A DNA stretch of 64,000 nt, taken from positions 25,675,001-25,739,000 of the forward strand of contig CP142461.1 of assembly GCA_038049695.1 (NCBI GenBank), given 5' to 3'. The notes below the pieces were generated by a model. That model made no database searches, had not been told where the DNA came from, and was given only the letters and a program-made list of their open reading frames with translations. The translations under genes were made by a program, and so were the position numbers. Shown here piece by piece: positions 1-64,000 of the stretch (its first letter is position 1; every line of letters starts with the position of its first letter). The stretch is from Cinnamomum chago (taxonomy: Eukaryota > Streptophyta > Magnoliopsida > Laurales > Lauraceae).

Positions 1-323
1 TCGGGGCGTAAAACTAGAGTACAACACTTGAAACCTTATTTTCTATTAAAGCTCGATCCTAGAGTTCTCTAAAAGGAGTATTTGCACCGAGGGTCGCATG
101 AAACACATAGTATAGTCAACAATTTCGCATAGATACATTGATTGTGTTTTCGTGCAGAGGTTTCGTACAACGCGCTCGAAGTTCTAGTTTTAGCCGTTTC
201 AATCGTAAAACTTCCTACAGTATTTCCCAAACCCAAGATTCACCCGAAACCCATTTCAAACCGAAAAGAATCTCGAAATAACCTATAATGCGCAACGCAG
301 CCCAGAATCTCTTCAATTGGATT
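1..323 (+). repeat. Monomer M1 (type A), reference copy
   Basis: First monomer of the 10-mer. It is recognised by tcggggcgtaaaac at its start, gagttctctaaaagg in place of the usual gagttttctagaagg, and the diverged core tacagtatttcccaaaccc. Type A by cattgattgtgttttc and gtttcgtacaac. Its reading frame is interrupted where other type-A monomers stay open. It is the most diverged type-A monomer in the core, which makes its start the easiest marker for counting HOR units. Confidence 0.95.
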
Positions 324-647
324 TCGAGGCGTAAGACTAGAGTACGACACTTGAAACCCTTTTTTCTTTTAAAACTCGATCGCGGAGTTTTCTAGAAGGA
401 GTATTTGGACTGAGGGTCGCATGAAACACATAGTAGAGTCAAAAACTTCGTAAAGCTACATTGATTGAGTTTTCATACAGAAGTTCTGTACGATGCTTCC
501 GATGTTCGACTTTTAGCGTTTTCTAGAGGCAGAACTCCCTGAAGTGTTTACCAAACCCAAGATTCACCCGAAACCCGTTTCAAACCGAAATGAATCTCGA
601 AATAACCTACAATGCGCAACTCAGACCACAATCCTTTCAATAGGATT
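324..647 (+). repeat. Monomer M2 (type B), reference copy
   Basis: Type B by cattgattgagttttc and aaaactcgat. Diagnostic bases are tcgatcgcggag, ttctagaggcagaac, ccgaaatgaatctcg and the ending tcaataggattt, where the others read tcaattggattt. In units 1 and 2 it has gatgttcgac; later units have gaagttcgac. It is one base longer than most monomers. Its 5' part also appears in the M2/M6 hybrid of the 12-mer units. Confidence 0.94.
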
Positions 648-969
648 TCGAGACGTAAGACTAGAGTACGGCACTTGAAACTTTATTTTCTATTAAAGCT
701 CGATCCTTGAGTTTTCTAGAAGGAGTATTTGCACCGAGGGTCGTATGAAACATATAGTACAGTGAACAATTTCGCATAGATACATTGATTGTGTTTTCGT
801 GCAGAGGTTTCGTACAACGCGCCCGAAGTTCGGGTTTTAGCCTTTTCAGACGTAAGACATCCTGAAGTGTTTACCAAACCCAAGATTCACATGAAACCCG
901 TTTCAAACCGAAAAGAATCTCGAAATAACCTACAATGCGCATCTCAGCCAGAATCTCTTCAATTGGATT
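648..969 (+). repeat. Monomer M3 (type A), reference copy
   Basis: Type A. Diagnostic bases are gtacggcacttgaaac at the start, cgatccttgag, gaaacatatagta, gtaagacatcc, and cacatgaaacccg in the core. It is one base short because it reads tcagccagaatc, where others read tcagcccagaatc. Units 1-10 carry ccttgag; units 11-19 carry ccttgat, a useful marker of the internal array boundary. Confidence 0.94.
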
Positions 970-1292
970 TCGACGCGTAAGACTAGAGTACGACACTTGA
1001 AACCCTATTTCCTATTAAAACCTGATCCTAGAGTTTTCTAGAAGGAGTATTTCCACCGAGGGTCGCATGAAACACATAGTAGAGTCAACAGTTTCGCATA
1101 TATACATTGATTGTGTTTTCGTGCAAAGGTTTCGTACAACGCGCCTGAAGTTCGGGTTTTAGCGTTTTCAGACGTAAAACTTCATGAAGTGTTTACCAAA
1201 CCCAAGATTCACCCGACACCAGTTTCAAACCGAAAAGAATCTCGAAATAACCTACAGTGCGCATCTCAGCCCAGAATCTCTTCAATTGGATT
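970..1292 (+). repeat. Monomer M4 (type A), reference copy
   Basis: Type A. Recognised by tcgacgcgtaag, cctgatcctag, tatttccaccgag, gtgcaaagg, acttcatgaagtg and cgacaccagtttc. Two length forms exist: catatatacatt (323 bp) and catattacatt (322 bp). The short form is in units 3, 5, 6, 7, 9, 10 and 12. The two forms are interleaved along the array, as expected from exchange or conversion between units. M4 is the left partner of the hybrid in the 5-mer unit. Confidence 0.94.
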
Positions 1293-1615
1293 TCGAGGCG
1301 TAAGACTAGAGTACGACACTTGAAACCCTTTTTGCTTTTAAAAATGGATCCCGTAGTTTTCTAGAAGGAGTATTTGGACCAAGAGTCGCATGAAACACAT
1401 TGTAGAGTCAACAACTTCGTAAAGGTACATTCTTTGAGTTTTCATACAAACGTTCCGTATGACGCATCCGAAGTTCGACTTTTAGCCTTTTCAGTCACAG
1501 AACTCCCTGAAGTGTTTACAAAACCCAAGATTCACCCGAAACCCGTTTTAAAACGAAAAGAATCTCGAAATAACCTACAATGCGCAACTCAGCCCCGAAT
1601 CCTTTCAATTGGATT
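1293..1615 (+). repeat. Monomer M5 (type B), reference copy
   Basis: Type B but diverged: cattctttgagttttc replaces cattgattgagttttc, and it has aaaaatggatcccg, ttacaaaaccc, gttttaaaacg and cagccccgaatcc. It carries most of the informative variation along the array: cagtcacag or cagtcgcag, tccgtatgac (early units) or tccgcatgac (units 13-19), and cgaaaagaatc or cgaaacgaatc (units 14-19). Confidence 0.94.
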
Positions 1616-1937
1616 TCGAGGCGTAAGACTAGAGTACGACACTTGAAACCTTATTTTATATTAAAGCTGAATCCTAGAGTTTTCTAGAAGGAGTTTTTGC
1701 ACCGAGGGTTGCGTGAAACACTTATTATAGTCAACAATTTCGCATAGATACATTGATTGTGTTTTCAGGCAAAGGTTTCGTACAACGCGCCCGAAGTTCG
1801 GGTTTAGCCTTTTCAGACGTAAAACTTCCTGAAGTGTTTACCAAACCCAAGATTCACATGTAACCCGTTTCAAACCGAAAAGAATCTCGAAATAACCTAC
1901 AATGCGCAACTCAGTCCAGAATCCTTTCAATTGGATT
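1616..1937 (+). repeat. Monomer M6 (type A), reference copy
   Basis: Type A, 322 bp. Diagnostic bases are ttattttatattaaag, agtttttgcaccgagggttg, cacttattatag, gttttcaggcaaagg, ttcgggtttagcc (one t fewer than its relatives), cacatgtaacccg and cagtccagaatcc. Its last bases appear at the end of the M2/M6 hybrid in the 12-mer units. In unit 10 its start carries M7-like bases (see findings). Confidence 0.94.
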
Positions 1938-2260
1938 TCGAGGCGTAAGACTAGAGTACGACACTTGAAATCTTATTTCCTATTAACGCCCGATCCTAGA
2001 GTTTTCTAGAAGGAGTATTTTTACCGAGGGTCGTATGAAACACATAGTATAGTCAACAATTTCGCTTAGATACAATGATTGTGTTTTCGTGCAGAGGTTT
2101 CGTACAACGCGCCCGAAGTTCGGGTTTTAGCCTTTTTACACGTAAAACTTCCTAAAGCGTTTACCAAACCCAAGATTCACCCGAAACCCGTTTCCAACCG
2201 AAAAGAATGTCGAAATAACCTACAGTGCGCATCCCAGCCCAGAATCTCTTCAATTGGATT
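1938..2260 (+). repeat. Monomer M7 (type A), reference copy
   Basis: Type A. Recognised by attaacgcccgatcc, gtatttttaccgagg, cgcttagatacaatg, cctttttacacg, cctaaagcgtttacc and cgtttccaaccg. By hand count it holds 21 CpG dinucleotides and 136 G+C bases in 323 bp (42 percent G+C). It contains the perfect dyad CCCGAA-G-TTCGGG. Its 5' two-thirds form the left part of the M7/M9 hybrid. Confidence 0.94.
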
Positions 2261-2583
2261 TCAAGGCGTAAGACTAGACTACGACACTTAAAACCCTTTT
2301 TTCTTTTAAAACTCGATCCCGGAGTTTTCTAGAAGGAGTATTTGGACCGAGAGTCGCTTGAAACACATAGTTGAGTCAACAACTTCGTAAAGCTCCATTG
2401 ATTGAGTTTTCGTACAGAAGTTCCGTACGACTCTTCCGAAGTTCGACCTTTAGCCTTTTTAGTCGCAGAACTCCCTGAAGTGTTTACCAAACCCAAGATT
2501 CACCCGAAACCCGTTTCAAACCGAAAAGAATGCCGAAATAACCTACAATGCGCAACTCAGCCCAGAATCCTTTCAATTGGATT
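2261..2583 (+). repeat. Monomer M8 (type B), reference copy
   Basis: Type B. Recognised by tcaaggcgtaag at its start, gactacgacacttaaaac, gagtcgcttgaaac, catagttgagtc, aaagctccattg, cgactcttccg, cctttttagtcgc and gaatgccgaaataac. It is very stable along the array; the only changes noticed are single-unit ones, for example in units 8, 9, 10, 12, 17 and 18. Confidence 0.94.
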
Positions 2584-2906
2584 TCGAGGCGTAAGACTAG
2601 AGAACGACACTTGAATCCTTATTTTCTATTAAAGCTCGATCCTGGAGTTTTCTAGATGGAGTATTTGCACCGAGAGTCGAATGAAACACATAGTATAGTA
2701 AACAATTTAACATAATTACATTGATTGTGTTTTCGTGCAGAGGTTTCGTACAACTCGCTCGAAGTTCGGGTTTTAGCCTTTTCAGACGTAAAACTTCCTG
2801 AAGTGTTTACCAAACCCAAGATTCACCCGAAACCCGTTTCAAACCGAAAAGAATATCGAATTAACCAACAATGCGCATCTCAGCCCAGAATCTTTTCAAT
2901 TGGATT
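2584..2906 (+). repeat. Monomer M9 (type A), reference copy
   Basis: Type A. Recognised by gaacgacacttgaatcc, ctagatggagtatttg, gagtcgaatg, aatttaacataattac, caactcgctcg, gaatatcgaattaacc and the ending cttttcaattgg. Units 4, 6 and 8 share a one-base deletion (actcgctgaag) and aactgcctgaag, which tags the 22-monomer super-repeat. M9 is the right partner of both the M7/M9 and M4/M9 hybrids, and is the monomer into which the retroelement is inserted. Confidence 0.94.
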
Positions 2907-3230
2907 TCGAGACGTAAGACTAGAGTACGACACTTGAAACCCTTTTTTCTTTTAAAACTCGATCCCGGAGTTTTCTAGAAGAGGTATTTGGACCGAGAGT
3001 CGCAAGAAACACATACTAGAGTTAACAACTTCGTAAAGCTACATTGATTGAGTTTTCCTACAGAAGTTCCGTACGACGCTTCCGAAGTTCGACTTTTTAG
3101 CCTTTTCAGTCCCAAAATTCCCTGAAGTGTTTACCAAACCCAAGATTCACCCGAAAGCATTTTCAAACTGAAAAGAATCTCGAAATAACCTACAAGGCGC
3201 AACTCAGCCCAGAATCATTTCAATTGGATT
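2907..3230 (+). repeat. Monomer M10 (type B), reference copy
   Basis: Type B. Recognised by tcgagacgtaag, ctagaagaggtatttgg, gtcgcaagaaac, catactagagttaac, gttttcctacag, cagtcccaaaattcc, cgaaagcattttc and tacaaggcgc. In units 3, 5 and 7 it contains a 5-bp insertion (ttccgtttcgtacg), and in units 10 and 17 a slightly different one (ttccgttccgtacg). The second looks like a simple duplication of ttccg. It is absent from all other units. Confidence 0.94.
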
Positions 3231-6200
3231 TCGGGGCGTAAAACTAGAGTACAACACTTGAAACCTTATTTTCTATTAAAGCTCGATCCTAGAGTTCTCT
3301 AAAAGGAGTATTTGCACCGAGGGTCGCATGAAACACATAGTATAGTCAACAATTTCGCATAGATACATTGATTGTGTTTTCGTGCAGAGGTTTCGTACAA
3401 CGCGCTCGAAGTTCTAGTTTTAGCCGTTTCAATCGTAAAACTTCCTACAGTATTTCCCAAACCCAAGATTCACCCGAAACCCATTTCAAACCGAAAAGAA
3501 TCTCGAAATAACCTATAATGCGCAACGCAGCCCAGAATCTCTTCAATTGGATTTCGAGGCGTAAGACTAGAGTACGACACTTGAAACCCTTTTTTCTTTT
3601 AAAACTCGATCGCGGAGTTTTCTAGAAGGAGTATTTGGACTGAGGGTCGCATGAAACACATAGTAGAGTCAAAAACTTCGTAAAGCTACATTGATTGAGT
3701 TTTCATACAGAAGTTCTGTACGATGCTTCCGATGTTCGACTTTTAGCGTTTTCTAGAGGCAGAACTCCCTGAAGTGTTTACCAAACCCAAGATTCACCCG
3801 AAACCCGTTTCAAACCGAAATGAATCTCGAAATAACCTACAATGCGCAACTCAGACCACAATCCTTTCAATAGGATTTCGAGGCGTAAGACTAGAGTACG
3901 GCACTTGAAACTTTATTTTCTATTAAAGCTCGATCCTTGAGTTTTCTAGAAGGAGTATTTGCACCGAGGGTCGTATGAAACATATAGTACAGTGAACAAT
4001 TTCGCATAGATACATTGATTGTGTTTTCGTGCAGAGGTTTCGTACAACGCGCCCGAAGTTCGGGTTTTAGCCTTTTCAGACGTAAGACATCCAGAAGTGT
4101 TTACCAAACCCAAGATTCACATGAAACCCGTTTCAAACCGAAAAGAATCTCGAAATAACCTACAATGCGCATCTCAGCCAGAATCTCTTCAATTGGATTT
4201 CGACGCGTAAGACTAGAGTACGACACTTGAAACCCTATTTCCTATTAAAACCTGATCCTAGAGTTTTCTAGAAGGAGTATTTCCACCGAGGGTCGCATGA
4301 AACACATAGTAGAGTCAACAGTTTCGCATATATACATTGATTGTGTTTTCGTGCAAAGGTTTCGTACAACGCGCCTGAAGTTCGGGTTTTAGCGTTTTCA
4401 GACGTAAAACTTCATGAAGTGTTTACCAAACCCAAGATTCACCCGACACCAGTTTCAAACCGAAAAGAATCTCGAAATAACCTACAGTGCGCATCTCAGC
4501 CCAGAATCTCTTCAATTGGATTTCGAGGCGTAAGACTAGAGTACGACACTTGAAACCCTTTTTGCTTTTAAAAATGGATCCCGTAGTTTTCTAGAAGGAG
4601 TATTTGGACCAAGAGTCGCATGAAACACATTGTAGAGTCAACAACTTCGTAAAGCTACATTCTTTGAGTTTTCATACAAACGTTCCGTATGACGCATCCG
4701 AAGTTCGACTTTTAGCCTTTTCAGTCACAGAACTCCCTGAAGTGTTTACAAAACCCAAGATTCACCCGAAACCCGTTTTAAAACGAAAAGAATCTCGAAA
4801 TAACCTACAATGCGCAACTCAGCCCCGAATCCTTTCAATTGGATTTCGAGGCGTAAGACTAGAGTACGACACTTGAAACCTTATTTTATATTAAAGCTGA
4901 ATCCTAGAGTTTTCTAGAAGGAGTTTTTGCACCGAGGGTTGCGTGAAACACTTATTATAGTCAACAATTTCGCATAGATACATTGATTGTGTTTTCAGGC
5001 AAAGGTTTCGTACAACGCGCCCGAAGTTCGGGTTTAGCCTTTTCAGACGTAAAACTTCCTGAAGTGTTTACCAAACCCAAGATTCACATGTAACCCGTTT
5101 CAAACCGAAAAGAATCTCGAAATAACCTACAATGCGCAACTCAGTCCAGAATCCTTTCAATTGGATTTCGAGGCGTAAGACTAGAGTACGACACTTGAAA
5201 TCTTATTTCCTATTAACGCCCGATCCTAGAGTTTTCTAGAAGGAGTATTTTTACCGAGGGTCGTATGAAACACATAGTATAGTCAACAATTTCGCTTAGA
5301 TACAATGATTGTGTTTTCGTGCAGAGGTTTCGTACAACGCGCCCGAAGTTCGGGTTTTAGCCTTTTTACACGTAAAACTTCCTAAAGCGTTTACCAAACC
5401 CAAGATTCACCCGAAACCCGTTTCCAACCGAAAAGAATGTCGAAATAACCTACAGTGCGCATCCCAGCCCAGAATCTCTTCAATTGGATTTCAAGGCGTA
5501 AGACTAGACTACGACACTTAAAACCCTTTTTTCTTTTAAAACTCGATCCCGGAGTTTTCTAGAAGGAGTATTTGGACCGAGAGTCGCTTGAAACACATAG
5601 TTGAGTCAACAACTTCGTAAAGCTCCATTGATTGAGTTTTCGTACAGAAGTTCCGTACGACTCTTCCGAAGTTCGACCTTTAGCCTTTTTAGTCGCAGAA
5701 CTCCCTGAAGTGTTTACCAAACCCAAGATTCACCCGAAACCCGTTTCAAACCGAAAAGAATGCCGAAATAACCTACAATGCGCAACTCAGCCCAGAATCC
5801 TTTCAATTGGATTTCGAGGCGTAAGACTAGAGAACGACACTTGAATCCTTATTTTCTATTAAAGCTCGATCCTGGAGTTTTCTAGATGGAGTATTTGCAC
5901 CGAGAGTCGAATGAAACACATAGTATAGTAAACAATTTAACATAATTACATTGATTGTGTTTTCGTGCAGAGGTTTCGTACAACTCGCTCGAAGTTCGGG
6001 TTTTAGCCTTTTCAGACGTAAAACTTCCTGAAGTGTTTACCAAACCCAAGATTCACCCGAAACCCGTTTCAAACCGAAAAGAATATCGAATTAACCAACA
6101 ATGCGCATCTCAGCCCAGAATCTTTTCAATTGGATTTCGAGACGTAAGACTAGAGTACGACACTTGAAACCCTTTTTTCTTTTAAAACTCGATCCCGGAG

Positions 6201-6460
6201 TTTTCTAGAAGAGGTATTTGGACCGAGAGTCGCAAGAAACACATACTAGAGTTAACAACTTCGTAAAGCTACATTGATTGAGTTTTCCTACAGAAGTTCC
6301 GTACGACGCTTCCGAAGTTCGACTTTTTAGCCTTTTCAGTCCCAAAATTCCCTGAAGTGTTTACCAAACCCAAGATTCACCCGAAAGCATTTTCAAACTG
6401 AAAAGAATCTCGAAATAACCTACAAGGCGCAACTCAGCCCAGAATCATTTCAATTGGATT
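3231..6460 (+). repeat. HOR unit 2 (10-mer, 3230 bp)
   Basis: Order M1-M10, nearly identical to unit 1. It has catccagaagtg in M3, a variant also found in unit 3 but not in unit 1, so it links the left subgroup to the start of the super-repeat region. Confidence 0.96.
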
Positions 6461-8396
6461 TCGGGGCGTAAAACTAGAGTACAACACTTGAAACCTTATT
6501 TTCTATTAAAGCTCGATCCTAGAGTTCTCTAAAAGGAGTATTTGCACCGAGGGTCGCATGAAACACATAGTATAGTCAACAATTTCTCATAGATACATTG
6601 ATTGTGTTTTCGTGCAGAGGTTTCGTACAACGCGCTCGAAGTTCTAGTTTTAGCCGTTTCAATCGTAAAACTTCCTACAGTATTTCCCAAACCCAAGATT
6701 CACCCGAAACCCATTTCAAACCGAAAAGAATCTCGAAATAACCTATAATGCGCAACGCAGCCCAGAATCTCTTCAATTGGATTTCGAGGCGTAAGACTAG
6801 AGTACGACACTTGAAACCCTTTTTTCTTTTAAAACTCGATCGCGGAGTTTTCTAGAAGGAGTATTTGGACTGAGGGTCGCATGAAACACATAGTAGAGTC
6901 AAAAACTTCGTAAAGCTACATTGATTGAGTTTTCATACAGAAGTTCTGTACGATGCTTCCGAAGTTCGACTTTTAGCGTTTTCTAGAGGCAGAACTCCCT
7001 GAAGTGTTTACCAAACCCAAGATTCACCCGAAACCCGTTTCAAACCGAAATGAATCTCGAAATAACCTACAATGCGCAACTCAGACCACAATCCTTTCAA
7101 TAGGATTTCGAGGCGTAAGACTAGAGTACGGCACTTGAAACTTTATTTTCTATTAAAGCTCGATCCTTGAGTTTTCTAGAAGGAGTATTTGCACCGAGGG
7201 TCGTATGAAACATATAGTACAGTGAACAATTTCGCATAGATACATTGATTGTGTTTTCGTGCAGAGGTTTCGTACAACGCGCCCGAAGTTCGGGTTTTAG
7301 CCTTTTCAGACGTAAGACATCCAGAAGTGTTTACCAAACCCAAGATTCACATGAAACCCGTTTCAAACCGAAAAGAATCTCGAAATAACCTACAATGCGC
7401 ATCTCAGCCAGAATCTCTTCAATTGGATTTCGACGCGTAAGACTAGAGTACGACACTTGAAACCCTATTTCCTATTAAAACCTGATCCTAGAGTTTTCTA
7501 GAAGGAGTATTTCCACCGAGGGTCGCATGAAACACATAGTAGAGTCAACAGTTTCGCATATTACATTGATTGTGTTTTCGTGCAAAGGTTTCGTACAACG
7601 CGCCTGAAGTTCGGGTTTTAGCGTTTTCAGACGTAAAACTTCATGAAGTGTTTACCAAACCCAAGATTCACCCGACACCAGTTTCAAACCGAAAAGAATC
7701 TCGAAATAACCTACAGTGCGCATCTCAGCCCAGAATCTCTTCAATTGGATTTCGAGGCGTAAGACTAGAGTACGACACTTGAAACCCTTTTTGCTTTTAA
7801 AAATGGATCCCGTAGTTTTCTAGAAGGAGTATTTGGACCAAGAGTCGCATGAAACACATTGTAGAGTCAACAACTTCGTAAAGCTACATTCTTTGAGTTT
7901 TCATACAAACGTTCCGTATGACGCATCCGAAGTTCGACTTTTAGCCTTTTCAGTCACAGAACTCCCTGAAGTGTTTACAAAACCCAAGATTCACCCGAAA
8001 CCCGTTTTAAAACGAAAAGAATCTCGAAATAACCTACAATGCGCAACTCAGCCCCGAATCCTTTCAATTGGATTTCGAGGCGTAAGACTAGAGTACGACA
8101 CTTGAAACCTTATTTTATATTAAAGCTCAATCCTAGAGTTTTCTAGAAGGAGTTTTTGCACCGAGGGTTGCGTGAAACACTTATTATAGTCAACAATTTC
8201 GCATAGATACATTGATTGTGTTTTCAGGCAAAGGTTTCGTACAACGCGCCCGAAGTTCGGGTTTAGCCTTTTCAGACGTAAAACTTCCTGAAGTGTTTAC
8301 CAAACCCAAGATTCACATGTAACCCGTTTCAAACCGAAAAGAATCTCGAAATAACCTACAATGCGCAACTCAGTCCAGAATCCTTTCAATTGGATT

Positions 8397-8719
8397 TCGA
8401 GGCGTAAGACTAGAGTACGACACTTGAAATCTTATTTCCTATTAACGCCCGATCCTAGAGTTTTCTAGAAGGAGTATTTTTACCGAGGGTCGTATGAAAC
8501 ACATAGTATAGTCAACAATTTCGCTTAGATACAATGATTGTGTTTTCGTGCAGAGGTTTCGTACAACGCGCCCGAAGTTCGGGTTTTAGCCTTTTTACAC
8601 GTAAAACTTCCTGAAGGGTTTACCAAACCCAAGATTCACCCGAAACCCGTTTCAAACCGAAAAGAAGATCGAATTAACCAACAATGCGCATCTCAGCCCA
8701 GAATCTTTTCAATTGGATT
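8397..8719 (+). repeat. Hybrid monomer M7/M9 in unit 3
   Basis: The first 204 bases follow M7 (attaacgcccgatcc, cgcttagatacaatg, cctttttacacg). From 8613 on it follows M9 (cctgaag, then atcgaattaacc and cttttcaattgg). The switch falls in 8601-8612. It has its own changes, gaagggtttacc and gaagatcg, which recur in the matching monomers of units 5 and 7, so the hybrid formed once and was then copied. Confidence 0.92.
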
Positions 8720-9043
8720 TCGAGGCGTAAGACTAGAGTACGACACTTGAAACCCTTTTTTCTTTTAAAACTCGATCGCGGAGTTTTCTAGAAGGAGTAT
8801 TTGGACTGAGGGTCGCATGAAACACATAGTAGAGTCAAAAACTTCGTAAAGCTACATTGATTGAGTTTTCATACAGAAGTTCTGTACAATGCTTCCGAAG
8901 TTCGACTTTTAGCGTTTTCTAGAGGCAGAACTCCCTGAAGTGTTTACCAAACCCAAGATTCACCCGAAACCCGTTTCAAACCGAAATGAATCTCGAAATA
9001 ACCTACAATGCGCAACTCAGTCCAGAATCCTTTCAATTGGATT
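8720..9043 (+). repeat. Hybrid monomer M2/M6 in unit 3
   Basis: It follows M2 through ccgaaatgaatctcg (M2-specific t at 8987), then M6 from cagtccagaatcc (9021). The switch lies in a 33-bp stretch shared by both monomers, 8988-9020. It differs from M2 by ctgtacaatgc, a change kept in all three 12-mer units. Confidence 0.92.
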
Positions 9044-10341
9044 TCGAGGCGTAAGACTAGAGTACGACACTTGAAATCTTATTTCCTATTAACGCCCGAT
9101 CCTAGAGTTTTCTAGAAGGAGTATTTTTACCGAGGGTCGTATGAAACACATAGTATAGTCAACAATTTCGCTTAGATACAATGATTGTGTTTTCGTGCAG
9201 AGGTTTCGTACAACGCGCCCGAAGTTCGGGTTTTAGCCTTTTTACACGTAAAACTTCCTAAAGCGTTTACCAAACCCAAGATTCACCCGAAACCCGTTTC
9301 CAACCGAAAAGAATGTCGAAATAACCTACAGTGCGCATCCCAGCCCAGAATCTCTTCAATTGGATTTCAAGGCGTAAGACTAGACTACGACACTTAAAAC
9401 CCTTTTTTCTTTTAAAACTCGATCCCGGAGTTTTCTAGAAGGAGTATTTGGACCGAGAGTCGCTTGAAACACATAGTTGAGTCAACAACTTCGTAAAGCT
9501 CCATTGATTGAGTTTTCGTACAGAAGTTCCGTACGACTCTTCCGAAGTTCGACCTTTAGCCTTTTTAGTCGCAGAACTCCCTGAAGTGTTTACCAAACCC
9601 AAGATTCACCCGAAACCCGTTTCAAACCGAAAAGAATGCCGAAATAACCTACAATGCGCAACTCAGCCCAGAATCCTTTCAATTGGATTTCGAGGCGTAA
9701 GACTAGAGAACGACACTTGAATCCTTATTTTCTATTAAAGCTCGATCCTGGAGTTTTCTAGATGGAGTATTTGCACCGAGAGTCGAATGAAACACATAGT
9801 ATAGTCAACAATTTAACATAATTACATTGATTGTGTTTTCGTGCAGAGGTTTCGTACAACTCGCTCGAAGTTCGGGTTTTAGCCTTTTCAGACGTAAAAC
9901 TTCCTGAAGTGTTTACCAAACCCAAGATTCACCCGAAACCCGTTTCAAACCGAAAAGAATATCGAATTAACCAACAATGCGCATCTCAGCCCAGAATCTT
10001 TTCAATTGGATTTCGAGACGTAAGACTAGAGTACGACACTTGAAACCCTTTTTTCTTTTAAAACTCGATCCCGGAGTTTTCTAGAAGAGGTATTTGGACC
10101 GAGAGTCGCAAGAAACACATACTAGAGTTAACAACTTCGTAAAGCTACATTGATTGAGTTTTCCTACAGAAGTTCCGTTTCGTACGACGCTTCCGAAGTT
10201 CGACTTTTTAGCCTTTTCAGTCCCAAAATTCCCTGAAGTGTTTACCAAACCCAAGATTCACCCGAAAGCATTTTCAAACTGAAAAGAATCTCGAAATAAC
10301 CTACAAGGCGCAACTCAGCCCAGAATCATTTCAATTGGATT

Positions 10342-13300
10342 TCGGGGCGTAAAACTAGAGTACAACACTTGAAACCTTATTTTCTATTAAAGCTCGATCC
10401 TAGAGTTCTCTAAAAGGAGTATTTGCACCGAGGGTCGCATGAAACACATAGTATAGTCAACAATTTCGCATAGATACATTGATTGTGTTTTCGTGCAGAG
10501 GTTTCGTACAACGCGCTCGAAGTTCTAGTTTTAGCCGTTTCAATCGTAAAACTTCCTACAGTATTTCCCAAACCCAAGATTCACCCGAAACCCATTTCAA
10601 ACCGAAAAGAATCTCGAAATAACCTATAATGCGCAACGCAGCCCAGAATCTCTTCAATTGGATTTCGAGGCGTAAGACTAGAGTACGACACTTGAAACCC
10701 TTTTTTCTTTTAAAACTCGATCGCGGAGTTTTCTAGAAGGAGTATTTGGACTGAGGGTCGCATGAAACACATAGTAGAGTCAAAAACTTCGTAAAGCTAC
10801 ATTGATTGAGTTTTCATACAGAAGTTCTGTACGATGCTTCCGAAGTTCGACTTTTAGCGTTTTCTAGAGGCAGAACTCCCTGAAGTGTTTACCAAACCCA
10901 AGATTCACCCGAAACCCGTTTCAAACCGAAATGAATCTCGAAATAACCTACAATGCGCAACTCAGACCACAATCCTTTCAATAGGATTTCGAGGCGTAAG
11001 ACTAGAGTACGGCACTTGAAACTTTATTTTCTATTAAAGCTCGATCCTTGAGTTTTCTAGAAGGAGTATTTGCACCGAGGGTCGTATGAAACATATAGTA
11101 TAGTGAACAATTTCGCATAGATACATTGATTGTGTTTTCGTGCAGAGGTTTCGTACAACGCGCCCGAAGTTCGGGTTTTAGCCTTTTCAGACGTAAGACA
11201 TCCTGAAGTGTTTACCAAACCCAAGATTCACATGAAACCCGTTTCAAACCGAAAAGAATCTCGAAATAACCTACAATGCGCATCTCAGCCAGAATCTCTT
11301 CAATTGGATTTCGACGCGTAAGACTAGAGTACGACACTTGAAACCCTATTTCCTATTAAAGCCTGATCCTAGAGTTTTCTAGAAGGAGTATTTCCACCGA
11401 GGGTCGCATGAAACACATAGTAGAGTCAACAGTTTCGCATATATACATTGATTGTGTTTTCGTGCAAAGGTTTCGTACAACGCGCCTGAAGTTCGGGTTT
11501 TAGCGTTTTCAGACGTAAAACTTCATGAAGTGTTTACCAAACCCAAGATTCACCCGACACCAGTTTCAAACCGAAAAGAGTCTCGAAATAACCTACAGTG
11601 CGCATCTCAGCCCAGAATCTCTTCAATTGGATTTCGAGGCGTAAGACTAGAGTACGACACTTGAAACCCTTTTTGCTTTTAAAAATGGATCCCGTAGTTT
11701 TCTAGAAGGAGTATTTGGACCAAGAGTCGCATGAAACACATTGTAGAGTCAACAACTTCGTAAAGCTACATTCTTTGAGTTTTCATACAAACGTTCCGTA
11801 TGACGCATCCGAAGTTCGACTTTTAGCCTTTTCAGTCACAGAACTCCCTGAAGTGTTTACAAAACCCAAGATTCACCCGAAACCCGTTTTAAAACGAAAA
11901 GAATCTCGAAATAACCTACAATGCGCAACTCAGCCCCGAATCCTTTCAATTGGATTTCGAGGCGTAAGACTAGAGTACGACACTTGAAACCTTATTTTAT
12001 ATTAAAGCTCAATCCTAGAGTTTTCTAGAAGGAGTTTTTGCACCGAGGGTTGCGTGAAACACTTATTATAGTCAACAATTTCGCATAGATACATTGATTG
12101 TGTTTTCAGGCAAAGGTTTCGTACAACGCGCCCGAAGTTCGGGTTTAGCCTTTTCAGACGTAAAACTTCCTGAAGTGTTTACCAAACCCAAGATTCACAT
12201 GTAACCCGTTTCAAACCGAAAAGAATCTCGAAATAACCTACAATGCGCAACTCAGTCCAGAATCCTTTCAATTGGATTTCGAGGCGTAAGACTAGAGTAC
12301 GACACTTGAAATCTTATTTCCTATTAACGCCCGATCCTAGAGTTTTCTAGAAGGAGTATTTTTACCGAGGGTCGTATGAAACACATAGTATAGTCAACAA
12401 TTTCGCTTAGATACAATGATTGTGTTTTCGTGCAGAGGTTTCGTACAACGCGCCCGAAGTTCGGGTTTTAGCCTTTTTACACGTAAAACTTCCTAAAGCG
12501 TTTACCAAACCCAAGATTCACCCGAAACCCGTTTCCAACCGAAAAGAATGTCGAAATAACCTACAGTGCGCATCCCAGCCCAGAATCTCTTCAATTGGAT
12601 TTCAAGGCGTAAGACTAGACTACGACACTTAAAACCCTTTTTTCTTTTAAAACTCGATCCCGGAGTTTTCTAGAAGGAGTATTTGGACCGAGAGTCGCTT
12701 GAAACACATAGTTGAGTCAACAACTTCGTAAAGCTCCATTGATTGAGTTTTCGTACAGAAGTTCCGTACGACTCTTCCGAAGTTCGACCTTTAGCCTTTT
12801 TAGTCGCAGAACTCCCTGAAGTGTTTACCAAACCCAAGATTCACCCGAAACCCGTTTCAAACCGAAAAGAATGCCGAAATAACCTACAATGCGCAACTCA
12901 GCCCAGAATCCTTTCAATTGGATTTCGAGGCGTAAGACTAGAGAACGACACTTGAATCCTTATTTTCTATTAAAGCTCGATCTTGGAGTTTTCTAGATGG
13001 AGTATTTGCACCGAGAGTCGAATGAAACACATAGTATAGTCAACAATTTAACATAATTACATTGATTGTGTTTTCGTGCAGAGGTTTCGTACAACTCGCT
13101 GAAGTTCGGGTTTTAGCCTTTTCAGACGTAAAACTGCCTGAAGTGTTTACCAAACCCAAGATTCACCCGAAACCCGTTTCAAACCGAAAAGAATATCGAA
13201 TTAACCAACAATGCGCATCTCAGCCCAGAATCTTTTCAATTGGATTTCGAGACGTAAGACTAGAGTACGACACTTGAAACCCTTTTTTCTTTTAAAACTC

Positions 13301-13570
13301 GATCCCGGAGTTTTCTAGAAGAGGTATTTGGACCGAGAGTCGCAAGAAACACATACTAGAGTTAACAACTTCGTAAAGCTACATTGATTGAGTTTTCCTA
13401 CAGAAGTTCCGTACGACGCTTCCGAAGTTCGACTTTTTAGCCTTTTCAGTCCCAAAATTCCCTGAAGTGTTTACCAAACCCAAGATTCACCCGAAAGCAT
13501 TTTCAAACTGAAAAGAATCTCGAAATAACCTACAAGGCGCAACTCAGCCCAGAATCATTTCAATTGGATT
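10342..13570 (+). repeat. HOR unit 4 (10-mer, 3229 bp)
   Basis: Order M1-M10. M9 has the one-base deletion actcgctgaag together with gatcttggag and aactgcctgaag, a combination found only in units 4, 6 and 8. M4 is the long form. It has a private gaaaagagtctcg in M4. Confidence 0.96.
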
Positions 13571-15506
13571 TCGGGGCGTAAAACTAGAGTACAACACTTG
13601 AAACCTTATTTTCTATTAAAGCTCGATCCTAGAGTTCTCTAAAAGGAGTATTTGCACCGAGGGTCGCATGAAACACATAGTATAGTCAACAATTTCGCAT
13701 AGATACATTGATTGTGTTTTCGTGCAGAGGTTTCGTACAACGCGCTCGAAGTTCTAGTTTTAGCCGTTTCAATCGTAAAACTTCCTACAGTATTTCCCAA
13801 ACCCAAGATTCACCCGAAACCCATTTCAAACCGAAAAGAATCTCGAAATAACCTATAATGCGCAACGCAGCCCAGAATCTCTTCAATTGGATTTCGAGGC
13901 GTAAGACTAGAGTACGACACTTGAAACCCTTTTTTCTTTTAAAACTCGATCGCGGAGTTTTCTAGAAGGAGTATTTGGACTGAGGGTTGCATGAAACACA
14001 TAGTAGAGTCAAAAACTTCGTAAAGCTACATTGATTGAGTTTTCATACAGAAGTTCTGTACGATGCTTCCGAAGTTCGACTTTTAGCGTTTTCTAGAGGC
14101 AGAACTCCCTGAAGTGTTTACCAAACCCAAGATTCACCCGAAACCCGTTTCAAACCGAAATGAATCTCGAAATAACCTACAATGCGCAACTCAGACCACA
14201 ATCCTTTCAATAGGATTTCGAGGCGTAAGACTAGAGTACGGCACTTGAAACTTTATTTTCTATTAAAGCTCGATCCTTGAGTTTTCTAGAAGGAGTATTT
14301 GCACCGAGGGTCGTATGAAACATATAGTATAGTGAACAATTTCGCATAGATACATTGATTGTGTTTTCGTGCAGAGGTTTCGTACAACGCGCCCGAAGTT
14401 CGGGTTTTAGCCTTTTCAGACGTAAGACATCCTGAAGTGTTTACCAAACCCAAGATTCACATGAAACCCGTTTCAAACCGAAAAGAATCTCGAAATAACC
14501 TACAATGCGCATCTCAGCCAGAATCTCTTCAATTGGATTTCGACGCGTAAGACTAGAGTACGACACTTGAAACCCTATTTCCTATTAAAGCCTGATCCTA
14601 GAGTTTTCTAGAAGGAGTATTTCCACCGAGGGTCGCATGAAACACATAGTAGAGTCAACAGTTTCGCATATTACATTGATTGTGTTTTCGTGCAAAGGTT
14701 TCGTACAACGCGCCTGAAGTTCGGGTTTTAGCGTTTTCAGACGTAAAACTTCATGAAGTGTTTACCAAACCCAAGATTCACCCGACACCAGTTTCAAACC
14801 GAAAAGAATCTCGAAATAACCTACAGTGCGCATCTCAGCCCAGAATCTCTTCAATTGGATTTCGAGGCGTAAGACTAGAGTACGACACTTGAAACCCTTT
14901 TTGCTTTTAAAAATGGATCCCGTAGTTTTCTAGAAGGAGTATTTGGACCAAGAGTCGCATGAAACACATTGTAGAGTCAACAACTTCGTAAAGCTACATT
15001 CTTTGAGTTTTCATACAAACGTTCCGTATGACGCATCCGAAGTTCGACTTTTAGCCTTTTCAGTCGCAGAACTCCCTGAAGTGTTTACAAAACCCAAGAT
15101 TCACCCGAAACCCGTTTTAAAACGAAAAGAATCTCGAAATAACCTACAATGCGCAACTCAGCCCCGAATCCTTTCAATTGGATTTCGAGGCGTAAGACTA
15201 GAGTACGACACTTGAAACCTTATTTTATATTAAAGCTCAATCCTAGAGTTTTCTAGAAGGAGTTTTTGCACCGAGGGTTGCGTGAAACACTTATTATAGT
15301 CAACAATTTCGCATAGATACATTGATTGTGTTTTCAGGCAAAGGTTTCGTACAACGCGCCCGAAGTTCGGGTTTAGCCTTTTCAGACGTAAAACTTCCTG
15401 AAGTGTTTACCAAACCCAAGATTCACATGTAACCCGTTTCAAACCGAAAAGAATCTCGAAATAACCTACAATGCGCAACTCAGTCCAGAATCCTTTCAAT
15501 TGGATT

Positions 15507-15829
15507 TCGAGGCGTAAGACTAGAGTACGACACTTGAAATCTTATTTCCTATTAACGCCCGATCCTAGAGTTTTCTAGAAGGAGTATTTTTACCGAGGGT
15601 CGTATGAAACACATAGTATAGTCAACAATTTCGCTTAGATACAATGATTGTGTTTTCGTGCAGAGGTTTCGTACAACGCGCCCGAAGTTCGGGTTTTAGC
15701 CTTTTTACACGTAAAACTTCCTGAAGGGTTTACCAAACCCAAGATTCACCCGAAACCCGTTTCAAACCGAAAAGAAGATCGAATTAACCAACAATGCGCA
15801 TCTCAGCCCAGAATCTTTTCAATTGGATT
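15507..15829 (+). repeat. Hybrid monomer M7/M9 in unit 5
   Basis: Same chimera as at 8397-8719, including gaagggtttacc and gaagatcg, 7110 bp downstream of it. Confidence 0.92.
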
Positions 15830-16153
15830 TCGAGGCGTAAGACTAGAGTACGACACTTGAAACCCTTTTTTCTTTTAAAACTCGATCGCGGAGTTTTCTA
15901 GAAGGAGTATTTGGACTGAGGGTCGCATGAAACACATAGTAGAGTCAAAAACTTCGTAAAGCTACATTGATTGAGTTTTCATACAGAAGTTCTGTACAAT
16001 GCTTCCGAAGTTCGACTTTTAGCGTTTTCTAGAGGCAGAACTCCCTGAAGTGTTTACCAAACCCAAGATTCACCCGAAACCCGTTTCAAACCGAAATGAA
16101 TCTCGAAATAACCTACAATGCGCAACTCAGTCCAGAATCCTTTCAATTGGATT
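15830..16153 (+). repeat. Hybrid monomer M2/M6 in unit 5
   Basis: Same chimera as at 8720-9043, with ctgtacaatgc and the M6-type ending cagtccagaatcc. It keeps the C form gagggtcgcatg, whereas the true M2 of this same unit has the T form. Confidence 0.92.
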
Positions 16154-17451
16154 TCGAGGCGTAAGACTAGAGTACGACACTTGAAATCTTATTTCCTATT
16201 AACGCCCGATCCTAGAGTTTTCTAGAAGGAGTATTTTTACCGAGGGTCGTATGAAACACATAGTATAGTCAACAATTTCGCTTAGATACAATGATTGTGT
16301 TTTCGTGCAGAGGTTTCGTACAACGCGCCCGAAGTTCGGGTTTTAGCCTTTTTACACGTAAAACTTCCTAAAGCGTTTACCAAACCCAAGATTCACCCGA
16401 AACCCGTTTCCAACCGAAAAGAATGTCGAAATAACCTACAGTGCGCATCCCAGCCCAGAATCTCTTCAATTGGATTTCAAGGCGTAAGACTAGACTACGA
16501 CACTTAAAACCCTTTTTTCTTTTAAAACTCGATCCCGGAGTTTTCTAGAAGGAGTATTTGGACCGAGAGTCGCTTGAAACACATAGTTGAGTCAACAACT
16601 TCGTAAAGCTCCATTGATTGAGTTTTCGTACAGAAGTTCCGTACGACTCTTCCGAAGTTCGACCTTTAGCCTTTTTAGTCGCAGAACTCCCTGAAGTGTT
16701 TACCAAACCCAAGATTCACCCGAAACCCGTTTCAAACCGAAAAGAATGCCGAAATAACCTACAATGCGCAACTCAGCCCAGAATCCTTTCAATTGGATTT
16801 CGAGGCGTAAGACTAGAGAACGACACTTGAATCCTTATTTTCTATTAAAGCTCGATCCTGGAGTTTTCTAGATGGAGTATTTGCACCGAGAGTCGAATGA
16901 AACACATAGTATAGTCAACAATTTAACATAATTACATTGATTGTGTTTTCGTGCAGAGGTTTCGTACAACTCGCTCGAAGTTCGGGTTTTAGCCTTTTCA
17001 GACGTAAAACTTCCTGAAGTGTTTACCAAACCCAAGATTCACCCGAAACCCGTTTCAAACCGAAAAGAATATCGAATTAACCAACAATGCGCATCTCAGC
17101 CCAGAATCTTTTCAATTGGATTTCGAGACGTAAGACTAGAGTACGACACTTGAAACCCTTTTTTCTTTTAAAACTCGATCCCGGAGTTTTCTAGAAGAGG
17201 TATTTGGACCGAGAGTCGCAAGAAACACATACTAGAGTTAACAACTTCGTAAAGCTACATTGATTGAGTTTTCCTACAGAAGTTCCGTTTCGTACGACGC
17301 TTCCGAAGTTCGACTTTTTAGCCTTTTCAGTCCCAAAATTCCCTGAAGTGTTTACCAAACCCAAGATTCACCCGAAAGCATTTTCAAACTGAAAAGAATC
17401 TCGAAATAACCTACAAGGCGCAACTCAGCCCAGAATCATTTCAATTGGATT

Positions 17452-20400
17452 TCGGGGCGTAAAACTAGAGTACAACACTTGAAACCTTATTTTCTATTAA
17501 AGCTCGATCCTAGAGTTCTCTAAAAGGAGTATTTGCACCGAGGGTCGCATGAAACACATAGTATAGTCAACAATTTCGCATAGATACATTGATTGTGTTT
17601 TCGTGCAGAGGTTTCGTACAACGCGCTCGAAGTTCTAGTTTTAGCCGTTTCAATCGTAAAACTTCCTACAGTATTTCCCAAACCCAAGATTCACCCGAAA
17701 CCCATTTCAAACCGAAAAGAATCTCGAAATAACCTATAATGCGCAACGCAGCCCAGAATCTCTTCAATTGGATTTCGAGGCGTAAGACTAGAGTACGACA
17801 CTTGAAACCCTTTTTTCTTTTAAAACTCGATCGCGGAGTTTTCTAGAAGGAGTATTTGGACTGAGGGTTGCATGAAACACATAGTAGAGTCAAAAACTTC
17901 GTAAAGCTACATTGATTGAGTTTTCATACAGAAGTTCTGTACGATGCTTCCGAAGTTCGACTTTTAGCGTTTTCTAGAGGCAGAACTCCCTGAAGTGTTT
18001 ACCAAACCCAAGATTCACCCGAAACCCGTTTCAAACCGAAATGAATCTCGAAATAACCTACAATGCGCAACTCAGACCACAATCCTTTCAATAGGATTTC
18101 GAGGCGTAAGACTAGAGTACGGCACTTGAAACTTTATTTTCTATTAAAGCTCGATCCTTGAGTTTTCTAGAAGGAGTATTTGCACCGAGGGTCGTATGAA
18201 ACATATAGTATAGTGAACAATTTCGCATAGATACATTGATTGTGTTTTCGTGCAGAGGTTTCGTACAACGCGCCCGAAGTTCGGGTTTTAGCCTTTTCAG
18301 ACGTAAGACATCCTGAAGTGTTTACCAAACCCAAGATTCACATGAAACCCGTTTCAAACCGAAAAGAATCTCGAAATAACCTACAATGCGCATCTCAGCC
18401 AGAATCTCTTCAATTGGATTTCGACGCGTAAGACTAGAGTACGACACTTGAAACCCTATTTCCTATTAAAGCCTGATCCTAGAGTTTTCTAGAAGGAGTA
18501 TTTCCACCGAGGGTCGCATGAAACACATAGTAGAGTCAACAGTTTCGCATATTACATTGATTGTGTTTTCGTGCAAAGGTTTCGTACAACGCGCCTGAAG
18601 TTCGGGTTTTAGCGTTTTCAGACGTAAAACTTCATGAAGTGTTTACCAAACCCAAGATTCACCCGACACCAGTTTCAAACCGAAAAGAATCTCGAAATAA
18701 CCTACAGTGCGCATCTCAGCCCAGAATCTCTTCAATTGGATTTCGAGGCGTAAGACTAGAGTACGACACTTGAAACCCTTTTTGCTTTTAAAAATGGATC
18801 CCGTAGTTTTCTAGAAGGAGTATTTGGACCAAGAGTCGCATGAAACACATTGTAGAGTCAACAACTTCGTAAAGCTACATTCTTTGAGTTTTCATACAAA
18901 CGTTCCGTATGACGCATCCGAAGTTCGACTTTTAGCCTTTTCAGTCACAGAACTCCCTGAAGTGTTTACAAAACCCAAGATTCACCCGAAACCCGTTTTA
19001 AAACGAAAAGAATCTCGAAATAACCTACAATGCGCAACTCAGCCCCGAATCCTTTCAATTGGATTTCGAGGCGTAAGACTAGAGTACGACACTTGAAACC
19101 TTATTTTATATTAAAGCTCAATCCTAGAGTTTTCTAGAAGGAGTTTTTGCACCGAGGGTTGCGTGAAACACTTATTATAGTCAACAATTTCGCATAGATA
19201 CATTGATTGTGTTTTCAGGCAAAGGTTTCGTACAACGCGCCCGAAGTTCGGGTTTAGCCTTTTCAGACGTAAAACTTCCTGAAGTGTTTACCAAACCCAA
19301 GATTCACATGTAACCCGTTTCAAACCGAAAAGAATCTCGAAATAACCTACAATGCGCAACTCAGTCCAGAATCCTTTCAATTGGATTTCGAGGCGTAAGA
19401 CTAGAGTACGACACTTGAAATCTTATTTCCTATTAACGCCCGATCCTAGAGTTTTCTAGAAGGAGTATTTTTACCGAGGGTCGTATGAAACACATAGTAT
19501 AGTCAACAATTTCGCTTAGATACAATGATTGTGTTTTCGTGCAGAGGTTTCGTACAACGCGCCCGAAGTTCGGGTTTTAGCCTTTTTACACGTAAAACTT
19601 CCTAAAGCGTTTACCAAACCCAAGATTCACCCGAAACCCGTTTCCAACCGAAAAGAATGTCGAAATAACCTACAGTGCGCATCCCAGCCCAGAATCTCTT
19701 CAATTGGATTTCAAGGCGTAAGACTAGACTACGACACTTAAAACCCTTTTTTCTTTTAAAACTCGATCCCGGAGTTTTCTAGAAGGAGTATTTGGACCGA
19801 GAGTCGCTTGAAACACATAGTTGAGTCAACAACTTCGTAAAGCTCCATTGATTGAGTTTTCGTACAGAAGTTCCGTACGACTCTTCCGAAGTTCGACCTT
19901 TAGCCTTTTTAGTCGCAGAACTCCCTGAAGTGTTTACCAAACCCAAGATTCACCCGAAACCCGTTTCAAACCGAAAAGAATGCCGAAATAACCTACAATG
20001 CGCAACTCAGCCCAGAATCCTTTCAATTGGATTTCGAGGCGTAAGACTAGAGAACGACACTTGAATCCTTATTTTCTATTAAAGCTCGATCTTGGAGTTT
20101 TCTAGATGGAGTATTTGCACCGAGAGTCGAATGAAACACATAGTATAGTCAACAATTTAACATAATTACATTGATTGTGTTTTCGTGCAGAGGTTTCGTA
20201 CAACTCGCTGAAGTTCGGGTTTTAGCCTTTTCAGACGTAAAACTGCCTGAAGTGTTTACCAAACCCAAGATTCACCCGAAACCCGTTTCAAACCGAAAAG
20301 AATATCGAATTAACCAACAATGCGCATCTCAGCCCAGAATCTTTTCAATTGGATTTCGAGACGTAAGACTAGAGTACGACACTTGAAACCCTTTTTTCTT

Positions 20401-20679
20401 TTAAAACTCGATCCCGGAGTTTTCTAGAAGAGGTATTTGGACCGAGAGTCGCAAGAAACACATACTAGAGTTAACAACTTCGTAAAGCTACATTGATTGA
20501 GTTTTCCTACAGAAGTTCCGTACGACGCTTCCGAAGTTCGACTTTTTAGCCTTTTCAGTCCCAAAATTCCCTGAAGTGTTTACCAAACCCAAGATTCACC
20601 CGAAAGCATTTTCAAACTGAAAAGAATCTCGAAATAACCTACAAGGCGCAACTCAGCCCAGAATCATTTCAATTGGATT
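17452..20679 (+). repeat. HOR unit 6 (10-mer, 3228 bp)
   Basis: Matches unit 4, including the tagged M9, but has the short M4 and the T form of M2. The short M4 makes it one base shorter than unit 4. Confidence 0.96.
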
Positions 20680-22615
20680 TCGGGGCGTAAAACTAGAGTA
20701 CAACACTTGAAACCTTATTTTCTATTAAAGCTCGATCCTAGAGTTCTCTAAAAGGAGTATTTGCACCGAGGGTCGCATGAAACACATAGTATAGTCAACA
20801 ATTTCGCATAGATACATTGATTGTGTTTTCGTGCAGAGGTTTCGTACAACGCGCTCGAAGTTCTAGTTTTAGCCGTTTCAATCGTAAAACTTCCTACAGT
20901 ATTTCCCAAACCCAAGATTCACCCGAAACCCATTTCAAACCGAAAAGAATCTCGAAATAACCTATAATGCGCAACGCAGCCCAGAATCTCTTCAATTGGA
21001 TTTCGAGGCGTAAGACTAGAGTACGACACTTGAAACCCTTTTTTCTTTTAAAACTCGATCGCGGAGTTTTCTAGAAGGAGTATTTGGACTGAGGGTTGCA
21101 TGAAACACATAGTAGAGTCAAAAACTTCGTAAAGCTACATTGATTGAGTTTTCATACAGAAGTTCTGTACGATGCTTCCGAAGTTCGACTTTTAGCGTTT
21201 TCTAGAGGCAGAACTCCCTGAAGTGTTTACCAAACCCAAGATTCACCCGAAACCCGTTTCAAACCGAAATGAATCTCGAAATAACCTACAATGCGCAACT
21301 CAGACCACAATCCTTTCAATAGGATTTCGAGGCGTAAGACTAGAGTACGGCACTTGAAACTTTATTTTCTATTAAAGCTCGATCCTTGAGTTTTCTAGAA
21401 GGAGTATTTGCACCGAGGGTCGTATGAAACATATAGTATAGTGAACAATTTCGCATAGATACATTGATTGTGTTTTCGTGCAGAGGTTTCGTACAACGCG
21501 CCCGAAGTTCGGGTTTTAGCCTTTTCAGACGTAAGACATCCTGAAGTGTTTACCAAACCCAAGATTCACATGAAACCCGTTTCAAACCGAAAAGAATCTC
21601 GAAATAACCTACAATGCGCATCTCAGCCAGAATCTCTTCAATTGGATTTCGACGCGTAAGACTAGAGTACGACACTTGAAACCCTATTTCCTATTAAAGC
21701 CTGATCCTAGAGTTTTCTAGAAGGAGTATTTCCACCGAGGGTCGCATGAAACACATAGTAGAGTCAACAGTTTCGCATATTACATTGATTGTGTTTTCGT
21801 GCAAAGGTTTCGTACAACGCGCCTGAAGTTCGGGTTTTAGCGTTTTCAGACGTAAAACTTCATGAAGTGTTTACCAAACCCAAGATTCACCCGACACCAG
21901 TTTCAAACCGAAAAGAATCTCGAAATAACCTACAGTGCGCATCTCAGCCCAGAATCTCTTCAATTGGATTTCGAGGCGTAAGACTAGAGTACGACACTTG
22001 AAACCCTTTTTGCTTTTAAAAATGGATCCCGTAGTTTTCTAGAAGGAGTATTTGGACCAAGAGTCGCATGAAACACATTGTAGAGTCAACAACTTCGTAA
22101 AGCTACATTCTTTGAGTTTTCATACAAACGTTCCGTATGACGCATCCGAAGTTCGACTTTTAGCCTTTTCAGTCGCAGAACTCCCTGAAGTGTTTACAAA
22201 ACCCAAGATTCACCCGAAACCCGTTTTAAAACGAAAAGAATCTCGAAATAACCTACAATGCGCAACTCAGCCCCGAATCCTTTCAATTGGATTTCGAGGC
22301 GTAAGACTAGAGTACGACACTTGAAACCTTATTTTATATTAAAGCTCAATCCTAGAGTTTTCTAGAAGGAGTTTTTGCACCGAGGGTTGCGTGAAACACT
22401 TATTATAGTCAACAATTTCGCATAGATACATTGATTGTGTTTTCAGGCAAAGGTTTCGTACAACGCGCCCGAAGTTCGGGTTTAGCCTTTTCAGACGTAA
22501 AACTTCCTGAAGTGTTTACCAAACCCAAGATTCACATGTAACCCGTTTCAAACCGAAAAGAATCTCGAAATAACCTACAATACGCAACTCAGTCCAGAAT
22601 CCTTTCAATTGGATT

Positions 22616-22938
22616 TCGAGGCGTAAGACTAGAGTACGACACTTGAAATCTTATTTCCTATTAACGCCCGATCCTAGAGTTTTCTAGAAGGAGTATTTTT
22701 ACCGAGGGTCGTATGAAACACATAGTATAGTCAACAATTTCGCTTAGATACAATGATTGTGTTTTCGTGCAGAGGTTTCGTACAACGCGCCCGAAGTTCG
22801 GGTTTTAGCCTTTTTACACGTAAAACTTCCTGAAGGGTTTACCAAACCCAAGATTCACCCGAAACCCGTTTCAAACCGAAAAGAAGATCGAATTAACCAA
22901 CAATGCGCATCTCAGCCCAGAATCTTTTCAATTGGATT
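22616..22938 (+). repeat. Hybrid monomer M7/M9 in unit 7
   Basis: Third copy of the chimera, 14219 bp downstream of the first, with the same breakpoint and the same private bases. Confidence 0.92.
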
Positions 22939-23262
22939 TCGAGGCGTAAGACTAGAGTACGACACTTGAAACCCTTTTTTCTTTTAAAACTCGATCGCGG
23001 AGTTTTCTAGAAGGAGTATTTGGACTGAGGGTCGCATGAAACACATAGTAGAGTCAAAAACTTCGTAAAGCTACATTGATTGAGTTTTCATACAGAAGTT
23101 CTGTACAATGCTTCCGAAGTTCGACTTTTAGCGTTTTCTAGAGGCAGAACTCCCTGAAGTGTTTACCAAACCCAAGATTCACCCGAAACCCGTTTCAAAC
23201 CGAAATGAATCTCGAAATAACCTACAATGCGCAACTCAGTCCAGAATCCTTTCAATTGGATT
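22939..23262 (+). repeat. Hybrid monomer M2/M6 in unit 7
   Basis: Third copy of the M2/M6 chimera, with ctgtacaatgc and cagtccagaatcc. Confidence 0.92.
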
Positions 23263-24560
23263 TCGAGGCGTAAGACTAGAGTACGACACTTGAAATCTTA
23301 TTTCCTATTAACGCCCGATCCTAGAGTTTTCTAGAAGGAGTATTTTTACCGAGGGTCGTATGAAACACATAGTATAGTCAACAATTTCGCTTAGATACAA
23401 TGATTGTGTTTTCGTGCAGAGGTTTCGTACAACGCGCCCGAAGTTCGGGTTTTAGCCTTTTTACACGTAAAACTTCCTAAAGCGTTTACCAAACCCAAGA
23501 TTCACCCGAAACCCGTTTCCAACCGAAAAGAATGTCGAAATAACCTACAGTGCGCATCCCAGCCCAGAATCTCTTCAATTGGATTTCAAGGCGTAAGACT
23601 AGACTACGACACTTAAAACCCTTTTTTCTTTTAAAACTCGATCCCGGAGTTTTCTAGAAGGAGTATTTGGACCGAGAGTCGCTTGAAACACATAGTTGAG
23701 TCAACAACTTCGTAAAGCTCCATTGATTGAGTTTTCGTACAGAAGTTCCGTACGACTCTTCCGAAGTTCGACCTTTAGCCTTTTTAGTCGCAGAACTCCC
23801 TGAAGTGTTTACCAAACCCAAGATTCACCCGAAACCCGTTTCAAACCGAAAAGAATGCCGAAATAACCTACAATGCGCAACTCAGCCCAGAATCCTTTCA
23901 ATTGGATTTCGAGGCGTAAGACTAGAGAACGACACTTGAATCCTTATTTTCTATTAAAGCTCGATCCTGGAGTTTTCTAGATGGAGTATTTGCACCGAGA
24001 GTCGAATGAAACACATAGTATAGTCAACAATTTAACATAATTACATTGATTGTCTTTTCGTGCAGAGGTTTCGTACAACTCGCTCGAAGTTCGGGTTTTA
24101 GCCTTTTCAGACGTAAAACTTCCTGAAGTGTTTACCAAACCCAAGATTCACCCGAAACCCGTTTCAAACCGAAAAGAATATCGAATTAACCAACAATGCG
24201 CATCTCAGCCCAGAATCTTTTCAATTGGATTTCGAGACGTAAGACTAGAGTACGACACTTGAAACCCTTTTTTCTTTTAAAACTCGATCCCGGAGTTTTC
24301 TAGAAGAGGTATTTGGACCGAGAGTCGCAAGAAACACATACTAGAGTTAACAACTTCGTAAAGCTACATTGATTGAGTTTTCCTACAGAAGTTCCGTTTC
24401 GTACGACGCTTCCGAAGTTCGACTTTTTAGCCTTTTCAGTCCCAAAATTCCCTGAAGTGTTTACCAAACCCAAGATTCACCCGAAAGCATTTTCAAACTG
24501 AAAAGAATCTCGAAATAACCTACAAGGCGCAACTCAGCCCAGAATCATTTCAATTGGATT

Positions 24561-27500
24561 TCGGGGCGTAAAACTAGAGTACAACACTTGAAACCTTATT
24601 TTCTATTAAAGCTCGATCCTAGAGTTCTCTAAAAGGAGTATTTGCACCGAGGGTCGCATGAAACACATAGTATAGTCAACAATTTCGCATAGATACATTG
24701 ATTGTGTTTTCGTGCAGAGGTTTCGTACAACGCGCTCGAAGTTCTAGTTTTAGCCGTTTCAATCGTAAAACTTCCTACAGTATTTCCCAAACCCAAGATT
24801 CACCCGAAACCCATTTCAAACCGAAAAGAATCTCGAAATAACCTATAATGCGCAACGCAGCCCAGAATCTCTTCAATTGGATTTCGAGGCGTAAGACTAG
24901 AGTACGACACTTGAAACCCTTTTTTCTTTTAAAACTCGATCGCGGAGTTTTCTAGAAGGAGTATTTGGACTGAGGGTCGCATGAAACACATAGTAGAGTC
25001 AAAAACTTCGTAAAGCTACATTGATTGAGTTTTCATACAGAAGTTCTGTACGATGCTTCCGAAGTTCGACTTTTAGCGTTTTCTAGAGGCAGAACTCCCT
25101 GAAGTGTTTACCAAACCCAAGATTCACCCGAAACCCGTTTCAAACCGAAATGAATCTCGAAATAACCTACAATGCGCAACTCAGACCACAATCCTTTCAA
25201 TAGGATTTCGAGGCGTAAGACTAGAGTACGGCACTTGAAACTTTATTTTCTATTAAAGCTCGATCCTTGAGTTTTCTAGAAGGAGTATTTGCACCGAGGG
25301 TCGTATGAAACATATAGTATAGTGAACAATTTCGCATAGATACATTGATTGTGTTTTCGTGCAGAGGTTTCGTACAACGCGCCCGAAGTTCGGGTTTTAG
25401 CCTTTTCAGACGTAAGACATCCTGAAGTGTTTACCAAACCCAAGATTCACATGAAACCCGTTTCAAACCGAAAAGAATCTCGAAATAACCTACAATGCGC
25501 ATCTCAGCCAGAATCTCTTCAATTGGATTTCGACGCGTAAGACTAGAGTACGACACTTGAAACCCTATTTCCTATTAAAACCTGATCCTAGAGTTTTCTA
25601 GAAGGAGTATTTCCACCGAGGGTCGCATGAAACACATAGTAGAGTCAACAGTTTCGCATATATACATTGATTGTGTTTTCGTGCAAAGGTTTCGTACAAC
25701 GCGCCTGAAGTTCGGGTTTTAGCGTTTTCAGACGTAAAACTTCATGAAGTGTTTACCAAACCCAAGATTCACCCGACACCAGTTTCAAACCGAAAAGAAT
25801 CTCGAAATAACCTACAGTGCGCATCTCAGCCCAGAATCTCTTCAATTGGATTTCGAGGCGTAAGACTAGAGTACGACACTTGAAACCCTTTTTGCTTTTA
25901 AAAATGGATCCCGTAGTTTTCTAGAAGGAGTATTTGGACCAAGAGTCGCATGAAACACATTGTAGAGTCAACAACTTCGTAAAGCTACATTCTTTGAGTT
26001 TTCATACAAACGTTCCGTATGACGCATCCGAAGTTCGACTTTTAGCCTTTTCAGTCGCAGAACTCCCTGAAGTGTTTACAAAACCCAAGATTCACCCGAA
26101 ACCCGTTTTAAAACGAAAAGAATCTCGAAATAACCTACAATGCGCAACTCAGCCCCGAATCCTTTCAATTGGATTTCGAGGCGTAAGACTAGAGTACGAC
26201 ACTTGAAACCTTATTTTATATTAAAGCTCAATCCTAGAGTTTTCTAGAAGGAGTTTTTGCACCGAGGGTTGCGTGAAACACTTATTATAGTCAACAATTT
26301 CGCATAGATACATTGATTGTGTTTTCAGGCAAAGGTTTCGTACAACGCGCCCGAAGTTCGGGTTTAGCCTTTTCAGACGTAAAACTTCCTGAAGTGTTTA
26401 CCAAACCCAAGATTCACATGTAACCCGTTTCAAACCGAAAAGAATCTCGAAATAACCTACAATGCGCAACTCAGTCCAGAATCCTTTCAATTGGATTTCG
26501 AGGCGTAAGACTAGAGTACGACACTTGAAATCTTATTTCCTATTAACGCCCGATCCTAGAGTTTTCTAGAAGGAGTATTTTTACCGAGGGTCGTATGAAA
26601 CACATAGTATAGTCAACAATTTCGCTTAGATACAATGATTGTGTTTTCGTGCAGAGGTTTCGTACAACGCGCCCGAAGTTCGGGTTTTAGCCTTTTTACA
26701 CGTAAAACTTCCTAAAGCGTTTACCAAACCCAAGATTCACCCGAAACCCGTTTCCAACCGAAAAGAATGTCGAAATAACCTACAGTGCGCATCCCAGCCC
26801 AGAATCTCTTCAATTGGATTTCAAGGCGTAAGACTAGACTACGACACTTAAAACCCTTTTTTCTTTTAAAACTCGATCCCGGAGTTTTCTAGAAGGAGTA
26901 TTTGGACCGAGAGTCGCTTGAAACACATAGTTGAGTCAACAACTTCGTAAAGCTCCATTGATTGAGTTTTCGTACAGAAGTTCCGTACGACTCTTCCGAA
27001 GTTCGACCTTTAGCCTTTTTAGTCGCAGAACTCCCTGAAGTGTTTACCAAACCCAAGATTCACCCGAAACCCGTTTCAAACCGAAATGAATGCCGAAATA
27101 ACCTACAATGCGCAACTCAGCCCAGAATCCTTTCAATTGGATTTCGAGGCGTAAGACTAGAGAACGACACTTGAATCCTTATTTTCTATTAAAGCTCGAT
27201 CTTGGAGTTTTCTAGATGGAGTATTTGCACCGAGAGTCGAATGAAACACATAGTATAGTCAACAATTTAACATAATTACATTGATTGTGTTTTCGTGCAG
27301 AGGTTTCGTACAACTCGCTGAAGTTCGGGTTTTAGCCTTTTCAGACGTAAAACTGCCTGAAGTGTTTACCAAACCCAAGATTCACCCGAAACCCGTTTCA
27401 AACCGAAAAGAATATCGAATTAACCAACAATGCGCATCTCAGCCCAGAATCTTTTCAATTGGATTTCGAGACGTAAGACTAGAGTACGACACTTGAAACC

Positions 27501-27789
27501 CTTTTTTCTTTTAAAACTCGATCCCGGAGTTTTCTAGAAGAGGTATTTGGACCGAGAGTCGCAAGAAACACATACTAGAGTTAACAACTTCGTAAAGCTA
27601 CATTGATTGAGTTTTCCTACAGAAGTTCCGTACGACGCTTCCGAAGTTCGACTTTTTAGCCTTTTCAGTCCCAAAATTCCCTGAAGTGTTTACCAAACCC
27701 AAGATTCACCCGAAAGCATTTTCAAACTGAAAAGAATCTCGAAATAACCTACAAGGCGCAACTCAGCCCAGAATCATTTCAATTGGATT
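24561..27789 (+). repeat. HOR unit 8 (10-mer, 3229 bp)
   Basis: Third 10-mer with the tagged M9 (actcgctgaag). It has the long M4 and the C form of M2, as in unit 4. A private change is ccgaaatgaatgccg in M8. It closes the third copy of the super-repeat. Confidence 0.96.
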
Positions 27790-30700
27790 TCGGGGCGTAA
27801 AACTAGAGTACAACACTTGAAACCTTATTTTCTATTAAAGCTCGATCCTAGAGTTCTCTAAAAGGAGTATTTGCACCGAGGGTCGCATGAAACACATAGT
27901 ATAGTCAACAATTTCGCATAGATACATTGATTGTGTTTTCGTGCAGAGGTTTCGTACAACGCGCTCGAAGTTCTAGTTTTAGCCGTTTCAATCGTAAAAC
28001 TTCCTACAGTATTTCCCAAACCCAAGATTCACCCGAAACCCATTTCAAACCGAAAAGAATCTCGAAATAACCTATAATGCGCAACGCAGCCCAGAATCTC
28101 TTCAATTGGATTTCGAGGCGTAAGACTAGAGTACGACACTTGAAACCCTTTTTTCTTTTAAAACTCGATCGCGGAGTTTTCTAGAAGGAGTATTTGGACT
28201 GAGGGTTGCATGAAACACATAGTAGAGTCAAAAACTTCGTAAAGCTACATTGATTGAGTTTTCATACAGAAGTTCTGTACGATGCTTCCGAAGTTCGACT
28301 TTTAGCGTTTTCTAGAGGCAGAACTCCCTGAAGTGTTTACCAAACCCAAGATTCACCCGAAACCCGTTTCAAACCGAAATGAATCTCGAAATAACCTACA
28401 ATGCGCAACTCAGACCACAATCCTTTCAATAGGATTTCGAGGCGTAAGACTAGAGTACGGCACTTGAAACTTTATTTTCTATTAAAGCTCGATCCTTGAG
28501 TTTTCTAGAAGGAGTATTTGCACCGAGGGTCGTATGAAACATATAGTATAGTGAACAATTTCGCATAGATACATTGATTGTGTTTTCGTGCAGAGGTTTC
28601 GTACAACGCGCCCGAAGTTCGGGTTTTAGCCTTTTCAGACGTAAGACATCCTGAAGTGTTTACCAAACCCAAGATTCACATGAAACCCGTTTCAAACCGA
28701 AAAGAATCTCGAAATAACCTACAATGCGCATCTCAGCCAGAATCTCTTCAATTGGATTTCGACGCGTAAGACTAGAGTACGACACTTGAAACCCTATTTC
28801 CTATTAAAGCCTGATCCTAGAGTTTTCTAGAAGGAGTATTTCCACCGAGGGTCGCATGAAACACATAGTAGAGTCAACAGTTTCGCATATTACATTGATT
28901 GTGTTTTCGTGCAAAGGTTTCGTACAACGCGCCTGAAGTTCGGGTTTTAGCGTTTTCAGACGTAAAACTTCATGAAGTGTTTACCAAACCCAAGATTCAC
29001 CCGACACCAGTTTCAAACCGAAAAGAATCTCGAAATAACCTACAGTGCGCATCTCAGCCCAGAATCTCTTCAATTGGATTTCGAGGCGTAAGACTAGAGT
29101 ACGACACTTGAAACCCTTTTTGCTTTTAAAAATGGATCCCGTAGTTTTCTAGAAGGAGTATTTGGACCAAGAGTCGCATGAAACACATTGTAGAGTCAAC
29201 AACTTCGTAAAGCTACATTCTTTGAGTTTTCATACAAACGTTCCGTATGACGCATCCGAAGTTCGACTTTTAGCCTTTTCAGTCACAGAACTCCCTGAAG
29301 TGTTTACAAAACCCAAGATTCACCCGAAACCCGTTTTAAAACGAAAAGAATCTCGAAATAACCTACAATGCGCAACTCAGCCCCGAATCCTTTCAATTGG
29401 ATTTCGAGGCGTAAGACTAGAGTACGACACTTGAAACCTTATTTTATATTAAAGCTCAATCCTAGAGTTTTCTAGAAGGAGTTTTTGCACCGAGGGTTGC
29501 GTGAAACACTTATTATAGTCAACAATTTCGCATAGATACATTGATTGTGTTTTCAGGCAAAGGTTTCGTACAACGCGCCCGAAGTTCGGGTTTAGCCTTT
29601 TCAGACGTAAAACTTCCTGAAGTGTTTACCAAACCCAAGATTCACATGTAACCCGTTTCAAACCGAAAAGAATCTCGAAATAACCTACAATGCGCAACTC
29701 AGTCCAGAATCCTTTCAATTGGATTTCGAGGCGTAAGACTAGAGTACGACACTTGAAATCTTATTTCCTATTAACGCCCGATCCTAGAGTTTTCTAGAAG
29801 GAGTATTTTTACCGAGGGTCGTATGAAACACATAGTATAGTCAACAATTTCGCTTAGATACAATGATTGTGTTTTCGTGCAGAGGTTTCGTACAACGCGC
29901 CCGAAGTTCGGGTTTTAGCCTTTTTACACGTAAAACGTCCTAAAGCGTTTACCAAACCCAAGATTCACCCGAAACCCGTTTCCAACCGAAAAGAATGTCG
30001 AAATAACCTACAGTGCGCATCCCAGCCCAGAATCTCTTCAATTGGATTTCAAGGCGTAAGACTAGACTACGACACTTAAAACCCTTTTTTCTTTTAAAAC
30101 TCGATCCCGGAGTTTTCTAGAAGGAGTATTTGGACCGAGAGTCGCTTGAAACACATAGTTGAGTCAACAACTTCGTAAAGCTCCATTGATTGAGTTTTCG
30201 TACAGAAGTTCCGTACGACTCTTCCGAAGTTCGACCTTTAGCCTTTTTAGTCGCAGAACTCCCTGAAGTGTTTACCAAACCCAAGATTCACCCGAAACCC
30301 GTTTCAAACCAAAAAGAATGCCGAAATAACCTACAATGCGCAACTCAGCCCAGAATCCTTTCAATTGGATTTCGAGGCGTAAGACTAGAGAACGACACTT
30401 GAATCCTTATTTTCTATTAAAGCTCGATCCTGGAGTTTTCTAGATGGAGTATTTGCACCGAGAGTCGAATGAAACACATAGTATAGTCAACAATTTAACA
30501 TAAATACATTGATTGTGTTTTCGTGCAGAGGTTTCGTACAACTCGCTCGAAGTTCGGGTTTTAGCCTTTTCAGACGTAAAACTTCCTGAAGTGTTTACCA
30601 AACCCAAGATTCACCCGAAACCCGTTTCAAACCGAAAAGAATATCGAATTAACCAACAATGCGCATCTCAGCCCAGAATCTTTTCAATTGGATTTCGAGA

Positions 30701-31018
30701 CGTAAGACTAGAGTACGACACTTGAAACCCTTTTTTCTTTTAAAACTCGATCCCGGAGTTTTCTAGAAGAGGTATTTGGACCGAGAGTCGCAAGAAACAC
30801 ATACTAGAGTTAACAACTTCGTAAAGCTACATTGATTGAGTTTTCCTACAGAAGTTCCGTACGACGCTTCCGAAGTTCGACTTTTTAGCCTTTTCAGTCC
30901 CAAAATTCCCTGAAGTGTTTACCAAACCCAAGATTCACCCGAAAGCATTTTCAAACTGAAAAGAATCTCGAAATAACCTACAAGGCGCAACTCAGCCCAG
31001 AATCATTTCAATTGGATT
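27790..31018 (+). repeat. HOR unit 9 (10-mer, 3229 bp)
   Basis: Plain 10-mer with untagged M9 and the short M4. Private changes: aaaacgtcctaaag in M7, aaaccaaaaagaatgcc in M8 and cataaatacattg in M9. Confidence 0.96.
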
Positions 31019-34000
31019 TCGGGGCGTAAAACTAGAGTACAACACTTGAAACCTTATTTTCTATTAAAGCTCGATCCTAGAGTTCTCTAAAAGGAGTATT
31101 TGCACCGAGGGTCGCATGAAACACATAGTATAGTCAACAATTTCGCATAGATACATTGATTGTGTTTTCGTGCAGAGGTTTCGTACAACGCGCTCGAAGT
31201 TCTAGTTTTAGCCGTTTCAATCGTAAAACTTCCTACAGTATTTCCCAAACCCAAGATTCACCCGAAACCCATTTCAAACCGAAAAGAATCTCGAAATAAC
31301 CTATAATGCGCAACGCAGCCCAGAATCTCTTCAATTGGATTTCGAGGCGTAAGACTAGAGTACGACACTTGAAACCCTTTTTTCTTTTAAAACTCGATCG
31401 CGGAGTTTTCTAGAAGGAGTATTTGGACTGAGGGTTGCATGAAACACATAGTAGAGTCAAAAACTTCGTAAAGCTACATTGATTGAGTTTTCATACAGAA
31501 GTTCTGTACGATGCTTCCGAAGTTCGACTTTTAGCGTTTTCTAGAGGCAGAACTCCCTGAAGTGTTTACCAAACCCAAGATTCACCCGAAACCCGTTTCA
31601 AACCGAAATGAATCTCGAAATAACCTACAATGCGCAACTCAGACCACAATCCTTTCAATAGGATTTCGAGGCGTAAGACTAGAGTACGGCACTTGAAACT
31701 TTATTTTCTATTAAAGCTCGATCCTTGAGTTTTCTAGAAGGAGTATTTGCACCGAGGGTCATATGAAACATATAGTATAGTGAACAATTTCGCATAGATA
31801 CATTGATTGTGTTTTCGTGCAGAGGTTTCGTACAACGCGCCCGAAGTTCGGGTTTTAGCCTTTTCAGACGTAAGACATCCTGAAGTGTTTACCAAACCCA
31901 AGATTCACATGAAACCCGTTTCAAACCGAAAAGAATCTCGAAATAACCTACAATGCGCATCTCAGCCAGAATCTCTTCAATTGGATTTCGACGCGTAAGA
32001 CTAGAGTACGACACTTGAAACCCTATTTCCTATTAAAGCCTGATCCTAGAGTTTTCTAGAAGGAGTATTTCCACCGAGGGTCGCATGAAACACATAGTAG
32101 AGTCAACAGTTTCGCATATTACATTGATTGTGTTTTCGTGCAAAGGTTTCGTACAACGCGCCTGAAGTTCGGGTTTTAGCGTTTTCAGACGTAAAACTTC
32201 ATGAAGTGTTTACCAAACCCAAGATTCACCCGACACCAGTTTCAAACCGAAAAGAATCTCGAAATAACCTACAGTGCGCATCTCAGCCCAGAATCTCTTC
32301 AATTGGATTTCGAGGCGTAAGACTAGAGTACGACACTTGAAACCCTTTTTGCTTTTAAAAATGGATCCCGTAGTTTTCTAGAAGGAGTATTTGGACCAAG
32401 AGTCGCATGAAACACATTGTAGAGTCAACAACTTCGTAAAGCTACATTCTTTGAGTTTTCATACAAACGTTCCGTATGACGCATCCGAAGTTCGACTTTT
32501 AGCCTTTTCAGTCACAGAACTCCCTGAAGTGTTTACAAAACCCAAGACTCACCCGAAACCCGTTTTAAAACGAAAAGAATCTCGAAATAACCTACAATGC
32601 GCAACTCAGCCCCGAATCCTTTCAATTGGATTTCGAGGCGTAAGACTAGAGTACGACACTTGAAATCTTATTTCCTATTAAAGCCCGATCCTAGAGTTTT
32701 CTAGAAGGAGTTTTTGCACCGAGGGTTGCGTGAAACACTTATTATAGTCAACAATTTCGCATAGATACATTGATTGTGTTTTCAGGCAAAGGTTTCGTAC
32801 AACGCGCCCGAAGTTCGGGTTTAGCCTTTTCAGACGTAAAACTTCCTGAAGTGTTTACCAAACCCAAGATTCACATGTAACCCGTTTCAAACCGAAAAGA
32901 ATCTCGAAATAACCTACAATGCGCAACTCAGTCCAGAATCCTTTCAATTGGATTTCGAGGCGTAAGACTAGAGTACGACACTTGAAATCTTATTTCCTAT
33001 TAACGCCCGATCCTAGAGTTTTCTAGAAGGAGTATTTTTACCGAGGGTCGTATGAAACACATAGTATAGTCAACAATTTCGCTTAGATACAATGATTGTG
33101 TTTTCGTGCAGAGGTTTCGTACAACGCGCCCGAAGTTCGGGTTTTAGCCTTTTTACACGTAAAACTTCCTAAAGCGTTTACCAAACCCAAGATTCACCCG
33201 AAACCCGTTTCCAACCGAAAAGAATGTCGAAATAACCTACAGTGCGCATCCCACCCCAGAATCTCTTCAATTGGATTTCAAGGCGTAAGACTAGACTACG
33301 ACACTTAAAACCCTTTTTTCTTTTAAAACTCGATCCCGGAGTTTTCTAGAAGGAGTATTTGGACCGAGAGTCGCTTGAAACACATAGTTGAGTCAACAAC
33401 TTCGTAAAGCTCCATTGATTGAGTTTTCGTACAGAAGTTCCGTACGACTCTTCCGAAGTTCGACCTTTAGCCTTTTTAGTCGCAGAACTCCCTGAAGTGT
33501 TTACCAAACCCAAGATTCACCCGAAACCCGTTTCAAACCGAAAAGAATGCCGGAATAACCTACAATGCGCAACTCAGCCCAGAATCCTTTCAATTGGATT
33601 TCGAGGCGTAAGACTAGAGAACGACACTTGAATCCTTATTTTCTATTAAAGCTCGATCCTGGAGTTTTCTAGATGGAGTATTTGCACCGAGAGTCGAATG
33701 AAACACATAGTATAGTCAACAATTTAACATAATTACATTGATTGTGTTTTCGTGCAGAGGTTTCGTACAACTCGCTCGAAGTTCGGGTTTTAGCCTTTTC
33801 AGACGTAAAACTTCCTGAAGTGTTTACCAAACCCAAGATTCACCCGAAACCCGTTTCAAACCGAAAAGAATATCGAATTAACCAACAATGCGCATCTCAG
33901 CCCAGAATCTTTTCAATTGGATTTCGAGACGTAAGACTAGAGTACGACACTTGAAACCCTTTTTTCTTTTAAAACTCGATCCCGGAGTTTTCTAGAAGAG

Positions 34001-34252
34001 GTATTTGGACCGAGAGTCGCAAGAAACACATACTAGAGTTAACAACTTCGTAAAGCTACATTGATTGAGTTTTCCTACAGAAGTTCCGTTCCGTACGACG
34101 CTTCCGAAGTTCGACTTTTTAGCCTTTTCAGTCCCAAAATTCCCTGAAGTGTTTACCAAACCCAAGATTCACCCGAAAGCATTTTCAAACTGAAAAGAAT
34201 CTCGAAATAACCTACAAGGCGCAACTCAGCCCAGAATCATTTCAATTGGATT
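31019..34252 (+). repeat. HOR unit 10 (10-mer, 3234 bp)
   Basis: Plain 10-mer with a 5-bp insertion in M10 (ttccgttccgtacg). M7 has catcccaccccag, shared only with unit 12, and M5 has caagactcaccc, a rare change in the otherwise invariant core. M6 begins with M7-like bases at 32664-32691. It is the last unit with the left-hand forms ccttgag (M3) and caatcctttc (M2). Confidence 0.95.
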
Positions 34253-35868
34253 TCGGGGCGTAAAACTAGAGTACAACACTTGAAACCTTATTTTCTATTA
34301 AAGCTCGATCCTAGAGTTCTCTAAAAGGAGTATTTGCACCGAGGGTCGCATGAAACACATAGTATAGTCAACAATTTCGCATAGATACATTGATTGTGTT
34401 TTCGTGCAGAGGTTTCGTACAACGCGCTCGAAGTTCTAGTTTTAGCCATTTCAATCGTAAAACTTCCTACAGTATTTCCCAAACCCAAGATTCACCCGAA
34501 ACCCATTTCAAACCGAAAAGAATCTCGAAATAACCTATAATGCGCAACGCAGCCCAGAATCTCTTCAATTGGATTTCGAGGCGTAAGACTAGAGTACGAC
34601 ACTTGAAACCCTTTTTTCTTTTAAAACTCGATCGCGGAGTTTTCTAGAAGGAGTATTTGGACTGAGGGTTGCATGAAACACATAGTAGAGTCAAAAACTT
34701 CGTAAAGCTACATTGATTGAGTTTTCATACAGAAGTTCTGTACGATGCTTCCGAAGTTCGATTTTTAGCGTTTTCTAGAGGCAGAACTCCCTGAAGTGTT
34801 TACCAAACCCAAGATTCACCCGAAACCCGTTTCAAACCGAAATGAATCTCGAAATAACCTACAATGCGCAACTCAGACCACAATATTTTCAATAGGATTT
34901 CGAGGCGTAAGACTAGAGTACGGCACTTGAAACTTTATTTTCTATTAAAGCTCGATCCTTGATTTTTCTAGAAGGAGTATTTGCACCGAGGGTCGTATGA
35001 AACATATAGTATAGTGAACAATTTCGCATAGATACATTGATTGTGTTTTCGTGCGGAGGTTTCGTACAACGCGCCCGAAGTTCGGGTTTTAGCCTTTTCA
35101 GACGTAAGACATCCTGAAGTGTTTACCAAACCCAAGATTCACATGAAACCCGTTTCAAACCGAAAAGAATCTCGAAATAACCTACAATGCGCATCTCAGC
35201 CAGAATCTCTTCAATTGGATTTCGACGCGTAAGACTAGAGTACGACACTTGAAACCCTGTTTCCTATTAAAGCCTGATCCTAGAGTTTTCTAGAAGGAGT
35301 ATTTCCACCGAGGGTCGCATGAAACACATAGTAGAGTCAACAGTTTCGCATATATACATTGATTGTGTTTTCGTGCAAAGGTTTCGTACAACGCGCCTGA
35401 AGTTCGGGTTTTAGCGTTTTCAGACGTAAAACTTCATGAAGTGTTTACCAAACCCAAGATTCACCCGAAACCCGTTTCAAACCGAAAAGAATATCGAATT
35501 AACCAACAATGCGCATCTCAGCCCAGAATCTTTTCAATTGGATTTCGAGACGTAAGACTAGACTACGGCACTTGAAACCCTTTTTTCTTTTAAAACTCGA
35601 TCCCGGAGTTTTCTAGAAGAGGTATTTGGACCGAGAGTCGCAAGAAACACATACTAGAGTTAACAACTTCGTAAAGCTACATTGATTGAGTTTTCCTACA
35701 GAAGTTCCGTACGACGCTTCCGAAGTTCGACTTTTTAGCCTTTTCAGTCCCAAAATTCCCTGAAGTGTTTACCAAACCCAAGATTCACCCGAAAGCATTT
35801 TCAAACTGAAAAGAATCTCGAAATAACCTACAAGGCGCAACTCAGCCCAGAATCATTTCAATTGGATT
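34253..35868 (+). repeat. HOR unit 11 (5-mer, 1616 bp), product of a five-monomer deletion
   Basis: Order M1, M2, M3, M4/M9 hybrid, M10. Monomers M5-M8 and half each of M4 and M9 are missing relative to a full unit, a loss of five monomers in register. It is also the first unit with the right-hand variants caatattttc in M2 and ccttgat in M3. Several private changes (tttagccatttc, gtgcggagg, accctgtttcc, gactacggcac) suggest it has been less homogenised than its neighbours. Confidence 0.95.
35222..35544 (+). repeat. Hybrid monomer M4/M9
   Basis: The 5' part is M4 (tcgacgcgtaag, tatttccaccgag, gtgcaaagg, acttcatg). The 3' part is M9 (cgaaacccg, gaatatcgaattaacc, cttttcaattgg). The last M4-specific base is 35436 and the first M9-specific base is 35469, so the exchange fell within the 32 identical bases 35437-35468, which contain the invariant core. 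The length stays at 323 bp. Confidence 0.93.
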
Positions 35869-38800
35869 TCGGGGCGTAAAACTAGAGTACAACACTTGAA
35901 ACCTTATTTTCTATTAAAGCTCGATCCTAGAGTTCTCTAAAAGGAGTATTTGCACCGAGGGTCGCATGAAACACATAGTATAGTCAACAATTTCGCATAG
36001 ATACATTGATTGTGTTTTCGTGCAGAGGTTTCGTACAACGCGCTCGAAGTTCTAGTTTTAGCCGTTTCAATCGTAAAACTTCCTACAGTATTTCCCAAAC
36101 CCAAGATTCACCCGAAACCCATTTCAAACCGAAAAGAATCTCGAAATAACCTATAATGCGCAACGCAGCCCAGAATCTCTTCAATTGGATTTCGAGGCGT
36201 AAGACTAGAGTACGACACTTGAAACCCTTTTTTCTTTTAAAACTCGATCGCGGAGTTTTCTAGAAGGAGTATTTGGACTGAGGGTTGCATGAAACACATA
36301 GTAGAGTCAAAAACTTCGTAAAGCTACATTGATTGAGTTTTCATACAGAAGTTCTGTACGATGCTTCCGAAGTTCGACTTTTAGCGTTTTCTAGAGGCAG
36401 AACTCCCTGAAGTGTTTACCAAACCCAAGATTCACCCGAAACCCGTTTCAAACCGAAATGAATCTCGAAATAACCTACAATGCGCAACTCAGACCACAAT
36501 ATTTTCAATAGGATTTCGAGGCGTAAGACTAGAGTACGGCACTTGAAACTTTATTTTCTATTAAAGCTCGATCCTTGATTTTTCTAGAAGGAGTATTTGC
36601 ACCGAGGGTCGTATGAAACATATAGTATAGTGAACAATTTCGCATAGATACATTGATTGTGTTTTCGTGCAGAGGTTTCGTACAACGCGCCCGAAGTTCG
36701 GGTTTTAGCCTTTTCAGACGTAAGACATCCTGAAGTGTTTACCAAACCCAAGATTCACATGAAACCCGTTTCAAACCGAAAAGAATCTCGAAATAACCTA
36801 CAATGCGCATCTCAGCCAGAATCTCTTCAATTGGATTTCGACGCGTAAGACTAGAGTACGACACTTGAAACCCTATTTCCTATTAAAGCCTGATCCTAGA
36901 GTTTTCTAGAAGGAGTATTTCCACCGAGGGTCGCATGAAACACATAGTAGAGTCAACAGTTTCGCATATTACATTGATTGTGTTTTCGTGCAAAGGTTTC
37001 GTACAACGCGCCTGAAGTTCGGGTTTTAGCGTTTTCAGACGTAAAACTTCATGAAGTGTTTACCAAACCCAAGATTCACCCGACACCAGTTTCAAACCGA
37101 AAAGAATCTCGAAATAACCTACAGTGCGCATCTCAGCCCAGAATCTCTTCAATTGGATTTCGAGGCGTAAGACTAGAGTACGACACTTGAAACCCTTTTT
37201 GCTTTTAAAAATGGATCCCGTAGTTTTCTAGAAGGAGTATTTGGACCAAGAGTCGCATGAAACACATTGTAGAGTCAACAACTTCGTAAAGCTACATTCT
37301 TTGAGTTTTCATACAAACGTTCCGTATGACGCATCCGAAGTTCGACTTTTAGCCTTTTCAGTCACAGAACTCCCTGAAGTGTTTACAAAACCCAAGATTC
37401 ACCCGAAACCCGTTTTAAAACGAAAAGAATCTCGAAATAACCTACAATGCGCAACTCAGCCCCGAATCCTTTCAATTGGATTTCGAGGCGTAAGACTAGA
37501 GTACGACACTTGAAACCTTATTTTATATTAAAGCTCAATCCTAGAGTTTTCTAGAAGGAGTTTTTGCACCGAGGGTTGCGTGAAACACTTATTATAGTCA
37601 ACAATTTCGCATAGATACATTGATTGTGTTTTCAGGCAAAGGTTTCGTACAACGCGCCCGAAGTTCGGGTTTAGCCTTTTCAGACGTAAAACTTCCTGAA
37701 GTGTTTACCAAACCCAAGATTCACATGTAACCCGTTTCAAACCGAAAAGAATCTCGAAATAACCTACAATGCGCAACTCAGTCCAGAATCCTTTCAATTG
37801 GATTTCGAGGCGTAAGACTAGAGTACGACACTTGAAATCTTATTTCCTATTAACGCCCGATCCTAGAGTTTTCTAGAAGGAGTATTTTTACCGAGGGTCG
37901 TATGAAACACATAGTATAGTCAACAATTTCGCTTAGATACAATGATTGTGTTTTCGTGCAGAGGTTTCGTACAACGCGCCCGAAGTTCGGGTTTTAGCCT
38001 TTTTACACGTAAAACTTCCTAAAGCGTTTACCAAACCCAAGATTCACCCGAAACCCGTTTCCAACCGAAAAGAATGTCGAAATAACCTACAGTGCGCATC
38101 CCACCCCAGAATCTCTTCAATTGGATTTCAAGGCGTAAGACTAGACTACGACACTTAAAACCCTTTTTTCTTTTAAAACTCGATCTCGGAGTTTTCTAGA
38201 AGGAGTATTTGGACCGAGAGTCGCTTGAAACACATAGTTGAGTCAACAACTTCGTAAAGCTCCATTGATTGAGTTTTCGTACAGAAGTTCCGTACGACTC
38301 TTCCGAAGTTCGACCTTTAGCCTTTTTAGTCGCAGAACTCCCTGAAGTGTTTACCAAACCCAAGATTCACCCGAAACCCGTTTCAAACCGAAAAGAATGC
38401 CGAAATAACCTACAATGCGCAACTCATCCCAGAATCCTTTCAATTAGATTTCGAGGCGTAAGACTAGAGAACGACACTTGAATCCTTATTTTCTATTAAA
38501 GCTCGATCCTGGAGTTTTCTAGATGGAGTATTTGCACCGAGAGTCGAATGAAACACATAGTATAGTCAACAATTTAACATAATTACATTGATTGTGTTTT
38601 CGTGCAGAGGTTTCGTACAACTCGCTCGAAGTTCGGGTTTTAGCCTTTTCAGACGTAAAACTTCCTGAAGTGTTTACCAAACCCAAGATTCACCCGAAAC
38701 CCGTTTCAAACCGAAAAGAATATCGAATTAACCAACAATGCGCATCTCAGCCCAGAATCTTTTCAATTGGATTTCGAGACGTAAGACTAGACTACGACAC

Positions 38801-39097
38801 TTGAAACCCTTTTTTCTTTTAAAACTCGATCCCGGAGCTTTCTAGAAGAGGTATTTGGACCGAGAGTCGCAAGAAACACATACTAGAGTTAACAACTTCG
38901 TAAAGCTACATTGATTGAGTTTTCCTACAGAAGTTCCGTACGACGCTTCCGAAGTTCGACTTTTTAGCCTTTTCAGTCCCAAAATTCCCTGAAGTGTTTA
39001 CCAAACCCAAGATTCACCCGAAAGCATTTTCAAACTGAAAAGAATCTCGAAATAACCTACAAGGCGCAACTCAGCCCAGAATCATTTCAATTGGATT
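35869..39097 (+). repeat. HOR unit 12 (10-mer, 3229 bp)
   Basis: Plain 10-mer with the short M4, the last unit to have it. It shares catcccaccccag in M7 with unit 10, across the 5-mer. M9/M10 junction reads gactacgac, a form that runs from here to unit 16. Private changes: gatctcggag, actcatcccag and caattagattt in M8 and cggagctttc in M10. Confidence 0.96.
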
Positions 39098-42000
39098 TCG
39101 GGGCGTAAAACTAGAGTACAACACTTGAAACCTTATTTTCTATTAAAGCTCGATCCTAGAGTTCTCTAAAAGGAGTATTTGCACCGAGGGTCGCATGAAA
39201 CACATAGTATAGTCAACAATTTCGCATAGATACATTGATTGTGTTTTCGTGCAGAGGTTTCGTACAACGCGCTCGAAGTTCTAGTTTTAGCCGTTTCAAT
39301 CGTAAAACTTCCTACAGTATTTCCCAAACCCAAGATTCACCCGAAACCCATTTCAAACCGAAAAGAATCTCGAAATAACCTATAATGCGCAACGCAGCCC
39401 AGAATCTCTTCAATTGGATTTCGAGGCGTAAGACTAGAGTACGACACTTGAAACCCTTTTTTCTTTTAAAACTCGATCGCGGAGTTTTCTAGAAGGAGTA
39501 TTTGGACTGAGGGTCGCATGAAACACATAGTAGAGTCAAAAACTTCGTAAAGCTACATTGATTGAGTTTTCATACAGAAGTTCTGTACGATGCTTCCGAA
39601 GTTCGACTTTTAGCGTTTTCTAGAGGCAGAACTCCCTGAAGTGTTTACCAAACCCAAGATTCACCCGAAACCCGTTTCAAACCGAAATGAATCTCGAAAT
39701 AACCTACAATGCGCAACTCAGACCACAATATTTTCAATAGGATTTCGAGGCGTAAGACTAGAGTACGGCACTTGAAACTTTATTTTCTATTAAAGCTCGA
39801 TCCTTGATTTTTCTAGAAGGAGTATTTGCACCGAGGGTCGTATGAAACATATAGTATAGTGAACAATTTCGCATAGATACATTGATTGTGTTTTCGTGCA
39901 GAGGTTTCGTACAACGCGCCCGAAGTTCGGGTTTTAGCCTTTTCAGACGTAAGACATCCTGAAGTGTTTACCAAACCCAAGATTCACATGAAACCCGTTT
40001 CAAACCGAAAAGAATCTCGAAATAACCTACAATGCGCATCTCAGCCAGAATCTCTCCAATTGGATTTCGACGCGTAAGACTAGAGTACGACACTTGAAAC
40101 CCTATTTCCTATTAAAGCCTGATCCTAGAGTTTTCTAGAAGGAGTATTTCCACCGAGGGTCGCATGAAACACATAGTAGAGTCAACAGTTTCGCATATAT
40201 ACATTGATTGTGTTTTCGTGCAAAGGTTTCGTACAACGCGCCTGAAGTTCGGGTTTTAGCGTTTTCAGACGTAAAACTTCATGAAGTGTTTACCAAACCC
40301 AAGATTCACCCGACACCAGTTTCAAACCGAAAAGAATCTCGAAATAACCTACAGTGCGCATCTCAGCCCAGAATCTCTTCAATTGGATTTCGAGGCGTAA
40401 GACTAGAGTACGACACTTGAAACCCTTTTTGCTTTTAAAAATGGATCCCGTAGTTTTCTAGAAGGAGTATTTGGACCAAGAGTCGCATGAAACACATTGT
40501 AGAGTCAACAACTTCGTAAAGCTACATTCTTTGAGTTTTCATACAAACGTTCCGCATGACGCATCCGAAGTTCGACTTTTAGCCTTTTCAGTCACAGAAC
40601 TCCCTGAAGTGTTTACAAAACCCAAGATTCACCCGAAACCCGTTTTAAAACGAAAAGAATCTCGAAATAACCTACAATGCGCAACTCAGCCCCGAATCCT
40701 TTCAATTGGATTTCGAGGCGTAAGACTAGAGTACGACACTTGAAACCTTATTTGATATTAAAGCTCAATCCTAGAGTTTTCTAGAAGGAGTTTTTGCACC
40801 GAGGGTTGCGTGAAACACTTATTATAGTCAACAATTTCGCATAGATACATTGATTGTGTTTTCAGGCAAAGGTTTCGTACAACGCGCCCGAAGTTCGGGT
40901 TTAGCCTTTTCAGACGTAAAACTTCCTGAAGTGTTTACCAAACCCAAGATTCACATGTAACCCGTTTCAAACCGAAAAGAATCTCGAAATAACCTACAAT
41001 GCGCAACTCAGTCCAGAATCCTTTCAATTGGATTTCGAGGCGTAAGACTAGAGTACGACACTTGAAATCTTATTTCCTATTAACGCCCGATCCTAGAGTT
41101 TTCTAGAAGGAGTATTTTTACCGAGGGTCGTATGAAACACATAGTATAGTCAACAATTTCGCTTAGATACAATGATTGTGTTTTCGTGCAGAGGTTTCGT
41201 ACAACGCGCCCGAAGTTCGGGTTTTAGCCTTTTTACACGTAAAACTTCCTAAAGCGTTTACCAAACCCAAGATTCACCCGAAACCCGTTTCCAACCGAAA
41301 AGAATGTCGAAATAACCTACAGTGCGCATCCCAGCCCAGAATCTCTTCAATTGGATTTCAAGGCGTAAGACTAGACTACGACACTTAAAACCCTTTTTTC
41401 TTTTAAAACTCGATCCCGGAGTTTTCTAGAAGGAGTATTTGGACCGAGAGTCGCTTGAAACACATAGTTGAGTCAACAACTTCGTAAAGCTCCATTGATT
41501 GAGTTTTCGTACAGAAGTTCCGTACGACTCTTCCGAAGTTCGACCTTTAGCCTTTTTAGTCGCAGAACTCCCTGAAGTGTTTACCAAACCCAAGATTCAC
41601 CCGAAACCCGTTTCAAACCGAAAAGAATGCCGAAATAACCTACAATGCGCAACTCAGCCCAGAATCCTTTCAATTGGATTTCGAGGCGTAAGACTAGAGA
41701 ACGACACTTGAATCCTTATTTTCTATTAAAGCTCGATCCTGGAGTTTTCTAGATGGAGTATTTGCACCGAGAGTCGAATGAAACACATAGTATAGTCAAC
41801 AATTTAACATAATTACATTGATTGTGTTTTCGTGCAGAGGTTTCGTACAACTCGCTCGAAGTTCGGGTTTTAGCCTTTTCAGACGTAAAACTTCCTGAAG
41901 TGTTTACCAAACCCAAGATTCACCCGAAACCCGTTTCAAACCGAAAAGAATATCGAATTAACCAACAATGCGCATCTCAGCCCAGAATCTTTTCAATTGG

Positions 42001-42327
42001 ATTTCGAGACGTAAGACTAGACTACGACACTTGAAACCCTTTTTTCTTTTAAAACTCGATCCCGGAGTTTTCTAGAAGAGGTATTTGGACCGAGAGTCGC
42101 AAGAAACACATACTAGAGTTAACAACTTCGTAAAGCTACATTGATTGAGTTTTCCTACAGAAGTTCCGTACGACGCTTCCGAAGTTCGACTTTTTAGCCT
42201 TTTCAGTCCCAAAATTCCCTGAAGTGTTTACCAAACCCAAGATTCACCCGAAAGCATTTTCAAACTGAAAAGAATCTCGAAATAACCTACAAGGCGCAAC
42301 TCAGCCCAGAATCATTTCAATTGGATT
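39098..42327 (+). repeat. HOR unit 13 (10-mer, 3230 bp)
   Basis: Plain 10-mer. First unit with tccgcatgac in M5, which all units to its right share. M3 has atctctccaattgg, shared only with unit 14. M2 is the C form. Confidence 0.96.
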
Positions 42328-45300
42328 TCGGGGCGTAAAACTAGAGTACAACACTTGAAACCTTATTTTCTATTAAAGCTCGATCCTAGAGTTCTCTAAA
42401 AGGAGTATTTGCACCGAGGGTCGCATGAAACACATAGTATAGTCAACAATTTCGCATAGATACATTGATTGTGTTTTCGTGCAGAGGTTTCGTACAACGC
42501 GCTCGAAGTTCTAGTTTTAGCCGTTTCAATCGTAAAACTTCCTACAGTATTTCCCAAACCCAAGATTCACCCGAAACCCATTTCAAACCGAAAAGAATCT
42601 CGAAATAACCTATAATGCGCAACGCAGCCTAGAATCTCTTCAATTGGATTTCGAGGCGTAAGACTAGAGTACGACACTTGAAACCCTTTTTTCTTTTAAA
42701 ACTCGATCGCGGAGTTTTCTAGAAGGAGTATTTGGACTGAGGGTTGCATGAAACACATAGTAGAGTCAAAAACTTCGTAAAGCTACATTGATTGAGTTTT
42801 CATACAGAAGTTCTGTACGATGCTTCCGAAGTTCGACTTTTAGCGTTTTCTAGAGGCAGAACTCCCTGAAGTGTTTACCAAACCCAAGATTCACCCGAAA
42901 CCCGTTTCAAACCGAAATGAATCTCGAAATAACCTACAATGTGCAACTCAGACCACAATATTTTCAATAGGATTTCGAGGCGTAAGACTAGAGAACGGCA
43001 CTTGAAACTTTATTTTCTATTAAAGCTCGATCCTTGATTTTTCTAGAAGGAGTATTTGCACCGAGGGTCGTATGAAACATATAGTATAGTGAACAATTTC
43101 GCATAGATACATTGATTGTGTTTTCGTGCAGAGGTTTCGTACAACGCGCCCGAAGTTCGGGTTTTAGCCTTTTCAGACGTAAGACATCCTGAAGTGTTTA
43201 CCAAACCCAAGATTCACATGAAACCCGTTTCAAACCGAAAAGAATCTCGAAATAACCTACAATGCGCATCTCAGCCAGAATCTCTCCAATTGGATTTCGA
43301 CGCGTAAGACTAGAGTACGACACTTGAAACCCTATTTCCTATTAAAGCCTGATCCTAGAGTTTTCTAGAAGGAGTATTTCCACCGAGGGTCGCATGAAAC
43401 ACATAGTAGAGTCAACAGTTTCGCATATATACATTGATTGTGTTTTCGTGCAAAGGTTTCGTACAACGCGCCTGAAGTTCGGGTTTTAGCGTTTTCAGAC
43501 GTAAAACTTCATGAAGTGTTTACCAAACCCAAGATTCACCCGACACCAGTTTCAAACCGAAAAGAATCTCGAAATAACCTACAGTGCGCATCTCAGCCCA
43601 GAATCTCTTCAATTGGATTTCGAGGCGTAAGACTAGAGTACGACACTTGAAACCCTTTTTGCTTTTAAAAATGGATCCCGTAGTTTTCTAGAAGGAGTAT
43701 TTGGACCAAGAGTCGCATGAAACACATTGTAGAGTCAACAACTTCGTAAAGCTACATTCTTTGAGTTTTCATACAAACGTTCCGCATGACGCATCCGAAG
43801 TTCGACTTTTAGCCTTTTCAGTCACAGAACTCCCTGAAGTGTTTACAAAACCCAAGATTCACCCGAAACCCGTTTTAAAACGAAACGAATCTCGAAATAA
43901 CCTACAATGCGCAACTCAGCCCCGAATCCTTTCAATTGGATTTCGAGGCGTAAGACTAGAGTACGACACTTGAAACCTTATTTTATATTAAAGCTCAATC
44001 CTAGAGTTTTCTAGAAGGAGTTTTTGCACCGAGGGTTGCGTGAAACACTTATTATAGTCAACAATTTCGCATAGATACATTGATTGTGTTTTCAGGCAAA
44101 GGTTTCGTACAACGCGCCCGAAGTTCGGGTTTAGCCTTTTCAGACGTAAAACTTCCTGAAGTGTTTACCAAACCCAAGATTCACATGTAACCCGTTTCAA
44201 ACCGAAAAGAATCTCGAAATAACCTACAATGCGCAACTCAGTCCAGAATCCTTTCAATTGGATTTCGAGGCGTAAGACTAGAGTACGACACTTGAAATCT
44301 TATTTCCTATTAACGCCCGATCCTAGAGTTTTCTAGAAGGAGTATTTTTACCGAGGGTCGTATGAAACACATAGTATAGTCAACAATTTCGCTTAGATAC
44401 AATGATTGTGTTTTCGTGCAGAGGTTTCGTACAACGCGCCCGAAGTTCGGGTTTTAGCCTTTTTACACGTAAAACTTCCTAAAGCGTTTACCAAACCCAA
44501 GATTCACCCGAAACCCGTTTCCAACCGAAAAGAATGTCGAAATAACCTACAGTGCGCATCCCAGCCCAGAATCTCTTCAATTGGATTTCAAGGCGTAAGA
44601 CTAGACTACGACACTTAAAACCCTTTTTTCTTTTAAAACTCGATCCCGGAGTTTTCTAGAAGGAGTATTTGGACCGAGAGTCGCTTGAAACACATAGTTG
44701 AGTCAACAACTTCGTAAAGCTCCATTGATTGAGTTTTCGTACAGAAGTTCCGTACGACTCTTCCGAAGTTCGACCTTTAGCCTTTTTAGTCGCAGAACTC
44801 CCTGAAGTGTTTACCAAACCCAAGATTCACCCGAAACCCGTTTCAAACCGAAAAGAATGCCGAAATAACCTACAATGCGCAACTCAGCCCAGAATCCTTT
44901 CAATTGGATTTCGAGGCGTAAGACTAGAGAACGACACTTGAATCCTTATTTTCTATTAAAGCTCGATCCTGGAGTTTTCTAGATGGAGTATTTGCACCGA
45001 GAGTCGAATGAAACACATAGTATAGTCAACAATTTAACATAATTACATTGATTGTGTTTTCGTGCAGAGGTTTCGTACAACTCGCTCGAAGTTCGGGTTT
45101 TAGCCTTTTCAGACGTAAAACTTCCTGAAGTGTTTACCAAACCCAAGATTCACCCGAAACCCGTTTCAAACCGAAAAGAATATCGAATTAACCAACAATG
45201 CGCATCTCAGCCCAGAATCTTTTCAATTGGATTTCGAGACGTAAGACTAGACTACGACACTTGAAACCCTTTTTTCTTTTAAAACTCGATCCCGGAGTTT

Positions 45301-45557
45301 TCTAGAAGAGGTATTTGGACCGAGAGTCGCAAGAAACACATACTAGAGTTAACAACTTCGTAAAGCTACATTGATTGAGTTTTCCTACAGAAGTTCCGTA
45401 CGACGCTTCCGAAGTTCGACTTTTTAGCCTTTTCAGTCCCAAAATTCCCTGAAGTGTTTACCAAACCCAAGATTCACCCGAAAGCATTTTCAAACTGAAA
45501 AGAATCTCGAAATAACCTACAAGGCGCAACTCAGCCCAGAATCATTTCAATTGGATT
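42328..45557 (+). repeat. HOR unit 14 (10-mer, 3230 bp)
   Basis: Plain 10-mer. First unit with cgaaacgaatc in M5, then present to the end of the array, and first with caatgtgcaac in M2, shared with units 15 and 17. Private changes: gcagcctagaatc in M1 and gagaacggcac at the M2/M3 border. Confidence 0.96.
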
Positions 45558-48500
45558 TCGGGGCGTAAAACTAGAGTACAACACTTGAAACCTTATTTTC
45601 TATTAAAGCTCGATCCTAGAGTTCTCTAAAAGGAGTATTTGCACCGAGGGTCGCATGAAACACATAGTATAGTCAACAATTTCGCATAGATACATTGATT
45701 GTGTTTTCGTGCAGAGGTTTCGTACAACGCGCTCGAAGTTCTAGTTTTAGCCGTTTCAATCGTAAAACTTCCTACAGTATTTCCCAAACCCAAGATTCAC
45801 CCGAAACCCATTTCAAACCGAAAAGAATCTCGAAATAACCTATAATGCGCAACGCAGCCCAGAATCTCTTCAATTGGATTTCGAGGCGTAAGACTAGAGT
45901 ACGACACTTGAAACCCTTTTTTCTTTTAAAACTCGATCGCGGAGTTTTCTAGAAGGAGTATTTGGACTGAGGGTTGCATGAAACACATAGTAGAGTCAAA
46001 AACTTCGTAAAGCTACATTGATTGAGTTTTCATACAGAAGTTCTGTACGATGCTTCCGAAGTTCGACTTTTAGCGTTTTCTAGAGGCAGAACTCCCTGAA
46101 GTGTTTACCAAACCCAAGATTCACCCGAAACCCGTTTCAAACCGAAATGAATCTCGAAATAACCTACAATGTGCAACTCAGACCACAATATTTTCAATAG
46201 GATTTCGAGGCGTAAGACTAGAGTACGGCACTTGAAACTTTATTTTCTATTAAAGCTCGATCCTTGATTTTTCTAGAAGGAGTATTTGCACCGAGGGTCG
46301 TATGAAACATATAGTATAGTGAACAATTTCGCATAGATACATTGATTGTGTTTTCGTGCAGAGGTTTCGTACAACGCGCCCGAAGTTCGGGTTTTAGCCT
46401 TTTCAGACGTAAGACATCCTGAAGTGTTTACCAAACCCAAGATTCACATGAAACCCGTTTCAAACCGAAAAGAATCTCGAAATAACCTACAATGCGCATC
46501 TCAGCCAGAATCTCTTCAATTGGATTTCGACGCGTAAGACTAGAGTACGACACTTGAAACCCTATTTCCTATTAAAGCCTGATCCTAGAGTTTTCTAGAA
46601 GGAGTATTTCCACCGAGGGTCGCATGAAACACATAGTAGAGTCAACAGTTTCGCATATATACATTGATTGTGTTTTCGTGCAAAGGTTTCGTACAACGCG
46701 CCTGAAGTTCGGGTTTTAGCGTTTTCAGACGTAAAACTTCATGAAGTGTTTACCAAACCCAAGATTCACCCGACACCAGTTTCAAACCGAAAAGAATCTC
46801 GAAATAACCTACAGTGCGCATCTCAGCCCAGAATCTCTTCAATTGGATTTCGAGGCGTAAGACTAGAGTACGACACTTGAAACCCTTTTTGCTTTTAAAA
46901 ATGGATCCCGTAGTTTTCTAGAAGGAGTATTTGGACCAAGAGTCGCATGAAACACATTGTAGAGTCAACAACTTCGTAAAGCTACATTCTTTGAGTTTTC
47001 ATACAAACGTTCCGCATGACGCATCCGAAGTTCGACTTTTAGCCTTTTCAGTCACAGAACTCCCTGAAGTGTTTACAAAACCCAAGATTCACCCGAAACC
47101 CGTTTTAAAACGAAACGAATCTCGAAATAACCTACAATGCGCATCTCAGCCCCGAATCCTTTCAATTGGATTTCGAGGCGTAAGACTAGAGTACGACACT
47201 TGAAACCTTATTTTATATTAAAGCTCAATCCTAGAGTTTTCTAGAAGGAGTTTTTGCACCGAGGGTTGCGTGAAACACTTATTATAGTCAACAATTTCGC
47301 ATAGATACATTGATTGTGTTTTCAGGCAAAGGTTTCGTACAACGCGCCCGAAGTTCGGGTTTAGCCTTTTCAGACGTAAAACTTCCTGAAGTGTTTACCA
47401 AACCCAAGATTCACATGTAACCCGTTTCAAACCGAAAAGAATCTCGAAATAACCTACAATGCGCAACTCAGTCCAGAATCCTTTCAATTGGATTTCGAGG
47501 CGTAAGACTAGAGTACGACACTTGAAATCTTATTTCCTATTAACGCCCGATCCTAGAGTTTTCTAGAAGGAGTATTTTTACCGAGGGTCGTATGAAACAC
47601 ATAGTATAGTCAACAATTTCGCTTAGATACAATGATTGTGTTTTCGTGCAGAGGTTTCGTACAACGCGCCCGAAGTTCGGGTTTTAGCCTTTTTACACGT
47701 AAAACTTCCTAAAGCGTTTACCAAACCCAAGATTCACCCGAAACCCGTTTCCAACCGAAAAGAATGTCGAAATAACCTACAGTGCGCATCCCAGCCCAGA
47801 ATCTCTTCAATTGGATTTCAAGGCGTAAGACTAGACTACGACACTTAAAACCCTTTTTTCTTTTAAAACTCGATCCCGGAGTTTTCTAGAAGGAGTATTT
47901 GGACCGAGAGTCGCTTGAAACACATAGTTGAGTCAACAACTTCGTAAAGCTCCATTGATTGAGTTTTCGTACAGAAGTTCCGTACGACTCTTCCGAAGTT
48001 CGACCTTTAGCCTTTTTAGTCGCAGAACTCCCTGAAGTGTTTACCAAACCCAAGATTCACCCGAAACCCGTTTCAAACCGAAAAGAATGCCGAAATAACC
48101 TACAATGCGCAACTCAGCCCAGAATCCTTTCAATTGGATTTCGAGGCGTAAGACTAGAGAACGACACTTGAATCCTTATTTTCTATTAAAGCTCGATCCT
48201 GGAGTTTTCTAGATGGAGTATTTGCACCGAGAGTCGAATGAAACACATAGTATAGTCAACAATTTAACATAATTACATTGATTGTGTTTTCGTGCAGAGG
48301 TTTCGTACAACTCGCTCGAAGTTCGGGTTTTAGCCTTTTCAGACGTAAAACTTCCTGAAGTGTTTACCAAACCCAAGATTCACCCGAAACCCGTTTCAAA
48401 CCGAAAAGAATATCGAATTAACCAACAATGCGCATCTCAGCCCAGAATCTTTTCAATTGGATTTCGAGACGTAAGACTAGACTACGACACTTGAAACCCT

Positions 48501-48787
48501 TTTTTCTTTTAAAACTCGATCCCGGAGTTTTCTAGAAGAGGTATTTGGACCGAGAGTCGCAAGAAACACATACTAGAGTTAACAACTTCGTAAAGCTACA
48601 TTGATTGAGTTTTCCTACAGAAGTTCCGTACGACGCTTCCGAAGTTCGACTTTTTAGCCTTTTCAGTCCCAAAATTCCCTGAAGTGTTTACCAAACCCAA
48701 GATTCACCCGAAAGCATTTTCAAACTGAAAAGAATCTCGAAATAACCTACAAGGCGCAACTCAGCCCAGAATCATTTCAATTGGATT
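45558..48787 (+). repeat. HOR unit 15 (10-mer, 3230 bp)
   Basis: Plain 10-mer. It has gcgcatctcagccccg in M5 (from 47140), shared only with unit 17, and caatgtgcaac in M2. With unit 16 it makes the left copy of a two-HOR block. Confidence 0.96.
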
Positions 48788-51700
48788 TCGGGGCGTAAAA
48801 CTAGAGTACAACACTTGAAACCTTATTTTCTATTAAAGCTCGATCCTAGAGTTCTCTAAAAGGAGTATTTGCACCGAGGGTCGCATGAAACACATAGTAT
48901 AGTCAACAATTTCGCATAGATACATTGATTGTGTTTTCGTGCAGAGGTTTCGTACAACGCGCTCGAAGTTCTAGTTTTAGCCGTTTCAATCGTAAAACTT
49001 CCTACAGTATTTCCCAAACCCAAGATTCACCCGAAACCCATTTCAAACCGAAAAGAATCTCGAAATAACCTATAATGCGCAACGCAGCCCAGAATCTCTT
49101 CAATTGGATTTCGAGGCGTAAGACTAGAGTACGACACTTGAAACCCTTTTTTCTTTTAAAACTCGATCGCGGAGTTTTCTAGAAGGAGTATTTGGACTGA
49201 GGGTTGCATGAAACACATAGTAGAGTCAAAAACTTCGTAAAGCTACATTGATTGAGTTTTCATACAGAAGTTCTGTACGATGCTTCCGAAGTTCGACTTT
49301 TAGCGTTTTCTAGAGGCAGAACTCCCTGAAGTGTTTACCAAACCCAAGATTCACCCGAAACCCGTTTCAAACCGAAATGAATCTCGAAATAACCTACAAT
49401 GCGCAACTCAGACCACAATATTTTCAATAGGATTTCGAGGCGTACGACTAGAGTACGGCACTTGAAACTTTATTTTCTATTAAAGCTCGATCCTTGATTT
49501 TTCTAGAAGGAGTATTTGCACCGAGGGTCGTATGAAACATATAGTATAGTGAACAATTTCGCATAGATACATTGATTGTGTTTTCGTGCAGAGGTTTCGT
49601 ACAACGCGCCCGAAGTTCGGGTTTTAGCCTTTTCAGACGTAAGACATCCTGAAGTGTTTACCAAACCCAAGATTCACATGAAACCCGTTTCAAACCGAAA
49701 AGAATCTCGAAATAACCTACAATGCGCATCTCAGCCAGAATCTCTTCAATTGGATTTCGACGCGTAAGACTAGAGTACGACACTTGAAACCCTATTTCCT
49801 ATTAAAGCCTGATCCTAGAGTTTTCTAGAAGGAGTATTTCCACCGAGGGTCGCATGAAACACATAGTAGAGTCAACAGTTTCGCATATATACATTGATTG
49901 TGTTTTCGTGCAAAGGTTTCGTACAACGCGCCTGAAGTTCGGGTTTTAGCGTTTTCAGACGTAAAACTTCATGAAGTGTTTACCAAACCCAAGATTCACC
50001 CGACACCAGTTTCAAACCGAAAAGAATCTCGAAATAACCTACAGTGCGCATCTCAGCCCAGAATCTCTTCAATTGGATTTCGAGGCGTAAGACTAGAGTA
50101 CGACACTTGAAACCCTTTTTGCTTTTAAAAATGGATCCCGTAGTTTTCTAGAAGGAGTATTTGGACCAAGAGTCGCATGAAACACATTGTAGAGTCAACA
50201 ACTTCGTAAAGCTACATTCTTTGAGTTTTCATACAAACGTTCCGCATGACGCATCCGAAGTTCGACTTTTAGCCTTTTCAGTCACAGAACTCCCTGAAGT
50301 GTTTACAAAACCCAAGATTCACCCGAAACCCGTTTTAAAACGAAACGAATCTCGAAATAACCTACAATGCGCAACTCAGCCCCGAATCCTTTCAATTGGA
50401 TTTCGAGGCGTAAGACTAGAGTACGACACTTGAAACCTTATTTTATATTAAAGCTCAATCCTAGAGTTTTCTAGAAGGAGTTTTTGCACCGAGGGTTGCG
50501 TGAAACACTTATTATAGTCAACAATTTCGCATAGATACATTGATTGTGTTTTCAGGCAAAGGTTTCGTACAACGCGCCCGAAGTTCGGGTTTAGCCTTTT
50601 CAGACGTAAAACTTCCTGAAGTGTTTACCAAACCCAAGATTCACATGTAACCCGTTTCAAACCGAAAAGAATCTCGAAATAACCTACAATGCGCAACTCA
50701 GTCCAGAATCCTTTCAATTGGATTTCGAGGCGTAAGACTAGAGTACGACACTTGAAATCTTATTTCCTATTAACGCCCGATCCTAGAGTTTTCTAGAAGG
50801 AGTATTTTTACCGAGGGTCGTATGAAACACATAGTATAGTCAACAATTTCGCTTAGATACAATGATTGTGTTTTCGTGCAGAGGTTTCGTACAACGCGCC
50901 CGAAGTTCGGGTTTTAGCCTTTTTACACGTAAAACTTCCTAAAGCGTTTACCAAACCCAAGATTCACCCGAAACCCGTTTCCAACCGAAAAGAATGTCGA
51001 AATAACCTACAGTGCGCATCCCAGCCCAGAATCTCTTCAATTGGATTTCAAGGCGTAAGACTAGACTACGACACTTAAAACCCTTTTTTCTTTTAAAACT
51101 CGATCCCGGAGTTTTCTAGAAGGAGTATTTGGACCGAGAGTCGCTTGAAACACATAGTTGAGTCAACAACTTCGTAAAGCTCCATTGATTGAGTTTTCGT
51201 ACAGAAGTTCCGTACGACTCTTCCGAAGTTCGACCTTTAGCCTTTTTAGTCGCAGAACTCCCTGAAGTGTTTACCAAACCCAAGATTCACCCGAAACCCG
51301 TTTCAAACCGAAAAGAATGCCGAAATAACCTACAATGCGCAACTCAGCCCAGAATCCTTTCAATTGGATTTCGAGGCGTAAGACTAGAGAACGACACTTG
51401 AATCCTTATTTTCTATTAAAGCTCGATCCTGGAGTTTTCTAGATGGAGTATTTGCACCGAGAGTCGAATGAAACACATAGTATAGTCAACAATTTAACAT
51501 AATTACATTGATTGTGTTTTCGTGCAGAGGTTTCGTACAACTCGCTCGAAGTTCGGGTTTTAGCCTTTTCAGACGTAAAACTTCCTGAAGTGTTTACCAA
51601 ACCCAAGATTCACCCGAAACCCGTTTCAAACCGAAAAGAATATCGAATTAACCAACAATGCGCATCTCAGCCCAGAATCTTTTCAATTGGATTTCGAGAC

Positions 51701-52017
51701 GTAAGACTAGACTACGACACTTGAAACCCTTTTTTCTTTTAAAACTCGATCCCGGAGTTTTCTAGAAGAGGTATTTGGACCGAGAGTCGCAAGAAACACA
51801 TACTAGAGTTAACAACTTCGTAAAGCTACATTGATTGAGTTTTCCTACAGAAGTTCCGTACGACGCTTCCGAAGTTCGACTTTTTAGCCTTTTCAGTCCC
51901 AAAATTCCCTGAAGTGTTTACCAAACCCAAGATTCACCCGAAAGCATTTTCAAACTGAAAAGAATCTCGAAATAACCTACAAGGCGCAACTCAGCCCAGA
52001 ATCATTTCAATTGGATT
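48788..52017 (+). repeat. HOR unit 16 (10-mer, 3230 bp)
   Basis: Plain 10-mer. It has cgtacgactagag at the start of M3 (49441), shared with units 18 and 19. Last unit with gactacgac at the M9/M10 junction. Confidence 0.96.
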
Positions 52018-55000
52018 TCGGGGCGTAAAACTAGAGTACAACACTTGAAACCTTATTTTCTATTAAAGCTCGATCCTAGAGTTCTCTAAAAGGAGTATTT
52101 GCACCGAGGGTCGCATGAAACACATAGTATAGTCAACAATTTCGCATAGATACATTGATTGTGTTTTCGTGCAGAGGTTTCGTACAACGCGCTCGAAGTT
52201 CTAGTTTTAGCCGTTTCAATCGTAAAACTTCCTACAGTATTTCCCAAACCCAAGATTCACCCGAAACCCATTTCAAACCGAAAAGAATCTCGAAATAACC
52301 TATAATGCGCAACGCAGCCCAGAATCTCTTCAATTGGATTTCGAGGCGTAAGACTAGAGTACGACACTTGAAACCCTTTTTTCTTTTAAAACTCGATCGC
52401 GGAGTTTTCTAGAAGGAGTATTTGGACTGAGGGTTGCATGAAACACATAGTAGAGTCAAAAACTTCGTAAAGCTACATTGATTGAGTTTTCATACAGAAG
52501 TTCTGTACGATGCTTCCGAAGTTCGACTTTTAGCGTTTTCTAGAGGCAGAACTCCCTGAAGTGTTTACCAAACCCAAGATTCACCCGAAACCCGTTTCAA
52601 ACCGAAATGAATCTCGAAATAACCTACAATGTGCAACTCAGACCACAATATTTTCAATAGGATTTCGAGGCGTAAGACTAGAGTACGGCACTTGAAACTT
52701 TATTTTCTATTAAAGCTCGATCCTTGATTTTTCTAGAAGGAGTATTTGCACCGAGGGTCGTATGAAACATATAGTATAGTGAACAATTTCGCATAGATAC
52801 ATTGATTGTGTTTTCGTGCAGAGGTTTCGTACAACGCGCCCGAAGTTCGGGTTTTAGCCTTTTCAGACGTAAGACATCCTGAAGTGTTTACCAAACCCAA
52901 GATTCACATGAAACCCGTTTCAAACCGAAAAGAATCTCGAAATAACCTACAATGCGCATCTCAGCCAGAATCTCTTCAATTGGATTTCGACGCGTAAGAC
53001 TAGAGTACGACACTTGAAACCCTATTTCCTATTAAAGCCTGATCCTAGAGTTTTCTAGAAGGAGTATTTCCACCGAGGGTCGCATGAAACACATAGTAGA
53101 GTCAACAGTTTCGCATATATACATTGATTGTGTTTTCGTGCAAAGGTTTCGTACAACGCGCCTGAAGTTCGGGTTTTAGCGTTTTCAGACGTAAAACTTC
53201 ATGAAGTGTTTACCAAACCCAAGATTCACCCGACACCAGTTTCAAACCGAAAAGAATCTCGAAATAACCTACAGTGCGCATCTCAGCCCAGAATCTCTTC
53301 AATTGGATTTCGAGGCGTAAGACTAGAGTACGACACTTGAAACCCTTTTTGCTTTTAAAAATGGATCCCGTAGTTTTCTAGAAGGAGTATTTGGACCAAG
53401 AGTCGCATGAAACACATTGTAGAGTCAACAACTTCGTAAAGCTACATTCTTTGAGTTTTCATACAAACGTTCCGCATGACGCATCCGAAGTTCGACTTTT
53501 AGCCTTTTCAGTCACAGAACTCCCTGAAGTGTTTACAAAACCCAAGATTCACCCGAAACCCGTTTTAAAACGAAACGAATCTCGAAATAACCTACAATGC
53601 GCATCTCAGCCCCGAATCCTTTCAATTGGATTTCGAGGCGTAAGACTAGAGTACGACACTTGAAACCTTATTTTATATTAAAGCTCAATCCTAGAGTTTT
53701 CTAGAAGGAGTTTTTGCACCGAGGGTTGCGTGAAACACTTATTATAGTCAACAATTTCGCATAGATACATTGATTGTGTTTTCAGGCAAAGGTTTCGTAC
53801 AACGCGCCCGAAGTTCGGGTTTAGCCTTTTCAGACGTAAAACTTCCTGAAGTGTTTACCAAACCCAAGATTCACATGTAACCCGTTTCAAACCGAAAAGA
53901 ATCTCGAAATAACCTACAATGCGCAACTCAGTCCAGAATCCTTTCAATTGGATTTCGAGGCGTAAGACTAGAGTACGACACTTGAAATCTTATTTCCTAT
54001 TAACGCCCGATCCTAGAGTTTTCTAGAAGGAGTATTTTTACCGAGGGTCGTATGAAACACATAGTATAGTCAACAATTTCGCTTAGATACAATGATTGTG
54101 TTTTCGTGCAGAGGTTTCGTACAACGCGCCCGAAGTTCGGGTTTTAGCCTTTTTACACGTAAAACTTCCTAAAGCGTTTACCAAACCCAAGATTCACCCG
54201 AAACCCGTTTCCAACCGAAAAGAATGTCGAAATAACCTACAGTGCGCATCCCAGCCCAGAATCTCTTCAATTGGATTTCAAGGCGTAAGACTAGACTACG
54301 ACACTTAAAACCCTTTTTTCTTTTAAAACTCGATCCCGGAGTTTTCTAGAATGAGTATTTGGACCGAGAGTCGCTTGAAACACATAGTTGAGTCAACAAC
54401 TTCGTAAAGCTCCATTGATTGAGTTTTCGTACAGAAGTTCCGTACGACTCTTCCGAAGTTCGACCTTTAGCCTTTTTAGTCGCAGAACTCCCTGAAGTGT
54501 TTACCAAACCCAAGATTCACCCGAAACCCGTTTCAAACCGAAAAGAATGCCGAAATAACCTACAATGCGCAACTCAGCCCAGAATCCTTTCAATTGGATT
54601 TCGAGGCGTAAGACTAGAGAACGACACTTGAATCCTTATTTTCTATTAAAGCTCGATCCTGGAGTTTTCTAGATGGAGTATTTGCACCGAGAGTCGAATG
54701 AAACACATAGTATAGTCAACAATTTAACATAATTACATTGATTGTGTTTTCGTGCAGAGGTTTCGTACAACTCGCTCGAAGTTCGGGTTTTAGCCTTTTC
54801 AGACGTAAAACTTCCTGAAGTGTTTACCAAACCCAAGATTCACCCGAAACCCGTTTCAAACCGAAAAGAATATCGAATTAACCAACAATGCGCATCTCAG
54901 CCCAGAATCTTTTCAATTGGATTTCGAGACGTAAGACTAGAGTACGACACTTGAAACCCTTTTTTCTTTTAAAACTCGATCCCGGAGTTTTCTAGAAGAG

Positions 55001-55252
55001 GTATTTGGACCGAGAGTCGCAAGAAACACATACTAGAGTTAACAACTTCGTAAAGCTACATTGATTGAGTTTTCCTACAGAAGTTCCGTTCCGTACGACG
55101 CTTCCGAAGTTCGACTTTTTAGCCTTTTCAGTCCCAAAATTCCCTGAAGTGTTTACCAAACCCAAGATTCACCCGAAAGCATTTTCAAACTGAAAAGAAT
55201 CTCGAAATAACCTACAAGGCGCAACTCAGCCCAGAATCATTTCAATTGGATT
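52018..55252 (+). repeat. HOR unit 17 (10-mer, 3235 bp)
   Basis: Like unit 15 in M2 and M5, but M9/M10 reads gagtacgac and M10 has the 5-bp insertion ttccgttccgtacg, as in unit 10, 21 kb to the left. It is therefore mosaic: the first half matches unit 15 and the last monomers match unit 10. Private change: tagaatgagtatttgg in M8. Confidence 0.95.
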
Positions 55253-58200
55253 TCGGGGCGTAAAACTAGAGTACAACACTTGAAACCTTATTTTCTATTA
55301 AAGCTCGATCCTAGAGTTCTCTAAAAGGAGTATTTGCACCGAGGGTCGCATGAAACACATAGTATAGTCAACAATTTCGCATAGATACATTGATTGTGTT
55401 TTCGTGCAGAGGTTTCGTACAACGCGCTCGAAGTTCTAGTTTTAGCCGTTTCAATCGTAAAACTTCCTACAGTATTTCCCAAACCCAAGATTCACCCGAA
55501 ACCCATTTCAAACCGAAAAGAATCTCGAAATAACCTATAATGCGCAACGCAGCCCAGAATCTCTTCAATTGGATTTCGAGGCGTAAGACTAGAGTACGAC
55601 ACTTGAAACCCTTTTTTCTTTTAAAACTCGATCGCGGAGTTTTCTAGAAGGAGTATTTGGACTGAGGGTTGCATGAAACACATAGTAGAGTCAAAAACTT
55701 CGTAAAGCTACATTGATTGAGTTTTCATACAGAAGTTCTGTACGATGCTTCCGAAGTTCGACTTTTAGCGTTTTCTAGAGGCAGAACTCCCTGAAGTGTT
55801 TACCAAACCCAAGATTCACCCGAAACCCGTTTCAAACCGAAATGAATCTCGAAATAACCTACAATGCGCAACTCAGACCACAATATTTTCAATAGGATTT
55901 CGAGGCGTACGACTAGAGTACGGCACTTGAAACTTTATTTTCTATTAAAGCTCGATCCTTGATTTTTCTAGAAGGAGTATTTGCACCGAGGGTCGTATGA
56001 AACATATAGTATAGTGAACAATTTCGCATAGATACATTGATTGTGTTTTCGTGCAGAGGTTTCGTACAACGCGCCCGAAGTTCGGGTTTTAGCCTTTTCA
56101 GACGTAAGACATCCTGAAGTGTTTACCAAACCCAAGATTCACATGAAACCCGTTTCAAACCGAAAAGAATCTCGAAATAACCTACAATGCGCATCTCAGC
56201 CAGAATCTCTTCAATTGGATTTCGACGCGTAAGACTAGAGTACGACACTTGAAACCCTATTTCCTATTAAAGCCTGATCCTAGAGTTTTCTAGAAGGAGT
56301 ATTTCCACCGAGGGTCGCATGAAACACATAGTAGAGTCAACAGTTTCGCATATATACATTGATTGTGTTTTCGTGCAAAGGTTTCGTACAACGCGCCTGA
56401 AGTTCGGGTTTTAGCGTTTTCAGACGTAAAACTTCATGAAGTGTTTACCAAACCCAAGATTCACCCGACACCAGTTTCAAACCGAAAAGAATCTCGAAAT
56501 AACCTACAGTGCGCATCTCAGCCCAGAATCTCTTCAATTGGATTTCGAGGCGTAAGACTAGAGTACGACACTTGAAACCCTTTTTGCTTTTAAAAATGGA
56601 TCCCGTAGTTTTCTAGAAGGAGTATTTGGACCAAGAGTCGCATGAAACACATTGTAGAGTCAACAACTTCGTAAAGCTACATTCTTTGAGTTTTCATACA
56701 AACGTTCCGCATGACGCATCCGAAGTTCGACTTTTAGCCTTTTCAGTCACAGAACTCCCTGAAGTGTTTACAAAACCCAAGATTCACCCGAAACCCGTTT
56801 TAAAACGAAACGAATCTCGAAATAACCTACAATGCGCAACTCAGCCCCGAATCCTTTCAATTGGATTTCGAGGCGTAAGACTAGAGTACGACACTTGAAA
56901 CCTTATTTTATATTAAAGCTCAATCCTAGAGTTTTCTAGAAGGAGTTTTTGCACCGAGGGTTGCGTGAAACACTTATTATAGTCAACAATTTCGCATAGA
57001 TACATTGATTGTGTTTTCAGGCAAAGGTTTCGTACAACGCGCCCGAAGTTCGGGTTTAGCCTTTTCAGACGTAAAACTTCCTGAAGTGTTTACCAAACCC
57101 AAGATTCACATGTAACCCGTTTCAAACCGAAAAGAATCTCGAAATAACCTACAATGCGCAACTCAGTCCAGAATCCTTTCAATTGGATTTCGAGGCGTAA
57201 GACTAGAGTACGACACTTGAAATCTTATTTCCTATTAACGCCCGATCCTAGAGTTTTCTAGAAGGAGTATTTTTACCGAGGGTCGTATGAAACACATAGT
57301 ATAGTCAACAATTTCGCTTAGATACAATGATTGTGTTTTCGTGCAGAGGTTTCGTACAACGCGCCCGAAGTTCGGGTTTTAGCCTTTTTACACGTAAAAC
57401 TTCCTAAAGCGTTTACCAAACCCAAGATTCACCCGAAACCCGTTTCCAACCGAAAAGAATGTCGAAATAACCTACAGTGCGCATCCCAGCCCAGAATCTC
57501 TTCAATTGGATTTCAAGGCGTAAGACTAGACTACGACACTTAAAACCCTTTTTTCTTTTAAAACTCGATCCCGGAGTTTTCTAGAAGGAGTATTTGGACC
57601 GAGAGTCGCTTGAAACACATAGTTGAGTCAACAACTTCGTAAAGCTTCATTGATTGAGTTTTCGTACAGAAGTTCCGTACGACTCTTCCGAAGTTCGACC
57701 TTTAGCCTTTTTAGTCGCAGAACTCCCTGAAGTGTTTACCAAACCCAAGATTCACCCGAAACCCGTTTCAAACCGAAAAGAATGCCGAAATAACCTACAA
57801 TGCGCAACTCAGCCCAGAATCCTTTCAATTGGATTTCGAGGCGTAAGACTAGAGAACGACACTTGAATCCTTATTTTCTATTAAAGCTCGATCCTGGAGT
57901 TTTCTAGATGGAGTATTTGCACCGAGAGTCGAATGAAACACATAGTATAGTCAACAATTTAACATAATTACATTGATTGTGTTTTCGTGCAGAGGTTTCG
58001 TACAACTCGCTCGAAGTTCGGGTTTTAGCCTTTTCAGACGTAAAACTTCCTGAAGTGTTTACCAAACCCAAGATTCACCCGAAACCCGTTTCAAACCGAA
58101 AAGAATATCGAATTAACCAACAATGCGCATCTCAGCCCAGAATCTTTTCAATTGGATTTCGAGACGTAAGACTAGAGTACGACACTTGAAACCCTTTTTT

Positions 58201-58482
58201 CTTTTAAAACTCGATCCCGGAGTTTTCTAGAAGAGGTATTTGGACCGAGAGTCGCAAGAAACACATACTAGAGTTAACAACTTCGTAAAGCTACATTGAT
58301 TGAGTTTTCCTACAGAAGTTCCGTACGACGCTTCCGAAGTTCGACTTTTTAGCCTTTTCAGTCCCAAAATTCCCTGAAGTGTTTACCAAACCCAAGATTC
58401 ACCCGAAAGCATTTTCAAACTGAAAAGAATCTCGAAATAACCTACAAGGCGCAACTCAGCCCAGAATCATTTCAATTGGATT
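55253..58482 (+). repeat. HOR unit 18 (10-mer, 3230 bp)
   Basis: Like unit 16 at the start of M3 (55906) but with gagtacgac at M9/M10. Private change: aaagcttcattg in M8. Confidence 0.96.
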
Positions 58483-61168
58483 TCGGGGCGTAAAACTAGA
58501 GTACAACACTTGAAACCTTATTTTCTATTAAAGCTCGATCCTAGAGTTCTCTAAAAGGAGTATTTGCACCGAGGGTCGCATGAAACACATAGTATAGTCA
58601 ACAATTTCGCATAGATACATTGATTGTGTTTTCGTGCAGAGGTTTCGTACAACGCGCTCGAAGTTCTAGTTTTAGCCGTTTCAATCGTAAAACTTCCTAC
58701 AGTATTTCCCAAACCCAAGATTCACCCGAAACCCATTTCAAACCGAAAAGAATCTCGAAATAACCTATAATGCGCAACGCAGCCCAGAATCTCTTCAATT
58801 GGATTTCGAGGCGTAAGACTAGAGTACGACACTTGAAACCCTTTTTTCTTTTAAAACTCGATCGCGGAGTTTTCTAGAAGGAGTATTTGGACTGAGGGTT
58901 GCATGAAACACATAGTAGAGTCAAAAACTTCGTAAAGCTACATTGATTGAGTTTTCATACAGAAGTTCTGTACGATGCTTCCGAAGTTCGACTTTTAGCG
59001 TTTTCTAGAGGCAGAACTCCCTGAAGTGTTTACCAAACCCAAGATTCACCCGAAACCCGTTTCAAACCGAAATGAATCTCGAAATAACCTACAATGCGCA
59101 ACTCAGACCACAATATTTTCAATAGGATTTCGAGGCGTACGACTAGAGTACGGCACTTGAAACTTTATTTTCTATTAAAGCTCGATCCTTGATTTTTCTA
59201 GAAGGAGTATTTGCACCGAGGGTCGTATGAAACATATAGTATAGTGAACAATTTCGCATAGATACATTGATTGTGTTTTCGTGCAGAGGTTTCGTACAAC
59301 GCGCCCGAAGTTCGGGTTTTAGCCTTTTCAGACGTAAGACATCCTGAAGTGTTTACCAAACCCAAGATTCACATGAAACCCGTTTCAAACCGAAAAGAAT
59401 CTCGAAATAACCTACAATGCGCATCTCAGCCAGAATCTCTTCAATTGGATTTCGACGCGTAAGACTAGAGTACGACACTTGAAACCCTATTTCCTATTAA
59501 AGCCTGATCCTAGAGTTTTCTAGAAGGAGTATTTCCACCGAGGGTCGCATGAAACACATAGTAGAGTCAACAGTTTCGCATATATACATTGATTGTGTTT
59601 TCGTGCAAAGGTTTCGTACAACGCGCCTGAAGTTCGGGTTTTAGCGTTTTCAGACGTAAAACTTCATGAAGTGTTTACCAAACCCAAGATTCACCCGACA
59701 CCAGTTTCAAACCGAAAAGAATCTCGAAATAACCTACAGTGCGCATCTCAGCCCAGAATCTCTTCAATTGGATTTCGAGGCGTAAGACTAGAGTACGACA
59801 CTTGAAACCCTTTTTGCTTTTAAAAATGGATCCCGTAGTTTTCTAGAAGGAGTATTTGGACCAAGAGTCGCATGAAACACATTGTAGAGTCAACAACTTC
59901 GTAAAGCTACATTCTTTGAGTTTTCATACAAACGTTCCGCATGACGCATCCGAAGTTCGACTTTTAGCCTTTTCAGTCACAGAACTCCCTGAAGTGTTTA
60001 CAAAACCCAAGATTCACCCGAAACCCGTTTTAAAACGAAACGAATCTCGAAATAACCTACAATGCGCAACTCAGCCCCGAATCCTTTCAATTGGATTTCG
60101 AGGCGTAAGACTAGAGTACGACACTTGAAACCTTATTTTATATTAAAGCTCAATCCTAGAGTTTTCTAGAAGGAGTTTTTGCACCGAGGGTTGCGTGAAA
60201 CACTTATTATAGTCAACAATTTCGCATAGATACATTGATTGTGTTTTCAGGCAAAGGTTTCGTACAACGCGCCCGAAGTTCGGGTTTAGCCTTTTCAGAC
60301 GTAAAACTTCCTGAAGTGTTTACCAAACCCAAGATTCACATGTAACCCGTTTCAAACCGAAAAGAATCTCGAAATAACCTACAATGCGCAACTCAGTCCA
60401 GAATCCTTTCAATTGGATTTCGAGGCGTAAGACTAGAGTACGACACTTGAAATCTTATTTCCTATTAACGCCCGATCCTAGAGTTTTCTAGAAGGAGTAT
60501 TTTTACCGAGGGTCGTATGAAACACATAGTATAGTCAACAATTTCGCTTAGATACAATGATTGTGTTTTCGTGCAGAGGTTTCGTACAACGCGCCCGAAG
60601 TTCGGGTTTTAGCCTTTTTACACGTAAAACTTCCTAAAGCGTTTACCAAACCCAAGATTCACCCGAAACCCGTTTCCAACCGAAAAGAATGTCGAAATAA
60701 CCTACAGTGCGCATCCCAGCCCAGAATCTCTTCAATTGGATTTCAAGGCGTAAGACTAGACTACGACACTTAAAACCCTTTTTTCTTTTAAAACTCGATC
60801 CCGGAGTTTTCTAGAAGGAGTATTTGGACCGAGAGTCGCTTGAAACACATAGTTGAGTCAACAACTTCGTAAAGCTCCATTGATTGAGTTTTCGTACAGA
60901 AGTTCCGTACGACTCTTCCGAAGTTCGACCTTTAGCCTTTTTAGTCGCAGAACTCCCTGAAGTGTTTACCAAACCCAAGATTCACCCGAAACCCGTTTCA
61001 AACCGAAAAGAATGCCGAAATAACCTACAATGCGCAACTCAGCCCAGAATCCTTTCAATTGGATTTCGAGGCGTAAGACTAGAGAACGACACTTGAATCC
61101 TTATTTTCTATTAAAGCTCGATCCTGGAGTTTTCTAGATGGAGTATTTGCACCGAGAGTCGAATGAAA
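58483..61168 (+). repeat. HOR unit 19, cut inside M9 by a retroelement
   Basis: M1-M8 are complete. M9 begins at 61066 and stops after 103 bases at gaatgaaa, where other units continue cacatagtatag. The rest of the unit should lie beyond the retroelement, outside the window. The start of M3 has cgtacgactagag (59136), as in units 16 and 18. Confidence 0.96.
61164..61168 (+). repeat. Candidate left target-site duplication of the LTR element
   Basis: The five satellite bases just before the element are tgaaa. LTR retrotransposons usually duplicate about 5 bp of target. The matching right copy would be outside the window, so this is only a candidate. Confidence 0.4.
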
Positions 61169-61314
61169 TGTTGGGATTGGTGTATGCCCTAAAGCCCACT
61201 GACTGCACTCACATTTCTGTAACTGGATATTTATTGGTTATTTAATGGAATGACTTCTTTCTCTTTATACTTGTGTATATGTATGGTTGTGTAAGGCCCA
61301 TTGTTTTCTAGTAA

Positions 61315-61359
61315 ATGACTCAGGTGTGTAGTGGCTACACACAGTAAGGTCTGAGTCAT
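61315..61359 (+). promoter_or_regulatory. Inverted repeat with two bZIP-type motifs in U3
   Basis: Outer arms atgactcag (61315-61323) and ctgagtcat (61351-61359) are perfect complements. Inside them gtgtgtag (61324-61331) pairs with ctacacac (61335-61342) around a 3-base loop. The outer arms carry TGACTCA (61316-61322) and its complement TGAGTCA (61352-61358), the GCN4-like core bound by plant bZIP proteins. Binding is not shown; the motif is short and could be chance. Confidence 0.5.
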
Positions 61360-61430
61360 GGACACTTGAAACAATAAACTTGTTCATAACTGAGAGATGG
61401 AGTTGGGCACTTCATCTTGGTATAAGTTAT

Positions 61431-61978
61431 AATGAGATACTCTCCTGTATTCAGGGTGACTTACCTTAGTCACGGAGGTCTTTCCGGATTTATCTCATTA
61501 GTGCATGTGTCATGCATTGAACAGGACCACTTGTAGGTGTGATCTCTAAAATAGTACTATCACAGAGAGAGATCAACTCACCTCTTGCTACTGAGTGACC
61601 AGTGCTCTTAATCTTGAGCATTTGTGGATGAACTGACGAAGTCAAGTTCTTGTGCTTTAATTCACTATGGGTGAGATCCTGTTCATGGGTCAACAGCTCT
61701 GTGTTTTGGGTGCTCGGGCTTGATTAGTTGGGACGTGCAAATGCAATATGGAATCTATGCCATCATATGATGGAATGATCGTCCCCTTAGAATTATCCGA
61801 TTAATCATCAGAATCTAAGATCTTAGTATATGGATGTTCCATATGGATATTTAACTTGTGGGTCGCTCCCTGGATCAAGAGAATGATATCCGGATGATGA
61901 TTAAGTCAAGGGTATGAAGTTCTAAGGATGAGATGTAATCAAGAAGGTAGATAGTACATCGGTTAACCTACTTGATTA
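61431..61978 (+). repeat. Cluster of short inverted repeats in U3
   Basis: Successive dyads seen: aatgagata/tatctcatt (61431-61439, 61491-61499) enclosing gtgac/gtcac (61456-61460, 61469-61473); tgcatg/catgca (61502-61507, 61511-61516); tgatctct/agagatca (61541-61548, 61569-61576), extended by aggtg/cacct; tgctc/gagca (61604-61608, 61617-61621); the palindromes ccatcatatgatgg (61760-61773) and ctaagatcttag (61815-61826); atatgga/tccatat (61828-61834, 61838-61844); and taatcaag/cttgatta (61936-61943, 61971-61978). They may be protein-binding dyads or structure in the readthrough transcript. Confidence 0.6.
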
Positions 61979-62541
61979 TGGATGTTACATAGAGGGGCAT
62001 TATGGTCATTGTACTTGGTAGGTCAAAGACAATCGTCTGTTTATAATGAGCTTTATTTGCATTTAATATTTGTCCCTGGAGTGCAACCATAACTCTCTAG
62101 TGGAATGAGTTAAGGTTAAAATGATCATAATGGTGCTATGGGGTTAGCATGGACATTTTGGTCATTTTGGGAGCCAAGGGCAAATATGTCTTTTGGTCCC
62201 TTCTCTAGCCACTTTCCTAGATTGGCAAGGTTTCCTAAATTGTTTAAATGTGTGGAGAAATAATTTTGAGTGTAAATTCAAATAGGCCCATGATGGCATA
62301 CATGAATTACAACTCTAGAAAAATTATTTGGTGCATGGACCATAGTATGTGTGGGCTAGCCAATGTGGTCCCTAGTATGTGGGTCCCAAGTTTGTGTAGG
62401 TCCTATCACTTGGAAGGATTTCCTTTTGTGCAAGTTCTCCTTAAGTTTAGTAGCCTTCTAATTTTATTTAGAAACTAAACTAGATAGTAAGGGGCTGGAC
62501 GTCCAAATAGGGTGGTTGCCTTTTTGGTTAGTATCTCTTGG

Positions 62542-62562
62542 TTTCCTTATTCTTTAAGGAAA
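62542..62562 (+). repeat. Hairpin just upstream of the TATA box
   Basis: Arms tttcctta (62542-62549) and taaggaaa (62555-62562) are perfect complements with a 5-base loop, 33 bp upstream of the TATA box. Role unknown. Confidence 0.45.
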
Positions 62563-62594
62563 GGACTTCTCCAAAAAAATAGGGTTTCAGCTAT

Positions 62595-62602
62595 TATAAA
62601 TA
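62595..62602 (+). promoter_or_regulatory. Likely TATA box of the LTR promoter
   Basis: TATAAATA is the best TATA match in the LTR and lies about 570 bases before its end, the usual position for a U3/R border in long plant LTRs. Transcription would then start near 62625-62635, in the cacatcaagagag stretch. Inferred from sequence only. Confidence 0.6.
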
Positions 62603-62615
62603 GCTGGTGGCTTCT

Positions 62616-62669
62616 CCTTGGGCGTGGATCACATCAAGAGAGAGAGGAGAAAAAGCCCTTGGGCGTGGA
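62616..62669 (+). repeat. 13-bp direct repeat around the predicted transcription start
   Basis: ccttgggcgtgga occurs at 62616-62628 and again at 62657-62669, 41 bp apart, each followed by a GA-rich run (aagagagagagg, atagagagag). The pair spans the predicted start of the element transcript. It may be a small tandem duplication or a downstream promoter element. Confidence 0.5.
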
Positions 62670-63169
62670 GATAGAGAGAGCAACCAGCCACTCTTTTGGA
62701 CGTCCACTGCACCATTGTTCTCTTTGCTGGTCCTGTTTTTTCTTACTGCACGAAAACCCATATCAGATCTGAGTCCTACACTTCAGATCAAGGAAAAATA
62801 GTTAGAAGGAAACCTGGTTGTGTTCCCACCAACACTAACCAATCAGATTAGTAGAAAAGGGGAATAGAGGAGAAGACTAGAAGAAAGATTACTGCAGAAA
62901 TTCCAGCAAGGTGTGCTGAAATTAGCAAGTTACAGATCTGAGTTTTTGATTCAGATTTCAGAAGTTTTTCACCCTAAGATCATCAGGTACATGTTCTCCT
63001 TTGTGTCTTATTTGTTTTCACACAAGTTGATTATGATTGCATGGTGTTATGGTGTGATTTACATGGCTGGTTTACTTTCTAATTCGTATCCTGGCTAAAA
63101 GTTTAAAAATTCCAGCCAAAGAACCCTCTTCTTTAAAGGAGTTCAGAACTGAATCACACTATCTTTCAA

Positions 63170-63184
63170 TGGTATCAGAGCCAG
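63170..63184 (+). other. Primer-binding site for initiator-methionine tRNA
   Basis: tggtatcagagccag is complementary to the last 15 bases of plant initiator-Met tRNA, including the CCA end. It starts one base after the LTR. Reverse transcription of the element would be primed here. This is the strongest evidence for the element class and for a plant host. Confidence 0.9.
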
Positions 63185-63186
63185 AC

Positions 63187-63200
63187 CATGATTAATCATG
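63187..63200 (+). repeat. 14-bp palindrome next to the primer-binding site
   Basis: catgattaatcatg is a perfect palindrome starting 2 bases after the primer-binding match. It could form a small hairpin in the RNA or a self-complementary contact, but a palindrome of this size can arise by chance. Confidence 0.6.
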
Positions 63201-63283
63201 ATCCCATGTTGTGTGGATATCATTCCTAGATTGGAAAAGGGCATGGTGGCACCCTTTAGGATGGTTTTTACTGCATAAACATA

Positions 63284-63466
63284 GTGCAGAAATTTTTCCA
63301 TGCTGCTGGAATAATTCCAGATTGCTGTCCACTACATGTTAGGAGTGCAGAAATTGTTTCCATGTTGCTGGAACAATTTCAGATTGCTGATTACTACATG
63401 AAAGTGTGCAGGAATTTTTTCCAAGGTGCTGGAATAATTTCAGATCACTATATAGTGCTGTACATA
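63284..63466 (+). repeat. Three imperfect 61-bp tandem repeats in the leader
   Basis: Units at 63284-63344, 63345-63405 and 63406-63466, each starting gtgcag and containing gctggaa, aattccag or aatttcag, and an agattgct or agatcact block. The third is the most diverged at its 3' end. Related words (ctgcagaaattccagcaagg) occur in the LTR near 62891, so this motif may have been copied within the element. Confidence 0.8.
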
Positions 63467-64000
63467 GCACTTTGAATGCACTAACCTCTTTGTTTGCAGC
63501 CATATAATTGCATCCTTGATGGTTCGCATGTATGTGTGTGGATTTGGATGTTTTTAATTAGTTGGAAAGTGTACGATTGCGCGGTTAGCAATCATAGGAA
63601 GTTGTAATTATTTCCTTGTTTATATTTCAACTAGTCTTGATGTAAGCTTTCTTGAAAAGCATAGGGATCTCCAATGTAATTTTTGGTTTTTGCTTTTCAT
63701 GGGTTTGCTTGTATATATTTATTTATTGTAACAAGCAAGGAGAAGAAAGCTTCAAAGATTGCATGGTTGCAATTAGAGGAGGATCCCATGGTGATGGAGG
63801 CAACGAAGGTTTCCTAGTGCGAAAAGGACTCTTAACCAAGTTTCCTAGTTGGATAAGGAATCCTAGTTGGAAAAGGATTTGAAGTCCAAAATAGCAGGGA
63901 GCCATCAAGGATTGCATTCTTTAATTTGCTTTTATATATGGAATGCATGGTTGAATGCTTTATATAATTGCTATGTTTATCACCTAGTAACATGGCCACC

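Follow-up and report, generated by a model that had tools for sequence, protein, structure and literature searches.

A 22-monomer, 7.1-kb block present three times in tandem in a higher-order satellite array of Cinnamomum chago

In a satellite array of Cinnamomum chago, a 12-monomer unit followed by a 10-monomer unit occurs three times running between positions 6466 and 27794 of the window, that is, of the 64,000 nucleotides analyzed here (GCA_038049695.1, contig CP142461.1, positions 25,675,001-25,739,000 of the forward strand). A tandem duplication of 7.1 kb appears to be the simplest account of this second-order arrangement. With reasonable confidence we posit that a patch from a distant place, rejoined out of register, created the 12-mer, that tandem duplication then brought the 22-monomer segment to three copies, and that short exchanges followed.

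The window lies about midway along a 56.6-Mb contig in a genome of 1.06 Gb and is composed of satellite monomers of ~323 bp. Its base unit is a higher-order repeat (HOR) of ten monomers and 3230 bp, with types A to J whose consensuses are mutually 82-92% identical according to monomer typing. At 2% distance the monomers fall into ten large clusters of 63-72 members each, and 47 complete ABCDEFGHIJ decamers account for 470 of the 695 monomers in the stretch studied. Monomer phase is preserved, with all 695 accepted monomers (acceptance range 310-345 bp) measuring 319-329 bp. The array is an HOR array of the Willard type, with a fixed order and copies far more alike within types than between them. 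The same satellite was present in samples taken between 25.3 and 27.05 Mb of the contig, and further places are listed on C8, C7 and C2. A search of the assembly for the RuBisCO family yielded five partial matches, on C2, C3 and C10, and no complete gene. The array is probably megabase-scale and a candidate centromere location, judged circumstantially by the position of the satellite on the contig. A literature search of partial coverage found no published description of a 323-bp satellite with HORs, nor of nested or super HORs in plants.

Monomer spacing and typing give the following units and flanks:

6466-10346, + strand: block 1, 12-monomer unit ABCDEF(G*)(B/F)GHIJ, 3881 bp
10347-13575, + strand: block 1, 10-monomer unit with I tags, 3229 bp
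13576-17456, + strand: block 2, 12-monomer unit, 3881 bp
17457-20684, + strand: block 2, 10-monomer unit with I tags, 3228 bp
20685-24565, + strand: block 3, 12-monomer unit, 3881 bp
24566-27794, + strand: block 3, 10-monomer unit with I tags, 3229 bp
3236-6465, + strand: left flank, canonical 10-mer sharing C108C, C218A and D046A with the first 12-mer
27795-31023, + strand: right flank, canonical 10-mer, from A to D060 identical to the second and third 12-mers and to the 10-mer at 17457

The 12-mers start at 6466, 13576 and 20685 and the 10-mers at 10347, 17457 and 24566, with lengths in order of 3881/3229, 3881/3228 and 3881/3229 bp and a block-to-block spacing of 7110, 7109 and 7110 bp. The original prediction of three 22-monomer blocks spaced by 7109-7110 bp was thus recovered, and its limits of 6461 and 27789 differ from ours by 5 bp through the choice of phase. 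The three 12-mers differ from each other by 2-8 columns and the three 10-mers by 3-5. The periodicity is likewise visible in short words. Among the 783 31-mers that occur exactly three times in a 264-kb stretch, the commonest pair of spacings is (7110,7109) with 128 words, followed by (6460,4197) with 95 and (7109,7110) with 90. The 218 words of the first and third pairs comprise all those whose copies lie 7105-7115 bp apart; their span is 8583-27385.

The same pair of additional chimeric monomers, G* followed by B/F, is present in all three 12-mers:

8402-9048, + strand: copy 1, with 641 of 647 bases matching the upstream BCDEFG* array
15512-16158, + strand: copy 2, identical to copy 1
22621-23267, + strand: copy 3, identical to copy 1

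The distant match is a six-monomer BCDEFG* HOR about 190-200 kb upstream, with 6 mismatches over 647 bases against 32-33 for the best other match in 264 kb once the 12-mer regions had been masked. In the assembly, sequence specific to G* is matched exactly at 11 places, three in the 12-mers and eight on C11 within 25484023-25499886. Seven of these eight distant G* monomers have a typed successor, which is B in five cases and H in two; G* therefore also occurs there in a G-H-I-J context. The 'hybrids' of the original prediction are thus present in every 12-mer, but a simple local crossover as the source of the G/I hybrid was rejected, since the hybrid's two private bases occur in the far-upstream array. 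None of the distant copies read could have donated the G*-B patch unchanged, because these differ at several sites: distant G* has 45A and five of the seven distant F monomers compared have 243T, neither of which was seen in the 12-mer, while all five B monomers compared after distant G* have a B82 or B190 change missing from the 12-mer and are without its B169A.

Outside the insert, 19 columns vary among the six units. Eight of them alternate strictly, namely I054, I177 (a one-base deletion), I215 and the five columns J159-163, which together with the identical insert agrees with the two alternating tag sets first proposed; the other 11 do not. The tagged stretches are as follows:

12930-13251, also 20039-20360 and 27149-27470, + strand: I monomer of 322 bp with linked I054T, I177 deletion and I215G
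10164-10198, also 17274-17308 and 24383-24417, + strand: J monomer stretch with a 5-bp insertion in its C-to-T form

The I054-tag stretch has three exact places genome-wide, which are the three 10-mers. The 5-bp insertion, searched as an exact 35-base pattern, has nine places, three in the 12-mers with T and six elsewhere with C. The insertion itself was accordingly rejected as a tag of the 12-mer, and only its C-to-T form is specific to this unit. Strict alternation was also rejected as proof of block amplification and is weak evidence when taken alone, because three plus three labels in six slots alternate by chance in 2 of 20 orders. Changes confined to single units, among 27 compared, are A122T (6466), D272G (10347), F292A with I141C (20685) and H269T (24566); E207G is present in the second and third 12-mers and absent from the first.

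The two halves of the units behave differently when the 7.1-kb register is compared with the neighboring unit. Between G-J halves, with the two-monomer insert not counted, there are 2 difference events at the 7.1-kb offset and 19 when adjacent units are compared, while the A-F halves show 14 against 11 and hence no advantage of the 7.1-kb offset, which gives the best match for the G-J halves but not across the whole unit. Room must therefore be left for short exchanges at a later time, or for a history that was partly different. The original prediction that 7.1 kb, 'rather than' 3.2 kb, was the length of the amplifying unit goes too far, given that there are three copies in a stretch otherwise made mostly of 3.2-kb units and that the A-F halves fit no better at 7.1 kb than to the neighboring unit. 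From A to D060 there are no differences among the units at 13576, 20685 and 27795, while the unit at 6466 has 2 differences from the upstream unit at 3236, 1 from that at -11310 and 5 from the unit at 27795. This junction signature offers modest support for a 7.1-kb duplication, since it comes from some five sites and the 10-mer at 17457 has the same haplotype, with no differences from 27795 between A and D060 and with B090T and the D128 deletion, both alleles of the flank. The unit at 24566 has D046A and E207G. The A-F result and the alleles of these two 10-mers call for at least two or three further exchanges. Exchange is indeed common and blurs the histories of single units, as the four-gamete test fails for 156 of 528 site pairs (with the five linked insertion columns counted singly).

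These mosaics are also what would be expected if the G-J half of the 12-mer and the tagged I monomer had been copied separately into alternate units by conversion, with no duplication of the whole 7.1 kb. The absent phasing of the A-F halves, the chance level of the alternation and the A to D060 sequence that the 10-mer at 17457 has in common with its 12-mer neighbors all fit such copying. We nonetheless consider it rather unlikely, as it would require four transfers landing in exactly complementary places, two of them with the 647-bp insert, and would leave as coincidence both the A to D060 identity of 13576, 20685 and 27795 and the upstream alleles of 6466.

A single 7.1-kb stretch repeated by the assembler is very unlikely in our view. 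Near-identical tandem DNA is difficult to assemble and the arrangement is read from the assembly, but the three blocks are not identical: four units have single-unit changes and the A-E allele sets differ, which argues against a looped assembly, expected to yield identical copies. Hardly any weight can be given to the rolling-out of a 7.1-kb extrachromosomal circle whose trimeric copy was inserted back into the array. Such an event would produce a tandem trimer with one period in a single step, but it predicts copies identical at birth, while block 1 has upstream A-D alleles and the later 12-mers have flank alleles, as fits duplication in place; E207G in only the second and third 12-mers also speaks against it, and no observation calls for a circle.

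Under the tandem duplication that we favor, a DNA end in a canonical 10-mer would have copied a patch of ~0.4-0.6 kb from the BCDEFG* HOR, about 190-200 kb away or at the equivalent place on the sister or homologue. Rejoining to the local array at F, through a 33-bp tract of identity but out of register, would have left a 12-mer with two extra chimeric monomers. Tandem duplication, through either unequal sister exchange or break-induced replication out of register, may then have raised the 22-monomer, 7.11-kb segment of this 12-mer and the next 10-mer to three copies, with a junction that the alleles place in monomer D, about D046 to D128. Short exchanges between adjacent units would later have reshuffled the A-E alleles. 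That we see here the birth of a new HOR, in which a patch from a distinct sub-array ~190-200 kb off founded the 12-mer and the changed segment was next amplified, is a tentative reading to which we give somewhat under an even chance.

Type-switch junctions tend to lie in identical tracts according to the single-change monomers, though not in the full set. For the 20 distinct changes in single-change monomers the mean tract was 25.7 bp where 18.5 was expected (a length reached by 76 of 10000 random sets), while all 32 distinct changes, of 42 listed and with degraded monomers included, gave 22.4 against 19.0 bp (729 of 10000, not significant). A hand-picked set of 16 junctions (33.3 against 22.6 bp, 0 of 5000) was set aside as unreliable, as its F to C switch at column 70 matches no listed change.

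The origin and length change of HORs are debated, with unequal exchange, gene conversion and break-induced replication under discussion. In the available part of its description, the superHOR of CentromereArchitect is a string of HOR symbols that recurs in the HOR decomposition with a minimum count of 2, run lengths being ignored (PMC8336445). By our own monomer typing, made without that software, the string (12-mer, 10-mer) recurs three times and is a local superHOR in the arrangement given by the assembly, a higher-order repeat of higher-order repeats as predicted. Judged by the same excerpt, the block is a further case of a kind already known from human centromeres: the human cenX decomposition includes 'dada', where d is a 22-mer and a is a 12-mer, hybrid monomers are described, and long and standard HOR units alternate as here (PMC8336445). 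In contrast to the human case as outlined there, ours is a plant satellite with 323-bp monomers and only three copies, and another sub-array offers a probable source for the hybrid pair (PMC8336445). The 12-mer is also a cascading HOR, a term which, in the portion of the source at hand, denotes human alpha satellite HORs with a monomer type repeated within one copy (PMC11050224). It has G twice and B twice in part, and the canonical 10-mer has no such repetition; unlike the human examples given, the 12-mer is a rare variant in a stretch of Willard-type 10-mers and not the main unit (PMC11050224). Models of HOR growth, as far as presented in the sections available, duplicate multi-monomer segments out of register by unequal exchange (and break-induced replication), and our sequence fits either (PMC8997354, PMC11034957). 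Populus Palv156, in what its account offers, is likewise a plant satellite mostly on one strand, with HORs and a similarity declining with distance, whereas a single regular decamer of ten well-separated types dominates here (PMC12046899).

Within 21 kb, and with few changes since, one can make out the 7.1-kb step, where its junction probably lies, the exchanges that came later and a probable donor at a distance. The block may hold a partly readable record of the rebuilding of a satellite array, each step of which is testable in other haplotypes or relatives. If this reading is true, long-range out-of-register patching would be a source of new HOR types, which local duplication would then propagate.

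The satellite array filling bases 1-61168 of the window runs head to tail on the + strand in monomers of ~323 bp. Within C11:25535001-25799000 (264 kb; C11 is contig CP142461.1), 695 monomers were typed at an accepted size of 310-345 bp, and clustering yielded ten large clusters plus small ones, corresponding to types A to J in order, with consensuses 82-92% identical between types. The canonical ABCDEFGHIJ unit of the higher-order repeat (HOR) is 3230 bp long, and its 47 complete copies account for 470 of the 695 monomers. The types form two classes, ACDFGI and BEHJ, which follow each other along the decamer (window 1-61168) as 1211211212, a pattern that may go back to an older unit of two or three monomers.

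Across 6466-27794 the units contain 12, 10, 12, 10, 12 and 10 monomers (3881, 3229, 3881, 3228, 3881 and 3229 bp), in agreement with the original prediction of a 12-mer plus 10-mer block repeated three times. The 12-mer order is ABCDEF(G*)(B/F)GHIJ, G* and B/F being two extra chimeric monomers; pairwise column differences are 6, 8 and 2 among the 12-mers and 3, 4 and 5 among the 10-mers. At the chosen threshold 14 monomers were labeled hybrid, the three G* among them but not the three B/F, which were detected by path analysis alone. The predicted periodicity of diagnostic k-mers was likewise found, since 218 of the 783 three-copy 31-mers in the 264 kb are spaced (7110,7109) or (7109,7110) bp, all within 8583-27385, and the sequence with the I054 tag (monomer type plus alignment column) occurs at three places in the whole assembly. 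The 5-bp insertion did not hold as a tag of the 12-mers: this TTCCG duplication was found at nine places, all within 70 kb (C11:25660272-25730109), and it is its C-to-T form that distinguishes the 12-mers.

Apart from the insert, 19 columns vary among the six units. Strict alternation, as originally claimed, applies to eight of them, all in I and J (I054, I177, I215 and five J insertion columns), but not to the other 11 (A122, B090, C108, C218, D046, D128, D272, E207, F292, H269 and I141). Counting a run of columns as one difference event, we compared each of the last four units with the unit 7.1 kb before and with the adjacent unit. The G-J halves gave 0, 0, 1 and 1 events at 7.1 kb vs 4, 4, 5 and 6 to the adjacent unit, and the A-F halves 6, 3, 1 and 4 vs 4, 1, 2 and 4. 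Because these counts favor 7.1 kb in G-J and not in A-F, the 7.1-kb phasing belongs to the G-J halves.

A 7.1-kb duplication with its junction in monomer D would explain part of this contrast, since slots A to D060 are identical in the 13576 unit, the 20685 unit and the right flank (the 10-mer at 27795), and the first unit (6466) carries the upstream alleles C108C, C218A and D046A. This signature of about five sites leaves the right flank's A-D alleles in the 17457 unit, and D046A and E207G in the 24566 unit, to later exchanges that would be needed in addition; we therefore consider the duplication fairly probable. The phased G-J halves agree with the claim that the amplified unit was 7.1 kb; in the A-F halves the counts give it no advantage.

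The G* tail is I-like apart from two bases private to it. Searched exactly as a 53-base sequence, it occurs at 11 sites, the three 12-mers and eight at C11:25484035-25499886 that are mostly 1938 bp (six monomers) apart, and a 31-base search for G* returned the same 11. The corresponding feature is as follows:

C11:25482203-25495740, separate six-monomer HOR BCDEFG*, 1938 bp, left of the 10-mer stretch

Separated from the first 12-mer by about 190-200 kb, this array reads BCDEFG* repeatedly, and its G* is the same chimera as in the 12-mers. The successor was typed for seven of the eight distant G*, being B in five and, near the right end, H, I, J in two. The extra monomers had been described as hybrids, and they do form a chimeric pair, identical in all three 12-mers, but this pair matches the distant array: the 647-bp insert shows 6 mismatches and no gap, whereas after masking of the 12-mer regions the closest sequence in the 264 kb has 32-33 mismatches. 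Three of the six fall within B's final 28 columns, at which the 12-mer carries F sequence; the others are G45, B169, and B190 or B82. Should G45 be the boundary, the copied segment would span ~0.4-0.6 kb, with its start beyond G45 but no later than G218 and its end at B269-302. Copying may have begun in register and ended out of register, at a 33-bp tract common to B and F. We infer that the transfer ran from the distant to the local array, because among the monomers typed, which cover only part of the array, G* in G-H-I-J context is seen only in the distant stretch.

Identical tracts at the junctions were evaluated for the changes listed by path analysis against 10000 random sets. The 20 distinct changes in single-change monomers had a mean tract of 25.7 bp vs 18.5 bp expected (76/10000 random sets as long), while all 32 distinct changes gave 22.4 vs 19.0 bp, which was not significant (729/10000). 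A set of 16 hand-chosen junctions (33.3 vs 22.6 bp expected, 0/5000 random sets) was set aside, as one junction matched no listed change. The longer tracts, together with a monomer length kept at 319-329 bp in all accepted monomers including hybrids, lend moderate support to exchange by homology in monomer register. Unequal crossover and break-induced replication are the two models in the literature (PMC8997354, PMC11034957); the junction data do not separate them.

Local homogenization is seen in the mean number of differences between units, which is 9.3 for neighbors in the list and climbs to about 14-15 for units eight or more steps apart (27 units, with shorter units and the retrotransposon omitted; list steps are not exact distances). 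Another second-order repeat, the 5809-bp 18-mer ABCDEFGH(I/A)BCDEFGHIJ, occupies C11:25538036-25552238 with one complete copy, a second cut short at I, and a partial third. At C11:25569311-25575768, ABCDEF BCDEF BCDEF GHIJ carries a five-monomer segment three times within one unit, and two units within the 10-mer array are shortened to five monomers, ABC(D/I)J and ABCIJ (window 34258-35873 and C11:25673385-25675005). At the window end, at the expected position of an I monomer, the satellite array is interrupted by the following feature:

61169-64000, on to C11:25746015, young LTR retrotransposon, about 9.85 kb, with LTRs and target-site copies

Its 2000-bp LTRs differ by 2 mismatches (99.9% identity), and the 5-bp target-site copies are TGAAA. 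The LTR is followed by TGGTATCAGAGCC, a common plant primer-binding site, which makes a plant the most probable source of the genome.

The assembly holding C11 comprises 14 contigs and 1.06 Gb. Twenty 1-kb C11 samples spread over 23-28 Mb contained the satellite in 11 cases and lacked it in nine (23.0, 24.0, 24.5, 24.8, 25.0, 25.1, 25.2, 25.45 and 28.0 Mb):

C11, 25.3, 25.4, 25.5, 25.85, 25.9, 26.0, 26.1, 26.2, 26.4, 26.7 and 27.0 Mb, satellite-positive 1-kb samples

With <=2 mismatches allowed, a 40-base satellite core has 4547 matches on the forward and 2 on the reverse strand of the assembly; the matches listed, the first ones, lie on C11, C8, C7 and C2. The sample distribution and these core matches suggest a putative centromere. 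Also among the matches listed, nine at C11:27014298-27037546 are regularly spaced at 2906 bp (nine monomers), probably marking a 9-mer HOR in the right part of the array, and those at C8:31366333-31589512 often lie 967 or 969 bp apart, which probably reflects a three-monomer HOR.

Within the part of the literature searched, we found no account of this ~323-bp satellite, nor of any nested plant HOR. By published definitions, the 12-mer ABCDEF(G*)(B/F)GHIJ fits a cascading HOR (PMC11050224), and the 12+10 arrangement fits a superHOR as defined for human centromeres (PMC8336445).
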